Below are positions 1 through 64,000 of a stretch of DNA of 64,000 nt, one piece after another. Numbering within the stretch: position 1 is the first letter of the stretch; the number at the start of each line of letters is the position of its first letter. The position numbers were made by a program, and so were the translations under genes. Below the pieces are notes generated by a model that saw only the letters and a list, made by a program, of their open reading frames with translations, was not told the DNA's origin and ran no database searches. The stretch is from Pectinatus sottacetonis (GTDB taxonomy: Bacteria > Bacillota > Negativicutes > Selenomonadales > Selenomonadaceae): the NCBI RefSeq assembly GCF_015732155.1, contig NZ_WIQK01000001.1:940001-1004000 (forward strand). Reading direction: 5' to 3'.

Positions 1-3628
<3,628 letters not shown>

Positions 3629-3779
3629 TTTATCGGAGAGCCAATTTGGCTCTTTCATTTGTTGTTTAAAGAATTGTTTCAGGTTTATATTTAAACCGCA
3701 CATCTGGTATATTTTAGAAAACATATAATGATGTATTGTTCAGTTTTCAAGGTGCCTGCCTCAACGAGTCAGCTTTTAT

Positions 3780-3808
3780 ATTCTATCAAAAACCTTTTCG
3801 TTTGTCAA
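3780..3808 (-). promoter_or_regulatory. rRNA operon promoter P2
   Basis: On the minus strand a TTGACA -35 (3803-3808) is followed by exactly 17 bp and a TAGAAT -10 (3780-3785). It lies about 150 nt upstream of mature 16S. A segment resembling boxA/anti-terminator leaders (TTGAAAACTGAACAATAC, about 3736-3753) follows it. Confidence 0.85.
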
Positions 3809-3873
3809 GAACTTTTTTAAGTTAAATTTCTTTAGCCCTCTAAGTCCCGGCCGCTCTCTCGAGCGCAGAAATT

Positions 3874-3902
3874 ATTATATCTAATCCTGTATATTTTGTC
3901 AA
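3874..3902 (-). promoter_or_regulatory. rRNA operon promoter P1
   Basis: On the minus strand a perfect consensus TTGACA (3897-3902), a 17-bp spacer and a perfect TATAAT (3874-3879) form a sigma-A promoter. It stands 94 bp upstream of P2, giving the tandem promoter layout common for rRNA operons. The recO operon reads toward it on the same strand and I see no strong terminator between them. Confidence 0.88.
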
Positions 3903-4010
3903 TACTTTTTCTTATCTTTTTTCTTCCTTTTTTATCTTTTTCCCTGTTCTATTTATCATAACACTGCCGCCAAGCTTTATTTTACAGCCTTGTAAACCAA
4001 TTTTATCTGT

Positions 4011-4748
4011 TCATTTTGTAATTTGCTGAATAAAATCCAGCGACTTCAATCTTTTTTCTAAAATATATTCAATATAATGCAACATTATATTTTCTGCTGC
4101 AACTAAATCCTTAACCTGAACATTAAAATTTTCTATTTTATTCCAGTTCAAGTTCAACAACCGCAAAATTAATTGCCGCAGAGTTTGGGAATATTTATCT
4201 TTTTGCTGTTGCCTGCATTTTGCACATAGAGCCCCCCCATCCTCATAAGAAAAAAACGCCTCTCCGGTGATTTTTTTTCCGCAGATAACGCATCTATCAT
4301 ATTGCAATTGATTTCCTGTATACTCGAGTATCTGAAAAAAAGCCGCTAATGCGGCTATTCGTGGATTGCGTTTAAGCATTGCTGGTATTACCTTTAGCAG
4401 TTTATCATAAACTTCTTCTTGAGGCTGCCCCTCTTCAAAGATTTCTGAAACAAATTCAGCAACAAATGAGGCATATGCTAACGCAGTATAATCCATAGAA
4501 AAATCAGCTAAAAACCCATTATGTTCGCAGTTCCTTATAATATCCATATATTGCCCCTGTGCCAGCTGTGCATCCACAATACTGAACAACTGCGTTGTTC
4601 CTGCCAACCGGCTCTTTGGCCTGCGTGCTCCATAGGCTGCTGCCTTTATTTTCCCTTTTTCCCGAGAAAATAATGTAATTATTTTATCTGCTTCGCCCCA
4701 ATTTACTGTCCCAAGAATAATTGCTGTCGTATTATATAAAGACATCAT
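4011..4748 (-). CDS. recO: DNA repair protein RecO
   Basis: This 245-residue protein matches RecO in length and layout. It has an N-terminal OB-fold (about residues 1-80), a helical C-terminal part, and a four-cysteine zinc site (CVICGKK...CAKC, about residues 153-178). RecO loads RecA onto SSB-coated single-stranded DNA with RecF/RecR and anneals strands. The start codon overlaps the stop of the upstream DUF502 gene as ATGA, with an AGGGG SD 6 nt before it. It is last in the phoH-ybeY-era-DUF502-recO operon, just upstream of the rRNA promoters. Confidence 0.93.
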   Translation of the reverse strand: MMSLYNTTAIILGTVNWGEADKIITLFSREKGKIKAAAYGARRPKSRLAGTTQLFSIVDAQLAQGQYMDIIRNCEHNGFLADFSMDYTALAYASFVAEFVSEIFEEGQPQEEVYDKLLKVIPAMLKRNPRIAALAAFFQILEYTGNQLQYDRCVICGKKITGEAFFSYEDGGALCAKCRQQQKDKYSQTLRQLILRLLNLNWNKIENFNVQVKDLVAAENIMLHYIEYILEKRLKSLDFIQQITK

Positions 4749-5359
4749 AAATTGCCCCTGGATTTCTTATCATTATGACTTCCAGGCATAACTGCACCTG
4801 CAGTTATAATATATTGCAAAGCATCTTCTCCTTGGATATCTATAAATGTAATATCTTTTTTCGGTACAAAAACATTGAAACCTGATGTCATATTCAAACT
4901 CCAAGGTATAAAAACAGAAACATATTCCTCTTCCCCCAGATACTCGGCCATCACAGGAGAAACTGGTGTCATTAAAAATCCTAAACACCGCACACCTGGA
5001 TGAGGATAAGGTACAAGTACAGCATTTTCAAACATATTCCCTGATTTAAATATTGTGTCTGATAAACGCTTCACACTACCATATATAAATTTCACTACGG
5101 GAATCTTCCCAATCATTTCTTCTCCCAATGCCAAAAACCGCTTAGAAATCCAATTGGAAGATAATCCTCCCACAGCCAAAATAATAATAATAGCCATTAT
5201 TATTCCCATTCCAGGGAATTTAATGGGAATATAATGTCCCATCAACACATCCATCATCGACCATACAGTAGATAAAACCAAATAAGTAATAAAAATAGGC
5301 GTTATTATCATAATACCATTTATAAAACACTTAGATAATTTGTTCATTAATCTTTTCAT
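4745..5359 (-). CDS. DUF502 family membrane protein
   Basis: This roughly 204-residue protein has two N-terminal membrane helices (an IIITPIFITYLVLS segment, then IIMAIIIILAVGGLS). A soluble C-terminal domain follows, with the PVVKFIYGSVKRL and PYPHPGVRCLGF motifs typical of DUF502. The function of DUF502 proteins is not established; plant relatives are linked to membrane trafficking. The start is uncertain. I chose the ATG giving MKRLMNK; a TTG 21 bp upstream, overlapping the end of era, is the alternative. It is translationally coupled to recO. Confidence 0.85.
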   Translation of the reverse strand: MKRLMNKLSKCFINGIMIITPIFITYLVLSTVWSMMDVLMGHYIPIKFPGMGIIMAIIIILAVGGLSSNWISKRFLALGEEMIGKIPVVKFIYGSVKRLSDTIFKSGNMFENAVLVPYPHPGVRCLGFLMTPVSPVMAEYLGEEEYVSVFIPWSLNMTSGFNVFVPKKDITFIDIQGEDALQYIITAGAVMPGSHNDKKSRGNL

Positions 5360-5376
5360 GATACAATGTTTCCACC

Positions 5377-6312
5377 TCAATTATTAAAACCAAACTCCTT
5401 TAACAAGCGTTCACGGTCACGCCAGTCTTTTTTTACTTTAACCCATAAATCCAAGTATATTTTTGAGCCTAAAAGCTTCTCTATTTCAGTTCTAGCCGCA
5501 GCCCCAATCTGTTTTAGAAGAGCCCCTTTTGTCCCTATTACTATTTTTTTTTGTGACTCACGTTCTACATATATAGTAGCTCGAATATAAACATCATTAT
5601 TTTTTCTAGTCGCCATTTCATCAACATCAACAGCCACGGCATGAGGAACTTCATCACGGGTTGATAATAAAACTTTTTCACGCACAAGTTCTGCTACTAT
5701 CAAGCGCTCTGGCTGATCTGTTATCATGTCTTCCGGAAAATATTGCGGTCCTTCAGACAGGTTGGCATTTATTTCTTCTAAAAGCTCTGGCAGATTATTT
5801 TTTTCTCTAGCTGAAATAGGGATAACAGCAGCAAATTGATTTTCAGTGCTATTACTATTTTCTGCTGCACGATTTCTTTGATACTCCCACTCATACTTAG
5901 CAATTATTGGTAAAATATTACTTTTTTCTAATAAATCTATTTTGTTTATGACAAGAATTACCGGTTTTTTTGTAGCCTGCAGTTGTTTCATTATATATCG
6001 TTCACCACTGCCAATTTTTTCTGTGGCATCTATAAGAAATAATATTACATCTACTTCTTTCAATGTGTTTTGCGCCGCTCGCATCATATATTCTCCCAAT
6101 TTATGAAGTGGCTTATGAATCCCCGGTGTATCTATAAATATTACCTGCATATTTTCCTGAGTCAATACACAAAGTATCTTATTCCTTGTCGTCTGCGGCT
6201 TATCAGACATAATAACAATTTTTTGCCCTATAAGGCTATTTATAAGTGTAGATTTTCCAGCATTAGGACGCCCGATAACTGCCACAAACCCCGATTTATA
6301 TTCTTTCTTCAT
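5377..6312 (-). CDS. era: GTPase Era
   Basis: This 311-residue GTPase assists 16S rRNA maturation and 30S assembly. It shows G1 GRPNAGKST (about residues 14-22), G3 DTPGIH, G4 NKID and a C-terminal KH RNA-binding domain (GTKGALLKQIG, about residues 250-300). The Era KH domain binds the 3' end of 16S rRNA. An AAGGAG SD sits 4-5 nt before the ATG. Its neighbours ybeY and phoH are the usual Firmicutes partners. No cdd or dgkA gene intervenes here. Confidence 0.97.
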   Translation of the reverse strand: MKKEYKSGFVAVIGRPNAGKSTLINSLIGQKIVIMSDKPQTTRNKILCVLTQENMQVIFIDTPGIHKPLHKLGEYMMRAAQNTLKEVDVILFLIDATEKIGSGERYIMKQLQATKKPVILVINKIDLLEKSNILPIIAKYEWEYQRNRAAENSNSTENQFAAVIPISAREKNNLPELLEEINANLSEGPQYFPEDMITDQPERLIVAELVREKVLLSTRDEVPHAVAVDVDEMATRKNNDVYIRATIYVERESQKKIVIGTKGALLKQIGAAARTEIEKLLGSKIYLDLWVKVKKDWRDRERLLKEFGFNN

Positions 6313-6402
6313 AATACTCCTTTTTATTGCTAATTTTCATAAATTTATTAATGTTTACAACTGTTCTAACTAAAATTCCGTTTTATTAATCTGTTTATTT
6401 TT

Positions 6403-6864
6403 CTAGCGCAGTATCTGCAGCTGTTCCATTATAAATTTTTCTTCCTTCTGCATTTTTATGCGATCTGCCTCTTCTATATGGTCATACCCCAACAAATGAA
6501 GCATACCATGTGTAGTGATAAATGCAATTTCTCTTTCAACACTATGTCCATATTCTCTTGCCTGTTCAAAAATTTTTTCCATTGAAATAACTATATCGCC
6601 TAAAATATCAATATCAGGTCCACCTGAAAGTTCTGGCTCCTGCGCCTCATTAAGGGCAAAGGAAAGGACATCTGTCGATCTGTCAATATTGCGATATTTT
6701 TTATTTAATTCGTGTATGTTTTTATTATCAGTTAAAGTTATACTTACTTCACTATTTTGTAAACCATAAATTTTAGCTATCTTTTTCACTGTACGGTTTA
6801 TAGTTTCAACCACGTCATCATCGACTGCCAGTGTTTCAGGTATTTTATCAATTAATATTTCCAT
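6403..6864 (-). CDS. ybeY: Endoribonuclease YbeY
   Basis: This 153-residue metal-dependent RNase takes part in 16S 3'-end maturation and ribosome quality control. The diagnostic zinc motif HGMLHLLGYDH lies at about residues 115-125, with all three histidines present. It overlaps the end of phoH by 17 bp and uses a GGAG SD inside phoH, so the two are translationally coupled. Confidence 0.96.
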   Translation of the reverse strand: MEILIDKIPETLAVDDDVVETINRTVKKIAKIYGLQNSEVSITLTDNKNIHELNKKYRNIDRSTDVLSFALNEAQEPELSGGPDIDILGDIVISMEKIFEQAREYGHSVEREIAFITTHGMLHLLGYDHIEEADRIKMQKEEKFIMEQLQILR

Positions 6865-7864
6865 ATTTATTCTCCATTATCTGTTTTCCCGTCTTTGTCA
6901 GAGCTGCTGTTTCATATATGTCATAAGCCTTAATGATACGTGCTACTACATCATGCCTTATAACGTCAGTATCATTAAAATACACACAGCCAATCCCTTT
7001 TATATCATGCAATATATTAACTGCTTCAGCTAATCCTGAAACTGCTCCCCGCGGCAGATCCACCTGACTTAAATCACCATTTACTATCATTTTCGAGCCA
7101 AAACCCAAACGTGTAAGAAACATCTTCATTTGACGTCCCGTAGTATTTTGTGCTTCGTCTAATATGGCAAAAGCCCTTTCGAGTGTACGTCCTCTCATGT
7201 ATGCCAACGGTGCTGTTTCTATAATATTTTTTTCCATGAGTTTTTTATATGTTTCTGCTCCCAATATATCCTGCAAGGCATCATACAATGGACGCAGATA
7301 GGGATCTACTTTCTCTTGTAAATCTCCTGGCAGATATCCCAGCCTTTCGCCTGCCTCTACTGCCGGCCTGGTAAGAATTATCCGATCGACCTCATGATTT
7401 CTAAGAGCCATAACAGCCATAACTACTGCTAAATAAGTCTTTCCTGTGCCTGCTGGTCCTATCCCAAAAGTAATAGAACTTTTTCTTATTGTATCAATAT
7501 AAACTTTTTGTCCTAGCGTTTTGGGCCGGATAGTACGTCCCTTGGCAGACACAAATAAAGTATCACTAAATAAGCTATGCAATTTTTCAGCTTCATTTTT
7601 TTTCACCAGCTTAATTGCATACTTCACTTCATGAATGGTTATTTGCGCACCCTGACGATATAATCCCAATAATTCTTCAAAAACTTTTGCTGCAGCAGCA
7701 ACTTGATTTTCTTCTCCGTTTATTATTATTTCCGTTCCACGACCCGCAATTTTGCATGAAAAATCATCATTTAAAACTCGAAAAAACTCATCGTGTTCCC
7801 CTAATAAGGCAACTGTTTCCTGCTTATTTTGAAAAATTATTTTTCGTTCATCAAATCCTCGCAA
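6848..7864 (-). CDS. phoH: PhoH-family ATPase (PhoH-like protein)
   Basis: This 338-residue protein has an N-terminal KH-like segment and a PhoH helicase-like ATPase domain with Walker A GPAGTGKTYLA (about residues 137-147) and Walker B AILDEAQN. PhoH proteins are ATPases implicated in RNA metabolism, and their linkage to ybeY and era is conserved. The start codon is TTG, preceded by a strong AGGAGG 11 nt upstream; no better ATG exists in frame. It is the first gene of its operon. Confidence 0.94.
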   Translation of the reverse strand: MRGFDERKIIFQNKQETVALLGEHDEFFRVLNDDFSCKIAGRGTEIIINGEENQVAAAAKVFEELLGLYRQGAQITIHEVKYAIKLVKKNEAEKLHSLFSDTLFVSAKGRTIRPKTLGQKVYIDTIRKSSITFGIGPAGTGKTYLAVVMAVMALRNHEVDRIILTRPAVEAGERLGYLPGDLQEKVDPYLRPLYDALQDILGAETYKKLMEKNIIETAPLAYMRGRTLERAFAILDEAQNTTGRQMKMFLTRLGFGSKMIVNGDLSQVDLPRGAVSGLAEAVNILHDIKGIGCVYFNDTDVIRHDVVARIIKAYDIYETAALTKTGKQIMENKYGNIN

Positions 7865-7905
7865 ATGAAAATAATCCTCCTATTATGTATATAAATTATA
7901 ATTTA

Positions 7906-7933
7906 ATTTTATAGCATCAACTATAAATGTCAA
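7906..7933 (-). promoter_or_regulatory. Promoter of the phoH-ybeY-era-recO operon
   Basis: On the minus strand TTGACA (7928-7933) is followed by 16 bp and TAAAAT (7906-7911), about 40 bp upstream of the phoH start. The terminator of the previous gene lies just upstream, so this is a separate transcription unit. Confidence 0.6.
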
Positions 7934-7994
7934 GTAGTAAGTATCTGCTATTTCAAATACTCTTTTTGAATAATTATTATAAAATTATCAATAT

Positions 7995-8030
7995 AAAAAA
8001 CGCCGCATTAAATTAGACACTTAATACGGC
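7995..8030 (-). terminator. Terminator of the dehydratase activase gene
   Basis: On the minus strand a GCCGTATTAA / TTAATGCGGC stem (10 bp, one G-T pair, 9-nt loop) is followed by GTTTTTT. It lies about 20 bp after the stop codon of the 1411-residue activase gene. Confidence 0.8.
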
Positions 8031-8051
8031 AGATTTTATTCACGTTTAAAT

Positions 8052-11000
8052 TCATGCAATTATATTGTTTTGCAAATGTTCTTTTGCAACCGACAGCATT
8101 AATTTTATTCTATTAAGCTGGTTTACTTCACTAACACTGGCATCACAGTCAATAGGCACAATATTAACATCCGTATGTGACCGCATAAGTTCTCTTATCA
8201 TGCCTTTGCCTGTTATATGATTAGGTAGACAGCCAAAAGGCTGCAGACAAATAATATTTTTTACTCCTTCATCAATAAGCTTAAGCATTTCCCCCGTTAA
8301 AAACCAACCTTCACCTGCCATATTTCCCAAAGAAACATGACCGTCTGTAAGAGCAGCAATCTGACCTATAGTAATTGGTGCTGTAAATCTTTTGCTAGCT
8401 GCCAGTGCCTTGCGCATGGGGCGCCGATAAAATTCCATTAATTTTATAGACATTTCTGACTTAAACTTATCAATCCATTTACCAGAAAGTAGCTTATATG
8501 AAATAATGTCATCATATGCCATATACATAAAGAAGTCCATAAGATTAGGCATCACAACTTCCGCTCCTTCATTATATAAGACTTCTTCTATATTATTATT
8601 TGCTGTAGGATGATATTTGGCTAATATTTCGCCAACAATGCCAATGCGCGGTTTCTCCCTATTTTCATCAATAGGTATATTGTCAAAGTCATTTATAATC
8701 TTTTTTATATTATCGGAAAAATTACTATACCGGGCTTTTTTATTTCTAAGATCACTTTTGCATAAATCCATTGATTTGCCAAAAAGTTTTATAACACTGT
8801 CTTTTTCCAGTTCATATGGCAGCGTACGGTGACGCAGCTGTTGTAGTAAATCTGCATAAACAGTTGCCTTTAATACATCAACAAACAAGTCAGTTGTCAT
8901 TTTGAACGAATCTGTATCTCTCCCCCAGCAGGCAAAAACAGGTACCTGCGGCATCCCCGCATCCTGCAATGCTTTACGCATAAGATTAAGATAATTAGTA
9001 GCACGACATGCTCCACAGGTTTGAAACAGCATTATCGATGTATTATTGACATCATATTTACCTGATTTTAAAGCATGCAGCAGCTGTCCAATAACAATAA
9101 TTGCTGGATAACACATATCATTATTGACATATCGCAGTCCCTCATCAATAGCAGCCTGTTTAGGCAGTTCAGGAATAACAACATGATAACCATGCTTCTT
9201 TACTACTGTTTCTATCAATTCAAAATGAAGTGGTGACATTTGTGGTGCGAGTATTGTATGCTCATGCTGACACTCTTTTCTAAAGTAAGCCCGCTGTGGC
9301 AAAGATTTTGGTATACCCCGGCCTTGTTTCATTCCATATTTCCATGCTGCCATCAACGAACGAAGCCGTATACGTGCTGAGCCTAAATTACTAACCTCAT
9401 CAAGTTTTATCATTGTATATACACAATGATGTCTTTCTAAAATTTCTTTTACCTGTCCTGTAGTTATAGCATCAAGTCCACAACCAAATGAGCTCAGTTG
9501 GATCAATGTCAATTCTGGATGTTCTCCCACATATTCTGCTGCATGATATAAGCGTGCATGATAACTCCATTGATTAACTATACTCAAATTTTCCTTCTCA
9601 ATTGTCAAATGGTACAATGCATCTTCTGACAGAATAGCAATGCCATAACTCTGGATCATTTCAGGAATCCCATGATTAATTTCCGGGTCAATATGATACG
9701 GCCGCCCACACAAAACAACTGCCTTTAAGTTGTCTTTTTTTATTTTTTTAAAAACACTCTCTCCATAGCTGCGAACATCTTGCTTATAATGGTCAAGTTC
9801 ATTATAAGCCTTTTCTACGGCTTTACGTATTATTTTCTTGTCACATGATATTTCTTTACACTCTTCTACCAGCCTTTTATACATTGCCTTTTTATTATTT
9901 ATCGGTAAAAATGGCTGGACAAAATGAATATTTTTTTCCCGTAAAACATCCATATTAGCTCTTATATTTTCAGCATAAGATGCCACCACTGGACAATTAT
10001 AATTACTATCTGACTCATTAACTTCATCAGCTATATTGGTAGGAATACACGGATAAAATATCGTATTAATTCCTTTTTCTATTAGGTCCATTATATGCCC
10101 ATGCACTAATTTGGCCGGATAACATAACGAATCTGAAGGAACTGTAGCCATTCCCTTATAATAAAGCTGTGGTGAAGATTCGCCCGATAAAACTACCTCA
10201 TAACCAAGTTCAGTAAGAAAAGTAAACCAGAAAGGATAATCTTCATACATATTCAAACTGCGCGGTATGCCTATTTTTCCTCTGGGAGCATTTTCCATTG
10301 GCTTGTAATAATTAAATAAACGATTATATTTATATTCATATATATTAGGTACAGTATTCTTCTTTTTCTTTTCTCCACCTGCACCTTTTTCACAGCGATT
10401 ACCTATGAAATATTTACCACCATCTGGAAACTTCTGCATTGTTACAAGACATTTATTGCCACAGCCTTTGCAGCGATAGGAAATAGATGATGTTTTAAAA
10501 TTATCCAGCTTCTGTACAGGCAGAACAGTTGATTTCTCATCATTCCGCTCTATAGCTAAAAGTGCTATTCCATAAGCCCCCATAAGTCCAGATATATCAG
10601 GTCTTATAACTTCTTTATTAAGTAAAAGCTCCATAGAACGCAATACTGCATCATTATAAAAAGTCCCGCCCTGGACAACAACAGCATTTCCCAGTTCTTC
10701 CGTATTTTTTATTTGAATAACTTTAAACAAGGCATTTTTTATAACGGACAATGCGATACCTGCTGAAATATCGGCAACTGCTGCCCCTTCTTTTTGCGCT
10801 TGCTTGACCCGTGAATTCATAAAGACCGTACACCGTGTTCCCAAATCTACAGGATGTCTAGACTTTATCCCTTTCTGCGCAAAATCAGCAGCTGTCATTG
10901 ATAACCCCTGGGCAAAATTTTCGATAAACGAGCCACACCCGGCTGAACAAGCTTCGTTTAATACTATTTGTGAAATGTGTCCATCTTTAACAAAGAAACA

Positions 11001-12287
11001 TTTCATATCCTGTCCACCAATATCCAAAACGCACGTTACATCAGGACAAAATTCCTGAGCAGCTTTAAGATGAGCAAATGTTTCTACCTCGCCAAAATCA
11101 GCATGCACTGCCGCTTTTACAATATGTTCTCCATAGCCTGTTGTTCCTACACTCTTGATATAAGTTCTATTATTCATTCCAGAATAAAGCCGACGCAACG
11201 ATGTTACAACACTGTCCAATGGCACGCCCTTATTACTTCCATAAGAAGTATAAAGAAGCTGCTTTGCACTACCTATAGCAACTACTTTAGTAGTAGTTGA
11301 ACCAGCATCTATTCCTACATATAATGGGCCTTCATAGGTTTTGAGACTGCCTTTTTTTACAATATCTTTATCATGTCTTTTTTTGAAAGCACGATACTCT
11401 TCATCATTTTTAAATAATACAAAAGGAACTTTATTCGTGTCTACTTTTACCCTTTTTCCTCGTCCAAGACACTGTTCTAAAGTTCTATAGTCAATTATGG
11501 CAGCTTCCTGTGACAGAGCTGCTCCCATTGCTACAAAATAACACGCCTCCGGCGTCTCCATTGTGTGTGCTTGATCAATTTTCAAAGTTTTTATAAACTG
11601 TCTTTTTAATACAGATAAGAAATGAAGTGGTCCGCCTAAAAAAGCTATATTACCCTTTATCGGACGTCCCTGCGCCAAATTACCAATAGTCTGATTTACA
11701 ACTGCCTGAAAAATCGACAAGGCGATATCTTCTTTTGATACCCCGTCATTAATCAGTGACTGTACATCAGTCTTAGCAAATACCCCACAGCGTGATGCAA
11801 TAGTATAAACCTGTTTACCCTGCTGAGCCAATTTATTAAGGCCCTTAGCATCGGTATGCAGAAGAGCTGCCATATGATCTATAAAGGATCCTGTACCTCC
11901 TGCGCATACACCATTCATCCTCTGTTCTGGTGCCATACCAAAATAGGTTATTTTTGCATCCTCTCCACCTAACTCAATCGCCGCATCTGTTCTTGGTATC
12001 CATTTTTTTACAGCCTGTGTACAAGCTATAACTTCCTGAACAAAAGGAAGCTGCATAGCTTCAGCCATTCCCATCCCCGCTGAACCAGTAAGAGTAAGAG
12101 CAAAAGTTCTGTTTTGTAATTTTTCTTTAAGATCTGTAACATCCTCACTTAAAGCCTTATAAATTTCTGAAAAATGACGTTTATACTTTTTAAACACAAT
12201 TTTATCTAATTCATCTAAAACTACTGTTTTAATAGTCGTAGACCCTATATCTATCCCAATTTTCCAAATAGGATTCATAGCTAACAC
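8052..12287 (-). CDS. Giant 2-hydroxyacyl-CoA dehydratase activase fusion protein
   Basis: This 1411-residue protein combines two BcrAD/BadFG-type ATPase (activase) domains with dehydratase-like modules. Domain 1 (about residues 5-265) has IGIDIGSTTIK and the GVCAGGTGSF cysteine motif. Domain 2 (about 322-580) has VGIDAGSTTTK, DIGGQDMK and ACSAGCGSF, the cysteines that bind the shared [4Fe-4S] cluster in HgdC-type activators. A DUF2229 segment (about 670-890) and a HgdB-like C-terminal part follow. HgdC-type activators drive ATP-dependent one-electron reduction of (R)-2-hydroxyacyl-CoA dehydratases. Fusions of this size are widespread in anaerobic Firmicutes but their substrate is unknown. 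It is monocistronic, with its own terminator. Confidence 0.9.
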   Translation of the reverse strand: MLAMNPIWKIGIDIGSTTIKTVVLDELDKIVFKKYKRHFSEIYKALSEDVTDLKEKLQNRTFALTLTGSAGMGMAEAMQLPFVQEVIACTQAVKKWIPRTDAAIELGGEDAKITYFGMAPEQRMNGVCAGGTGSFIDHMAALLHTDAKGLNKLAQQGKQVYTIASRCGVFAKTDVQSLINDGVSKEDIALSIFQAVVNQTIGNLAQGRPIKGNIAFLGGPLHFLSVLKRQFIKTLKIDQAHTMETPEACYFVAMGAALSQEAAIIDYRTLEQCLGRGKRVKVDTNKVPFVLFKNDEEYRAFKKRHDKDIVKKGSLKTYEGPLYVGIDAGSTTTKVVAIGSAKQLLYTSYGSNKGVPLDSVVTSLRRLYSGMNNRTYIKSVGTTGYGEHIVKAAVHADFGEVETFAHLKAAQEFCPDVTCVLDIGGQDMKCFFVKDGHISQIVLNEACSAGCGSFIENFAQGLSMTAADFAQKGIKSRHPVDLGTRCTVFMNSRVKQAQKEGAAVADISAGIALSVIKNALFKVIQIKNTEELGNAVVVQGGTFYNDAVLRSMELLLNKEVIRPDISGLMGAYGIALLAIERNDEKSTVLPVQKLDNFKTSSISYRCKGCGNKCLVTMQKFPDGGKYFIGNRCEKGAGGEKKKKNTVPNIYEYKYNRLFNYYKPMENAPRGKIGIPRSLNMYEDYPFWFTFLTELGYEVVLSGESSPQLYYKGMATVPSDSLCYPAKLVHGHIMDLIEKGINTIFYPCIPTNIADEVNESDSNYNCPVVASYAENIRANMDVLREKNIHFVQPFLPINNKKAMYKRLVEECKEISCDKKIIRKAVEKAYNELDHYKQDVRSYGESVFKKIKKDNLKAVVLCGRPYHIDPEINHGIPEMIQSYGIAILSEDALYHLTIEKENLSIVNQWSYHARLYHAAEYVGEHPELTLIQLSSFGCGLDAITTGQVKEILERHHCVYTMIKLDEVSNLGSARIRLRSLMAAWKYGMKQGRGIPKSLPQRAYFRKECQHEHTILAPQMSPLHFELIETVVKKHGYHVVIPELPKQAAIDEGLRYVNNDMCYPAIIVIGQLLHALKSGKYDVNNTSIMLFQTCGACRATNYLNLMRKALQDAGMPQVPVFACWGRDTDSFKMTTDLFVDVLKATVYADLLQQLRHRTLPYELEKDSVIKLFGKSMDLCKSDLRNKKARYSNFSDNIKKIINDFDNIPIDENREKPRIGIVGEILAKYHPTANNNIEEVLYNEGAEVVMPNLMDFFMYMAYDDIISYKLLSGKWIDKFKSEMSIKLMEFYRRPMRKALAASKRFTAPITIGQIAALTDGHVSLGNMAGEGWFLTGEMLKLIDEGVKNIICLQPFGCLPNHITGKGMIRELMRSHTDVNIVPIDCDASVSEVNQLNRIKLMLSVAKEHLQNNIIA

Positions 12288-13063
12288 CCCGGAACGTATA
12301 ATTATTAATAGTTATTATATTATAAATATAATTTACGTTAAAGCAGTATATTATAGGACTGGCTCAGCTACAACAACCTCACTGAACTCCAGCCTATATG
12401 ATAATTGGATAAGTATATGACATACTTCATTCTCTTAATATCTGACGATATTTGAAATTGGAACTTCTTATTCCTTACACTAAAGACTAAATGCCATGAG
12501 TATAGGCAAGATAAATCTATATGTCCCACAGTTTTACAATTAACCTTTCACTCACACTATCACTTAAAAGTAGAAAAATACCGCCTTTTTAATTAAACTA
12601 TTTAATCAATAACCTTATTTTTATGACAATTTACTATATAAATCACATATAATAACATAATCTTCATGATTATGTTATACCATAAGTAATAATTAATTTC
12701 AATAAGGAATATGTCAATTTTAGTCTTCTAAACTAGGCAGCATAGACATATAATATTTTTTTACTTTCGCAGACGCCACGTTTAAGCTTGTTTCATCTCT
12801 GCGTTGTCGCTATGCTGTCTTTAGGAGTTTCCAGCATTTCAGGCAGTATGGATTGGTCTTAGGCCAATCTATATATGCATATTTATATACATACTGACTA
12901 GTTTGGTCGCCTAACTCAGACTAAAGTCACGAGTGTACATCTTCCATTTAATCAGTCACTATAAAAGCTCATTTCTATAACAAACTTATGTTATAATAAC
13001 ATTAATAAATAAACTATTAAAATAATGTTTTTTATTTTCAATAAATAGTGCGGAGGAATCATC
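12288..13063. other. Gene-free region with inverted repeats, possibly a decayed mobile element or structured RNA
   Basis: I find no convincing coding sequence in these 776 bp, but several folded elements. A nested structure has an outer stem GGCAGCATAG (12736-12745) with CTATGCTGTC (12810-12819), and an inner stem CGCAGA (12768-12773) with TCTGCG (12798-12803). A hairpin at 12914-12934 (ACTC...GAGT, inner GACT-AA-AGTC) resembles the ends of IS200/IS605-type elements. At about 12450-12500 the minus strand has a GGAA-N7-TTCC hairpin. A promoter-like TTATAATAA near 12990 may serve minD. The mobile-element reading is inference only. Confidence 0.35.
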
Positions 13064-13855
13064 TTGAGTAAAATAATTGTCATTACATCTGGCAAGGGCG
13101 GTGTAGGTAAAACAACTGCTACTGCCAATATTGGTGCAGCACTTGCTGTTTTAGGGAAAAAAGTTGCCCTAATCGATACAGATACCGGTCTTAGAAATCT
13201 TGATTTAGTATTAGGTTTAGAAAATCATATCTGCTATACACTTATTGATATAGTAAAAAGTAAAATTTCTTATGATAAAGCGCTTATACGCCATCCTACA
13301 TATAAAAACCTATATCTTATTCCCACTTCGCAAAAATACGATAAATCAGCTTTAACTGGAAATGATCTTATTCGTATATGTCAATCAATGAAACCAGACT
13401 TTGATTATATACTTATTGATTGTCCTGCCGGTATTGAACAGGGTTTTAAAACAGCTATCGCCGCAGCTAATGCTGCAATAATCGTAACGACGCCGGAAAT
13501 GGCAGCCCTACGTGATGCTGACAAAATAGTTGGTGAATTAAATAGAGCTGAACTAAATGATATAACATTAATAATAAATCGTATCCGACCTAACATGATC
13601 CAGCGCAATGATATGCTTGATATTTCTGATATAAAGGAAATACTTGGTATTGATGTCATAGGTCAATTGCCGGATGAAGAAGCAATAATAAAATATACTA
13701 ACAAAGGGCAATCTGTCATTGAAGACAAAAATTCTTTGTCAGGAAAAATTTTTCGAAATATTGCCCTGCGGATATGCGGGCAAAACATTCCCATTATGAA
13801 TTTTTATAGCCAAACTACATTTTGGGGCAAATTAAAAAACTTATTCAAAAAATAA
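13064..13855 (+). CDS. minD: Septum site-determining protein MinD (orphan copy)
   Basis: This 263-residue ParA/MinD ATPase positions the division septum by recruiting MinC to the membrane. The deviant Walker A GKGGVGKTT is at residues 10-18. The switch segment DTDTGLRNLDLVLGLE is typical of MinD. A C-terminal amphipathic membrane-targeting helix (WGKLKNLFKK) is present. The start is TTG, 7 nt after a GGAGGA SD. No minC or minE is adjacent: downstream is a shared terminator and the convergent truA gene. A related ParA-type role is possible but less likely given the tail. Confidence 0.88.
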   Translation: MSKIIVITSGKGGVGKTTATANIGAALAVLGKKVALIDTDTGLRNLDLVLGLENHICYTLIDIVKSKISYDKALIRHPTYKNLYLIPTSQKYDKSALTGNDLIRICQSMKPDFDYILIDCPAGIEQGFKTAIAAANAAIIVTTPEMAALRDADKIVGELNRAELNDITLIINRIRPNMIQRNDMLDISDIKEILGIDVIGQLPDEEAIIKYTNKGQSVIEDKNSLSGKIFRNIALRICGQNIPIMNFYSQTTFWGKLKNLFKK

Positions 13856-14021
13856 TAATATATTTATTACAGCAATGGACATTACACATATAATATACCT
13901 ACTGCTTCCTCAAAATTCAATGCAGTAAAATGTACAAGTCCCGGAAAAGACACAATTATATTTTTAATTCATTTAGATAAACCCTTAAATTAAAATACTA
14001 CATTCAATTTAATAAATTAGT

Positions 14022-14061
14022 AAAAAAACTTACCGCATATCATAAAACGGTAAGTTTTTTA
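14022..14061. terminator. Bidirectional terminator between minD and truA
   Basis: The stem AAAAAACTTACCG / CGGTAAGTTTTTT (14023-14035 and 14048-14060) has A and T runs on both sides, so it can stop both minD (+) and truA (-) transcription. Confidence 0.85.
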
Positions 14062-14092
14062 TTACCTGCAAAAAATATTAAGTTACACAAAT

Positions 14093-14866
14093 TCAATAAT
14101 TAACATGCCATAATACCAGTCCCTGCGGTGGTGCGGTTCGGCCTGCCTTTGTTCTGTCTTTTCCTAATAAGACATCATTAAAAGCTGCTGGTGTAAGGCG
14201 ATTATTCCCAACTTTAACTACAGTACCTACAATATTCCGTACCATATGATATAAAAAGCCATCTCCCCAAAAACGAAAAATAAACATATCTCCATCCTGA
14301 ATACACTCTGCTTTATACAAATTACGGACCGGATTAACATTAGGAGCACTTCCTGATGCCTTGAATGCGGAAAAATCATGTCTGCCGACTATGTACTTTA
14401 AAGCCGCCTGCATTGGTTCAAGCTGTAAACCATACTGATAATGCCAGCTGTACCGGCACAAAAACGGATCGGAAATTGCATTATGATAAAGCTTGTAAAT
14501 GTAAATCTTGCTTTTTGCACTATGTAAAGCACTAAATTCGCGCTCAACCTCCTGTGCATCAGTTATTACAATATCTTTTGGCAGTAATCTATTCACTGCC
14601 CGCGGAATATTCGCCACCGGTATAGTACCATCAGAAAAAAAATTTATTACCTGCCCCCGGGCATGTACTCCGGCATCTGTTCTACCCGCCGCTGCCAATT
14701 CTATTCTATCACCAAAAACTGACGGCAGAATTTCTTCTAATACATTTTGCACAGCCACACAATTATTCTGGCGCTGAAATCCATGATAATTCGTTCCATC
14801 ATAAGCTACTGTCAACCTTATGTTACGCTGCCTTTTTTTCATTATTGCTTTATGTTCTGATTTCAT
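14093..14866 (-). CDS. truA: tRNA pseudouridine synthase A
   Basis: This 257-residue enzyme makes pseudouridine at tRNA positions 38-40. The catalytic aspartate lies in AAGRTDAGVHARGQV (about residues 57-71), and the N-terminal VAYDGTNYHGFQRQ is typical of TruA. Its position after ecfT matches the conserved ecfA-ecfT-truA order of Firmicutes; the gap to ecfT is 4 bp. The start is slightly uncertain: an internal ATG giving MKKRQRN exists but has no SD. Confidence 0.95.
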   Translation of the reverse strand: MKSEHKAIMKKRQRNIRLTVAYDGTNYHGFQRQNNCVAVQNVLEEILPSVFGDRIELAAAGRTDAGVHARGQVINFFSDGTIPVANIPRAVNRLLPKDIVITDAQEVEREFSALHSAKSKIYIYKLYHNAISDPFLCRYSWHYQYGLQLEPMQAALKYIVGRHDFSAFKASGSAPNVNPVRNLYKAECIQDGDMFIFRFWGDGFLYHMVRNIVGTVVKVGNNRLTPAAFNDVLLGKDRTKAGRTAPPQGLVLWHVNY

Positions 14867-14870
14867 ACCA

Positions 14871-15674
14871 CTAAATACCTTTTACCTTTAATACAGCCAA
14901 TATAACAATCATTATGCTGAAAAGACCTATCAATATATAATCAAGCCGTGTCAACTGCATCTCTTTCATTCGTGTACGCCCTTCCCCACCTCTATAGTAC
15001 CGAGCTTCCATGGCCAATGCTAATTCATCGGCGCGACGAAAAGCCCCCACAAAAAGAGGAATTAATATAGGCATAACAAAATGTATCCTGTTTATTATAC
15101 TTCCTGATGTAAAATCTGCTCCGCGTGATTTTTGTGCCTTTATAATTTTATCTGTTTCATTTATTAATGTAGGAATAAAACGCAGCGCAATCGTCATCAT
15201 CATAGAAAGCTCATGTGCTGGTACTCCTATAGCCTTAAACGGTCTCAGCAAGGCTTCCAGCGCATCAGTCAAGACCAGCGGTGATGTAGTGAAGGTAAGA
15301 ACTGACGCCAATAGTACCAATAACAATAATCGAATTGTTATAAACAGCCCCTCATAAATACCATTCCACGTAGCAGAAAAAAGCCATATTTTAAATACTT
15401 CTGGTCCAGTTCCACTAAATACATGTACTATAAAAGTAAATAAAACTATCCAAAACATCGGTTTTAGTGATTTTATATACATAATCAGCGGAATCTGTGA
15501 AATAAATACCAACCCCATACTTACCATTATAAGTATTACATAATCAAACTTACTATCAAATAAAAAAATACTTAGAATAAATACAAATAACATCAATATT
15601 TTTACTCTGGCATCCATCCTGTGAATAATTGAATCTGCCGGAAAGAACTGCCCAATCATTATATCACTCAGCAT
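14871..15674 (-). CDS. ecfT: Energy-coupling factor transporter transmembrane protein EcfT
   Basis: This roughly 267-residue membrane scaffold of ECF vitamin/metal transporters links the ATPases to exchangeable substrate-binding S components. It has several hydrophobic helices. The two cytoplasmic arginine motifs that contact the ATPases are visible (KSRGADF and MEARYYRG, about residues 175 and 220). I chose the ATG giving MLSDIMIGQFFP, which matches the usual EcfT N-terminus and follows an AGGAGG SD by 6 nt. It overlaps the end of ecfA by 11 bp. Confidence 0.93.
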   Translation of the reverse strand: MLSDIMIGQFFPADSIIHRMDARVKILMLFVFILSIFLFDSKFDYVILIMVSMGLVFISQIPLIMYIKSLKPMFWIVLFTFIVHVFSGTGPEVFKIWLFSATWNGIYEGLFITIRLLLLVLLASVLTFTTSPLVLTDALEALLRPFKAIGVPAHELSMMMTIALRFIPTLINETDKIIKAQKSRGADFTSGSIINRIHFVMPILIPLFVGAFRRADELALAMEARYYRGGEGRTRMKEMQLTRLDYILIGLFSIMIVILAVLKVKGI

Positions 15675-16545
15675 TTTTTCTCCTCCTGCTCCAGGATTTA
15701 TATATAGAATCAACAGCAGCAGTCAAATTTGTACAATCAGTTGCAACTGGTAATGCTTCATCATTTATTTTCTGCAGCAGCTGTGTCAAATGTGGTGGTC
15801 TTAACCCTGCTGCTGTCAGTATTTCCGTTTGCTTAAAAACATCTTTGGGCGCTCCATCAGCTACAATTACTCCATCATTTAAAACCACTATCCGCTCTGC
15901 CATACTCATTATATCATCCATGTTATGTGATACCATGATTACCGTGCAATCCCTTTTATTATAAAGTTTCTTAATATTTCCAAGCAAATCATGTTTTGCC
16001 CTGGGATCTAGTCCTGCTGTGGGTTCATCCAGTACAAGATACTTTGGTGCAAGAGCAATAATTCCTGCAATAGCAACACGCCGCATCTGGCCGCCGCTCA
16101 GGGAAAACGGGGATATATCTTTATATTTTTCATAGTCAAGATTGACAAACTGCATTGCTTTTTTTACTCTATTTTCTATTTCATTTTCCGCTAGCCCAAA
16201 ATTTTTCGGACCAAAAGCAATATCCGCTGCAATCGTTTCCTCAAACAGCTGCTGTTCCGGATATTGAAAAACCATACCGACAGACCTTCTGGCCTTTACA
16301 CTTTCCCTTCCCTTCCCATTTATATCTATTCCATCAACAGTGACCATGCCACTGTCTGGTTTAAGCAGCCCATTCAAATGCTGCATTAATGTTGACTTAC
16401 CTGAACCGGTATGCCCGGCTACTGCTATAAAACTTCCTTCATATATAGTCAATGAAATATTTTTTAAAGCATTTTTCTCATATGGAGTTTTCTTCATATA
16501 AACATGTGTAACATTTTTTATTTCAATAGCCACTAATCTCACCAT
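15664..16545 (-). CDS. Energy-coupling factor transporter ATPase (EcfA2-like)
   Basis: This 293-residue ABC ATPase powers ECF transporters with EcfT. It shows Walker A AGHTGSGKST (about residues 43-52), Q-loop FQYPEQQLFEETIA, signature LSGGQMRRVAIAG and Walker B YLVLDEPTAGLD. The AGHTGSGKSTLMQHLNGLLKP sequence is typical of EcfA2. Firmicutes usually encode ecfA1-ecfA2-ecfT-truA together, but here no second ATPase precedes this gene: 368 bp of non-coding DNA lie upstream. Either EcfA1 is encoded elsewhere or this protein works as a homodimer. Confidence 0.9.
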   Translation of the reverse strand: MVRLVAIEIKNVTHVYMKKTPYEKNALKNISLTIYEGSFIAVAGHTGSGKSTLMQHLNGLLKPDSGMVTVDGIDINGKGRESVKARRSVGMVFQYPEQQLFEETIAADIAFGPKNFGLAENEIENRVKKAMQFVNLDYEKYKDISPFSLSGGQMRRVAIAGIIALAPKYLVLDEPTAGLDPRAKHDLLGNIKKLYNKRDCTVIMVSHNMDDIMSMAERIVVLNDGVIVADGAPKDVFKQTEILTAAGLRPPHLTQLLQKINDEALPVATDCTNLTAAVDSIYKSWSRRRKNAE

Positions 16546-16572
16546 TTTTATTTTATTTTGCTGTAACTAATT

Positions 16573-16601
16573 ATTATACAACCTAAACATTGTTAATACA
16601 A
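16573..16601 (-). promoter_or_regulatory. Promoter of ecfA-ecfT-truA
   Basis: On the minus strand TTGTAT (16596-16601), 17 bp and TATAAT (16573-16578) lie about 28 bp upstream of the ecfA start codon. Confidence 0.55.
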
Positions 16602-16844
16602 TTAATATTGATGTTAACAATAAAGAATACTATTTTCTAAATTTTATCCAATTTTAAAAGCCTAGTCGGCGATAAATTTACGCCATATACTTTGTAATCA
16701 CTCTATATTACTCCTATCCTCTTTGTTAAGATAAACTGTTTATATTATTCTCTGTATTTTCTGCTTTTTTACTATTATATATCTCTATGTAAAAGGTTAT
16801 TAATCATATTATGCCAAAACTTTTTGTTTTTAGCCAGATTATAC

Positions 16845-16882
16845 TAAAAAAAACACTCAGCTGATTATAAACAACTGAGTGC
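16845..16882 (-). terminator. Terminator of the phosphohexomutase gene
   Basis: On the minus strand the stem CACTCAG / CTGAGTG (16875-16881 with 16854-16860) is followed by eight T residues, about 32 bp after the stop codon. Confidence 0.85.
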
Positions 16883-16913
16883 ATACTATAAATTAACAGT
16901 AAATTACCAATGT

Positions 16914-18431
16914 TCATTTTTTTAATACACTAACGTCCAACCTGGAAAAATCAGTAAGAAGTTCTCTAACTGCTGTAGTTATTTTATCACAATCCCCTAT
17001 TCCATTACCTTCTATATTAAGCGGCATTTTAGGGTCATGCAATGACTGTCGCAATAATGCCCAGCCATTTATATTTCCCGTAAATGATAAACGTACTCCC
17101 TCATAAGACGGCTCTACTACTGTATAGCCCTTCCGCCTGGCCCGTTCCGCAAAAGCTTCAAGAACTTTTCCCCCATATTCTTTAAAATCTTCTCCGTTTA
17201 TTGACATGCGGTACTCAACCTCTTCAAATACAGGCTGAAGTTTCTCTATAAGACTTTCTAATGATTTATTTTCTTTTTTTGCTATAGTCGCTGCAATTAA
17301 AAGTTTAACTGCCAGATAGGCTCCATCATCAAGATAATAATTTTCTTTCAATGCTCCATGCCCACTTGTTTCTATTGCTAATGGAGAAACTTCTCCTTTA
17401 GCATTAAGTCTTTTACATTCATTTATAACATTTTTATAGCCTCGCATATACCGATGGTGTTTCAAATGTAATTCATTTTCCAAAAAAGCTGTTAATTTAT
17501 CAGAGGTAACCGAATCAGTAACAATTGTTGAACATGGATAATCCGGTGCCAAGATTGCTGCCATCATTGCAATAAGAGTATCACGGGCAATTTCCCGTCC
17601 GTCAGAAAGCACGGCTGACATTCTATCAACATCAGTATCAAAAATAAGCCCCAAATCTGCTTTATTTTCAACAACGGCCGTCCGCAAGGCCTCCATAGCC
17701 TGCTTATTTTCTGGATTAGGTATATGATTAGGGAACCATCCATCAGGTTCTAAAAACTGGCTACCGGAAATATCAGCCCCCAGCTGCCCCAATACTTTTT
17801 CGACAAAAAAACCTCCGGCCCCATTACCAGCATCAACGACTACATGCAATCCTTTAAGCGGATGATAAAATTCAGTCGAATTTATTCCCTTGCGTATTTT
17901 TTCACAAAGATCCTGCGCATAAATATTGATAATATCACACTTTTTTACTTTATCAATGTTTTCTTCTGTATATCTGGTTTCTGCTGCTATATTTAACACA
18001 TCTGTTAAATCTTTTTTTTCCATTCCACCATCAATTGTAAAAAATTTCAGACCATTGCGATTATATGGCAAATGACTTGCTGTTATCATTATTGAACCAT
18101 CATATTTAGTCTCTTCGTACACCAATGACATATACATTGAAGGTGTTGTAGCCAATCCACAGTCATATGCATCAGCTCCACTGCCCAAAATTGCTTTTAA
18201 CACCTGCTTTTTCAACCGTTCTGCTGACAAACGTGAATCATGCCCAACAGCAATCTTTATGTCTTCAACAGGCTTTTCTAATTTATTTACCAGCCATTTT
18301 ACAAAAGCTGCCGCTATTGTATTAGCATATAAATTAGTTAAAGTAACCGGTTCTCCTTCTACACCTTCTATTGCCACACCACGAACATCACTGCCATTTT
18401 GCAGTTTTAATATAGTCTTATCCTCTGACAT
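16914..18431 (-). CDS. Phosphomannomutase/phosphoglucomutase (alpha-D-phosphohexomutase)
   Basis: This roughly 505-residue cytoplasmic enzyme interconverts hexose 1- and 6-phosphates. The catalytic serine loop TASHLPYNRNG (about residues 117-127), metal-binding DTDVDR, sugar-binding ETSGHGA and C-terminal phosphate-binding loop EPSYEGVRLSF are all present. I placed the start at the ATG giving MSEDKTIL because it follows a GGAAGGA SD; an ATG 30 bp upstream lacks one. Its substrate (mannose or glucose) cannot be told from sequence. A terminator separates it from the rpiB operon upstream. Confidence 0.9.
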   Translation of the reverse strand: MSEDKTILKLQNGSDVRGVAIEGVEGEPVTLTNLYANTIAAAFVKWLVNKLEKPVEDIKIAVGHDSRLSAERLKKQVLKAILGSGADAYDCGLATTPSMYMSLVYEETKYDGSIMITASHLPYNRNGLKFFTIDGGMEKKDLTDVLNIAAETRYTEENIDKVKKCDIINIYAQDLCEKIRKGINSTEFYHPLKGLHVVVDAGNGAGGFFVEKVLGQLGADISGSQFLEPDGWFPNHIPNPENKQAMEALRTAVVENKADLGLIFDTDVDRMSAVLSDGREIARDTLIAMMAAILAPDYPCSTIVTDSVTSDKLTAFLENELHLKHHRYMRGYKNVINECKRLNAKGEVSPLAIETSGHGALKENYYLDDGAYLAVKLLIAATIAKKENKSLESLIEKLQPVFEEVEYRMSINGEDFKEYGGKVLEAFAERARRKGYTVVEPSYEGVRLSFTGNINGWALLRQSLHDPKMPLNIEGNGIGDCDKITTAVRELLTDFSRLDVSVLKK

Positions 18432-18521
18432 AAAACCATTCCTTCCATTTTTTACTGCCATTTTAAAATACTCTATTAAAATTAAACCACATTAAACATA
18501 GAAAATTCAATACCTTTTAAT

Positions 18522-18567
18522 AAAAAAGAACGTAAAACATGACACTATTTTGCCTAATTTTACGTTC
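18522..18567 (-). terminator. Terminator of the transketolase-rpiB operon
   Basis: On the minus strand the stem GAACGTAAAA / TTTTACGTTC (18558-18567 with 18528-18537) is followed by TTTTTT, shortly after the rpiB stop codon. Confidence 0.85.
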
Positions 18568-18591
18568 ATTTTCATAGCATTGTTAATTGTA

Positions 18592-19062
18592 TTATAATTT
18601 TTTCATTGCTGCTTTTATATGGCTTTGTTCTAATTCATTAATACGCTGCACTTTTGGCTGTGATCTTGACTGTTCTGAAAATTCACATTCTAACCATATA
18701 TCCAACAGCGATTTTGCCAATTCCATACCTATAACTCGTTCTCCCATACATATTATCTGAGCATTATTACTTTTTCGGCTGCGTTCTGCCGAAAAAGAAT
18801 CGTGGCACACAGCCGCACGAACTCCTGGTACTTTATTAGCGCAAATACACATTCCCAATCCTGTGCCACATACTAATACTGCTCGCTTATATTTTCCCCT
18901 GGCAACAGCATCAGCAACTTTATAAGCAACATCAGGATAAAGTATTTTTTCTCCCTTGTCGGCACCAAAATCGTCAACTTCATATCCTTTTTCTTCCAAA
19001 TGTTTTTTCAAAACCATTTTTAAATTATATGCTGCTTCATCGCAACCAATGGCTATTTTCAT
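18592..19062 (-). CDS. rpiB: Ribose-5-phosphate isomerase B
   Basis: This roughly 156-residue RpiB/LacAB-family isomerase converts ribose 5-phosphate and ribulose 5-phosphate. It shows AIGCDEAAYNLK at the N-terminus, the catalytic-cysteine loop LVCGTGLGMCICANKVPGVRAA (two parts of the same active site, about residues 65-85) and the downstream RSRKSNNAQIICMGERVIG segment. I chose the ATG after GAGGAGTGATTATA; a GTG 9 bp upstream is possible. It follows the split transketolase genes by 34 bp, which fits a pentose-phosphate operon. Allose-6-phosphate isomerase is a less likely alternative. Confidence 0.92.
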   Translation of the reverse strand: MKIAIGCDEAAYNLKMVLKKHLEEKGYEVDDFGADKGEKILYPDVAYKVADAVARGKYKRAVLVCGTGLGMCICANKVPGVRAAVCHDSFSAERSRKSNNAQIICMGERVIGMELAKSLLDIWLECEFSEQSRSQPKVQRINELEQSHIKAAMKKL

Positions 19063-19096
19063 TATAATCACTCCTCGTATAATAAATCCACTAAAT

Positions 19097-20038
19097 CTAT
19101 TTTTTCAAATATTCACTTACTTTTTTTTCTATTCCTGCAGCATCAAGACCAAATTCATGTAAAAGTGCTATTGCTGGACCAGAATGACCAAAACAATCAT
19201 TTATACCAAGGCGTAAGACTGGTACAGGATAACTTTCTGTAAGAACTTCTGTTACAGCTCCTCCCAGTCCACCAATTATTGAATGTTCTTCTATAGTTAT
19301 AATTTTGCCAGTTTTTTTAGCAGCTTCAATAATAAGCTTCCTATCTATAGGTTTTATTGTATGAATGTTTATAACACCAACAGCAATATTTTTTTTCGCC
19401 ATTTTTTCAGCTGCTGCTAAAGCCGCTCCTACACAAAGACCCGTAGCAATAATTGTTGCATCATGGCCTTCACGCAAAATTACCCCCTTGCCTAACTCAA
19501 ATTTATAATCTGCTTTATTATTTATAACAGGTATTGCTAATCTGCCAAACCGCATATAAACAGGACCATTATAATTATATGCCGCCTTCACTGCTGCCCT
19601 CGCCTCTATATCATCTGCCGGATTGATAATCACCATTCCTGGTATAGTACGCATCAATGCAATATCTTCATTACATTGATGCGTAGCTCCATCTTCACCT
19701 ACTGAAATTCCAGCATGAGTAGCACCTATTTTAACATTGAGATGTGGATATCCTATTGAATTTCTTACTTGTTCAAAAGCACGGCCTGCGGCAAACATGG
19801 CAAAAGAACTTACAAATGGTACCAGCCCTGTAGTAGCAATTCCCGCAGCAATTCCCATCATATTACACTCAGCTATACCACAGTCATAATGACGTTCTGG
19901 AAAAGCTTTTTTAAAAATAACTGTTTTTGTGGCAGCTGCTAAATCAGCATCAAGTACAATTATATTATCATGTTCTTTATATAATTCCACCAGTGCATTT
20001 CCATAACTTTCTCTCGTAGCTATTTTAGTTACTGTCAT
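19097..20038 (-). CDS. Transketolase, C-terminal subunit
   Basis: This 313-residue half of a split transketolase carries the pyrimidine-binding and C-terminal domains. The motif ECNMMGIAAGIATTG contains the glutamate that activates thiamine diphosphate. GATHAGISVGEDGATHQ and the EEHSIIGGLGG segment are typical. It overlaps the N-terminal subunit gene as ATGA with a GGGGAGG SD, so the halves are translationally coupled. The enzyme moves two-carbon units between sugar phosphates. DXP-synthase-like paralogues also look like this, but the pairing with rpiB and rpe favours transketolase. Confidence 0.93.
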   Translation of the reverse strand: MTVTKIATRESYGNALVELYKEHDNIIVLDADLAAATKTVIFKKAFPERHYDCGIAECNMMGIAAGIATTGLVPFVSSFAMFAAGRAFEQVRNSIGYPHLNVKIGATHAGISVGEDGATHQCNEDIALMRTIPGMVIINPADDIEARAAVKAAYNYNGPVYMRFGRLAIPVINNKADYKFELGKGVILREGHDATIIATGLCVGAALAAAEKMAKKNIAVGVINIHTIKPIDRKLIIEAAKKTGKIITIEEHSIIGGLGGAVTEVLTESYPVPVLRLGINDCFGHSGPAIALLHEFGLDAAGIEKKVSEYLKK

Positions 20039-20865
20039 ACCAGCGCCTCCCCATTTTTTTCTAATTCAGTCATTGCTTGTTTATATTCATCTTCATTAGG
20101 TGCTTTCCCATGCCAGCCAACGATATTTTCCATAAAAGAAACACCTTTTCCTTTTACACTTTTCGCTACAATTGCAGTTGGATATTGCTTTATCGTTCTA
20201 GCTTCTTTAAAAGCAGCTCTTATTTCATTAAAGTCATGGGCATTGATGTTTATCACGTGAAAATTAAAAGCTTCCAGCTTTTTATCGATCGGATAAGGAG
20301 AACAAATTTCAGCCACACTGCCATCTATCTGCAAATTATTATTATCGATTATTACTGTTAAATTATCCAACGCATGGCTGCCGGCAAACATGGCCGCCTC
20401 CCAAACCTGACCTTCCTGCAGTTCACCATCTCCCAGCATTGCGTATACACGAAAATCCTTATGCTGCACTTTAGCTGACAATGCCATTCCCACAGCAGCA
20501 GATATTCCTTGTCCCAAAGAACCTGATGACATATCAACACCAGGAGTATGTTTCATATCAGGGTGACCTTGTAAATAAGAATCAATATGACGCAGAGTTT
20601 TTAAATCGTCAACAGGAATATAGCCTTTTAATGCTAATACTGAATAAAGAGCTGGTGCAGCATGGCCCTTCGATAAAACAAATCTATCACGATTTTCATC
20701 TCCAGCTCTTTGTGAATCCACATTCATTTCCTCAAAGTAAAGATAAGTTAAAATATCAGCTGCGGATAATGATCCGCCCGGATGTCCTGACTTAGCATAA
20801 AAAGTTGCTGTTATTACATTTTTGCGCAACTCATTAGCAATTTTTTTTAAATCTAAATTATCCAT
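20035..20865 (-). CDS. Transketolase, N-terminal subunit
   Basis: This 276-residue half carries the diphosphate-binding domain of transketolase. It shows SGHPGGSLSAADILTYLY (about residues 25-42), GSLGQGISAAVGMA and the Mg/ThDP motif GDGELQEGQVWEA with the IIDNNNLQIDG end. A GGAGG SD precedes the ATG by 6 nt. It is the first gene of the operon tkt-N, tkt-C, rpiB and diverges from a DeoR-type regulator gene. Confidence 0.94.
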   Translation of the reverse strand: MDNLDLKKIANELRKNVITATFYAKSGHPGGSLSAADILTYLYFEEMNVDSQRAGDENRDRFVLSKGHAAPALYSVLALKGYIPVDDLKTLRHIDSYLQGHPDMKHTPGVDMSSGSLGQGISAAVGMALSAKVQHKDFRVYAMLGDGELQEGQVWEAAMFAGSHALDNLTVIIDNNNLQIDGSVAEICSPYPIDKKLEAFNFHVININAHDFNEIRAAFKEARTIKQYPTAIVAKSVKGKGVSFMENIVGWHGKAPNEDEYKQAMTELEKNGEALV

Positions 20866-21312
20866 TAAGAGCCTCCTCTAAATACCTGCCAGCCAAACTG
20901 GTTATAAATATTTATCATTATCTGTAGAACAACTACAGTAAACACCATATAACAACAATATTTTTATATCCCCATTAAATATAAACTATAAAATTAACTA
21001 TTAATTATCCATTAAACATAGATAATTATTGTTATGCTTTGTTTTAATTGCTGTTTAGTTATTATTAATTACTTTTAATATATTTTAAGTTTTATTTATT
21101 TTTTATTATAGCAAATTTTTTTCTTTTTTCAAGTGTTTATAATCATTATTTTTTTCTTATAAATATTATTTATTTTCTTTTAGTTTTTTTTATATATTAT
21201 TTTTATGTTTTTTCTTTCTTTTATTATCGATAATAATCAGCTGAGATTGTCAAAGTTTCTTTTGTGCTATATAATGTAAAAAAGAATTGCATTTTATGAA
21301 GGAGGGTATGCT
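20866..21312. promoter_or_regulatory. Divergent control region of the transketolase operon and the deoR-type gene
   Basis: This AT-rich region contains no gene. Candidate operators are CTGTAG-N5-CTACAG (20922-20938), about 60 bp before the transketolase start, and the 16-bp perfect palindrome TTATTATC/GATAATAA (21221-21236) just upstream of the regulator promoter. Binding of the DeoR-type protein to either is inference. Confidence 0.4.
21247..21275 (+). promoter_or_regulatory. Promoter of the DeoR-type regulator gene
   Basis: TTGTCA (21247-21252), 17 bp and a perfect TATAAT (21270-21275) lie about 38 bp before the start codon, which has a GGAGGG SD. Confidence 0.75.
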
Positions 21313-22125
21313 ATGTTTGCAATAGAACGGCAAAATATCATACTAGAACATATAAAGGAACACGGAAAAATTACTACCCAACAAATTTGTGAAAAATTTT
21401 CTGTATCAGCAACCACTGCCAGAAATGATATGAAAGAGCTAGAAGAAAAACAACTCATAACTAGAACACATGGTGGAGCTACGTTAGGAGAAAGTCAGTT
21501 AAAAAATTCCACCAATAGTAATCTAACTTTTTCTGTATCTGAGTCTGAAGATAATAGTTACAGTTTTCTTTTCCGCAAAAAAAAATGTATTGAGGCTAAA
21601 AAACACATTGCAGAAAAAGCCCTATCATTTATAACTGACCGAGGTTCCGTCTATCTTGATTCAGGAACAACTTCATTAGCCATAGCGGAAAAACTTGTCG
21701 CTATAAAAAAGAAACTAATAGTAATAACACATGGTATCCACATAATGTCGGCATTAATAAAGAATCCTGATATAACTGTAATCTTTGTCGGCGGAATAGT
21801 AGGTAAAGATGCTGCTTATATTGAAGGTACTTTAGGTGCTGGTATATTTGACAACCTGATAATTGATATCGCCTTTCTATCTGGGTATGGATTAACAATG
21901 AAATCTGGGCTTACTGACTTTAACCCTTATGAAGTAGAATTAAAACGCCTTGTTGTAAAACATTCCCACAAAATAATTGCCCTGGCTGATGCTTCAAAGT
22001 TTGATATCATATCCACTGCCAGTTTTTGTCCTACAGAAAATATCGACACAATAATTACTGACCCCAGTGTTTCGCCTGATGTATTAAAAGAATACCAAAA
22101 TAAAAATATTAATATCGTATATTAA
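21313..22125 (+). CDS. DeoR/GlpR-family transcriptional regulator
   Basis: This 270-residue protein has an N-terminal DeoR winged helix-turn-helix (residues about 3-57, with ILEHIKEHGKITTQQICEKFSVSATTARNDMKEL) followed by the typical RTHGGAT junction. The C-terminal DeoRC sugar-phosphate sensor domain has YLDSGTTSLAIAEKL and the VGGIVGKDA loop. Such regulators usually repress sugar catabolic genes and respond to a phosphorylated sugar. Divergence from the split transketolase operon suggests it controls that operon, with a pentose or related sugar phosphate as effector. Confidence 0.88.
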   Translation: MFAIERQNIILEHIKEHGKITTQQICEKFSVSATTARNDMKELEEKQLITRTHGGATLGESQLKNSTNSNLTFSVSESEDNSYSFLFRKKKCIEAKKHIAEKALSFITDRGSVYLDSGTTSLAIAEKLVAIKKKLIVITHGIHIMSALIKNPDITVIFVGGIVGKDAAYIEGTLGAGIFDNLIIDIAFLSGYGLTMKSGLTDFNPYEVELKRLVVKHSHKIIALADASKFDIISTASFCPTENIDTIITDPSVSPDVLKEYQNKNINIVY

Positions 22126-22472
22126 TTACCTGCATAATTACTATTTTTATGAGACAACATCAGGGATAAAAAATTGTCTCCATCATTTAAAAAACATTTG
22201 ATGGAGACAAAACTAAGTAATAAATATTTTTTGTAAAACCCAATATACCCTATTAGATAAAATACAGTATAAATATTTATACTGTATAATCAGAATATTT
22301 TATATTATTTCAAAACAAAACTTGTAAACCATCAGAAAATATTATCAGGCAGCACTTTCCCCAGACATCACTCAGACTATCTAATATTAATATATAAAAA
22401 GTATACATTAATCACTCTCCACAGCACAACAGATAACAAACCCTGCAGCCCTCATAGTGGTTTTTATCTCTA
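22126..22472. other. Convergent intergenic region with a 26-bp perfect palindrome
   Basis: Between the regulator gene and rpe there is a terminator (listed separately) and a 26-bp perfect palindrome at 22262-22287, with half-site ATACAGTATAAAT. No coding sequence is visible. Confidence 0.6.
22167..22210 (-). terminator. Terminator downstream of rpe
   Basis: On the minus strand the stem TTGTCTCCATCA / TGATGGAGACAA (22199-22210 with 22174-22185) is followed by six T residues. It is about 260 bp beyond the rpe stop, so the rpe transcript would have a long 3' tail. Confidence 0.75.
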
Positions 22473-23138
22473 TCATACTTCAAGTATATGATAAAAATCA
22501 TGTACATTTTTTTCTAACTGACGGTTTTTAAACATAGATGACCCTATAACAACATCATTAGCACCTGCCTGAATGACCGTTTGCAAATTATTAAGATTTA
22601 TTCCCCCATCTACTTGTATATCAAATTTATAACCATTTTCAGCCCGCCATTCTGCCAATTCTTTTATTTTCTCTGTACTTGCCGGTAAATATGCTTGTCC
22701 ACCAAAACCAGGTTCTACTGACATTACAAGCACTTTTTCCAAAAGTCCATCTTCAGCAACATATCGTAATGATTTAAAACCAGTGGCTGGATTTAAAACT
22801 ACTCCACTATGCATTCCTTTTTTTTGTATCATTTCTAATGTATGATATAAATGGATACAGGCTTCCTTATGTACAGTAACACTGTCAACACCAGCATCAG
22901 CTAATCCTGCTGTCAATGAATCAGGATTTGTAACCATTAAATGCGCATCAAATACAGTTTTAGTATGTGGCCGCAGAGACTTTATGACACCAACTCCAAA
23001 AGTAATATTATCCACAAAATGTCCATCCATAATATCCAAATGAATCTGTTTTATTCCACATTTTTCTAACCTTTGTACATCATCTGCCAGACAAGAAAAA
23101 TCTGCTGACAAAATTGATGGTGATAAAATTATTTCCAT
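22473..23138 (-). CDS. rpe: Ribulose-phosphate 3-epimerase
   Basis: This 221-residue TIM-barrel enzyme interconverts ribulose 5-phosphate and xylulose 5-phosphate. Family motifs are ILSADFSCLADDV, HLDIMDGHFVDNITFG (metal ligands His and Asp), FDAHLMVTNPD, VMSVEPGFGGQAY and QVDGGINLNN. It lies near, but on a separate transcript from, the transketolase/rpiB operon. A related allulose-6-phosphate 3-epimerase role cannot be excluded. Confidence 0.93.
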   Translation of the reverse strand: MEIILSPSILSADFSCLADDVQRLEKCGIKQIHLDIMDGHFVDNITFGVGVIKSLRPHTKTVFDAHLMVTNPDSLTAGLADAGVDSVTVHKEACIHLYHTLEMIQKKGMHSGVVLNPATGFKSLRYVAEDGLLEKVLVMSVEPGFGGQAYLPASTEKIKELAEWRAENGYKFDIQVDGGINLNNLQTVIQAGANDVVIGSSMFKNRQLEKNVHDFYHILEV

Positions 23139-23312
23139 AGTATTCCCCTTTACTTGTAAGTTTTTTCATAAGTTGTTTAAGTTGCCTAACTATGAACAGT
23201 TATAAATTATCCATATATAATTATATAAGTAATCAGCTTACTTCTCAAGCAGAAGTTAAACCAACTCTTGTTCCGTTCTTATTAACTAGAAGAAGCTTAC
23301 CATATAAACAGT

Positions 23313-23342
23313 AAAACGCACTGCCTAAAAAGTAACAGTGCG
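23313..23342 (-). terminator. Probable terminator after the 23.4-24.3 kb gene pair
   Basis: On the minus strand the stem CGCACTG / CAGTGCG (23336-23342 with 23317-23323) is followed by only four T residues, so it is a weak terminator. Confidence 0.5.
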
Positions 23343-23376
23343 CTTATTATTATTAACTATTATTCATTTGTCATCT

Positions 23377-23988
23377 TCACCGGCGGCGATATTCGTCTGC
23401 CTTTGTTTTACTGTTATAATCATTGCCCCTAATTTGCGGTGGCGTCACATCCATAAAATCTTCCTGAGATGATGTCTGATGTATAGAATTCGAAGACTTG
23501 TCTTCGCGTCGATAAGGATTTGTTCCCTGACCAGATCTATTTTTAAACTTATACCATATCATACGAATAACCATGATAACCATACAAATTAATATTATGT
23601 TGAATAACAAACCCATGATGTCGGAAAACATTCCCATTGATCCCATGCCAAGGAAATGACTAAGCAATCCGCCCAAAAACATTCCACCAGCAAACAAACC
23701 AATGTTTCTCATAATACCACCCCAGGGAGAACTGCTACGTGCTGCATTCAATGGTAACTTTGCCGTTGCTGGTGCATTTTTATTTATGGATTTAGCATCC
23801 TGCGATGGTTTATATTCCTTCGTCCTAAAATCTGACGGCTTTTTCTGCTGCGTTGAAAAACTCGGTGTAGTTCTTGATATAGAAGGCCTTGGTGCCGACA
23901 ATCTAGACCCTCCTCTAGCTGCAAAAGTCAGAGATGACATTGCAAATATACAGACAACCATAAGGATAATTATTTTTTTTAAATTCAT
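23377..23988 (-). CDS. Small membrane protein of unknown function
   Basis: I do not recognise a named family for this 203-residue protein. It has an N-terminal signal peptide ending near SLTFAARG and a low-complexity Ser/Pro/Lys-rich stretch (about residues 25-85). Two glycine/methionine-rich membrane segments follow (GLFAGGMFLGGLLSHFLG and IMGLLFNIILICMVIMVIRMI, about 96-145), then a basic hydrophilic tail. The arrangement resembles the N-terminal half of Tim44-like-domain membrane proteins, without that domain. It follows the upstream small gene with almost no gap, so the two are probably co-expressed. Confidence 0.65.
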   Translation of the reverse strand: MNLKKIIILMVVCIFAMSSLTFAARGGSRLSAPRPSISRTTPSFSTQQKKPSDFRTKEYKPSQDAKSINKNAPATAKLPLNAARSSSPWGGIMRNIGLFAGGMFLGGLLSHFLGMGSMGMFSDIMGLLFNIILICMVIMVIRMIWYKFKNRSGQGTNPYRREDKSSNSIHQTSSQEDFMDVTPPQIRGNDYNSKTKADEYRRR

Positions 23989-23989
23989 T

Positions 23990-24268
23990 TTATTCCTCCT
24001 TATAAGCCTTTATATCTTCTGGAAAAGCATATATTTCTCCTAAAGTATCAAGTTCGCCCGATAGATAACGGTCAATATCATGTACGTCAATATATAGCTT
24101 GCAGTTAATATCCAGATAGCCTTGCTCTGTGGCCTGGCTCACATCGCGAATAGCTACCAGTTTTTCGCGAAGTTTCAAGCACTCTGTACGCGTGGCATGA
24201 ATATCCAGTTTAATTTCTGGGACACCATACTCTTTGAGTACTTCCTGCAAAGTTAATCTTTCTGACAT
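23990..24268 (-). CDS. Small hypothetical protein
   Basis: This 92-residue acidic cytoplasmic protein is predicted from an ATG with a GGGAGG SD 6 nt upstream (MSERLTL). It contains LTLQEVLKEYGVPEIKLDIHATRTECLKLREKL and a YIDVHDIDRYLSGE segment. It has no membrane segment or cysteine-rich motif and I do not recognise a family. Its stop codon lies inside the SD of the following membrane-protein gene. Confidence 0.6.
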   Translation of the reverse strand: MSERLTLQEVLKEYGVPEIKLDIHATRTECLKLREKLVAIRDVSQATEQGYLDINCKLYIDVHDIDRYLSGELDTLGEIYAFPEDIKAYKEE

Positions 24269-24286
24269 TTTTATCCTCCCAGTCAT

Positions 24287-24879
24287 TCATTAATATAAAA
24301 TCTCTTCAATTATATATATTCTATACATAAATTACAATAGAATCTTTATTATAGTTTTTTTATTGCAAGCTACAAATATTATATATATTCTAACGCGTTC
24401 GACAATAATAGTCAAAATAACAAACACAGCAATTTAACCACTATGCCTAATTACAATAATCTATTAAAAACTTATACCATAAGGGATAGTACTATAAAAT
24501 CGTTCATCATATTACACGGCCACAAGAAATCAAATTTGCGAAATAGAACCCCTTGTCAAAGATAAATACCATAAGTTGTCCCCATACAATTGCATTATGG
24601 ACAATTTTATCAGTATTTAGGTACCAAATAGAAAAGTGAATACTTACAAATTTCCAAACTGGAAAAAGAACAATCTCCATAACAAACCGCCCCAAAAACA
24701 TAAAAAGGCACAAAATACCCTAATATTTGTAAATGATTATTTATCAGACAACTCATCTTACTCTCCCTTCAATAAAAGACAGATGATATCATAACAATAG
24801 CAGGCCACATCCTTTATGATGTCAATTATTTTTCGGTGCCAGCCGTTTATGAATCCACTATATGTATTTTCTATATAAA
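24287..24879. other. Gene-poor region with one doubtful small reading frame
   Basis: This stretch between the orphan PTS IIA gene and the small hypotheticals contains only the doubtful 48-codon frame listed separately. An overlapping 68-codon frame (24507-24713) in another phase is hydrophobic but has no SD. I see no clear RNA gene or mobile element. Confidence 0.5.
24610..24756 (-). CDS. Possible small hydrophobic protein (48 aa)
   Basis: An ATG follows AGGGAGAG by a usual distance and opens a 48-codon frame with a hydrophobic middle (LGYFVPFYVFGAVCYG). A possible promoter (TTGACA at 24820-24825, 17 bp, TGCTAT) lies upstream. No family is recognised, and the frame may be chance or the remnant of a larger gene. 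Confidence 0.25.
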   Translation of the reverse strand: MSCLINNHLQILGYFVPFYVFGAVCYGDCSFSSLEICKYSLFYLVPKY

Positions 24880-25209
24880 TTATTTTTCGGATAATTTTAA
24901 ATAAAGCGCAATAATTTCCATGGCAAAAACCTTACACATCTCTGCATTCATCATAATATCTTCTGCATGTACAAGCAGTAAGTCAACTTCGGTTTTTCCT
25001 CCATCGGCCTCAGACTGCAGCAGCTTGGTATGTGTGCCATGTGCCTTGCTAAACGCTTCATCTGCCTCATTTATTTCCTTTACCGCATCTTCAAACTTAT
25101 TCTGTTTTGCCAACTGTATTCCTTGTAAATAACCCATTTTAGCTTTATTAGCCATTTTCACTATATCAAGACATACGTTTTCAGTATTGGTCTTTTTCTT
25201 GCTTTTCAT
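24880..25209 (-). CDS. PTS lactose/cellobiose-family IIA component (orphan)
   Basis: This 109-residue helical protein matches LacF/ChbA-type IIA. The phospho-accepting histidine is in LLLVHAEDIMM (His81). The preceding KLLQSEADGGKTEVD carries the conserved aspartate that organises the trimer's metal site. It passes phosphate from HPr to a IIB/IIC pair for beta-glucosides, chitobiose or lactose. No IIB, IIC or glycosidase gene is nearby, so it either serves a transporter encoded elsewhere or is regulatory. An AAGGGGGAG SD and a TATAAT-like -10 precede it. Confidence 0.85.
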   Translation of the reverse strand: MKSKKKTNTENVCLDIVKMANKAKMGYLQGIQLAKQNKFEDAVKEINEADEAFSKAHGTHTKLLQSEADGGKTEVDLLLVHAEDIMMNAEMCKVFAMEIIALYLKLSEK

Positions 25210-25286
25210 ATTGACTCCCCCTTAGCTTGAGCTTAATTTATTTCTTTTATTATACCTCTAACACCAATGTAATGATATACTATTAT

Positions 25287-27182
25287 TTACTTAATACTTT
25301 CAGCAATTTCTTCCAGATATTCCCATCTTTCCATAAGTGTATCAAGCTTGTCCTGCAATATATCTTTTTGTTCATTGAGGTCCTTTATTTTTACATAATC
25401 TGCCACATTTTGCTGCATCTGTTTTTCAATGATACTTATCTGACTTTCAACTTCGGCAATCACGCCTTCTATTTGTTCATATTCTCGTTGTTCCTTATAT
25501 GTAAATTTTCTATTTCCATTTGTTTTTTTCTCTTTTTTTATTGCCGGGACAACTATTTTCTTTTCTTTTATTTTTTCTTTATCAGCTGCCGCAGCTATTA
25601 TTCCCTTATAGTAAGAATAACCGCCCGGATATTGCTGAAGTTTCCCATTATCCTCATATACAAAGACTTTCTCTGCTAACCTGTCAATAAAAAATCGATC
25701 ATGTGAAACAAAGACAATAGCTCCATTAAATTTATCAATAAAATCTTCTAACACTGCCATAGTCTGCAGGTCAAGATCATTTGTAGGTTCGTCAAGGAGC
25801 AATACATTAGGGGAACTCATCAAGATGCGCAGTAAATACAGCCTCCTTTTTTCTCCGCCTGATAACTTGGCGATAGGTGTCCACTGTAAGCTGCCGTCAA
25901 ATAAAAACAATTCCATTAACTGCGATGCTGAAACCTGTGTTCCATCTGCCAGTGTAATATAATTGGCAGCTTCTTTTATATATTCAATAGCCCGCACAGT
26001 TTCATCCATTGTCGGATTTTTTTGTCTAAAATAACCTATCTTAACAGTTTCCCCAATTTTTACACTGCCTTTTGTTGGTTCCAGTTCTCCTGCAATTATA
26101 TTGAGTAACGTTGATTTTCCTATCCCATTAGGTCCTAAAATACCAATTCTGTCATGTCTTAACAGCGTATACGTGAAATCATTTATTATTTTTCTGTCAG
26201 CAATCCCATAAGAAACATCCTTTATTTCAATTATTGTTCTGCCCAGACGACTTGCCCCAAGTGATATATTGACTTCACTGTTGTCTAAATCAACTTTTTG
26301 CTGCTTAACTGTCTCAAAACGCTGTATTCTTGCTTTTTGTTTGGTAGAACGAGCCTGTGCCCCCCGTCTTATCCATTTTAGTTCATTACGCAAAAAATTT
26401 TGTCTTTTTTCTTCTGAAGAAGTTTCACGTTCAAGACGCGCAGCTTTTTGTTCCAGAAAATCGCTATAATTTCCCGTATAAATATAAGATTTACCTCTAT
26501 CTAATTCCAGTATTTTTTTTGCAACATTATCCAGGAAATACCGGTCATGTGTAACTAACATAACTGCTGATTTTAGTTTGCTTAGATATTCTTCCAGCCA
26601 ACCGATAGTTTCACTGTCAAGATGGTTTGTCGGTTCATCCAAAAGCAGTAAATCACAAGGCTGAATAAGTGCTGCCGCCAGTCCCAGCCTTTTTTGCTGT
26701 CCGCCTGATAACTCTCCTGCTTTTTTAGTAAAATCAGCAATTCCCAATCTGGTTAATATAGCCTTAGCATCATTTTCCAGTTGCCAGCCATCAAGTCCAT
26801 CTATTTGTTCAGAAAGCCTGACCATTTTATCCTGTACAGCCTTATCTTCATTCTTTTCCTGCATTTTATAAAGCAATAGTTCATAATCGCGTAAAACCTG
26901 CATTATTGGCTGACTACCGCGAAAAGCTTCTGCTAGTACTGTATTCTCAGGATTAATGTTTTTATTTTGTGGCAAATATTCAATACGTATATTTTTCATA
27001 GAAGCAAATGTACCATCGTCGGTGGGTACAGCTCCTGCTATGACTTTAATTAAAGTTGACTTTCCTGTTCCATTGACGCCGACAATTCCTACCTTATCTC
27101 CTGCCTCAATTGAAAAATTTATATCCCCAAACAATACTTTTTCTCCATAGCTTTTCGCTAAGTGTTCCATTGTTAAAATCAT
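25287..27182 (-). CDS. uup: ABC-F family ATPase Uup
   Basis: This roughly 631-residue soluble protein has two ABC domains: Walker A GVNGTGKST and GPNGIGKST, signatures LSGGQQKRLGLAA and LSGGEKRRLYLLR. They are joined by a basic linker (KWIRRGAQARSTKQKARIQRFE). A C-terminal coiled coil (about residues 560-625, with IEGVIAEVESQISIIEKQM) is diagnostic of the Uup subgroup. ABC-F proteins act on the ribosome; Uup is also linked to DNA branch handling and precise transposon excision. I chose the ATG giving MILTMEHL, preceded by GGAAAGAG. It diverges from an EamA transporter gene. Confidence 0.9.
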   Translation of the reverse strand: MILTMEHLAKSYGEKVLFGDINFSIEAGDKVGIVGVNGTGKSTLIKVIAGAVPTDDGTFASMKNIRIEYLPQNKNINPENTVLAEAFRGSQPIMQVLRDYELLLYKMQEKNEDKAVQDKMVRLSEQIDGLDGWQLENDAKAILTRLGIADFTKKAGELSGGQQKRLGLAAALIQPCDLLLLDEPTNHLDSETIGWLEEYLSKLKSAVMLVTHDRYFLDNVAKKILELDRGKSYIYTGNYSDFLEQKAARLERETSSEEKRQNFLRNELKWIRRGAQARSTKQKARIQRFETVKQQKVDLDNSEVNISLGASRLGRTIIEIKDVSYGIADRKIINDFTYTLLRHDRIGILGPNGIGKSTLLNIIAGELEPTKGSVKIGETVKIGYFRQKNPTMDETVRAIEYIKEAANYITLADGTQVSASQLMELFLFDGSLQWTPIAKLSGGEKRRLYLLRILMSSPNVLLLDEPTNDLDLQTMAVLEDFIDKFNGAIVFVSHDRFFIDRLAEKVFVYEDNGKLQQYPGGYSYYKGIIAAAADKEKIKEKKIVVPAIKKEKKTNGNRKFTYKEQREYEQIEGVIAEVESQISIIEKQMQQNVADYVKIKDLNEQKDILQDKLDTLMERWEYLEEIAESIK

Positions 27183-27328
27183 ATTTACTCTTTCCATCTA
27201 TAATTATTATTTACTTTTTATATACTAGCTAAAAATAGCCATAATATAATCTGTTATTATTTATATACTAACATAATTACCACAAGTTTTTAACTATAAT
27301 CTATCACTGTTATTATAAAGTAATTATA

Positions 27329-27356
27329 TTGACAAAAATATTTTCTCCAGTAATAT
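27329..27356 (+). promoter_or_regulatory. Promoter of the EamA transporter gene
   Basis: TTGACA (27329-27334), 16 bp and TAATAT (27351-27356) precede the gene by about 30 bp. Confidence 0.55.
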
Positions 27357-27388
27357 ATAAAATATATTACTACTAATGAGGTGATGTA

Positions 27389-28312
27389 TTGAAAAATATC
27401 CAAACTACCGGTCATATACTGGCGTTTCTCACTGCTGTCGTATGGGGAACTACCTTTGTTTCTACAAAATATCTGCTAGTGGCTTTTTCTCCCATAGAAA
27501 TTTTATTTTTACGTTTTCTAATTGGTTTTATAACTTTATGCCTGATATATCCTTATGATCTGCTCCATTTCAATAAAAAACAGGAATTTTATTTTGCCGG
27601 TGCCGGTCTTACCGGAATAACACTTTATTATTTATTGGAAAATATTGCCCTGACTTATACTTTTGCGTCAAATGTTGGTATTATAGTATCAGTTTCTCCC
27701 TTTTTTACCGCACTCCTGGCAAGTTTATTTCTAGTAAATGAACCTTTACATAAAACATTTTTTATTGGGTTTATATTTGCAATAACTGGTATTATAATAA
27801 TAACATTCAATAATACATCAACTTTTCATCTAAATCCGTTAGGTGATATACTGTCCATAGCAGCATCTATTACATGGGCGGTTTATTCTATAATAACCAA
27901 ACGGATAACTTTAATGAATTACAATATAATTGCTGCTACCCGCAAAATGTTCTTTTACGGTCTATTATTCATGCTGCCAATAGCTTATCAGCAAAATATT
28001 TCTATAAATTTTATGCTGTTCACAAATCATCTTTATCTTTTCAATATATTGTTTTTAAGTATCGGTGCTTCAGCTATCTGCTTTATCACGTGGAACATGG
28101 CGATTGCCCGTCTTGGTGCTACTAATTGCAGTGCCTATATATATTTGATTCCTATTATTACCATAGTAACAGCCTTCATCTTTCTTAATGAAACAATAAC
28201 CGGTTCCACTATTATCGGTTGTTTTCTTACTTTATTTGGTCTTATTATCTCCGAAAACCGCTTTTCTCTCAAACAAAAACCAAAACATCATATTATACAA
28301 AAAAAAACATGA
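27389..28312 (+). CDS. EamA-family (DMT superfamily) transporter
   Basis: This 307-residue inner-membrane protein has ten hydrophobic helices forming two EamA repeats. The first starts LAFLTAVVWGTTFVSTKYL and the second LSIAASITWAVYSIITKR. DMT/EamA proteins export or import metabolites such as amino acids and nucleosides; the substrate cannot be predicted. The start codon is TTG with a GAGGTG SD. The stop codon lies within the terminator stem. Confidence 0.88.
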   Translation: MKNIQTTGHILAFLTAVVWGTTFVSTKYLLVAFSPIEILFLRFLIGFITLCLIYPYDLLHFNKKQEFYFAGAGLTGITLYYLLENIALTYTFASNVGIIVSVSPFFTALLASLFLVNEPLHKTFFIGFIFAITGIIIITFNNTSTFHLNPLGDILSIAASITWAVYSIITKRITLMNYNIIAATRKMFFYGLLFMLPIAYQQNISINFMLFTNHLYLFNILFLSIGASAICFITWNMAIARLGATNCSAYIYLIPIITIVTAFIFLNETITGSTIIGCFLTLFGLIISENRFSLKQKPKHHIIQKKT

Positions 28313-28335
28313 CACTATAATGTCATGCTGCTTTT
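28300..28335 (+). terminator. Terminator of the EamA transporter gene
   Basis: The stem CATGACA / TGTCATG (28308-28314 and 28321-28327) is followed by CTGCTTTT and preceded by an A run, so it could also act for the tRNA gene on the other strand. Confidence 0.65.
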
Positions 28336-28342
28336 ATAAAAT

Positions 28343-28419
28343 TGGTGGGACTAACAGAATTCGAATCTGTGACCTTTACGATGTCAACGTAACACTCTAA
28401 CCAACTGAGCTATAGCCCC
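28343..28419 (-). tRNA. tRNA-Val (anticodon GAC)
   Basis: The minus strand folds as a 77-nt tRNA with CCA encoded. The acceptor GGGGCTA pairs with TAGTCCC (one G-T pair). The D-loop has AGCTCAGTTGGTTAGAGT, the anticodon stem TTACG/CGTAA encloses TTGACAT (anticodon GAC), and the T-arm contains the GATTCGAATC core. GAC reads valine codons GUC and GUU. Confidence 0.93.
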
Positions 28420-28540
28420 ATATATATTATTTTTATAATATATTATAATTTTGTTTATTTGTCAACCCTTGCTGATAATACACTATTTTTCACTATTCAG
28501 CATATTATATTACGTATTAAATACAAAAGAGGGAATTCTT

Positions 28541-29710
28541 GTGGATATTAAATCATTACGTCCTGCCTGGCTGGAAATTGATCTTGATAACTTAGCCCAA
28601 AACATGCGTGAAATCCGCCGGCTTACTGAAAAAACTGCCCAGATTACTGCTGTAATAAAGGCCAATGCATATGGTCACGGAGCCTGCGAAACCGCAACTA
28701 TACTACTGGAAAACGGAGCTGATCGCCTTGCCGTAGCTGAATTGGACGAAGCAATCGAACTTCGCCTGCATAAAATAACCGCCCCCATCCTTGTTCTTGG
28801 CCCCGTCTTTCCAACGCAGGCTAAGGAAGCTGTACTTTATGGTATAGATATAACTATTTTTGACTATAATAGTGCTAAGGCTTTTTCTGATGAAGCTTTG
28901 AAACAGCACCGCAATATCCGTTTCCATATAAAAATAGACAGCGGCATGGGCCGTATCGGCTATCAGCCTAATGAAAAAAGTATTGAAGAAATCATCCACA
29001 TAAGCCAGCTGCCTAATGTAGTCATGGAAGGAATATTTACTCATTTTGCTACTGCTGACTGTATAGACAAAACCTTTACTAATGAGCAGTTTAAACGATT
29101 CAAATATGTTTGTGACACGCTTTCACAAAAGGGCATAAAAATCAATACACGCCATTGTGCAAACAGTGCTGCTATAATTGACTTACCGCAATACCATCTG
29201 GATATGGTACGTGCCGGTATTATCCTTTACGGTTTGGCTCCTTCAGCAGAAATAAATATTACAAAAACAGCCTTAAAACCCGTAATGTCTTTCAAATGCC
29301 GGGTTACCCACATAAAACAGCTACCTACAGGCAGCAGCATCAGCTACGGCCGTAAATTTATTACGCCTGGTAATTCAATCATTGCCACACTGCCAGTAGG
29401 TTATGCTGATGGATATACACGTATGCTCTCCGGCAAAGCAAATGTACTCGTTCACGGACAGCCCGTTCCTGTTGTAGGCAACATCTGCATGGATCAATGC
29501 ATGATAGATGTAACTACTGTTCCTGATGTAAAAGCCGGTGATGAAGTAATATTATTTGGAAGGCAAGGAACTGCTTCCATATCTGCTGATGAACTAGCAC
29601 AAAAACTCGGGACTATAAACTATGAAATAGTCTGTATGATGGCTCGCCGTCTACCACGTGTCTATATGAAAAAACATCAGCCTGCTTTTTACAAAAATTA
29701 TTTATATTAA
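28541..29710 (+). CDS. alr: Alanine racemase
   Basis: This 389-residue PLP enzyme makes D-alanine for peptidoglycan. The PLP lysine is in AVIKANAYGHG (Lys40 with my start), and the second catalytic residue is the tyrosine of SISYGRKF. GNICMDQCMIDVT is the usual C-terminal domain motif. I chose the GTG giving MDIKSLRPAWLEI, 6 nt after GAGGGA. A longer reading with 30 extra residues from an upstream ATG lacks an SD and does not match the family. It is monocistronic. Confidence 0.95.
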   Translation: MDIKSLRPAWLEIDLDNLAQNMREIRRLTEKTAQITAVIKANAYGHGACETATILLENGADRLAVAELDEAIELRLHKITAPILVLGPVFPTQAKEAVLYGIDITIFDYNSAKAFSDEALKQHRNIRFHIKIDSGMGRIGYQPNEKSIEEIIHISQLPNVVMEGIFTHFATADCIDKTFTNEQFKRFKYVCDTLSQKGIKINTRHCANSAAIIDLPQYHLDMVRAGIILYGLAPSAEINITKTALKPVMSFKCRVTHIKQLPTGSSISYGRKFITPGNSIIATLPVGYADGYTRMLSGKANVLVHGQPVPVVGNICMDQCMIDVTTVPDVKAGDEVILFGRQGTASISADELAQKLGTINYEIVCMMARRLPRVYMKKHQPAFYKNYLY

Positions 29711-29797
29711 TAATGTTATCATCATACTAATGCTGGGTATTATATTTTGTAATGGCTTTTTAGCGATATTCCTACACAAAATTTTATACACTATATA

Positions 29798-30346
29798 TTA
29801 TCCAGCATCATTATTTTCATTGCCGGCAAACTTCTGACAGATCTCCAGCATAGCTTCAGCAAAAGTTTTTGCTGGTACAGCAGTAAATCTTCTTTTTTCT
29901 GTCCTACTGTTAACAATACGATCCTTATTGGTATAAATTTCTGTTTTTGTATCAGTATACGTTTTATCTTTTATAGCAAAATTCATATATATTTTACAAT
30001 ATGAAACCTTTTCCCCCTTTGCCATATCCCGGGCATACTGCATTTGCAATTTATGCAGGATATCTTTATTGGTGAAGATGGTTTTTACTATTACAGTTAT
30101 TTTATCCTTATCTATTTTTCCATTATTTTTTTTCATAAACTGCAGTGAATTAATATCATAAGCATATACTCCTATGTTATTTTCTAAAACCAATGACCAT
30201 ATTTGTTCTTTTGTTGGAGAAATATCAGGCTGTGCGCTGATTTTCCAGTCCAGGGGATCTTGAACTTCATTCGTATCTTTTGCTGCTGCAAAAGCAGTAG
30301 TTGTCATACATAATAAACAACAGTAAATTATTATTATTTTTTTCAT
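29798..30346 (-). CDS. Secreted protein of unknown function, last gene of the nitrogenase-like/chelatase operon
   Basis: This 182-residue protein has a signal peptide (KKIIIIYCCLLCMTTTAFA, cut near AAA-KD) and a soluble, lysine-rich mature part with WKISAQPDISPTKEQIWSL and a YTDTKTEIYTNKDRIVNSRTEKRRF segment. I do not recognise a family; small exported proteins of this style are common in Negativicutes. The start is the ATG after GGAGAG, which overlaps the end of the ChlD-like gene, so it belongs to that operon. Its role may be periplasmic and linked to the imported substrate, which is inference. Confidence 0.65.
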   Translation of the reverse strand: MKKIIIIYCCLLCMTTTAFAAAKDTNEVQDPLDWKISAQPDISPTKEQIWSLVLENNIGVYAYDINSLQFMKKNNGKIDKDKITVIVKTIFTNKDILHKLQMQYARDMAKGEKVSYCKIYMNFAIKDKTYTDTKTEIYTNKDRIVNSRTEKRRFTAVPAKTFAEAMLEICQKFAGNENNDAG

Positions 30347-30350
30347 ATTT

Positions 30351-32282
30351 TCACTCTCCAATATTATCTATTATACGTAATACATTTTCTGTTTTTAATT
30401 TTGTTAACTCATAATAAGTTCCACCCATAGCTTTTGCAATATCACCAGCTATTCCCAGCTTTATAAAATCCGTTTCGGTATCAATAACAACCGAATCAAT
30501 TTTTTGCCGTTTTACTTCTTGTGCTGTTTCTAAGGCTTTTTTTACCGGATCATCGCTGTTTTCAAGCTTGCTGTTCGCCCGACCATCAGTGATCAATATT
30601 AATACTGCAGCAGCATCAATATCTTTTTCCCTTTCCATTTTTAATACCTGCAATGCTTTATTCAAGCCCTGTGCCAACGGCGTTTTCCCGCCCGTTGGCA
30701 TTTTTTGCAGGCATTTTTGCGCAAGATCGATACTGCGTGTTACTGGAAGCAATACTTCAGCCTTATCCTTGCGAAAAGCAATCATCCCTACACGGTCTCT
30801 TTTTTGGTATGCCTGCCGCAGCATATTAAATATAGCCCCTTTTACCGCATGCATTCTTTCATATGCACCCATTGAGCCACTGGCATCTACCACGAACAGA
30901 AACATACTGCCAATTCTTTTTTCTCGTACTTTTTGCCTTATATCTTCTGATAGTATTGTCAAGGCACAATCATTTTTAGACCGTGCTTTTTGATAAACTG
31001 CTGCATTTCTTATTGTAGCATCAAGCGCAATATCATCAATCATCCCATGCGGAATTCGGGCCCGGACATACCGCCCCCGTTTTAGATCAGTTTTAGTTAT
31101 ACTTCTTTTGCCGCTGCCGCGTCGATGAGTTTTATCAATCTTTCTTGCCAGTTCTAGCTGCGGCATACTAATTCTTTTATCTATATCAGATATTTTTTCT
31201 TCTGGTGCAGGGCTATTACTTTCCTGTTCCTTATTTTGATCCTTATTTTCAATATTATCAGCTGCTGGCTTACTATCATTATCCTGTGTTTCATTTCCCG
31301 TATTTTCAGTATCAGCCGCTTCATTTTCCGCAGGAGGAGTTTCATTCGGTTTTTCATCGTCCCTATCCATTGCATCACTATTATTTTCTGTCGTATTATC
31401 AGAATCATTATGCTTGTTTTCCTTGTTCTGTGACTGCTTATGACTACGATGCACCAATACAAGCACTGCTGCTTCGTTGAGATCCTTAGGCAGAACATAT
31501 GTTCTATCTGCCAACGCAGCCAAAGCTCTGGCTGTTTCCAATAAATACAATTCTGCCTGATGTCCCACGCAAAAAGCTTTTGCGCACATCTGTGCTGCCA
31601 AAAGTATAACAGCTTCGCTAAACTGAACCTGAGACAATATTATGCGTGCTTTCGCTATTTTTCTCGCCAATACTGATGTTTCCTTTTTATAAGCTTCACA
31701 AAAACCACATGGATTATTTTCAAAAGCCATCCTTCTTTTAACTATTTCTACACGTTTACCTGCATCTTTTTCACTAGTGCTTTCCACATATAAGCCAAAT
31801 TTATCTAGCATATATTCCGGCAAAAGCATTTCATGCGGATTCATTGTAGCTACCAGGGCAAAATTTACTGAATTCGCCTGTGCCCCATCCCGCACCATAA
31901 AATTGAAGTTACTTTGCTGAACCCTGCATACCGCATCAAGCAGCTCTGTGCGCAGTAAGTTGACCTCGTCAATATACAATAAATTATTATCGGCCCTATC
32001 AAGAATACCCTTATGCCACTTCTTTTGTCCTTTATTAACTGCATATTCAAAATCAATACTGCCAAAAAACATGTCTTCCGTTATATTTAACGGCAATTCA
32101 ATTATTTTCTGTTTATTCATAAGACTTTCACAAGCACGGACTAAAGTAGTCTTTGCAGTACCACTCGGCCCCCCTATAAGCAATCCGCCGACTTTCTGAT
32201 TGACTAAAATTACCAACAGGGCTTTTTTTACCTGATCCTGCCCTACAACAGCAGTAAATGGATAATTATATTTCCTGCGCAT
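30351..32282 (-). CDS. Magnesium/cobalt chelatase subunit D-like (AAA+ plus VWA)
   Basis: This 643-residue protein has an N-terminal AAA+ domain (Walker A-like [11 protein letters not shown], about residues 37-47), a very acidic low-complexity linker (about 283-362) and a C-terminal VWA domain. The metal-ion-dependent adhesion site DASGSMG starts at about residue 466. This is the architecture of ChlD/BchD, which docks the ChlI motor ring to the large chelatase subunit. The SD GAGG lies inside the chlI-like gene and the genes overlap by 17 bp, so they are coupled. With the CobN/BchH-type and ChlI-type proteins it completes a three-subunit ATP-driven chelatase. Confidence 0.9.
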
Positions 32283-33321
32283 TATCAGCCTCTATATTTT
32301 CGTCGAGAATATTTTGTATTTTATTCCAGTCAAAATCACTTTCTTCAAACGGCTGTCTGCGTAAACGATGCGGCAGAACCAGTCGGGACGCTGCTTTTAT
32401 GTCATCGGCAGACACAGATTGTTCGTCATTGAATGCAGCTATAGTCAAGGCTGTCTTTATAATAGTGATATCAGCACGGTGTCCATCTACTCCTATTGTT
32501 ACTGCCAGTTCAGCCACAGCCTGCATAAGATTATCTGTTATACATACTTTATGCAGTAGCTGTCTTGCCACAATAATTTTATCTGCCAGCTGTTTTTGCC
32601 TTTCTGCGTACTGACTTGCAAACATTTCTGGATCTCTTTCATATGCCAACCGGCGTTTTATAACTTCCACTCTTTTTTCTGGTTCCTGCTCACCCTTTAC
32701 CATAACAGATAATCCAAATCTATCTAAAAGCTGCGGCCTGATATCTCCCTCTTCTGGATTCATCGTACCTACAAGTATAAATCGTGCCGGATGTGAATAG
32801 GAAATACCTTCCCGTTCAACGGTATTTATTCCCATAGCAGCAGAATCCAACAACAAATCAACTATATGGTCATCCAACAAATTAATTTCATCCACATATA
32901 AAATATTGCGATTAGCTTGCGCCAATATCCCTGGCTCAAATTTTTTCTTGCCATATTTTATTGCATATTCCATATCCAGTGTTCCTGCGACACGGTCTTC
33001 CGTCGCGTTTACCGGCAGTTCCACAACACGCATTTTAATCAGTTCTATTGGCAACTTTCCTTCCCGCGACAACATTTCCGTACAATCATCGCACAGCATA
33101 CTGTCTTCATCAGGGTCACAGTGAAATTTGCATCCCTGCACACTTTTCATTGCGGGGAGCAATTCAGCAATGGCTCTTACCGCAGTTGATTTAGCCGTTC
33201 CTTTTTCTCCTTTAATCAAAACTCCTCCCAATGATGGATTTATTGCATTCAATATTAATGCCAATTTCATGTCCTCTTGTCCGGCAATAGCCGTAAACGG
33301 ATAAACACTCTTTCTTTTCAA
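32266..33321 (-). CDS. Magnesium/cobalt chelatase subunit I-like (AAA+ motor)
   Basis: This roughly 351-residue AAA+ ATPase matches ChlI/BchI. It begins [21 protein letters not shown] and has Walker [10 protein letters not shown], Walker [18 protein letters not shown] and sensor [19 protein letters not shown], with the C-terminal helical lid. The insertion with [17 protein letters not shown] could bind a metal. It energises metal insertion into, or removal from, a tetrapyrrole through the D and H/N subunits. I chose the TTG giving MKRKSVYPF, 8 nt after AAGGGGA; an ATG 39 bp upstream overlaps the preceding gene. Confidence 0.9.
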
Positions 33322-33347
33322 TTTACTTTCCCCTTGATATATAGTAA

Positions 33348-34382
33348 TTATCGCATACATTTAATAGTTATCTTTTTCAATTCACATTCAGGCAGACTTA
33401 TTTTTTCACCGCTGCATCCATACCATCTGGCAAAGCAGCCACCGCCACAGTGCTCAAATGAATCACATTCCCAGCAATATTTCATCACATTCTCAATTTG
33501 AGAACATATCTTTTTTACTTTTACTTTATCTATACCCGTACTGACATTCCCAATATAAAAATCATCATTCCCCACCAAAGATGAACAGGCATATATTCTG
33601 CCCGAGGCATCCACAAAAGCGGCTTCTCCTTTCATTGCATAGCAATGTGCAAATTCTCCCAGCATATTTTTATCCAGCATTTTCACATGTTGTTTATGGG
33701 AAAATATAATTTTATAACCTGCTAATAGCGATAATTCATCAGCCCGTTTATAGGTTTTATATAAATATTTCCGCATCATTTCAACTGACGGCGGTTCAAG
33801 TTGCACTCCCCGTCCCTGTGAACGAAGAATATCAAACCCTATTTTGCGTATATTTCCCAAAAAGTAAGCAAACTCTACCAGCTCCGGCAAGCATGCTATA
33901 TTATCCTTAGTTACGACACAGGTTATCCCTACAGCTATTCTATGGCGTTTCAATACTTCCAGTCCATTTAAAACACGGTCTGTTGTTCCCTTCCCTTCCG
34001 GCGTAATCCGCAGCTTGTCATTAACTGTGGGTTTCCCATCCAAACTTACGCCAATAGCAATTTTATGCCTAACTAAAAATTCAGCTATAGAATTAGTTAT
34101 TAACGATGCATTTGTCTGTAGCTGCAACTCCGTCGGCAAATTGTGTTCTTCTACATACTCTGTTATTTTTGCCAAACAAGTAAAATTCAAAAGCGGCTCA
34201 CCACCACTGAACTGAAGGATAAATTTTTCTTTACTAGCAGCCGCGAGATTAACTGCTTTTATTGCTGTCTGCAGCGACATTGCATTTTTATCATGTCCAG
34301 CCGCATAACAATAACGACAAGCAAAATTACATTGGCCCGTAAGACTCAATGCAAGCATTTTTATTTTACTGACTGCTGTCAT
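33348..34382 (-). CDS. Radical SAM protein with SPASM domain
   Basis: This roughly 344-residue protein has the radical SAM cluster motif CNFACRYC (Cys18, Cys22, Cys25), the [11 protein letters not shown]-binding motif and a SPASM-type C-terminus. That C-terminus carries more than eight cysteines ([31 protein letters not shown]) and probably binds auxiliary Fe-S clusters. SPASM proteins often mature peptides, but others modify small molecules. Its place inside a chelatase/nitrogenase-like operon suggests a role in tetrapyrrole or cluster chemistry. The start follows GGAGG and overlaps the CobN-like stop by 17 bp. The substrate is unknown. Confidence 0.88.
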
Positions 34383-37300
34383 TTCTATCCTCCAAATCAC
34401 CTTCGATCGAAAGATACAGTTTCCGTAGTTTTTCCCGGGTTTCCGGTTTAGCCTGCCACATTTTACGCTGTTCAGCTTCTAGTAATATTTCTGTCATTCT
34501 CTGCAGCGCCCATGGATTAACATCAGTAAGCCATTTTTGCACTTTTTCATCTAAAGCATATTTTTCCGCATATTTTTCATACATCCAGTCTTCCATAACG
34601 CTGCTTGTCGCATCCCATTGGAAGCTGTGTGCTAAATAATTAGCCATATCTGCTGCTCCCTTATAACCATGCTTCATCATTCCTGCGATAAATTTAGGAT
34701 TGACTGCTTCACTGCGAAAAATTCTTTTAGTTTCTTCCTGCACACTATGCATAACCACTTTACTGCGGTCTGTGCTATCACCACAGTAAGAACGTGGTGC
34801 TTGTCCCTTTATGCTTTTTACTGCCGCGATCATACCACCATGATACGCATTATAATCATCACTGCTGAGCATATTAGTTTCATGGTTATCTTCATTCTTT
34901 ATTGTTATATCTATACTCCCCATACGTTTTCTAAACTGCTGCGGCAGGTACTTCCCCCTGGTTTTTCCTCCATAGGCATGTGCTCCCCAGCGGACATATA
35001 CATCAGCCAGATCATCAATATTCTGCCAGTTCTTGGCTTCAAGCAAAGCACCAATTCCCGCACCATAAGTTCCCGGTTCATCCCCAAATATCCGGAAAGC
35101 AGCCTCCCGCCATGCATCTTTAGCTGGCAGTCCTTCATTTTGCAGCTCTTTGCTGTCTTCACTTACATGCTTCCTGACAAAATTAACTTCAAATGATTCA
35201 TCCAGTTTTGCTGCTAAAAGAACAGCTTTGTCTAAAAGTTTCATTAAAACAGGCACAGCATCGCGAAACAAGCCACTTATACGTGCTGTAACATCTATGC
35301 GGGGGCGTTTCAATTCTGCTGCCGGAATAATTTCCAGTCCAGTCACTCGCAAACTGCCTCTTTGCCATATCGGTTTTATACCCATTAAATATAAAAACTC
35401 CGCAATACACTGTCCATGACTGCGCATATTTGCCCCAGCCCATAGTATAATTCCTATATTTTCCGGATATCTGTGTTCCTCTTCAATAAATCTGCTTATA
35501 GCCTGTTCTGCAAGTGTTTTTCCTATTTCCCAAGCTGCTGGTGTGGGCAGCGTACGCTGGTCAATGCCATAAAAGTTACGTCCTGTCGGCAGCAGGTCAG
35601 CCCCACCACTTGTGGGCGCTCCAGATGGTCCCGGTTCAATATACTCTCCAGCAAAAGCCCGCAGCATATTGTTGCTCTCCTGTATAGTAAGCTGCAGATT
35701 AGGATAAATAGTTTCACAAATATACCTGGCTGCACTATCTATTTTTTCGCTTATATCTACCGATACATTTTTTAAAAAATCTAAAGAAAAAATATATCGT
35801 ATTTTTTCGCTGTTAAAATTATTAATTCGCAGTTTTTCTATTATCTGCTGACATTCTTCTATAACTTTATCAATCAGCTGTCCATAGGTTATCTGAAGTG
35901 GTTTATAAACTTCACTGCTGTGTTCCAGCATATAATAATAATCGGTGTCATATATCCGGGAAACTATGCCGGGCAGCCCAACAATATTGTTATTGTCAAG
36001 TCTTGTCAACAACCATATATAGTCAATAAGCTGTTCTCCCTCAGGTGGTTTTCCCAAAATGTGTAATCCCGTATGAACCTGCATGTTTTTTAAATCAGTT
36101 ATATAGTTATGCAAGGCCGCAACATATTCATTAAATGGTTTCTCTGCATTATAAATAACTTCATTACCTAAATCAGCCTGTGCTACTTTTTCCTGAATTA
36201 ATTCTTGTATTTTTACCAAATCAGCTGATTCCTGCCGGAAAAAATGGACATATTCTTCCAATAATTTTTCCAGTTCTGCCAATTCATCATAGGTTCCTGC
36301 CTGTGCTTGTGGTGCCGGCAAATGATCAATGAGACAGGCACTACTTCTTCGTTTTGCCTGTATTCCCTCGCCTGTTATACTCATTAAATATGGATATATG
36401 TTAGGCATATCCCCAATTGCCAAGTCAGGATAACAACAGTTGGACAACCCGGCATTTTTCCCCGGAAGCCATTCCAATGAACCATGCGTACCAATATGTG
36501 CCACAGCATCAGCCTGCCATTCATCTCTTAGCCATTTATAAAAAGCCAGGTATTGGTGTGTCGGAGCAGTAAATGGAGAATGGTATATTTTGGCCGGATC
36601 TTCACCAAAGCCGCGCGGCGGCTGTACAGTGATAAAAATATTGCCATTTATCATTCCCGGCACCAATAATGCATTTTTATAATACATCACACTGCCTGGT
36701 TCTTTTCCCCAGTCAGCATTTAATTGTCTTTGCACTGATTCATCAAGACTTGTAAAAAACTGTATGTATTTTTCCCGTTCCAGTTTTTGGGCTTTTGTTA
36801 ATTTTTCTTCATTGAGCATAGTTCTGTCATTAGTAGCATTATCTGTCAATTGTGCAATAAATGTTTTATTATCTGCGGGAATATCATCTATAATATATCC
36901 CTGCTGCTTCATTTTTATTAATAAACATCTTATGCTCTCAATAGTATCTAACCCAATAGCACTGCCAATATTAGAATTACGCGGCGGATAATTATGAAAA
37001 ATTATTGCTATTTTTTTATTCTTATTGTCCTTATGCCGCAGAATCCCCCATTTACGGGCTTTATTGGTTAAAATATGTATACGTTCAGCAATTGGTATAT
37101 ATTTCATACTGCCATCATCAGCCAGTTCCCTAGCAGCTACTGGTCCTCCGTGTACAACACCATCAAATTCCGGCAGCGAAACACTTATAGATATTTCCAT
37201 AGGATTCATACCGGCAAAATCCGCTTTCCAGTCATTATAAGTGGACATCAGCGTATATGCTTGTAGAACTGGTACATTAAAATGCTTAAGTGCCGCTATT

Positions 37301-38085
37301 GTCATAGAAGCACTGTTAGTCATAGAAAACTTCATTGTATTAATCAATACATCAATATATGGCTTTGCATTTTCATAAAAAAAACATTCAAAAACTTCCT
37401 TCAGACTGGGTGCCCCCATATCCTCGGACGGCATTCCATTGCTAAATACACAAATTACGTTCATTCCCTGTCTTTCAATTTCTCTTATCAATGTTTCCTG
37501 ATAAAACAAATCTTTCCATATCCATTCCTCACGATAAAATAAAATACCAAGTGTAATCCTGTTTTTTCGACAAAACTTATTCTTATATTCAGTCAAATTA
37601 TTATATATATGATCGGCATCAGGATGATATATACCACACCAAGGCAAAAGGAGTGGCATCGGAACTTTAATATCCTCTCTGCATAAAATATTCTTTATAA
37701 ACAGCCAGAAATTCATATAATTCTGCTGACCACCGAATAAAAAATATTTTTTTATCTGTGTAATCTGCGCACAAGATAATCCCTTAACATATTTCCCCGC
37801 TTCAGTCCCAGAAGAATCAATATAGTAAATAACATTATTATCCTGCAGATAAGTTAATAAATGCTTTAAAAAAGGAGTATCCAGCCCGCTGCCCATCCAT
37901 TTTACTATTACACAGCCTGTTCCTGGCATTATGTCCAGCCATTTTTCCCCCCATGTTTCTACCTGGTCTATCCATATACAACGACATTTATCATTAAGAA
38001 TAGCCTTATGCTGCAGTTCACTGACAGCAGTCTGCATAGCTGCTAACTGCCTATTCACATTACTTAAAAACAAAATCTTATACAT
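34366..38085 (-). CDS. CobN/BchH-type large chelatase subunit
   Basis: This 1239-residue protein is of the CobN/ChlH family, the porphyrin- or corrin-binding catalytic subunit of class I chelatases. It spans the full family length and contains the conserved AHIGTHGSLEWLPGKNAGLS and GEYIEPGPSGAPTSGG segments. CobN inserts cobalt into hydrogenobyrinate a,c-diamide and BchH inserts Mg into protoporphyrin. CobN-like HmuS of gut Bacteroidota instead removes iron from heme. Here it sits with FecCD, nitrogenase-like and ChlI/ChlD genes and TonB receptors, so action on an imported tetrapyrrole is plausible. An SD (GGGAG) lies 6 nt before the ATG. Confidence 0.92.
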   Translation of the reverse strand: MYKILFLSNVNRQLAAMQTAVSELQHKAILNDKCRCIWIDQVETWGEKWLDIMPGTGCVIVKWMGSGLDTPFLKHLLTYLQDNNVIYYIDSSGTEAGKYVKGLSCAQITQIKKYFLFGGQQNYMNFWLFIKNILCREDIKVPMPLLLPWCGIYHPDADHIYNNLTEYKNKFCRKNRITLGILFYREEWIWKDLFYQETLIREIERQGMNVICVFSNGMPSEDMGAPSLKEVFECFFYENAKPYIDVLINTMKFSMTNSASMTIAALKHFNVPVLQAYTLMSTYNDWKADFAGMNPMEISISVSLPEFDGVVHGGPVAARELADDGSMKYIPIAERIHILTNKARKWGILRHKDNKNKKIAIIFHNYPPRNSNIGSAIGLDTIESIRCLLIKMKQQGYIIDDIPADNKTFIAQLTDNATNDRTMLNEEKLTKAQKLEREKYIQFFTSLDESVQRQLNADWGKEPGSVMYYKNALLVPGMINGNIFITVQPPRGFGEDPAKIYHSPFTAPTHQYLAFYKWLRDEWQADAVAHIGTHGSLEWLPGKNAGLSNCCYPDLAIGDMPNIYPYLMSITGEGIQAKRRSSACLIDHLPAPQAQAGTYDELAELEKLLEEYVHFFRQESADLVKIQELIQEKVAQADLGNEVIYNAEKPFNEYVAALHNYITDLKNMQVHTGLHILGKPPEGEQLIDYIWLLTRLDNNNIVGLPGIVSRIYDTDYYYMLEHSSEVYKPLQITYGQLIDKVIEECQQIIEKLRINNFNSEKIRYIFSLDFLKNVSVDISEKIDSAARYICETIYPNLQLTIQESNNMLRAFAGEYIEPGPSGAPTSGGADLLPTGRNFYGIDQRTLPTPAAWEIGKTLAEQAISRFIEEEHRYPENIGIILWAGANMRSHGQCIAEFLYLMGIKPIWQRGSLRVTGLEIIPAAELKRPRIDVTARISGLFRDAVPVLMKLLDKAVLLAAKLDESFEVNFVRKHVSEDSKELQNEGLPAKDAWREAAFRIFGDEPGTYGAGIGALLEAKNWQNIDDLADVYVRWGAHAYGGKTRGKYLPQQFRKRMGSIDITIKNEDNHETNMLSSDDYNAYHGGMIAAVKSIKGQAPRSYCGDSTDRSKVVMHSVQEETKRIFRSEAVNPKFIAGMMKHGYKGAADMANYLAHSFQWDATSSVMEDWMYEKYAEKYALDEKVQKWLTDVNPWALQRMTEILLEAEQRKMWQAKPETREKLRKLYLSIEGDLEDRNDSSQ

Positions 38086-38097
38086 AATTAACTCCCA

Positions 38098-39132
38098 TTA
38101 AAAATAGTGTTTTTGCATTCTGCGCAGTAAATACAAAAAGTATGGTGTTCCCAATAAGGCTGTCATTATCCCTACACGTATCTCTGTCGGTGGCATTATT
38201 ATTCTTCCCAGGGAATCACATATTACTAAAATAATTGCCCCGGCCAAGGCACTTGCGGGCAGCAATATACGATGGTCGGGACCTATAATCATCCGCATCA
38301 TATGCGGCACCACTAGCCCGACAAAACCTATATTGCCGCTTACACACACTGCCGCTGCCGTAACTATTGCCGCCAGGGACAGCATTATCATACGAAATGG
38401 CAGCACAGACATTCCAACTGCGCGGGCTTCAGTATCTCCCAAGACCAATATATTAAGCTGCCGTGATAGTAAAATCATCATCACTATTCCTATAATTATC
38501 GGCCCTACAGCTATATATACATGCTGCCAGCGGCGATAATCCAGCCCCCCAATAATCCAAAAAAGATAGTTCTGCAGCTTTTGCTCATCTATTATTGTTA
38601 AAATTCCTGATGTAACAGCACTTAAAAACATCCCTACAGCCACTCCGGCAAGCAGTAACGTCATTACAGGAATTTTTCCGTTATGCATCGATAAAAAGAC
38701 TGTCAGCATAATAGCGAATAAACTCCCCGCAAAAGCAAAAGCCGGCAGTAAAAACATATTCTGGGCCGAAAAGCCAAGTGCTATGGCAATCACTGCTCCT
38801 GTGGCCGCTCCTGCCGAAACACCAATCATTCCCGGTCCAGCCAAAGGATTGCTAAATACTCCCTGCATCACGGCCCCAGAAGTCCCCAATGCCGCTCCTA
38901 CCAATACACCGACAAGCATTCTCGGCATACGGATAAACCATATAACAGCTGCCTGTTCCGCATTAAACTGGCTATGGCTTACCGGCAAACCGATATGGCT
39001 GGCAATAACAGCCAGAGTATTTTTTACAGGAATATTAATTTGCCCGCAAGTCATAGAAAAACAGGAAACTACTAATAAAAAAATAAATAGTCCCACTAAA
39101 AACAACTGATTATTTTTTCTATTTATCAGCAT
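38098..39132 (-). CDS. FecCD/BtuC-type ABC transporter permease
   Basis: This roughly 344-residue inner-membrane permease of the iron-siderophore/heme/cobalamin class has about ten hydrophobic helices. It carries the family motifs RMPRMLVGVLVGAALGTSGAVMQGVFSNPLAGPGMIGVSAGA and GNIGFVGLVVPHMMRMIIGPDHR. It is the only permease of this class in the window. Binding lipoproteins lie at 47.3 kb and 54.8 kb and the matching ATPase at 57.9 kb, all under related control. The start is the ATG after GGAG; it overlaps the preceding nitrogenase-like gene by 14 bp. Confidence 0.9.
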   Translation of the reverse strand: MLINRKNNQLFLVGLFIFLLVVSCFSMTCGQINIPVKNTLAVIASHIGLPVSHSQFNAEQAAVIWFIRMPRMLVGVLVGAALGTSGAVMQGVFSNPLAGPGMIGVSAGAATGAVIAIALGFSAQNMFLLPAFAFAGSLFAIMLTVFLSMHNGKIPVMTLLLAGVAVGMFLSAVTSGILTIIDEQKLQNYLFWIIGGLDYRRWQHVYIAVGPIIIGIVMMILLSRQLNILVLGDTEARAVGMSVLPFRMIMLSLAAIVTAAAVCVSGNIGFVGLVVPHMMRMIIGPDHRILLPASALAGAIILVICDSLGRIIMPPTEIRVGIMTALLGTPYFLYLLRRMQKHYF

Positions 39133-40429
39133 ACATATCCACTCCAAACGACCTATTTATTTTTTGGTGTATAAACACATTCCATAATCTTTGCAGCATA
39201 TATGCACTGCCCTTAATTCCAGCAAAAGGATAATTAATCAATTGCACTTCTTCTTTGGACGGATATGCGATATTGCAAAAAACATTATTATTTTTTCTCT
39301 GTCTAAGTACTACTCTGTTTTCATTACTACTACCCAAAACCAAGGTGTTGTTTGATATTTTCAGCTTTTCCTTAACTATGTCAGCATCATCTTCCATATT
39401 ATAAACTTTGTCCGGCATACTGGAATATAAATCTACCGTTATTATTTTTTGCTGACAAACAACCTGCAGATAAGCTGTATCCAGCCACTCGCCGCGCAAT
39501 GCTCCAGCTAATCCCAAAGCTGCTGTTCCCGCTGCATATATTACAACATTATCAAACCACAAATTTCCCCAGCTGCAGCATATATCATTATTCCACGCTA
39601 ATAAATGCTCTGACATTTCATCACATTCGGCATAAACGGCTGTCATATTGGCCGCTATCTGCCGGGTTATACGCTGCAGCCATGACTTTGTTCCCTCTAT
39701 GCCATATGGCATTCCCGCTATAACAAATGGTATCTGGTATTTCTGTTGCAGATACTGAGCAACAGGCATTCCTAATTCTTCATTTATCACTACGTTTAAG
39801 GCTGCTTTATCTATATCCCGTATTTTATCCAAAGGACTTCCTGCCCCTAAAACTACATTGATCTTATAACCTGCCTTTGCCAGAATACGCAGGATTTCCT
39901 CCCGATCGGCCTTGCCATTAAAATAAAAATCAGTAAGACCTAATACATTTATTAACCGTGGTTCTTTTTTCGCAAAAGATCGGATAGAAATCGTTTCAAA
40001 TAGTTTTACGGCCGCACCTGCATATCCCTTAGCAAAGTTTCCCATCAATCCCCCGCAGTCCATTGTAACAACAGGAAAATCCAACTTTGCTTCTTTTGCT
40101 ATACCGGCAATATCATCACCTATAAGCCCTATTGAACAACTATTTTCTATTAATAAAACAGCTGGTTTCACTTGTTTTTTCTTTATTTTGTCCAATGCTG
40201 CCAATAAAAACTTTTCTGTTCCGTAAACAACCGCATTATTATCCGGCTGTGACCCATGAAATCTTTCAGCTATACCATAAGCAGCGTGTTCCAAATACCG
40301 CAGAGCATAAAAATAACACCATAAAGGCCCGTTAGCTAATATCTCTCCTCCGGGAATACCAGCAAAAAAAGCTGCTGCCCCGGCTAATGCACATGGTTCA
40401 GTATTCCCACAATCCCAAAATTCAGACAT
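39119..40429 (-). CDS. Nitrogenase component 1-like protein (second subunit)
   Basis: This 436-residue protein belongs to the NifD/NifK/BchN/BchB superfamily. Likely [4Fe-4S] ligands are Cys13, Cys38 and Cys98 (ENSCSIGLIGDD), spaced like Cys62/88/154 of NifD. Beyond these the VTMDCGGL segment and C-terminal Rossmann-like repeats fit the fold. Known non-nitrogenase members reduce tetrapyrroles (BchNB, BchYZ, CfbD) or cleave C-S bonds. The neighbouring chelatase genes favour a tetrapyrrole substrate. It overlaps the preceding homologous gene by 8 bp, with a GGAGGG SD. Confidence 0.87.
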   Translation of the reverse strand: MSEFWDCGNTEPCALAGAAAFFAGIPGGEILANGPLWCYFYALRYLEHAAYGIAERFHGSQPDNNAVVYGTEKFLLAALDKIKKKQVKPAVLLIENSCSIGLIGDDIAGIAKEAKLDFPVVTMDCGGLMGNFAKGYAGAAVKLFETISIRSFAKKEPRLINVLGLTDFYFNGKADREEILRILAKAGYKINVVLGAGSPLDKIRDIDKAALNVVINEELGMPVAQYLQQKYQIPFVIAGMPYGIEGTKSWLQRITRQIAANMTAVYAECDEMSEHLLAWNNDICCSWGNLWFDNVVIYAAGTAALGLAGALRGEWLDTAYLQVVCQQKIITVDLYSSMPDKVYNMEDDADIVKEKLKISNNTLVLGSSNENRVVLRQRKNNNVFCNIAYPSKEEVQLINYPFAGIKGSAYMLQRLWNVFIHQKINRSFGVDMYADK

Positions 40430-41720
40430 ACACTATCCCTCCTTTATGACTGCGACTACATAAAGTCTGATATATTATCTGCATAAAACCAATCTCTCCA
40501 CTTGTGCCTGCTTTGGGAAGCATCGGTAAAAAAATTTGTTTTACCCGGCAGTTTTTTAACTCATGCGTAGTTAGTATCACCTGAACATTTTCTAACAATT
40601 TATTAGGATATTCACCATTATATATAGTTGCATCAGTATATTTTTTCAGTAAATTTTCCATTTTTTTACGTTCTTTTTCTTCATAAACATCCAGCATTAC
40701 AATTCCCCGCAAATGCATTCGGAGTTTATTTACAATTTCTATAACCTGTCCTGGATCAAAATATACAGTCAATCTTCCTATAAATAAAACCGTCGATTTT
40801 TGGGCCGTCTTTAAACAAAATTCTGCTGTTGCGCATAACAAGTTCTTTTCTTCCCTGTCAGCTAATTCTGCCGCTTTTTCTGCACAGTTGAATAACCTGC
40901 CCATATCTGCAAGCCATTGTTTAGTTTTTTTACTGCCTATTGGATATACACTGGGTATATATTTCATCCCAAAATTCTCTGCCAGCATTTTCGCTAGTTG
41001 TGCCAGTCCTGCCTGTGCCTGCTGCACACTGCCTAATACAATAACAGCCTCAGCCTTCGCCGCTTCTTGCATCTCATTTATCGGCATATAGCCCGGGAAT
41101 TGCCCAACAATGCACACTCCCAATGCATTGAGTAAACGTGTCACTTCCCTGACATAACTGCCCGCCGGGCCGCCATTATCCCCCAGCAACAATGCTGTTT
41201 TTGGTAAACTATCTTTTTGTTTTTTAAAAAACTTTTTTACCAGCTTTTCTGCCGTTTCTATATATCCCTGATAATATTCTCCATCCAAAAAACCACAGCA
41301 ATTAACTGTAATCACTGGCAAATTATATTCTTCCTCCGCTTTTCTGCCTGCTGCATCCACATCATCTCCTATAATACCTGCGACACATGAATTAGCAATA
41401 ACAATACAATCAGGTGTATATTGTTTTACCACAAAATCTATACAGTCAGCTAATTTCTCATTACCGCCAAATATAGCATTTTTTTCTTTAAGCTGACTAG
41501 AAATCAATGGAACAGGTACCTTGAAAAATGCATCGTCTGACAAAGCAGCATTTCTATACAAAGAATTTATTTCCATATTATTTACAATGTTCGTACAGGC
41601 CTGAGGACTGTGAAAAATAACTACAGCCCCTTTACAGTAGGCAGCAGCGCGCCATACTCCCGGCATACTGCAGCTACAGCTTTTCTTTTTGGCTATAAAT
41701 CTTTTAACACTGGCTATCAT
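40422..41720 (-). CDS. Nitrogenase component 1-like protein (first subunit)
   Basis: This 432-residue paralogue of the next gene has candidate cluster ligands Cys15/Cys17, Cys42 (SPQACTN) and Cys112 ([12 protein letters not shown]). It also has the family motif IFGGNEKL (about residues 83-90), found in NifD/NifK and dark-operative reductases. Together the two proteins probably form a heterodimer or heterotetramer that takes electrons from the NifH-like protein. I see no nifE, nifN or nifB gene, so a FeMo-type cofactor is unlikely. It overlaps the nifH-like gene by 17 bp with coupled translation. Confidence 0.87.
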
Positions 41721-42516
41721 ATTTATCCACCATCATTTCCAGTTCCTCAAAACTTAGCGGTGTAGGAACTGTTAAATGTTCATTTTGTAAAATATCAGCA
41801 GCAAGATCGCGATAAATTTGTGCTTGTTCATGCTCCGGCGCATACTGTAAAACCGTCTGACGTTTATTTTCAGCCTTATTAACAATAATATTGCGGGGAA
41901 TAAAGCTAATTAACCGCGTATTTATTTTTTCTGCAAATTCATTCAATAATTTTTGTTCATCCGGCATATTACGGCTGTTACCAATAATCCCTGCCAGTCT
42001 GACTTTACCCCGTGATGCAAAACGCTTAATGCCTTTGGCTATATTGTTAGCTGCATACAAACTCATTAATTCCCCTGAAGAAACAATATATATCTCTGTC
42101 GCATAATTTTCCCTTATGGGAACAGCAAATCCACCACATACGACATCTCCCAGCACATCATATAAAATTAGATCTTCTCCCTTTAAAGCCTGCAGCTCTT
42201 TCAATTTTTCCAGCGCAACTATAATCCCCCGGCCGGCGCAGCCTACACCCGGCTCAGGTCCACCTGCCTCAACACATTTGATACCATTATAACCAATGTT
42301 TACTATATCTTCTGTTTTAATTTCATCCTTATCCCGCAACACATCTAAAACTGTATTTCTGCATATATATCCTAACAACAGCCGCGTGGAATCATTTTTG
42401 GGATCACAGCCGATCTGACATACTTTTAACCCCTTCTGACTAAATGCTGCAGAAAGGTTTGCTGATGTAGTGGATTTTCCAATGCCGCCTTTACCATAAA
42501 TTGCAATTTTTTTCAA
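41704..42516 (-). CDS. NifH/BchL-like ATP-dependent reductase
   Basis: This 270-residue protein is of the NifH/BchL/BchX/CfbC family. P-loop [11 protein letters not shown] is at residues 7-17. The two cysteines that bind the inter-subunit [4Fe-4S] cluster are Cys93 (GVGCAGRG, with the Arg that is ADP-ribosylated in NifH) and Cys127 ([11 protein letters not shown]). It would deliver electrons one at a time to the two component-1-like proteins encoded next. The start is TTG with an AAGGGA SD. It is the first gene of an operon of at least nine genes under a MerR-type promoter. Confidence 0.92.
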
Positions 42517-42599
42517 AAAAATCCCTTCATATTCATAAAATAATATCCTGCTTCACACTTATATAATTTTATATCAAAAATAACATATATATTTTCATA

Positions 42600-42630
42600 A
42601 TTTTAAACTATATACTTATTATACAGTCAA
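42600..42630 (-). promoter_or_regulatory. MerR-type promoter/operator of the nitrogenase-like operon
   Basis: On the minus strand TTGACT (42625-42630), a 19-bp spacer and TAAAAT (42600-42605). The spacer region holds the dyad ACTGTATA-N5-TATATAGT. The same arrangement occurs at 57845-57875 and 50297-50327. Long 19-bp spacers with an internal dyad are typical of promoters activated by MerR proteins. A 17-bp reading with a poorer TTTAAA -10 also exists. Confidence 0.65.
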
Positions 42631-42643
42631 GTATTATAAACAA

Positions 42644-42688
42644 TAAAAAATTCCCTTTCTATGATAACTCATATCATAAAAAGGGAAT
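42644..42688 (-). terminator. Terminator of the small repeat-protein gene
   Basis: On the minus strand ATTCCCTTTTTATGAT pairs with ATCATAGAAAGGGAAT (one mismatch), followed by TTTTTATT. It isolates the nitrogenase-like operon from transcription coming from upstream. Confidence 0.85.
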
Positions 42689-42705
42689 AACTATACAAAA
42701 TTTCA

Positions 42706-43035
42706 TCATTTATCATGGTGTGTGCATTTTCCACTGCTTTCGCCATTTTTTATTCTATGGAAAATTTCATGAACTTCTTTGGAACTTTTCCCGGCAGCCA
42801 TTGCTTTTTGCGCATGAATAACAGCACTGCGATATTTAGCATGAGCTGCATCTTTGGGAATAGATTCAACATCTTTCGGATCAAAAGCCATTACTTTTTT
42901 AAAAATGGCATGCAATTCTGCTGTCGATTTACCCTGCTTTTTAGCAGCTTCTACGTGCCTCATAGCACTCTCATAACGACTTTTTCCATGAGGATCATCA
43001 GGTATCTGAAACTTTGGATGCGGACTACAATTCAT
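42706..43035 (-). CDS. Small protein with two tandem helical repeats
   Basis: This 109-residue soluble protein consists of two copies of a roughly 32-residue unit. Copy 1 (about residues 19-51) reads SRYESAMRHVEAAKKQGKST..., copy 2 (about 65-97) AKYRSAVIHAQKAMAAGKSS..., each ending in an ELHAIF / EVHEIF helix. A CTHHDK tail and several histidines could bind a metal, which is inference. No named family is recognised. It has its own promoter, a 32-bp palindrome in its leader and its own terminator, so it is regulated independently although it sits between the receptor cluster and the nitrogenase-like operon. The SD is GGAGGTG. Confidence 0.8.
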   Translation of the reverse strand: MNCSPHPKFQIPDDPHGKSRYESAMRHVEAAKKQGKSTAELHAIFKKVMAFDPKDVESIPKDAAHAKYRSAVIHAQKAMAAGKSSKEVHEIFHRIKNGESSGKCTHHDK

Positions 43036-43058
43036 ATTATCACCTCCATATATTTTAT

Positions 43059-43090
43059 TTATTCAACAGATGTATACATCTGTTGAATAA
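43059..43090. repeat. 32-bp perfect palindrome in the leader of the small repeat-protein gene
   Basis: The half-site TTATTCAACAGATGTA is followed immediately by its exact reverse complement. It lies about 20 bp downstream of the predicted -10 and 25 bp before the start codon, with no T run after it, so an operator is more likely than a terminator. The inner TACATCTGTT halves loosely resemble CopY/BlaI-type boxes (TACAnnTGTA). Confidence 0.8.
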
Positions 43091-43106
43091 TATAACCTAT
43101 ATTTTC

Positions 43107-43137
43107 AATATATACCGTGTTGTCGGAATACTGTCAA
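43107..43137 (-). promoter_or_regulatory. Promoter of the small repeat-protein gene, with a second type of dyad
   Basis: On the minus strand TTGACA (43132-43137) is followed either by 19 bp and TATATT (43107-43112) or by 17 bp and TATATA. The spacer holds a dyad TATTCCG-N6-CGGTATA (one mismatch). Its sequence differs from the three MerR-type sites of the tetrapyrrole operons, so a different regulator is likely. Confidence 0.5.
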
Positions 43138-43144
43138 GTTTTTT

Positions 43145-45094
43145 TTAGAAATTATAACTTATTCCTGCCAAAAACGTTCGTCCCGGCATCGGGAATTCAT
43201 AATAATCACCCTTAAGTCCTGCATTTTCTGCATAAGCAGCATTAGTTAAATTATAAACTTTCGCATAAACCTTCATGTTTTTATTAACTTTATATTGTGC
43301 TGCCAGATCAAGAACCAGCCATTTTGAAGCCACATATTCTTCTCTGGAGGCCCCACTTATTCCTCTGGCAAATAATGAACCATTCCAACGATTTTTATGA
43401 TAGTTTATGCCAAACTTATACTGGTTGGGCGGCAACTTCAAATCTTTTTGGAACCCATCCCCGGTTCCCTTGTCTTCTCTGCTTCTCACATATGTATAAC
43501 TGGCATCTGCTGACCATGTATCATCAAACTGATGATTGAAATCTATTTCTATACCATTTCTTTTCTGCCGGCCGATATTGTAGACGGTCCTGCCCGCCGC
43601 ATGATTAGCCGGATCTATATAATCCCACTCAATAGCATTTGTCAGATCATTGTAAAAAGCACTCACACCTATATTAGTTTTATTATCCAGCTTGCTGTCA
43701 TATCCCAGAGTATATACATTGCCGGTTTCTGGTTTCAAATTTGGATTGCCTATAACAGGTCCATAATATCCATTAGGCAGATAATAAAACATATCATTGC
43801 CTTGCGGTGCATCAAATACCTGCCCCCAAGAAAAATATGCATGTCCATTATCAGCTATTTTTCTATTTACAGCCATATGCAGTGTTGTTTTATGTCCAAA
43901 ATAATTATGTTTATTATAGCGTACACCGGATGTCAAGTTCCATAATCTGTTGATATCCCAAATATTTTGAAGATAGACCGCTTTCGTATTGATTTCATGT
44001 TCCTGTCCATAATAAGAACTTTTTATCTTAGATTTATGCCATTCAATACCTGTTACTAATCTATCAGCTTTATTTAAGCGTATATTTTGTTGTACCTCTG
44101 CCCCGTCTCTGGTTTCTCCATAATTGCCGCGTGTAGTATCAGAAGCAAAGTTAGTAAAAGAATAATTGCGGTAAACCTGAGCAAACCCATTATTATCTTT
44201 ATCTTCATTCCATATGTATTTAAAAGCAGCATCATTATCAAGATCTGTTCCCCATGCTCCAGTCTTAAAAACTTTTCCACTTTCCGGGGAGGCATAGGGA
44301 TCACGTCCATCCTTAAAAAAATGAGAAAAATATAACGCGGCACTCTGGTCAGTTCCTATATGCTGTTCCAGTTTAACAGTTGCACTATTAGTATTATTGG
44401 CAGAATTAGGCCACTCTTCATCGTGTCCAGTCTGCGCATTTTTATACTTTATATAATCCTGGTGCGATTTTGCCAGTGTAATAAAATAATCTGTCTTTTT
44501 TACCTTGCCGCCCATTGATGCAGAGTAATTTCTTGTTCCCCATGAACCCGCATCGGCATTCAATGTAATCTCATTTTTACTGCCACTTTTAGTTATAATA
44601 TTAACAACCCCGCCCACAGCATCCGAACCATATAATGAAGAAGCAGCACCCTTTACGATTTCAATTTTTTTAATAAACTCAGGTGATGGTAAATTAGAAA
44701 TATCAAAGCCGGATCTGCCGCCCATTTCTGTTCCCTTGCTGAGATTAAGCGGGCGTCCGTCTACCATGATCAATACCCGTGAATCACCATTTATATAAAT
44801 ATGCTGATCTTCTCCCCCAACCCCGCTGCGTTTTACAATTACGCCTGGTACATTATCCAATGCTTCACTTACATTTTGGTAGTTTCTATCAGCAAAATCT
44901 TTGGCTGTTATAACAAAAACATTAGCCGCTGTATCTATAAGTTTATTTTTGGTCCTGGCAGCAGTTATTACCTCATTGCCCAGATCAAAATCCTGCGTTG
45001 AATTTTCTGCCAATACCGTTGCGGCACTCCCCAACAGCACACTGCCTGTAACTACCACAGACAAGATTGCTGTTTTCCTGTATAACTGCTTCAT
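43145..45094 (-). CDS. TonB-dependent outer-membrane receptor (receptor C)
   Basis: This 649-residue receptor has a signal peptide (to about residue 29, ...ATVLAEN) and a TonB-box-like segment NEVITAART. The plug domain (about 50-160, with SSLYGSDAVGGVVNIITKSG) is followed by a 22-stranded barrel ending in the outer-membrane signature AGISYNF. There is no N-terminal FecA-type signalling domain. It is similar in layout to BtuB/Cir-type importers of cobalamin, heme or siderophores. It has its own promoter and is separated by 267 bp from receptor B, so it may be expressed separately. Confidence 0.92.
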   Translation of the reverse strand: MKQLYRKTAILSVVVTGSVLLGSAATVLAENSTQDFDLGNEVITAARTKNKLIDTAANVFVITAKDFADRNYQNVSEALDNVPGVIVKRSGVGGEDQHIYINGDSRVLIMVDGRPLNLSKGTEMGGRSGFDISNLPSPEFIKKIEIVKGAASSLYGSDAVGGVVNIITKSGSKNEITLNADAGSWGTRNYSASMGGKVKKTDYFITLAKSHQDYIKYKNAQTGHDEEWPNSANNTNSATVKLEQHIGTDQSAALYFSHFFKDGRDPYASPESGKVFKTGAWGTDLDNDAAFKYIWNEDKDNNGFAQVYRNYSFTNFASDTTRGNYGETRDGAEVQQNIRLNKADRLVTGIEWHKSKIKSSYYGQEHEINTKAVYLQNIWDINRLWNLTSGVRYNKHNYFGHKTTLHMAVNRKIADNGHAYFSWGQVFDAPQGNDMFYYLPNGYYGPVIGNPNLKPETGNVYTLGYDSKLDNKTNIGVSAFYNDLTNAIEWDYIDPANHAAGRTVYNIGRQKRNGIEIDFNHQFDDTWSADASYTYVRSREDKGTGDGFQKDLKLPPNQYKFGINYHKNRWNGSLFARGISGASREEYVASKWLVLDLAAQYKVNKNMKVYAKVYNLTNAAYAENAGLKGDYYEFPMPGRTFLAGISYNF

Positions 45095-45133
45095 AATATA
45101 CCCATGACCCTTCTTAAGAAATTTATCACATAT

Positions 45134-45162
45134 ATATTACACCGAATCATAAGGTCTGTACA
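45134..45162 (-). promoter_or_regulatory. Promoter of receptor C
   Basis: On the minus strand TGTACA (45157-45162), 17 bp and TAATAT (45134-45139) lie about 40 bp before the start codon. Upstream, at 45220-45252, a 10-codon frame with a strong GAGAGGTGAGA SD is present; its meaning is unknown. Confidence 0.5.
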
Positions 45163-45361
45163 CCAACATATATCTGGTAAAATTCTATTTTCGTAATTAT
45201 TCCTTAAAAAATGGAGCTGTCACACGCAAATATTTCCATTCATAAATTGCATTCTCACCTCTCGTTTATTCTTGCAAAAGGCACCCGCATAATAATTACG
45301 GTTTACATATTTATGGCAGCAATATTCTCCGTATAACAGTCCCAAATAACAATTTCCCTAA

Positions 45362-47308
45362 TTAAAATTTCCGTTCATAAGTAAAAGCAACATTTGCCGG
45401 CATCGCATAATATTCATAATTATTTATAACATCATCTCTATTAAACAAGTTCCGTCCCACTAATTTAAAGCTGTCTACATCAGTTGGCGCATAACTCAAT
45501 GTAACTGTCAAATCACAGCTGTTTTTCAAATTATGGTCACTTATTTTGGAAGATGTACGTTCATAATTATAATATGCCGGTTCTCGATCCAAATAAGCAA
45601 AAATACGCGCATCAGCCATGAATTTATTTTTATTGTATCTTGCCCCTGTGTTAATAACATATTTAGCTGAATCCTGCGTCCATTGTGAAGTACTTGAAGA
45701 ATATGCTTTAGGGTTCTGCCAGGTGATCCCGATATCAGCTGATAATTCATTGTTTATTTTCTGGTCATAATTTACTTCCAGCCCAGTATTTTTCCATTTA
45801 TCACGATTCTTCATTATACTAGCCCCAGTATCTGTTTTATCCCAGTAAAATTTATTATTGACCGTCATATAAAATACATCTGCCGTAATTGTCTTTTTCC
45901 CATCAGCAAACTTATGCCCCAGTTCATACGACCAGCCTGACTGTGGTTTTAAGTCAGAATTAACTACATAGTTACTGCTGTAGAAAAATCCTGAGCTAAT
46001 ATCCGGCATTTCAAATGATTTACCGATATTAAAATAATAAGAAGATTTATCATTTACTTTATATAATCCCTGGAGCTGTGGCAAAACCTGAAAATCGCTG
46101 TCCTGGAACTTTGAACTCGTCATGTAATATTCGCGCAGGCCCGTTATAATATTAAATTTATTCGTTATCTGGTGATTATATGACTGATACAGTGAATAAC
46201 TATTTCTGTCATTTGTTTCATTATCCACAGATGGCTGATAATTGCATTTTATATGTTCGCGCGTGAGTGTTGTCCCTAAAATAAATGAATCTTTATCATT
46301 GCGCAGATCAAACTTTTTTTGTACATCAAGATTGGCATTATACCCCCAGAATTCATTATCTGTATAATGTTTAGGATATGATTTATCATATATAGTATTA
46401 CAATTAAAAGTATTATATCCTGCAACAGCTCTTAGCCCATTTGTAGTATTATATATTAATGCATAATTATTAAAAGAAGTATCTATGTTACCTTTATACA
46501 ACATATTAGGCACATAATTAATAAATTTCCCTGTTTCAAAATCTGACTTATTATCCGTCCTGCCATAACTGAACATTAGCTCTTTAGTCAAATTTATATC
46601 CAAATACATTTGTTCAGCACTTTTATCTTTAATATTTAAGGCCGGCCCTGCTCCTGCTATCCCAGCATGTTCCACATTTAAAAAATCCCTGCTGTACGAC
46701 TTTTTTATCCCAGCATTAAAATTATCCGTCTGTATATTCAAACTTGAACCCTTAATCCTGCTACCGACAGTCCCGGAAATAGTGCCTGTAACTTTACCTG
46801 TCTTAGCAGGTTTTTTCGTGATAATATTTATCACCCCGCCAATTGCTTGTGGTCCATATAAAACTGAATTTGCCCCTTTTACAATTTCAATTTTTTCCAC
46901 CTGGTCTATGGGAATATTATTCAATGTAGCATGATTCATATAATTTCCCGGATTTCCATTTATAAGAACCAATGTCCCGTCATCAATACCGCGCAATTTT
47001 ATTCTTGACATCATCGAGCCATAATCCATACCATCTTCCTGATAAGTATGTGCATCAGCCTGTGTCAAATTTCTAACAGCTTCAAATACACTACTGTATC
47101 CGCCATTTTTTATTTCTTCAGCCGTAATTACCTGTACATTGGCAGGTGCATCAATTATTGCTTTTTTAGTTCTCGTTGCTGTTACTACTGTCTGATCTAA
47201 ATTAAACGCTTGGTCAGATTGTGCATAAGCTGTTGAAACAGCTCCCATGAGCAGATCCCCTGTTACCATTATTGATATCAACATTGAACGACTCAAATAT
47301 TTATTCAT
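45362..47308 (-). CDS. TonB-dependent outer-membrane receptor (receptor B)
   Basis: This roughly 648-residue receptor has a signal peptide ending ...STAYAQ and the TonB-box-like DQTVVTATRT. The plug contains GIDDGTLVLINGNPGNY and NSVLYGPQAIGGVINIITKKP, and a barrel follows with C-terminal FTYERKF. It follows the binding-lipoprotein gene by 36 bp and belongs to the receptor A - lipoprotein - receptor B operon. The start is the ATG giving MNKYLSRS; one 9 bp upstream is also possible. The substrate class (corrinoid, heme or siderophore) is inferred only from neighbours. Confidence 0.92.
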   Translation of the reverse strand: MNKYLSRSMLISIMVTGDLLMGAVSTAYAQSDQAFNLDQTVVTATRTKKAIIDAPANVQVITAEEIKNGGYSSVFEAVRNLTQADAHTYQEDGMDYGSMMSRIKLRGIDDGTLVLINGNPGNYMNHATLNNIPIDQVEKIEIVKGANSVLYGPQAIGGVINIITKKPAKTGKVTGTISGTVGSRIKGSSLNIQTDNFNAGIKKSYSRDFLNVEHAGIAGAGPALNIKDKSAEQMYLDINLTKELMFSYGRTDNKSDFETGKFINYVPNMLYKGNIDTSFNNYALIYNTTNGLRAVAGYNTFNCNTIYDKSYPKHYTDNEFWGYNANLDVQKKFDLRNDKDSFILGTTLTREHIKCNYQPSVDNETNDRNSYSLYQSYNHQITNKFNIITGLREYYMTSSKFQDSDFQVLPQLQGLYKVNDKSSYYFNIGKSFEMPDISSGFFYSSNYVVNSDLKPQSGWSYELGHKFADGKKTITADVFYMTVNNKFYWDKTDTGASIMKNRDKWKNTGLEVNYDQKINNELSADIGITWQNPKAYSSSTSQWTQDSAKYVINTGARYNKNKFMADARIFAYLDREPAYYNYERTSSKISDHNLKNSCDLTVTLSYAPTDVDSFKLVGRNLFNRDDVINNYEYYAMPANVAFTYERKF

Positions 47309-47344
47309 TAACTCCATTCCCCCAAAATTATTATTGCATATTTT

Positions 47345-48301
47345 TTAATAAAACTTTTCTGGATAAGCTTTTTGTGCCAAATCAAGTACTGCATCAGCTG
47401 CATACTGTGAAATACACAGCATCTCTGCTCCCGGCACGATAATTATCTTTTTATACTGCCATGCTGGGATATTTTCATATGCCCGATCGGACAGAAGCTG
47501 CTCTTTTAATCCATAGACATCATGTTTTCCGTCATAATTCCAATCAGCCATAATGAATATATCCGGTTTGAGCTTAACTACCTCTTCACGCGGCAGAATT
47601 CCTTCATGCCTGTTTTTTATATCATCCGTAACATCATATAACCCAGCATTGCGGAAAATATCACTAAATGATGTTTTTTTACTAAAATAAACTCCGTTAT
47701 ACCGCATAAATACCACTCTTTTTCGTTTACGCACTGGTATATAACCTAATTTCTTCTGCACCACTTGTAACTTTTTATTCATATAAGTAATAAGTTTAGC
47801 TGCATTCTGTGGTTCCCCTACCACTACAGCTAAATCGTTTATGCATTTTTTTATTCCGTCAATAGTATGTGGTGTTTTATAAACATAAACTTTCAATCCT
47901 ATATCCTGTAAATTTCTGATCATTTCCGGTTTAATAAAATCAGGTACAATTACTAAATCAGGCTGCAAAGATAAAATATACTCCGCACTGCTGTTTTTAG
48001 GTATCCGTTTAGAAACCTTTTTTGCTTTTGCCCTGACATTGGATATACCCTTGTCATCTGCCAGCGCTGTTACCGCTAATATTCTATCTGGCGGTAACAG
48101 ACCAAGTAATATTTCATCTGTACTTATAGAAAGTGAAACTATTCTATGCGGTTTTTCCGAAAAATTTAAAACACTGCCCTGAGTATCTGTCACTGTATAT
48201 AAAATATTATGTGACTGCTTTTTATTATCAGCCGCACAGCCTAAAATATTTATACTGACAAAAACCAGACTGAATATTAATAGCAAAAATCTTCTATTCA
48301 T
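47345..48301 (-). CDS. Periplasmic binding lipoprotein, BtuF/FepB type
   Basis: This 318-residue substrate-binding protein of the cluster A-II (Peripla_BP_2) type has a lipoprotein signal with lipobox ILGC (Cys22), which anchors it to the membrane. Typical motifs are KPHRIVSLSISTDEILLGLLPPDRILAVT, LQPDLVIVP and LKPDIFIMADWNYDG. It binds a metal chelate such as corrinoid, heme or siderophore and would deliver it to the FecCD permease. It lies between two TonB receptor genes and resembles the second lipoprotein at 54.8 kb, so the two are probably paralogues with related ligands. Confidence 0.9.
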   Translation of the reverse strand: MNRRFLLLIFSLVFVSINILGCAADNKKQSHNILYTVTDTQGSVLNFSEKPHRIVSLSISTDEILLGLLPPDRILAVTALADDKGISNVRAKAKKVSKRIPKNSSAEYILSLQPDLVIVPDFIKPEMIRNLQDIGLKVYVYKTPHTIDGIKKCINDLAVVVGEPQNAAKLITYMNKKLQVVQKKLGYIPVRKRKRVVFMRYNGVYFSKKTSFSDIFRNAGLYDVTDDIKNRHEGILPREEVVKLKPDIFIMADWNYDGKHDVYGLKEQLLSDRAYENIPAWQYKKIIIVPGAEMLCISQYAADAVLDLAQKAYPEKFY

Positions 48302-48355
48302 GACATAAAATCCTCTTAGAGCAATAAAAAAGTATCCGCAAAAAATTTATATTCC

Positions 48356-50233
48356 TTAGAAATCATATTGAACACCAATCATAAAGCTGCGCCCAGGTGC
48401 GTTCCACCATTCATTTTTTTGTCCCCACCAATTACTTCTGGCATTTGAACATTCCGCATAAAACTGATTGAAAACATTATTTACCTTGAAAAAGACTTTC
48501 GCATTGCTTGTCAATTTATAATTCATGGCCAGATCCCATACCCAATATGTTGTCTGTGGAAAAAAGTTTCCCAAAACATCGGCAGTCTGCGGTCCCATTT
48601 GATTAATTATTCCGCGGCCATTTACAGATGCATCAAATTCCTTATTAGTGTAGTTTGTTGCTATATTCCATTCACTTTCTGGAATATAGCCATCTATATT
48701 GGCTGTCCGCTGTTGTGTTGGATCAATATGTACATGTGTAAATCCTATTGAAGAGGAAATAAAATCATTAAATTTTTTCTGCATTTGAACATCCCAGCCT
48801 TGGGAATGTTCATTTCCAACATTGCCATAATGGCCTGTACTATACAAATAACCAATCGTATTTTCTGACTGTCTTTTGAAAAAGTGAGCCGATCCTGATA
48901 GGCTATTTGTAAAACGATGATTTATTCCTATTTCCTTATTGATACCTGTTTCTGGTTTAATATCAGGATTGCCATAATATGTATTATAAAGCTGACTAGG
49001 CGTCGGTGTTAAAAAATAATCACTATAAGAAATATACACATTGGTTTTAGAATCTACCAAATAACCTAAATTAAAACTTGGTGTTGAATGTTTTCCAAAA
49101 CCAGAATTATCATCATAGCGAACACCGCTTGTCAATTTTAAAGCTGGTGTAAGCTGCCATTGATCCTGCAAATAATAAGATCTATTGGTCAATGTATTCT
49201 TGCTTATGCCATTATCATGAAGAATTTTATCATGTGTATACTCAAATCCACTTGTAAGTAAATGATTTCTTCCTAATTTCTGGTCAAACTGGTCGGCTAT
49301 ACGCCACGTCTGTACATCCGTAAGATAAGAATCAATTTCCGAATAATATGTATCATCGGAAATACTAAATTGATTTTTACTCTTATTATTTGGCTTTAAG
49401 TTGTATATTATATCCCAACCATGTTTATCAATACTTCCATCCTTTAACTTTTCCCAGGGAGCCGCAAACTTTTCTTTATCCTTATATAATCTGTAATGGA
49501 ACGCAATGGCAGACTTTTTACTTACTTGATTATTAAGGGAAAAATTAAACGTATCTGCATCTAATTTAGAACGCTGATTTTCCCCATGAGCATCTTCAAA
49601 ATCGCCATTCTTATCTTTTTGATAAATTACATCCCAAGTCCAGCTATTTTTCACTCCTTGATTAGCTACAGCATAAGTCTTTTTACCAAAACTTCCTGTG
49701 GATGTTTTCAATCGTGTTTTATTCTGGGTAATTTTTTTCGTTATTATATTAATTACTCCACCCTTAGCATCAGATCCATATAAAGTAGAAGCAGATCCAT
49801 GTAACACTTCAATATGATCTACATCATCAAGATTTCTCATAGAGAAAATTAATGAAGCAGGATTACCTCCGGCAAAATTCTGTTTTACTCCATTTATAAG
49901 TACAACAATATTCTTAGAACCATTTATATATACGCTATTACTGTCATTATACCCAGCTGGTGCATATTGACTGATATTCACTCCAGGAACAGATCTTAAT
50001 GCCTCGCTGAGGTCTGTATAATGATTGCGTTGTATATCTTCTGCCGTAATAATGCAAATGTTACTATTAGCTTTAAATTTATCCACTGCTGTTCTTGTAG
50101 CTGTTACTACCGTCTGATCCAGATTAAAAGATTGTTCATCCTGCTGTGCATGAACAACAGCCATCCTTCCTACTAATAGACTCCCTGTTAAAAGAACTGA
50201 TAACAGTATAGAACTGTTCAATTCGTTTTTCAT
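48356..50233 (-). CDS. TonB-dependent outer-membrane receptor (receptor A)
   Basis: This 625-residue receptor has a signal peptide ending ...AVVHAQ and the TonB-box-like DQTVVTATRT. The plug contains RSVPGVNISQYAPAGYNDSNSVYINGSKN and STLYGSDAKGGVINIITKK; the barrel ends MIGVQYDF. It is the first gene of the receptor A - lipoprotein - receptor B operon. A MerR-type promoter/operator lies 64-94 bp upstream, and the MerR-family gene diverges from the same region. It probably imports the ligand that activates this regulon. Confidence 0.92.
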   Translation of the reverse strand: MKNELNSSILLSVLLTGSLLVGRMAVVHAQQDEQSFNLDQTVVTATRTAVDKFKANSNICIITAEDIQRNHYTDLSEALRSVPGVNISQYAPAGYNDSNSVYINGSKNIVVLINGVKQNFAGGNPASLIFSMRNLDDVDHIEVLHGSASTLYGSDAKGGVINIITKKITQNKTRLKTSTGSFGKKTYAVANQGVKNSWTWDVIYQKDKNGDFEDAHGENQRSKLDADTFNFSLNNQVSKKSAIAFHYRLYKDKEKFAAPWEKLKDGSIDKHGWDIIYNLKPNNKSKNQFSISDDTYYSEIDSYLTDVQTWRIADQFDQKLGRNHLLTSGFEYTHDKILHDNGISKNTLTNRSYYLQDQWQLTPALKLTSGVRYDDNSGFGKHSTPSFNLGYLVDSKTNVYISYSDYFLTPTPSQLYNTYYGNPDIKPETGINKEIGINHRFTNSLSGSAHFFKRQSENTIGYLYSTGHYGNVGNEHSQGWDVQMQKKFNDFISSSIGFTHVHIDPTQQRTANIDGYIPESEWNIATNYTNKEFDASVNGRGIINQMGPQTADVLGNFFPQTTYWVWDLAMNYKLTSNAKVFFKVNNVFNQFYAECSNARSNWWGQKNEWWNAPGRSFMIGVQYDF

Positions 50234-50296
50234 TTTTCCATCATCCTTTAATATAAATAAATTTTATTATTATATAAAAACATAAATATCTTGTTG

Positions 50297-50327
50297 AGTG
50301 TAAACCATATAGTACATATATAGTCAA
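50297..50327 (-). promoter_or_regulatory. MerR-type promoter/operator of the receptor A operon
   Basis: On the minus strand TTGACT (50322-50327), 19 bp and TACACT (50297-50302), with the dyad ACTATATA-N5-TATATGGT. It lies between receptor A and the divergent merR gene and matches the sites before the nifH-like and cbiR genes. Confidence 0.7.
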
Positions 50328-50347
50328 GAGAAATTCTTACTTTTTGA

Positions 50348-50376
50348 TTGCCATTTATTAAATGATATGGTATGTT
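50348..50376 (+). promoter_or_regulatory. Probable promoter of the MerR-family gene
   Basis: TTGCCA (50348-50353), 17 bp and TATGTT (50371-50376), about 25 bp before the start codon, which has an AGGTG SD. Confidence 0.45.
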
Positions 50377-50402
50377 ATATTTATTAATTAGTAGGTGTAA
50401 TA

Positions 50403-51245
50403 ATGAATAAATATGAACGCGATGATTATTTTACCAGCGGTGAATTGGCCAGCCTTTATAAAATTCCTAAACAAACATTACTGTACTATGACCGTATTGG
50501 CCTCCTAAAACCAGAATTTATCGGCAGTAATGGTTACAGGCATTATAATATAACACAATATCTGACTTTAGAAATCATTCTTAATTTACGCAAACTTGAT
50601 ATCCCTATTATTGAAATAAAATCTTATATTGCTAACAGATCCCCGGAAAATTTTCTAAAACTAATAGAAAAAAAAGACCAGGAATGTCAAAAAAACATTG
50701 CTGATCTACAAAAAGTCCATCGCAGCTTATCTTTAGTAAAAGAAAATACATTACGCATAAATAAGGTAATATTTGACCAAATATTTCTCACATATGAACC
50801 GGCGAAGACACTTTGCCTGACTCTTATCAACGAAAAACAAAAAGGTAAAAATATCATAAAAATGATTGCCCGCCATGTATATAAAGTATTTTCTAAAGAT
50901 CAATTTAAAGAAAAAAATGTCGGGTGGATAATAAATAAAAAGGATTTTTTTTCTGGTATATATAATAAATCAACCGCCTTTTACTCAGTATATGATCAAA
51001 ATTGCCTACCATTAAAGCCCCCCCTTTCTATTCGTCCTGCTGGATTATATCTTACTCTAACCGTTAAAGGAACTTACTATCAAAATGCCCCACAAGCTAT
51101 GCTAAAATTGCAAAAATTCATGCAGGTAAATAATATGTATCCTGTAAGCAATATATTTGTCATTCCTCTAGAAAATCATTGGCTTACTGCCCACACAAAA
51201 GAGTATATCAATAAAATAATCCTACAAGTAGATAATATCTGTTAA
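50403..51245 (+). CDS. MerR-family transcriptional regulator with GyrI-like effector domain
   Basis: This 280-residue protein has an N-terminal MerR winged helix (about residues 8-77: TSGELASLYKIPKQTLLYYDRIGLLKPEFIGSNGYRHY) and a dimerisation coiled coil (about 85-118). The C-terminal domain (about 125-275) resembles the BmrR/GyrI small-molecule-binding fold, with no metal-binding cysteine pattern. Such regulators untwist promoters with 19-bp spacers when a large organic ligand binds. Three such promoters occur in this window, each before a transport or tetrapyrrole-processing operon, so this gene probably encodes their activator. A corrinoid or other tetrapyrrole ligand is inference. Confidence 0.88.
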   Translation: MNKYERDDYFTSGELASLYKIPKQTLLYYDRIGLLKPEFIGSNGYRHYNITQYLTLEIILNLRKLDIPIIEIKSYIANRSPENFLKLIEKKDQECQKNIADLQKVHRSLSLVKENTLRINKVIFDQIFLTYEPAKTLCLTLINEKQKGKNIIKMIARHVYKVFSKDQFKEKNVGWIINKKDFFSGIYNKSTAFYSVYDQNCLPLKPPLSIRPAGLYLTLTVKGTYYQNAPQAMLKLQKFMQVNNMYPVSNIFVIPLENHWLTAHTKEYINKIILQVDNIC

Positions 51246-51990
51246 TTTACTATTTACTGGTAAAGTGCTGTAATAACTTCATTTTCAGAAGATTTTATAG
51301 CACTTTTTTTATCAAATTTATCATAACATAAGTAGTTCCTTTAGTTAAATTTTTCACTATATTTACAAGTTTTTACTATTCTGTTAAAATTGCGGTATAA
51401 TAAATATTATGTTATTTTATTGTATAATAGATTTGAATATTCTTAATTTTGGTAATAGATATATATCTTTTATGCCAGACTTTTTCTTATAGATAAACAG
51501 CTTCAATATGGTAGCCATCATACATCTTTTAAGTACAAATGAAATCTCAAAACATCCATAACAACAATTATCATATATTCTTCTAATAATGAGATATAAA
51601 AATTTCATATAATAATTTTATTTTTTATGCTATCATCATCAAAGCCTTTTCTACTATAATAAAATTCATTCTTTTTATAAGTTAAATATTTCATTATATA
51701 CATACATGTATTCTTGTATATTTACAAAAAGAATTAAGCATGCTACAATTCATAAATAAAACTAATACTAGTACACAAGTAATTTTTATTAATTCAATAT
51801 TAAATCAGAATAAATATATTTATCTAAAATAAGCAAAAATTCTTTTTTTGCTATTATAATCATTATCTATTCTTATTGTCCATACATTTATACCTTGGTA
51901 TTTTCCTTAATGAGCAGTTTATCAATTTAAACTGAAAACATTTAGACAAAATTTATTATTCTAATCTATTACAATATGAGGTGTTTTAAA
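51246..51990. other. AT-rich gene-free region between merR and glcD
   Basis: Apart from the merR terminator near its start I see no gene, repeat or riboswitch in these 745 bp. A 63-codon minus-strand frame at 51417-51608 has no SD and no family resemblance. The glcD promoter must lie near the right end but I could not single one out. Confidence 0.55.
51261..51311 (+). terminator. Terminator of the MerR-family gene
   Basis: The stem AAAGTGCT...AGCACTTT (51262-51269 and 51299-51306), with further internal pairing, is followed by a T run. Confidence 0.8.
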
Positions 51991-53376
51991 ATGCAAAACA
52001 ATATTATTATCAATACCCTTACCCAAATTGTTGGCCCTGGACACATATTAAGTGATCTAGAAAGTCTTTACAGTTATTCCTATGATGCTTCACCTGGACA
52101 TCAACATTTACCTACAGCAGTCGTATTTCCTGCTGATACACAGGAAATATCGCAGATTTTATCTTTTGCTAATATTCATAAAATTCCCGTCTATACCCGT
52201 GGCTCTGGCACTAATTTAAGTGCTGGAACCTGTCCGGTAAAAGGAGGCATTGTATTAGTAACAACACGCTTAAATAAAATTCTCGAAATCGATGAAGAAA
52301 ATCTTGTTGTCGTTGTCGAACCAGGAGTAATCGTTGCTGATTTAAACAAAACAGTAGCCCCCTTGGGACTAATTTACCCACCTGATCCAGGTACAGTAGC
52401 AACCGCTACTTTAGGCGGAACCGTATCAGAAAATGCCGGCGGCTTGCGCGGCTTGAAATATGGCGTATCAAAACATTATGTTATGGGCATGGAAGTTGTT
52501 CTGGCAAGCGGTGATATAATGACTTGCGGTGGTAAAAATGTAAAAGATGTTTCCGGCTATGATATGACAAAATTATTTACTGGTGCTGAAGGCACCCTTG
52601 GCATTATCACTAAATTAATTTTAAAAATTGTTCCTGCTCCAGAAGCCAAAAAAAGTATGATGGCTGTTTTTAAAAATCTGGATGATGCTGGTAATACAGT
52701 TTCCGATATTATCGCTAATAAAATAATCCCTGCTACTTTAGAAATTATGGATAACGCAACAATCCGCACTGTGGAAGATTATGCTAAAGTAGGGCTTCCC
52801 TTGGAAGCAGAAGCTGTTTTATTAATTGAGGTTGACGGAAACCCCATTGTTGTCGAACAAGAAGCAAAGAAAGTATTTTCTGTCCTGAAAAAAAATAATG
52901 CTTTTTCTGTGGAAGTTGCTAAAACACAGGCTGATGTTGACAAATTATGGGCAGCCCGTCGCGCTGCTTTACCAGCACTGGCCAAACTCCGTCCTACAAC
53001 TTATTGTGAAGATGCTACAGTACCACGCAGTAAAGTACCTGTCTTTTTGCATGCCGTAAGTGACATCGCTAAAAAATATAATGTTACTATAGGTACTTTT
53101 GGTCATGCCGGTGATGGAAACATGCATCCAACACTTGTCTGCGATCTGCGCGACAAAGAAGAAATGCAGCGCATACATAAAGCAATGGATGAAATTTTCC
53201 GAACGGCTTTAAAGCTAGGTGGCACATTAAGTGGCGAACATGGTATTGGACTAGGTAAACTACAATGGATGCATATTCAACACGGTCCGGTAGGTATGAA
53301 AACAATGAAGGCAATAAAACAGGCCCTAGATCCTAATCTAATCCTTAACCCCGGTAAATTAGTAGGAGAATGTTAA
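51991..53376 (+). CDS. FAD-linked glycolate/D-lactate dehydrogenase subunit GlcD-like
   Basis: This roughly 461-residue flavoprotein has an FAD_binding_4 domain (about residues 35-175, with GSGTNLSAGTCPVKGGIV and the GGLRGLKYGVSKHYV segment). The C-terminal FAD-oxidase domain has GTFGHAGDGNMHPTLVCD and SGEHGIGLGKL. Members oxidise 2-hydroxy acids such as D-lactate or glycolate. The ATG giving MQNNIII follows GAGGTG. It is cotranscribed with the Fe-S subunit gene, which starts 1 bp after its stop. D-lactate oxidation is the likelier use in a fermenting Negativicutes cell, but sequence alone cannot decide. Confidence 0.92.
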   Translation: MQNNIIINTLTQIVGPGHILSDLESLYSYSYDASPGHQHLPTAVVFPADTQEISQILSFANIHKIPVYTRGSGTNLSAGTCPVKGGIVLVTTRLNKILEIDEENLVVVVEPGVIVADLNKTVAPLGLIYPPDPGTVATATLGGTVSENAGGLRGLKYGVSKHYVMGMEVVLASGDIMTCGGKNVKDVSGYDMTKLFTGAEGTLGIITKLILKIVPAPEAKKSMMAVFKNLDDAGNTVSDIIANKIIPATLEIMDNATIRTVEDYAKVGLPLEAEAVLLIEVDGNPIVVEQEAKKVFSVLKKNNAFSVEVAKTQADVDKLWAARRAALPALAKLRPTTYCEDATVPRSKVPVFLHAVSDIAKKYNVTIGTFGHAGDGNMHPTLVCDLRDKEEMQRIHKAMDEIFRTALKLGGTLSGEHGIGLGKLQWMHIQHGPVGMKTMKAIKQALDPNLILNPGKLVGEC

Positions 53377-53377
53377 A

Positions 53378-54703
53378 ATGGATAATAAACTTACTGTTGA
53401 AAAAATAAAAGAATGTGATAAAACCTTGCTTTTAGATATACAGGATGCCCTTGCTAACTGTATGAAGTGTGGTAATTGTATGGCTGTATGCCCCATTTTC
53501 AAGGAACTCGGCGTAGAAACAGGTGTAGCCCGCGGCAAATTATCCCTAATCGAAGGAGTTTTAAAAGGAGTTATCCCCCTTTCCGACAACTTTGAAAAGT
53601 CCATGGGATTGTGCCTCTCCTGCAAAGCCTGCGCTGCCAATTGTCCTTGTGGTGTTCCAGCCGATGAATTAATTATTCGTGGTCGACAAGCTATTGTAAA
53701 AGCACATGGGCTGAGTCCTGTAAAAAAGAAAGTATTTGCCTTGTTAAAAAATCGGCCTCTATTTGATCTAGCTTTACGCACTGCAGGAATTTTCGGTCCA
53801 ATAAGCATGAAAAAGCTTCCCCGTCCTATGGCTGTAGTGTCCCGTTTTCCCATGCCTGGTATGGACAAAAAAAGAGTATTAACTCCCTTTGCTGCTGTCC
53901 CGCTACGAAAGCAATACCCTGAAACAATTAAGATTAACAATGCTAAATTTAAAATAGCCTTTTTTACTGGCTGTACAATTAATTATGCTTACACGGATGT
54001 TGGTAAAGCTGTTATAAATGTTCTAAAAGAAAATAACATAGAAATCGTTATGCCTAAAATGCAGCATTGCTGTGGAACCCCAGTCTTTACTTCCGGTGAT
54101 ATCGAGTCAGGTAAAGCATTTGCCCGCCATAATATCCAAACATTTGAACGATATAATGTAGATTATATTATAGCTGCCTGCGGTTCGTGTACAGAAGCTT
54201 TAAAATATGAATACCCCAAAATGTTCAAAGATGATCCATCTATGAAAATACGTGCCGAAAAAATAGCCGAAAAAACATATGAAATCAGTGAGTTCCTCGT
54301 AGATATTGTTAAATTCCGCAAGGACAATTTAGGCACGTTAAATGCTACTGTAACAATGCATGATCCCTGTCATATGGTACGCGGTATAAAAGTCACGCAA
54401 CAACCACGGGAAATAGTAAAATCTATTCCGGGAATAATATTTAAAGAAATGAAAGAACCTGCCCGCTGCTGCGGCTCAGGAGGATCTTTCAGCTTAGCTC
54501 ACTATGATATTTCGCGCAAAATAAACGACCGAAAAGTTGCTGACATAAAATCAACAAATGCTGATATTGTTGTAACAAGCTGCGGAACATGCCGAATGCA
54601 TATCACTGATGGCCTTGTACAAAACAAAATAGACAACGTTGAAGTCATGCATGTCATACAATTACTGGACAAAGCTTATCAGGCAGGTAAATCCAATCAT
54701 TAG
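53378..54703 (+). CDS. Fe-S subunit of glycolate/D-lactate dehydrogenase, GlcF-like
   Basis: This 441-residue protein has two N-terminal [4Fe-4S] motifs (CMKCGNCMAVCP at about residues 28-39 and CLSCKACAANCP at about 79-90). Two CCG domains follow (MQHCCGTPVF and ARCCGSGGSF, about 228 and 365) with nearby conserved cysteines (HDPCH, SCGTCRMH). It takes electrons from the GlcD-like flavoprotein to an acceptor such as an electron-transfer flavoprotein or quinone. An AGGAG SD lies inside the end of the glcD-like gene. Confidence 0.92.
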   Translation: MDNKLTVEKIKECDKTLLLDIQDALANCMKCGNCMAVCPIFKELGVETGVARGKLSLIEGVLKGVIPLSDNFEKSMGLCLSCKACAANCPCGVPADELIIRGRQAIVKAHGLSPVKKKVFALLKNRPLFDLALRTAGIFGPISMKKLPRPMAVVSRFPMPGMDKKRVLTPFAAVPLRKQYPETIKINNAKFKIAFFTGCTINYAYTDVGKAVINVLKENNIEIVMPKMQHCCGTPVFTSGDIESGKAFARHNIQTFERYNVDYIIAACGSCTEALKYEYPKMFKDDPSMKIRAEKIAEKTYEISEFLVDIVKFRKDNLGTLNATVTMHDPCHMVRGIKVTQQPREIVKSIPGIIFKEMKEPARCCGSGGSFSLAHYDISRKINDRKVADIKSTNADIVVTSCGTCRMHITDGLVQNKIDNVEVMHVIQLLDKAYQAGKSNH

Positions 54704-54736
54704 TATGGTAGTATTTTTATGCTGATTTTATAACCC

Positions 54737-54775
54737 AATAGCAATATTAAAAGGAAATCTTTTAATATTGCTATT
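54737..54775 (+). terminator. Terminator of the glcD-glcF operon
   Basis: AATAGCAATATTAAAA pairs with TTTTAATATTGCTATT (16 bp, 7-nt loop), followed by TTTATTTTA on the plus strand. The stem abuts the stop of the convergent btuF-like gene. Confidence 0.85.
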
Positions 54776-54776
54776 T

Positions 54777-55760
54777 TTATTTTACTACGGACAAATGCAT
54801 ATTAGCAGGAAAATCAAACTCTTTACCATAAGCGCATCTAGCAATTTCCTGTATACTAAAAACTATATCCTGCGAGGCATTATAGATGTAACCTTCCCGC
54901 GGATATACAAGTGCATTATTTTTAATGGCCTTTATTGTTTGTAATGAAGGGTCATTTAAGTATTTTTCATTATATGTTTTTACATTAAATTTACCATGAT
55001 CGTCATATACAGGCATCAACAAAATATCAGGATTGATTTTAACAAGCATTTCCTTCGTCAAAGCTTGTCCATTATGGATTCCCGCAGCAGAAACCCCATT
55101 TATTACACCAGCATATTTACATGCATCATCAAAAGTAGAACCTATTCCTCCATAGGTAGTCATCAAAGAAACCAAAACTATCTTCTTGCGTTTATCCTTA
55201 GGAATAGCTGACACTTTTTTTTCTATCTCTGCTATCTTTTTATCCATAAGTGCTGTTAATTCTGTTCCCTCACTATGTCTTCCCAATGCATCAGCAATAA
55301 TATTTATTGATTGTTTTACCTGCGCAATATTTTTAGGCCCGGGAACTACTATAACATTAATTCCCATATCGCGCAGATTATCAACTATAGATATATTATT
55401 CCAATCTGGTACAATAACAAGATCAGGCTGTAAAGAACAAATTCTTTCTACTGAAGGATTTTTTATTTTTGTCGGGATCTGCTTAGCTAAAGCAGCAATA
55501 TTAGAACTTACTGGATCATCCAGCAGTGTATTAACTGCTACTAATTTATCTGGCTTAACTAAGCCCAGCACTATCTCGTCAGTACTCATAGATAACGTTA
55601 ATATGCGTTTAGGTCTTGTTTTAAAATTAACTACAGTCCCCTGATAATCAGTAACTTTATACGCTGTATCCTTTATATCAGCTCTATTATTTCCACACCC
55701 AGCAAAAAAAACACAGCAGAATATAATAAATATTACTTTACTGAATATTGCTTTTTTCAT
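54777..55760 (-). CDS. btuF: Periplasmic corrinoid-binding lipoprotein, BtuF-like
   Basis: This 327-residue lipoprotein (lipobox FAGC, Cys22) is of the Peripla_BP_2 class. It shows RPKRILTLSMSTDEIVLGLVKPDKLVAVN, LQPDLVIVPDW and INPDILLMPVYDD. It is the last gene of the cbiR-cbiZ-btuF operon, and this linkage to corrinoid-specific enzymes points to corrinoid as ligand. It is a paralogue of the lipoprotein at 47.3 kb. The start has an AAAGGAG SD. The gene symbol is given on context; binding to heme or a siderophore is not excluded by sequence. Confidence 0.8.
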   Translation of the reverse strand: MKKAIFSKVIFIIFCCVFFAGCGNNRADIKDTAYKVTDYQGTVVNFKTRPKRILTLSMSTDEIVLGLVKPDKLVAVNTLLDDPVSSNIAALAKQIPTKIKNPSVERICSLQPDLVIVPDWNNISIVDNLRDMGINVIVVPGPKNIAQVKQSINIIADALGRHSEGTELTALMDKKIAEIEKKVSAIPKDKRKKIVLVSLMTTYGGIGSTFDDACKYAGVINGVSAAGIHNGQALTKEMLVKINPDILLMPVYDDHGKFNVKTYNEKYLNDPSLQTIKAIKNNALVYPREGYIYNASQDIVFSIQEIARCAYGKEFDFPANMHLSVVK

Positions 55761-55771
55761 ATTTTCTCCTT

Positions 55772-56860
55772 TTATACCGTAATTCTTTTGTCGAGTATAC
55801 GGTTAAAAACAACTATCCATGCATCCATCATATCATCAACAGCAGCTTCTTTTATTACTGCTGTTTCCACAGTATATTCTTCCGCCAAAACTTTTAATAT
55901 TTTATTAGCTGCCCTTATCGTTTCCTGTCTTTGTAAAAGCTGCCATAAAAATTGATCCAGAAGATGAGCATACAGTGATGTATATGTCAGCATTGCATCT
56001 TCTACTGCCAATTTTTCTACTTGTAGTAAATATTGCGGCTTTAAAATTTTTTTACCTTTTTTACTATATTCCTGCCAAATCTTCATTGGTGTAACAGAAA
56101 AGCGTTTCAAACGGCGAAAAACATCATGCTGTTTTACTGGATTAAGACCTGATTGCTTATCAAGAGCTCTCTTAACCGCTTTAATAACAACTTTACCGAT
56201 TAATTCCCCCATTTTAGAATGTTTACCAGCGCCTTCCAAATATAAAGGACTTGCTGCATCAGCAATTATTATAGTTTGATCGGTTCCGGAACCAGTGGCA
56301 ATCCCAGTAGAATATTTACTACCTTCCAAAAGTTCCTGAATAGCAGCAGTTTTAGCTTCTGTGCAGGTAACTAAAGCTCTTGCCAATGTTCCCGGCGGCA
56401 TATCACTGCCTAACACCAATATTATATTTATAGTACCGAATTTGTCCGGTTTTTCTATCGGGCGATAATAATCTGCCGGATCCCCGACCCTGCCACCATT
56501 AGTTTCAATCCCCCCAGTAACAACAGCTGTCACTGTTAAATCTTTGTAACTCATTTTTTCTACTACTGCATTTTCCATACTAGCAGCAGTTCCCATCCCA
56601 CTAACTTTATCAGGATCAAGTGCTAATTTTTTTGACACCAGCCGCATATTTTCAACATATGTATCTGCCAGCATTTCACAAGGCATTCCTTCTCCCTGCT
56701 TGGCATCATGGTTATAAACTGCTTTAAAATCTTCATGATATCCACCATTATAAACAGATGTACTTAAAACTTTACGCCTGCCTGCAAAAAAAACTACAAT
56801 ACTTTTATCATAAAAATAAACTTCATCACCTGTTGATACTGTACAAAGTTTTACTGCCAT
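55772..56860 (-). CDS. cbiZ: Adenosylcobinamide amidohydrolase CbiZ with extra C-terminal domain
   Basis: The first roughly 230 residues match CbiZ, with MGTAASMENAVVEK, TAVVTGGIETNGGRVGDPADYY and the metal-site-like GSGTDQTIIIADAASPLYLEGAGKHSKMGELIG. CbiZ removes the aminopropanol side chain of adenosylcobinamide or pseudocobalamin to give adenosylcobyrate, allowing rebuilding with another lower ligand. The remaining 130 residues are helical and of unknown role; typical CbiZ proteins are shorter. An SD GGAGG lies 6 nt upstream. Its place after a CbiR-like gene makes a cobamide-remodelling pair. Confidence 0.88.
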   Translation of the reverse strand: MAVKLCTVSTGDEVYFYDKSIVVFFAGRRKVLSTSVYNGGYHEDFKAVYNHDAKQGEGMPCEMLADTYVENMRLVSKKLALDPDKVSGMGTAASMENAVVEKMSYKDLTVTAVVTGGIETNGGRVGDPADYYRPIEKPDKFGTINIILVLGSDMPPGTLARALVTCTEAKTAAIQELLEGSKYSTGIATGSGTDQTIIIADAASPLYLEGAGKHSKMGELIGKVVIKAVKRALDKQSGLNPVKQHDVFRRLKRFSVTPMKIWQEYSKKGKKILKPQYLLQVEKLAVEDAMLTYTSLYAHLLDQFLWQLLQRQETIRAANKILKVLAEEYTVETAVIKEAAVDDMMDAWIVVFNRILDKRITV

Positions 56861-56892
56861 ATGTTTCCTCCATAATTAATCTGCCCTTAGAT

Positions 56893-57837
56893 TCATTTAT
56901 GCCAGAATCTACCACAAGCCTTCATCTGCTTGGACAGTTTTTTCCCTAAATCTGTAAAATCATTATAAATAAGCTCATGTGTTACATATTCAGGGTTTAT
57001 TACATTAAATATTTTTCTTATGCCATCTTGTGTAAAAGGCTTATGCTGGTCAATTGATATTATATGTTTTATCAAACCACTATAATTATTATCTGCTGGT
57101 ACTTTACGACTAAATGAGCGCTGATAACTGCCAGAAAGTGAACAGTTTAAATGCATCCCCTTTATCCGTTTAGCTGTATCCCCCAGTTGTAAAATAACTT
57201 TATAAATATAGGCAACAGCTTCCTGCTCATCTTCTATATTAGGATTCGTATTTATTAAATGGCCCGTGTCAAGCATTATTCCTACGTTTTTTTTATTGAC
57301 CAGTGCAAAAAACTTTTCAACAGTTTTAGCATCTAAAAGGCGTAGTCCTGGCCACCATAAATTTTCAAATAAGACTAAAACAGAATCTGGTATACAATCA
57401 GCAACTTCATTGAACACTTCTGCCGCTGCCGTTATTACATCATCATCACTATATCTAAATTTAAAAGTATATGCTTCTTCCGGGCTGCAGTCAGCAATAT
57501 GCCATACAAGATATTCAGGGAGTTCTTTAAGTGCCGCATAAATATTTTCCCTAATAATCTCCAACCACACATTTACATTATTTATGCCCATATTTTTAAG
57601 AATAAAAATATCATCGGCCGATTTTCCCCGCCAAAAATCAAGCCACTGCGGCCAATAAGCCAAATGTACTCCTATAGTAATAGAAGCATATGACTTTACA
57701 GAAAGCTGATTACAATATATAAATTGTTCTATTCCTGATAAATTGTAGTGTTCAATATATTGCGCCAGATTTATCTTTCTCTTAACTAATTCTTTTTCAT
57801 AGCAGTTTATACTGCAATAATTCAATAAATTTTTCAT
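56893..57837 (-). CDS. cbiR: Probable cobamide-remodelling TIM-barrel hydrolase, CbiR-like
   Basis: This 314-residue protein belongs to the AP-endonuclease-2/xylose-isomerase-like TIM-barrel superfamily. Metal-binding residues are seen in LFENLWWPG (Glu), IMLDTGHLINTNP (Asp, His), KGMHLNCSLSGSYQRS (His) and THELIYND (Glu). In Akkermansia muciniphila a member, CbiR, hydrolyses the nucleotide loop of cobamides, releasing cobinamide phosphate. The context here (cbiZ and btuF directly downstream, receptor and ATPase upstream) supports that function; family membership alone would also allow a sugar isomerase. No SD is visible: the predicted transcript start nearly coincides with the ATG. Confidence 0.68.
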   Translation of the reverse strand: MKNLLNYCSINCYEKELVKRKINLAQYIEHYNLSGIEQFIYCNQLSVKSYASITIGVHLAYWPQWLDFWRGKSADDIFILKNMGINNVNVWLEIIRENIYAALKELPEYLVWHIADCSPEEAYTFKFRYSDDDVITAAAEVFNEVADCIPDSVLVLFENLWWPGLRLLDAKTVEKFFALVNKKNVGIMLDTGHLINTNPNIEDEQEAVAYIYKVILQLGDTAKRIKGMHLNCSLSGSYQRSFSRKVPADNNYSGLIKHIISIDQHKPFTQDGIRKIFNVINPEYVTHELIYNDFTDLGKKLSKQMKACGRFWHK

Positions 57838-57844
57838 AATATTT

Positions 57845-57875
57845 ACTTTAAACTATATACTCTTTATATAGTCAA
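57845..57875 (-). promoter_or_regulatory. MerR-type promoter/operator of cbiR-cbiZ-btuF
   Basis: On the minus strand TTGACT (57870-57875), 19 bp and TAAAGT (57845-57850), with the perfect dyad ACTATATA-N5-TATATAGT. It is the best of the three matching sites. The -10 ends only 7-8 bp before the cbiR start codon. Confidence 0.7.
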
Positions 57876-57900
57876 CTAATTTTTCGGACATATACAGAAA

Positions 57901-58731
57901 TCAAGACATATGGCATATTTTATTAAGTAATTTTCGACCTTTATCACGGTCATTAATATTAGGCTTTACCGTAATCTCCATAGTACCTGTATTTTCGTTT
58001 TCATCTACCTGCACTGCCGTTTTATAAGCACGGCTGAGCAATTCTTCTGTAAATACTTCCTGTGGTGAACCGTCTGCTAAAATTTTTTCTTCCCCCAATA
58101 AAAATATACGCGTACAATATTTTGCCGCCAAATTAAGTTCATGTACTATCATTATTATTGTTTTCCCCATTTGCGATAGTTCTTTAATAAACCGAAAAAT
58201 TTCTTCCTGATAAACCATATCTAATCCTGTTGTCGGCTCATCAAGAAACATTATTGGTGTCTGCTGCGCTAAAACCTTTGCCAACAAAACACGTTGTTTT
58301 TGTCCGCCAGAAATTTCATTTACCGGCTTATCTGCTAACCCCATTGTACCAGTATAATCCATACACGCCAGTGCCAGTTCATTATCAGCTTTGCTTTCAT
58401 TTTGCCACCATTCCAAATATGGATATCGTCCTGCTAAAACAATATCCTTTCCTTTATACCCAAAACCTATATTGACATCCTGCTGCAAATAAGCCACCAG
58501 TTTGGCTATTTCTTTTTCCTTATAATCATCTATATTCTTTCCAAAATACTTTATTTCCCCACTCTGCCTTGGCAAAAGCCCACGTATTGTTTTAAGGAAA
58601 GTGCTTTTTCCTGCGCCATTACATCCGATTATGCCGATTACCTCTCCTTTATCCACCACAGTATTAATTCCAGCTATGATAGTTGTATTTCCATAACCGA
58701 TATTTAAATTTTCAATTTCAATAGTATGTAT
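57901..58731 (-). CDS. btuD: ABC transporter ATPase, BtuD/FecE type, with a non-ATG start
   Basis: This ATPase has Walker A GCNGAGKST, Q-loop YLQQDV, signature ISGGQKQRVLLAK and Walker B PIMFLDEPTTGLD, with the LNLAAKYCTRIFLL H-loop region of FecE/BtuD proteins. The first canonical start in frame (GTG at 58659) would delete the A-loop and first strands. The frame stays open upstream to an AAGGAGAGG SD and encodes HTIEIENLNIGYGNTTII, a normal N-terminus with the A-loop tyrosine. The only codons at the right distance are ATC (58734) or ATA (58731). It lies downstream of receptor D and probably energises the FecCD permease at 38-39 kb. Confidence 0.82.
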   Translation of the reverse strand: MHTIEIENLNIGYGNTTIIAGINTVVDKGEVIGIIGCNGAGKSTFLKTIRGLLPRQSGEIKYFGKNIDDYKEKEIAKLVAYLQQDVNIGFGYKGKDIVLAGRYPYLEWWQNESKADNELALACMDYTGTMGLADKPVNEISGGQKQRVLLAKVLAQQTPIMFLDEPTTGLDMVYQEEIFRFIKELSQMGKTIIMIVHELNLAAKYCTRIFLLGEEKILADGSPQEVFTEELLSRAYKTAVQVDENENTGTMEITVKPNINDRDKGRKLLNKICHMS

Positions 58732-58832
58732 GATTATCCTCTCCTTATAACAATATTAATACCCTAAGCCACAAATACCTGTGTTTAAGAAATTTATACT
58801 TGAATATTTTTTGCACTGACATTCGCATAAAA

Positions 58833-61055
58833 TTAAAAATGATACCGCATACTTATATTATAAGATCTACCTGCAGCAGCTTCACTACAATAAAATTTTC
58901 TATCAAATATATTATCAATTGCAAATTGAATTTCCGCATTATGGGCTATATTATAATTAATCGCTGTGTTAATTATAAAGAATGGATCTTCCGCTCCATA
59001 TTCTCCTGTAATCTCATCTGGAGCTTGACGAGCACTAACATATTGACATTCCAACACTGTATTCCACTTTTGCTTGTCATATATGATCCCTGCATGTAAT
59101 AAATGTCTGGGAATTCCATAATCTGGTTTGCTCACATCAGTTATATTAGTATTATCTACCTTATCACGTTCCAGTCGCCCAAACTGCCATGCATAATTAA
59201 AATATCCCTTCAAATAATCTGTAAATTTCCTGCTTAAATCCAATTCTATACCCTGACGTTTTTCCTTCCCATAATTTTCATATTGTTTATATGCTACTGT
59301 ATTGGTATTAGGTACATAATGGCGTGTAAAAACAATTTTATCATTTGTTATAGTATGATAAACGGCTACATTCATATTAGTTCCTGCTGCCAATTGTTTT
59401 TTTAATCCCAACTCAAAAGTATCAGAAACTTCTGGGGCAAGAGCAGGATTAGCTATAGTACCACCGCTGCCACCTTCATATCTATAAACTTCTGATAATG
59501 GCGGTGGATTAAAAGAATGACCATAAGACACATACGCTGTTACTTTGTTATTAAATTTATAATCCAATGCTATTTTAGGACTAAATTCTGTATAATTTCC
59601 CTCTTTATGATTTACTACCCTGCTAAAGGAACCATCAGCATTGATATACTTACTAAATCCACCGTATTTTTTAAAATAGTCCATTCGTAAACCTGTATAT
59701 AATGTGACTTTATCAGCAGCTTTATATTCATCTTGTAAAAACACTGCTGTATTACGTGTTTTTCCTCCATGCCTTTCAAACAATCCATATGTACAACTTA
59801 TTGAATCATGATTTCGCCAATTATTCAAATATGATCTCTTTTGGTCAAAGCTTTCCTGATCAAAAGAAAGTCCTGTTACTACAACGTGTTTTTTTGCTTT
59901 TTCCCATGTTTTTTGCAAATCAATATTATACGTTTTACTTGGATAAGTTGAATCTATACCTGTCCCCGACCAATTTATTGATGTTGGATTAAGCGGGCTA
60001 CTATATCCATTATGACTTATGTCCAAATATCCTAAATGCAGGTATATACTATTTTCTTGGTCTTTATAATTAAGCGTATGTAAGGCAGCTTCCTTTTTAC
60101 CATCATATCCTAAAAATCGTGCTGGAGAAAAACTAACTACTCGGCCATCCTGAGTCAATACTTTTCCGCTAAATACCTGCTTACCATCTTTATCATAAAT
60201 ATAACTAAATGGATTTTTATAATTATATCTACTTCTACTTTTTAAATAATTATATTTTATTGATTTACTCTTATCAAATTTATATAAAAATTCAAAAGAA
60301 TAATTTTTATTATTCCATTCTTTTTCCCCTCTTCCGCCAATGACATAATTGCCATTGCTTAATTTTGGCAGCGTAGTTGTGGAAGTACCACTACCTATAT
60401 TACTTCCTGATGATGTATAGTAATACCCCTTATATCCTGCTGATTTATTATTTTCATATCCTATCCCAACAGAAATTTTTTTGTTTATTTTACTATTTAT
60501 ATATATCGCATCTTTATGTGTATTATTACTTCCATATGATTTTACAATATTTACCGCTAGCTTTTTTTTATTTTCCACAGTAAATATATTTACTACAGCC
60601 CCAACTGCATGCCCACCATATAATGAGGACGCTGCTCCCCGTAGAACTTCAATCCTAGCTATATTTTCTACAGGAAGTATTTCCCAATTTACACTACCAC
60701 TAAATGGATCGTTTATCTGCTGTCCATTTACTAAAACCAAGATATCTGACGAATCGAATCCTCTGATTTGTATTCCTCCTTGCGCTGTTTGATCCATATA
60801 TACACCTGGAAGCATTTGTAATGCCTCTGGAACAGAATGTATGTTTCTGCATTTTATATTCTCTGCTGTTATCACACTGACATTTGCTGGTACATTTTTT
60901 CTTTTTTTTATTGTTCTTGTTGCTGTCACTACAGTACTATCCAAAGCAAATTCGTCCGTATTCGCAGATGCAGCGTAACCTGTTGTCATCCCCCATAACA
61001 TTCCTCCACAGCAGACGGTAAACAACAATCTTTTCCGTAAACAATATCTCATCAT
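58833..61055 (-). CDS. TonB-dependent outer-membrane receptor, BtuB-like (receptor D)
   Basis: This 740-residue receptor has a signal peptide ending ...TGYAASA and the TonB-box-like DSTVVTATRT. The plug contains GGIQIRGFDSSDILVLVNGQQINDP and SSLYGGHAVGAVVNIFT; the long barrel ends YNISMRYHF. A cobalamin riboswitch precedes it, which strongly suggests a corrinoid substrate, so it is the best BtuB candidate of the four receptors. It is followed by the ABC ATPase gene. The second ATG (61052), 7 nt from the AAGGAG SD, may be the true start. Confidence 0.92.
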   Translation of the reverse strand: MMRYCLRKRLLFTVCCGGMLWGMTTGYAASANTDEFALDSTVVTATRTIKKRKNVPANVSVITAENIKCRNIHSVPEALQMLPGVYMDQTAQGGIQIRGFDSSDILVLVNGQQINDPFSGSVNWEILPVENIARIEVLRGAASSLYGGHAVGAVVNIFTVENKKKLAVNIVKSYGSNNTHKDAIYINSKINKKISVGIGYENNKSAGYKGYYYTSSGSNIGSGTSTTTLPKLSNGNYVIGGRGEKEWNNKNYSFEFLYKFDKSKSIKYNYLKSRSRYNYKNPFSYIYDKDGKQVFSGKVLTQDGRVVSFSPARFLGYDGKKEAALHTLNYKDQENSIYLHLGYLDISHNGYSSPLNPTSINWSGTGIDSTYPSKTYNIDLQKTWEKAKKHVVVTGLSFDQESFDQKRSYLNNWRNHDSISCTYGLFERHGGKTRNTAVFLQDEYKAADKVTLYTGLRMDYFKKYGGFSKYINADGSFSRVVNHKEGNYTEFSPKIALDYKFNNKVTAYVSYGHSFNPPPLSEVYRYEGGSGGTIANPALAPEVSDTFELGLKKQLAAGTNMNVAVYHTITNDKIVFTRHYVPNTNTVAYKQYENYGKEKRQGIELDLSRKFTDYLKGYFNYAWQFGRLERDKVDNTNITDVSKPDYGIPRHLLHAGIIYDKQKWNTVLECQYVSARQAPDEITGEYGAEDPFFIINTAINYNIAHNAEIQFAIDNIFDRKFYCSEAAAGRSYNISMRYHF

Positions 61056-61138
61056 ATTACTCCTTTAAATTAAAAATCCGCTATAACCGCTGCATTTACT
61101 TTATTAATATTGAATTTAGTTAATAAATTTTTTTATAA

Positions 61139-61172
61139 CAAAAAGGCCATTACCAAGAGGAAATGACCTTTT
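61139..61172 (-). terminator. Terminator in the receptor D leader
   Basis: On the minus strand AAAAAGGTCATT pairs with AATGGCCTTTTT, ending in a T-rich tract, between the riboswitch and the receptor D start. It probably acts as the riboswitch expression platform, alone or with the ACTGGCC/GGCCAGT hairpin at about 61185-61202. Confidence 0.7.
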
Positions 61173-61219
61173 TACAATAAAAGAACTGGCCAAAGGCCAG
61201 TGAATAATATCAATAAATA

Positions 61220-61425
61220 TTGTATAATCGCCGTCCCTATCACTCGCAGGTTATAATGGTGATTGCTGAATAAGCAGTTCTTCTGACTCCAGTTCATTGC
61301 AATACCAGCCTTCTCAGATTTCTCCAATGGCATAAAAGGCTTGCTCCCTGTTACAGCGGCGTGACCGTACTGGTTTTTACCAGTTTCTCTATTAAGTCCT
61401 AGTGGACACTTATTCCCTCGATATT
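61220..61425 (-). promoter_or_regulatory. Cobalamin riboswitch upstream of receptor D
   Basis: Read on the minus strand, the conserved blocks occur in order: AAGTGTCC...CTTAATAG, CGGTCACGCCGCTGTAA, GCCATTGG...TGAGAAGGC and the B12 box GGAGTCAGAAGAACTGC (61271-61290). A stable ACTGGCC/GGCCAGT hairpin with TTCTTTT and a second terminator follow. When adenosylcobalamin is bound the leader should terminate, switching off receptor D and the ATPase. Confidence 0.88.
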
Positions 61426-61620
61426 TTTTTAAAAACATTTTCATTTTATAACTTTACCTATATAAAATCAATAGGTAATATAAATATTATTATTGACAAA
61501 AATTATTTATTTCACTTATTATTAATAATTTTACCCTAAAGTACAACCACATATTACATAAAATCCTATAAATAGATAAATTTTGTGATATATATGCTCT
61601 AATAGTTTAATTTATATTTC

Positions 61621-61649
61621 TTGACAAATAATTTAAAGCTTTATATCAT
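61621..61649 (+). promoter_or_regulatory. Promoter of the tonB-exbB-exbD operon
   Basis: TTGACA (61621-61626), 17 bp and TATCAT (61644-61649) lie about 45 bp upstream of the riboswitch aptamer. Confidence 0.7.
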
Positions 61650-61689
61650 AGAAGTTAGATTTATTATCTTGATATAATTATCAATTATT

Positions 61690-61885
61690 AAATCAGCAGG
61701 TGCTGTAAGCTTAATAGAAAAGTACGGTCTACACCGTTGCGGTCCCGCCGCTGTAAAGGGGAATCATACTTCACTAATGTCACTGGGAAACTGGGAAGGC
61801 GCAAGTATGGTAATGATCCAGAGCCAGAAGAACTGCCTGCTAAAATCACCGTTAAAACCCACGAGCGATGGGAAGGGGATTGTTT
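61690..61885 (+). promoter_or_regulatory. Cobalamin riboswitch upstream of tonB
   Basis: Conserved blocks are GCAGGTGC...CTTAATAG, TGCGGTCCCGCCGCTGTAA, CACTGGGAAACTGGGAAGGC and the B12 box GAGCCAGAAGAACTGCC (61821-61837). The P1 stem pairs GCAGG with CCTGC. A CCCA-N7-TGGG hairpin (61858-61872) could form the L5-L13 kissing partner. Confidence 0.9.
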
Positions 61886-61916
61886 TATTATGATGTCATT
61901 ATTTTTTATGATATTA

Positions 61917-61955
61917 TAAAGAGCACATTCTTTTCCTTGAATGTGCTCTTTAATT
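61917..61955 (+). terminator. Riboswitch-linked terminator before tonB
   Basis: AAAGAGCACATTC pairs perfectly with GAATGTGCTCTTT (61918-61930 and 61939-61951), followed by AATTTT, 17 bp before the tonB start codon. It fits the expression platform of the preceding riboswitch. Confidence 0.8.
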
Positions 61956-61971
61956 TTAAGGAAATTTAATT

Positions 61972-62853
61972 ATGACATCATCAACTTACAATAACAATAA
62001 TTATCATAAGCAAGGCCTGGTTATCTCTATTCTTGTCCACCTGATTTTATTTCTTATACTGGCATTAAGTGGTTTTTTTGCTATTAACAAACATATTCAT
62101 TATCCTGATTCTAATCTTATTTATTATACCGATGATGCTTCATCTTCTTCTGACGCTGGAGGAGGTGGTGGCGGTGGTGGCGGACAAAACAATGCCATTA
62201 CTAAAAATGATGTTGTCCTACCTGCTGCACAAAATGCTATTTCTAATGATAAAAAAAATCAACCTGTTTCAGAATCAACTTTTAATCCTAATGCACCTCA
62301 ACCAATAAGGGAGGACAATGCTAACAACACTAAACAAACTGCTTTAGCAAATAGTGATAATAACACTGCACAGGGGACTGGTAAATCTGCTGGCAGCAAT
62401 AGCAGCAATGGAAATGGCAGTGGCTCTGGTGGTGGAATTGGCACGGGCAAGGGACCCGGCAATGGTTCCGGTTCAGGTGGCGGCAGCGGCTCTGGCACAG
62501 GTGGCGGCTCTGGATCAGGCCACGGCAGTGGTACCGGTTCAGGCAACGGATCAGGACATGGCAGCAGACTTAAAGTAACAGTCCCTCCTAGACCTCTTAA
62601 TGCTCCATCGCCTTCCTATCCTTCGAGTATGCGTGATTCAGAAATTGAAGGATCTGTAAGAGTAAAAATGACTGTCAGTGCTTCTGGCCATGTTGAAAAT
62701 GTTATTGTTACCTCATCATCCGGGCAAAGTGCTTTTGATTCTGCTGCTATCAATACATCATATCGCTGGACATTTGTACCGGCTCGTAATGCTTATAATC
62801 AAAATGTCCGTTGTTATGTTAATAAGGAATTTATTTTCCGTTTCACTCAATAA
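61972..62853 (+). CDS. tonB: TonB energy-transducing protein with glycine/serine-rich linker
   Basis: This 293-residue protein has one N-terminal membrane anchor (about residues 15-40, with ISILVHLILFLILALSGFFA) and a C-terminal TonB domain (about 200-293, with YPSSMRDSEIEGSVRVKMTVSASGHVENVIV and INTSYRWTFVPA). TonB couples the inner-membrane proton gradient to outer-membrane receptors. The periplasmic spacer (about residues 60-200) is rich in Gly/Ser/Asn (GSGSGGG-type repeats from about 140 to 198) rather than the usual Pro-Lys/Pro-Glu. An AAGGA SD lies 9 nt upstream. Control by a B12 riboswitch links it to corrinoid uptake. Confidence 0.93.
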   Translation: MTSSTYNNNNYHKQGLVISILVHLILFLILALSGFFAINKHIHYPDSNLIYYTDDASSSSDAGGGGGGGGGQNNAITKNDVVLPAAQNAISNDKKNQPVSESTFNPNAPQPIREDNANNTKQTALANSDNNTAQGTGKSAGSNSSNGNGSGSGGGIGTGKGPGNGSGSGGGSGSGTGGGSGSGHGSGTGSGNGSGHGSRLKVTVPPRPLNAPSPSYPSSMRDSEIEGSVRVKMTVSASGHVENVIVTSSSGQSAFDSAAINTSYRWTFVPARNAYNQNVRCYVNKEFIFRFTQ

Positions 62854-62891
62854 GTAAAAGTAATATAATATCATCTCTAAGGAGGATTTTA

Positions 62892-63524
62892 ATGGATTTC
62901 ATTATGCAGGGACTCAGCTATTTTCATAAGGGTGGTTTTGTCATGTACATTCTGCTTTTATGTTCTATATTCGTTCTTTCTATTGGCATTGAACGTTTAC
63001 TATATTTTAGCAAAGCTGATTCTGGGCGAAATTTTGCTGACAGATTCTATCGTCTTATGGTAAACAATAAAGTAGATGAAGCCAAGGAGTTGGCAACTAA
63101 AAGTAAGGGGGATCTAGCCTTGCTTTTGACTTCTGCCATGAATAAAACTTTTTCTGACAAGCATGCTTTATCAGCTTTTTTTGAAATACAATCTGGTATT
63201 TCCCTGGCAAAATTCCGGGCTCGTTTATATTATTTAAGCGTAGTTGTTACTATGGCTCCACTGCTTGGATTATTAGGAACTATAAGCGGTATGATATCGG
63301 CTTTTAGTGTTTTTAATCTTCAGTCAGGACAGGCAACGGCGATCACTGGTGGTGTTGGGGAAGCACTTATAGCTACTGCTATGGGGCTATGTGTAGCAAT
63401 AATTGCCCTCATAATTCATGCTTATTTTACTCAAAGGGTTGACAGCATCTTAACGGATATGGAACAATCCTTCTCATTGGTTCAGTCTCATTATGATCGA
63501 GGTGAAAAAAATGCGTCTGCGTGA
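62892..63524 (+). CDS. exbB: ExbB/TolQ-family proton channel protein
   Basis: This 210-residue inner-membrane protein has three hydrophobic segments. The first is near residues 17-35 and the pair that lines the proton channel near 115-175, with VTMAPLLGLLGTISGMISAF and ALIATAMGLCVAIIALI. With ExbD and TonB it powers the TonB receptors. An AAGGAGG SD is 7 nt upstream. The end overlaps exbD by 14 bp. Confidence 0.93.
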   Translation: MDFIMQGLSYFHKGGFVMYILLLCSIFVLSIGIERLLYFSKADSGRNFADRFYRLMVNNKVDEAKELATKSKGDLALLLTSAMNKTFSDKHALSAFFEIQSGISLAKFRARLYYLSVVVTMAPLLGLLGTISGMISAFSVFNLQSGQATAITGGVGEALIATAMGLCVAIIALIIHAYFTQRVDSILTDMEQSFSLVQSHYDRGEKNASA

Positions 63525-63921
63525 CCGCCGTTCTTTTACCAAACCCGAGGTAGTAATAATTCCCATGATTGATATAATGTTTTTTTTATTAGTTTTTTTT
63601 ATGCTCAGCACATTATATATGGTTAATATAAAAACTATTCCGGTAAATATGCCTAAAACCAGCCATGCTGAAATGCAAACACGTGTAAATTATCTTGTAA
63701 CATTAAAAAAAGACGGTTCACTATACTTAGAAGATAAACCTATTACTGAGGTATCTCTGCTGCGTCAGGCCCAAATGCAAAAAAAACGCTATCCCAACTT
63801 TGCTGTTGTTATTCGTGCTGATAGAGACATTAAATATGATAAGCTTATGGCCTTTCTTGATAGATTAAAAGGTGCTGGTATAACACGCTTTGGCCTTGCC
63901 TCTGATACCAAAAATAAATAA
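63511..63921 (+). CDS. exbD: ExbD/TolR-family protein
   Basis: This roughly 136-residue protein has a single membrane helix with the functional aspartate (VIIPMIDIMFFLLVFFMLST, about residues 15-34) and a periplasmic domain with DKPITEV and VVIRADRDIKYDKLMAFLDRLKGAGI. The start is the ATG after GAGGTG that gives MRLRDRRSF; an earlier in-frame ATG lies deeper in exbB. It completes the TonB-ExbB-ExbD complex. Confidence 0.94.
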   Translation: MRLRDRRSFTKPEVVIIPMIDIMFFLLVFFMLSTLYMVNIKTIPVNMPKTSHAEMQTRVNYLVTLKKDGSLYLEDKPITEVSLLRQAQMQKKRYPNFAVVIRADRDIKYDKLMAFLDRLKGAGITRFGLASDTKNK

Positions 63922-63926
63922 TTTAT

Positions 63927-63963
63927 AAAAATACCCTCAACGAATTGTTGAGGGTATTTTTAT
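63927..63963. terminator. Terminator after exbD, probably bidirectional
   Basis: AAAATACCCTCAAC pairs with GTTGAGGGTATTTT, with A and T runs on both sides. Confidence 0.88.
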
Positions 63964-63970
63964 AAATTAT

Positions 63971-64000
63971 TTATTTTATTAAACCAATTACAGCCTGAGT
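63971..64000 (-). CDS. Possible C-terminal end of a gene outside the window
   Basis: On the minus strand the last bases read TQAVIGLIK followed by a stop codon (63971-63973), directly facing the bidirectional terminator. This would be the end of a convergent gene, but nine codons cannot identify it. Confidence 0.3.
   Translation of the reverse strand, partial: TQAVIGLIK

Follow-up and report, generated by a model that had tools for sequence, protein, structure and literature searches.

A nitrogenase-like reductase and a CobN-type chelatase in one operon of Pectinatus sottacetonis: a candidate corrinoid-salvage system

Described relatives and the operon

Reduction by an ATP-driven NifH-like donor and a two-subunit acceptor is the principle of BchLNB and BchXYZ, which have no active-site metallocluster. 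In F430 biosynthesis, CfbCD pairs such a nitrogenase-like reduction with a metal chelatase acting on a tetrapyrrole. CfbD is described as the sole relative not built from two paralogs, and Cys270 of MarD, from the methylthio-alkane reductase MarHDK, as a ligand of the [Fe8S9C] cluster (passages of PMC12552129). On the chelatase side, the CobN-family protein HmuS is a heme dechelatase of anaerobes (passages of PMC12583661). Additionally, operon-2 of Dehalobacter restrictus, in which a BtuCD-like transporter is combined with CbiZ, CobN and Mg-chelatase subunits, shows a 46-fold mean rise at low corrinoid, in an organism said to lack corrinoid biosynthesis despite the genes it holds (passages of PMC4285132). 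The word 'nitrogenase' does not occur in the text of that paper.

The window analysed here is a 64,000-nucleotide stretch of P. sottacetonis contig NZ_WIQK01000001.1. Pfam and NCBIfam profiles identify within it a nine-gene minus-strand operon (29798-42516), in this order:

41704-42516, minus: NifH-like reductase (ATP-dependent, 270 aa) with the P-loop GKGGIGKS and Fe-S cysteines C93 and C127
40422-41720, minus: D-like component-1 subunit, 432 aa; triad C17/C42/C112, without the FeMoco-type cysteine
39119-40429, minus: K-like component-1 subunit, 436 aa; triad C13/C38/C98
38098-39147, minus: FecCD/BtuC-type permease (FecCD, 8e-96), whose operon lacks an ATPase gene
34366-38085, minus: CobN-type large chelatase subunit, 1239 aa (Pfam CobN-Mg_chel, E 0)
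33348-34400, minus: radical SAM-SPASM enzyme, 350 aa (Radical_SAM)
32266-33360, minus: ChlI-like AAA+ chelatase ATPase
30351-32282, minus: ChlD-like AAA+/VWA chelatase subunit
29798-30361, minus: predicted secreted protein, 187 aa (secretion read from its N-terminus)

A sequence-only reading had named these nine genes in the same order and strand, and the profile families agree with it. The tight overlap it described is also seen: seven of the eight junctions overlap, and the remaining one is a gap of 12 bases (spacings in gene order, beginning at NifH: -17, -8, -29, +12, -35, -13, -17 and -11 bases). The first ORF, however, starts at 42516 and not at 42630, and the reported absence of nifE, nifN and nifB holds for the operon but not for the genome, which has a separate nif cluster approximately 0.8 Mb away (L008). 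In comparison to Dehalobacter operon-2, the window adds the NifHDK-like reductase and the radical SAM enzyme (passages of PMC4285132). The combination had been called unlike any characterised pathway, and no published account of the same make-up was found in our literature search, which was conducted partly by passages. An earlier survey had already noted such neighbours, guessing at metal transport or cobalamin reduction, but named other organisms and Cys patterns; its text is without the terms 'chelatase', 'CobN', 'Selenomonas', 'Phascolarctobacterium' and 'radical SAM'.

Reductase subunits among nitrogenase relatives

The NifH-like protein matches Fer4_NifH at 2e-110, and the two component-1 genes match Oxidored_nitro at 2e-58 and 6e-48 (Pfam); against the CfbC profile, the former reaches 387.6 bits, where the cut-off is 402. 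The cluster cysteines that had been reported as complete are kept across relatives: C93 and C127 of NifH in 47/47 rows, the D triad in 64/64, and C13 and C38 of K in 65/65, with C98 in 59/65. The six K rows with serine at the C98 position are second copies from Selenomonas-Centipeda. Six P-cluster-type cysteines, three per subunit, are thus present as in nitrogenase, but the FeMoco/[Fe8S9C] ligand at the NifD Cys275 position is found in none of the 64 D rows and in one of the 65 K rows. In eight of the 65 K rows a cysteine lies one column away from that position.

Nitrogen fixation or carbon-sulfur cleavage is consequently a very improbable function. Among solved structures, the D profile does match MarD best (3e-48) and the K profile clostridial NifD (2.7e-32), yet the active-site cysteine is missing from 64/64 D and 64/65 K rows, D and K fall in separate clades, and a nif cluster exists elsewhere in this genome. 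A nitrogenase identity was rejected because the cofactor cysteine is missing although the six P-cluster cysteines are kept. Similarly, D shares these six cysteines with MarHDK but has no equivalent of Cys270 (passages of PMC12552129), and its assignment to MarD was rejected for this reason and for its separate clade.

The placement that had been proposed as a check was made for D and K in a tree from a quick search, with SH-aLRT support and without bootstrap; each subunit has a clade to itself, outside the groups of known function that were included (Nif, MarD, Bch and CfbD). The D clade has a support of 100, whereas the MarD fragment clusters with other proteins (rows L100, L101 and L113; 99). 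The K clade adjoins CfbD and a Treponema protein on long branches, with the position of CfbD unsure. The pairing of reductase and metal chelatase is a further likeness to CfbCD; in contrast to the single-gene CfbD, the window has two distinct subunits in separate clades and a cobalt context. The predicted K fold is nearest to BchB (Z 37.7, rmsd 3.1, 409 aligned), tied with chain 9fmg_B of the Mar complex (36.8). An ATP-driven donor with a two-subunit acceptor likewise recalls BchLNB and BchXYZ, but the window subunits have their own clades, and the BchB reference (one sequence) has aspartate where K position 38 is cysteine in 65/65 rows.

Chelatase, radical SAM enzyme and their co-occurrence with the reductase

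The CobN protein scores 942.3 bits against TIGR02257 (NCBIfam, curated cut-off 822.05) and is closer to CobN (7e-211) and ChlH (1.5e-156) than to HmuS (1.4e-114). Like HmuS it is a CobN-family protein of an anaerobe with a metallo-tetrapyrrole as the likely substrate; unlike HmuS (1463 aa against 1239 aa) it carries SDDY.A(Y/F)HGG, in 28/28 rows, in place of LSLDHxxEFMGG, and ChlI and ChlD genes share its operon (comparison with passages of PMC12583661). The motor residues of ChlI and ChlD are kept. Across the family, CbiD is present in 177/189 and CbiJ in 178/189 genomes; the window's genome has both, and early-insertion markers are thereby present. CobN therefore looks dispensable for making B12 and is probably a salvage enzyme. 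In the radical SAM enzyme, CX3CX2C and seven C-terminal cysteines are kept in 20/20 rows. The 187-aa secreted protein has no Pfam or NCBIfam match, and homologs in 5/63 related loci.

Relatives of the reductase occur in Negativicutes and one Pelotomaculum. The first reading had suggested a genome-neighbourhood survey; among 189 genomes of the window's family, CobN is present in 22/23 genomes with K and 16/166 without it (Fisher 1.5e-17). At E 1e-45 or better, orthologs of the radical SAM enzyme occur in 19 genomes, all of them among the 22 with both K and CobN (19/19; 2.7e-23). These Fisher values ignore relatedness; by genus, CobN is present in 6/7 K genera (p 0.004). Within genus g1 (the window's; 2/5 genomes) and g215 (1/3), K, CobN and the radical SAM enzyme are all present or all absent, one distant K-type match in G339 having been set aside.

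If the reductase and chelatase served separate corrinoid steps with no common intermediate, only regulation would link them. This is rather improbable. It is favoured by the 22/63 loci with H-D-K or D-K alone, without chelatase, importer, CbiK or CbiZ in the fetched stretch (a search of 12 of the 22 corresponding genomes found CobN elsewhere in nine), by CobN without K in 16/189 genomes (several incomplete), and by the 4/21 reductase-bearing genomes in which CobN was not found. Additionally, P. frisingensis has CobN-radical SAM-ChlI-ChlD and H-D-K-permease on separate contigs. The confinement of the radical SAM ortholog and the joint presence or absence in g1 and g215 argue against it. In Sporomusa, the CobN copies adjoining the reductase are split. 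Reductase and chelatase are likely to belong to one pathway.

Cobalamin context and proposed salvage

Upstream of the operon, genes on the same strand continue to 50233: one encodes a His-rich protein, three encode TonB receptors and one a binding protein. A riboswitch-led operon lies beyond:

42706-43035, minus: small protein, 109 aa, seven conserved histidines
43145-45094, minus: TonB-dependent receptor (hemin 187 bits, B12 179, both below cut-off)
45362-47317, minus: TonB-dependent receptor
47345-48301, minus: periplasmic binding protein, Peripla_BP_2
48356-50233, minus: TonB-dependent receptor (B12 profile best, 191 bits, below cut-off; hemin 136)
50403-51245, plus: MerR-family regulator, divergent to the run
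54777-55760, minus: binding protein, Peripla_BP_2, in the riboswitch-led operon (IsdE 53, BtuF 27, below cut-off)
55772-56860, minus: CbiZ, adenosylcobinamide amidohydrolase (PF01955, 1e-55)
56893-57837, minus: TIM-barrel protein, AP_endonuc_2 (homologs in 15/63 related loci)
57901-58659, minus: ABC ATPase; its riboswitch-led operon has no permease (corrinoid-type 213 bits, heme-type 212)
58833-61055, minus: TonB-dependent receptor heading that operon (hemin 210 bits, B12 163, both below cut-off)
61256-61428, minus: cobalamin riboswitch RF00174 (86 bits, threshold 31.5)
61681-61854, plus: cobalamin riboswitch RF00174 (73 bits), followed by a TonB_C protein at 61972

No cobalamin riboswitch precedes the reductase operon of the window, but one does precede the operon with the putative partner ATPase and binding protein. 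The genome has two FecCD permeases at E 1e-20, the second in a complete riboswitch-CbiK-CbiL-binding protein-permease-ATPase set; the ATPase at 57901-58659 presumably pairs with the permease at 38098-39147. Related loci hold 31 riboswitch matches, in 14/63, and a riboswitch lies ahead of the reductase unit in 10/63: directly before NifH in five, directly before CbiK-D-K in two, before two short ORFs and CbiK-NifH-D-K in two, and before one 217-aa ORF and NifH-D-K in one. For Sporomusa ovata and Anaerospora, 18 chosen 20-kb control stretches had none, against nine in their two reductase loci. No riboswitch was found at eight fetched CobN loci without an adjoining reductase (L132-L138, L141), and thus the switch tracks the reductase or CbiZ rather than CobN. 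CbiK is present in 7/63 related loci; in Pelosinus (L076, L099) the order is riboswitch-CbiK-D-K-CbiZ, with CbiK in the place of NifH, and no CobN was found in the P. propionicus genome.

Import of heme, siroheme or another porphyrin, reductively demetallated for iron in an HmuS-like anaerobic manner, is improbable. HmuS is a precedent (passages of PMC12583661), and two receptors (43145-45094, 187 vs 179; 58833-61055, 210 vs 163) and the binding protein at 54777-55760 (IsdE 53 over BtuF 27) lean that way, all below cut-off. However, the receptor at 48356-50233 favours B12 (191 vs 136), and CobN and its motif are not of HmuS type. Corrinoid and cobalt are favoured over heme because of the riboswitches, CbiZ, CbiK and the split transporter, and a corrinoid is quite probably the substrate. 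The first reading had left cobalamin, cobinamide, heme and siroheme all possible. Its joint pathway of reduction, chelation and import is supported in part, by the shared occurrence of the reductase with the chelatase and the radical SAM enzyme, and the substrate is narrowed to corrinoids and cobalt.

With roughly balanced confidence, we propose that these genes form a corrinoid-salvage system within the B12 regulon, in which reductase and chelatase would act on the corrin; from gene content we infer substrate, step order, direction, transporter pairing and radical SAM role. Corrinoids would enter through the TonB receptors, the binding protein at 54777-55760, the permease and the ATPase, and CbiZ would strip their lower-ligand loop. 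The NifH-like protein would pass ATP-gated low-potential electrons to D-K, across a P-cluster-type or [4Fe-4S] relay on the six cysteines. Since D-K has no active-site metallocluster ligand, its probable substrate is a corrin(oid) in its cavity, reduced at ring or cobalt as BchNB, BchYZ and CfbD reduce their rings. CobN-ChlI-ChlD with ATP would then act on the reduced corrin, most likely in cobalt removal or exchange, and the radical SAM enzyme may serve this combined step, since its ortholog is found only with both reductase and CobN. Weighing against this proposal are the reductase-only loci, the CobN-only genomes and the reductase-bearing ones in which CobN was not found, the lack of a riboswitch ahead of the window's reductase operon and at the eight CobN loci, the separate contigs of P. 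frisingensis, the split CobN copies of Sporomusa, and profiles of the TonB receptors, binding proteins and ATPase that do not tell heme from B12.

Removal or exchange rather than insertion takes about half of the likelihood given to the shared pathway. The opposite direction, in which cobalt is inserted into salvaged metal-free or oxidised rings to give a usable cobamide and the reductase resets ring oxidation level or makes Co(I) from Co(II) for adenosylation, is an unlikely but substantial alternative. B12-sensing riboswitches suggest a product that eases B12 shortage, the kept ChlI/ChlD motor residues are compatible with insertion as well, the motif is CobN-type, and the CbiK of Pelosinus is an inserting class II chelatase. 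Environmental corrinoids, however, mostly carry cobalt already, which leaves little obvious substrate for an inserting chelatase, and CbiZ and a carbon-nitrogen hydrolase (7/63 loci) resemble dismantling enzymes. The induction of a similar CobN operon in Dehalobacter also favours insertion (passages of PMC4285132). Chemists find that cobalt corrins resist cobalt removal unless the ligand is destroyed (passages of PMC6771967). If removal or exchange is correct, this could, tentatively, be the first ATP-driven reductive system to do so in an intact corrin ring, nitrogenase-like reduction of ring or metal letting the CobN chelatase work on a cobalt corrin.

In these anaerobes the nitrogenase relative is often accompanied by genes for a cobalt chelatase, for radical SAM chemistry and for B12-type import, which suggests a new chemical reworking of B12-like molecules. 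The clade adds two-subunit nitrogenase-like enzymes with P-cluster-type ligands and no conserved active-site cluster ligand, tied to cobalt and B12, and offers a testable reason for CobN retention in anaerobes with early-cobalt B12 genes. Homologs of the 109-aa protein lie near the reductase or near CobN, and in several loci of Phascolarctobacterium a MerR homolog and NifH are divergently oriented. As the genes are widespread in gut, rumen and oral Negativicutes, surveys can mistake them for nitrogen-fixation genes; pseudo-nifH in Negativicutes, and nifD-like reads without nifK from Phascolarctobacterium faecium and Selenomonas, have been reported (passages of PMC8597730).

Gene content and reductase subunits

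Gene calls and family profiles bore out the nine-gene minus-strand operon of the sequence-only reading. A separate true nif cluster is present in the 2.69 Mb host genome (locus L008; nifH, nifD, nifK, nifE and a nifN-B fusion, named from sequence), and a PF00148 search of that genome gave six matches, four in the nif cluster and two in the window operon. In the contig scan, the nearest named relative of the window K was from Pectinatus frisingensis (L037, 54% identical). The operon and the genes around it are:

29798-42516, minus strand: NifH-like protein, reductase subunits D and K, FecCD permease, CobN, radical SAM-SPASM protein, ChlI, ChlD, 187-aa secreted protein
42706-43035, minus strand: 109-aa His-rich protein
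upstream, minus strand: three TonB receptors; binding protein
50403, divergent to the upstream run: MerR regulator
54777-61055, minus strand: riboswitch-led CbiZ operon

Among solved structures, the D profile best matched MarD (3e-48) and then NifE, and the K profile best matched clostridial NifD (2.7e-32), then NifE and BchB. In comparisons of the predicted models (pLDDT 86.1 for D and 90.9 for K), the K fold was closest to BchB (Z 37.7, rmsd 3.1 and 409 aligned residues), with a chain of the Mar complex level at 36.8, and the D fold was closest to MarD (Z 25.6, rmsd 4.8 and 355 aligned residues), level with chains of MoFe protein and of BchB. The phylogenetic placement proposed by the sequence-only reading put both subunits outside the Nif, MarD, Bch and CfbD references: in a 61-row tree from a quick search, built without MarK and without BchZ (incomplete at its stretch end), D and K each formed a single clade (support 100 and 99, respectively). 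D grouped with Nif D/E and Mar rows (support 93), and K shared an unresolved group with two long-branched proteins, CfbD and one from Treponema. Long branches make the placements of CfbD, both Treponema rows, BchN, BchY, BchB, the L098 D and L045 unsure; support is weak (75) at two of the deepest forks.

Cysteines were counted in D and K rows of at least 380 residues and at least 140 bits, excluding the distant loci L100-L102, which were also excluded, by score or name, from the NifH cysteine and locus gene counts. D Cys 17, 42 and 112 are kept in 64/64 rows, and K Cys 13 and 38 in 65/65; K Cys 98 is kept in 59/65, the other six being second copies from Selenomonas and Centipeda with serine instead. 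All 64 D rows and 64 of the 65 K rows lack the cysteine that NifD and MarD have at the active site, eight of the K rows having a cysteine one column off that position. Since the three-cysteine sets are kept and the active-site cysteine is missing, the reductase has, as predicted from these alignments, a P-cluster-type ligand set and lacks a conserved residue that could bind a cluster at the active site. The missing cysteine and the tree position argue against identity as a nitrogenase or Mar.

The second D-K pair of Selenomonas and Centipeda (L084, L086, L089, L090, L092 and L095) lies in stretches without NifH, chelatase or CbiZ, and is possibly a derived or regulatory paralog.

Relatives and co-occurrence

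A scan of genome contigs found 66 loci, 63 of them close, in genera including Pectinatus, Phascolarctobacterium, Succiniclasticum, Sporomusa, Pelosinus, Anaerospora, Selenomonas, Centipeda, Dialister, Schwartzia, Megamonas and Pelotomaculum. A phylum sample of 299 genomes, searched at E 1e-30, yielded K in two, including the genome of the window. The proposed survey of CobN beside NifHDK-like genes found CobN at 31 of the 63 close loci, along with ChlD (26), ChlI (23), radical SAM (19), permease (31), binding protein (30), TonB (26), CbiZ (19), CbiK (7) and CN-hydrolase (7); these counts refer to fetched stretches, many of them incomplete, and to labels from best BLAST matches of mechanically called ORFs, which split or short genes may escape. 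Chelatase, CbiK, importer and CbiZ genes were all not found in the fetched stretch of 22 close loci. CobN is present somewhere in 17 of 21 searched reductase genomes, including 9 of the 12 whose locus shows the reductase alone.

A survey of 189 genomes from the window's family found K in 23 (26 less the distant G339, G340 and G341, at E 1e-21 to 1e-24), CobN in 38 and the radical SAM ortholog in 19. CobN occurs in 22 of the 23 genomes with K (Fisher p 1.5e-17; at genus level 6/7, p 0.004), and both K and CobN in all 19 with the radical SAM ortholog (p 2.7e-23 for radical SAM within K-and-CobN). Two contrasts within genera agree: in genus g1 all three genes are present in two of five genomes and none in three (G339, with a distant nitrogenase-type match only, is counted among the latter), and in genus g215 all three are in one genome and none in two. 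In P. frisingensis, CobN-radical SAM-ChlI-ChlD and H-D-K-permease are on different contigs. A radical SAM neighbour of CobN was not found in seven fetched loci, six from genomes without K (L132-L136 and L141) and one from a genome with K (L138).

Among plasmid records, the 60 matches listed per query (of 249 and 264) comprised only Nif-type, BchL, two Treponema records or unannotated places. In Treponema saccharophilum plasmid pTS1 (L110 7959-14255), a different nitrogenase-like set, NifH and two component-1 proteins, has genes for an ABC ATPase, a FecCD permease and a binding protein next to it; no chelatase is annotated in this stretch, and the nitrogenase-like proteins were placed outside the window-type D and K clades. 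These transporter neighbours resemble those in the nearest earlier work, a 2012 survey of nitrogenase-like sequences, which noted ABC transporters next to such genes and raised the possibility that NflD reduces cobalamin (PMC3464626). Among the literature matches listed, the available text held no description of this system joining nitrogenase-like proteins with a cobalt chelatase or corrinoid context.

In one Phascolarctobacterium locus, a further, distant nitrogenase-like pair (L045 1-5441; ORFs of 321 and 409 aa) is separated from the main operon by a few kb; next to it are part of a CobN gene and a relative of the secreted 187-aa protein.

Link to B12 and the proposed cobalt step

Two cobalamin riboswitches were found in the window with Rfam, one of which precedes a TonB receptor-ATPase-TIM barrel-CbiZ-binding protein run. 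A model made from 11 such switches gave 31 matches in 14 of the 63 close loci, and in 10 loci a riboswitch stands ahead of the reductase unit.

Table. Riboswitch arrangement ahead of the reductase unit
Directly before NifH: L040, L052, L057, L069, L072
Directly before CbiK-D-K: L076, L099
Two short ORFs, then CbiK-NifH-D-K: L074, L083 (Schwartzia)
One 217-aa ORF, then NifH: L059

The Schwartzia short ORFs are at L083 6201-6835 (97 and 112 aa) and L074 6171-6785 (82 and 113 aa). As controls, 18 picked stretches (360 kb) from two of the reductase-bearing genomes had no riboswitch, and one of two stretches from the window's genome had a riboswitch pair (L164 15939-16603, at about 216 kb on contig C1). 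None was found in eight fetched CobN loci without an adjoining reductase. In Pelosinus, CbiK (1e-100) occupies the usual NifH place, and CobN was not found in the P. propionicus genome.

The window's genome has two FecCD permeases (E 1e-20). The second belongs to a set of its own, in which a riboswitch, CbiK and CbiL (names assigned from sequence) precede the permease's ATPase and binding protein. On this permease search, the most likely partners of the operon permease are therefore the orphan ATPase (57901-58659) and the binding protein (54777-55760) of the CbiZ operon. Of the markers for anaerobic B12 synthesis, CbiD is present in 177 and CbiJ in 178 of the 189 family genomes, and both in the window's; thus, CobN looks dispensable for B12 production there. 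The wide presence of CbiJ likewise speaks against the reductase as a stand-in for this ring reductase.

The operon CobN scores over the CobN family cut-off and is closer to solved CobN than to ChlH or HmuS. The motif SDDY.A(Y/F)HGG is in 28/28 CobN rows and the HmuS motif is not, which argues against HmuS membership. Judged from conserved positions, ChlI and ChlD retain P-loop and VWA motif residues.

The best reading is a pathway in which a corrinoid would be imported, its loop taken off by CbiZ, and ATP-driven reduction by NifH-D-K joined to a cobalt chelatase step. Environmental corrinoids mostly contain cobalt already, and this, with the CbiZ and CN-hydrolase neighbours, fits a chelatase that removes or exchanges the metal. 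In favour of cobalt insertion are the logic of the riboswitches, the motor subunits ChlI and ChlD, the presence of CbiK and the precedent of Dehalobacter, in which a CobN operon is induced at low corrinoid and the organism is said to be without corrinoid biosynthesis though it holds the genes (PMC4285132). The sequence appears compatible with both directions alike.

In both Sporomusa species, the reductase-linked CobN gene is broken into three ORFs (L052 5259-7064 and L059 557-3577), and both genomes hold intact CobN genes elsewhere. The 109-aa His-rich protein has two repeats and no Pfam match; seven of its histidines are conserved at 90% or more across 14 rows, of which two are the same gene. 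Its homologs also adjoin CobN where the reductase is missing (L135 and L141), and it is possibly a metal carrier.
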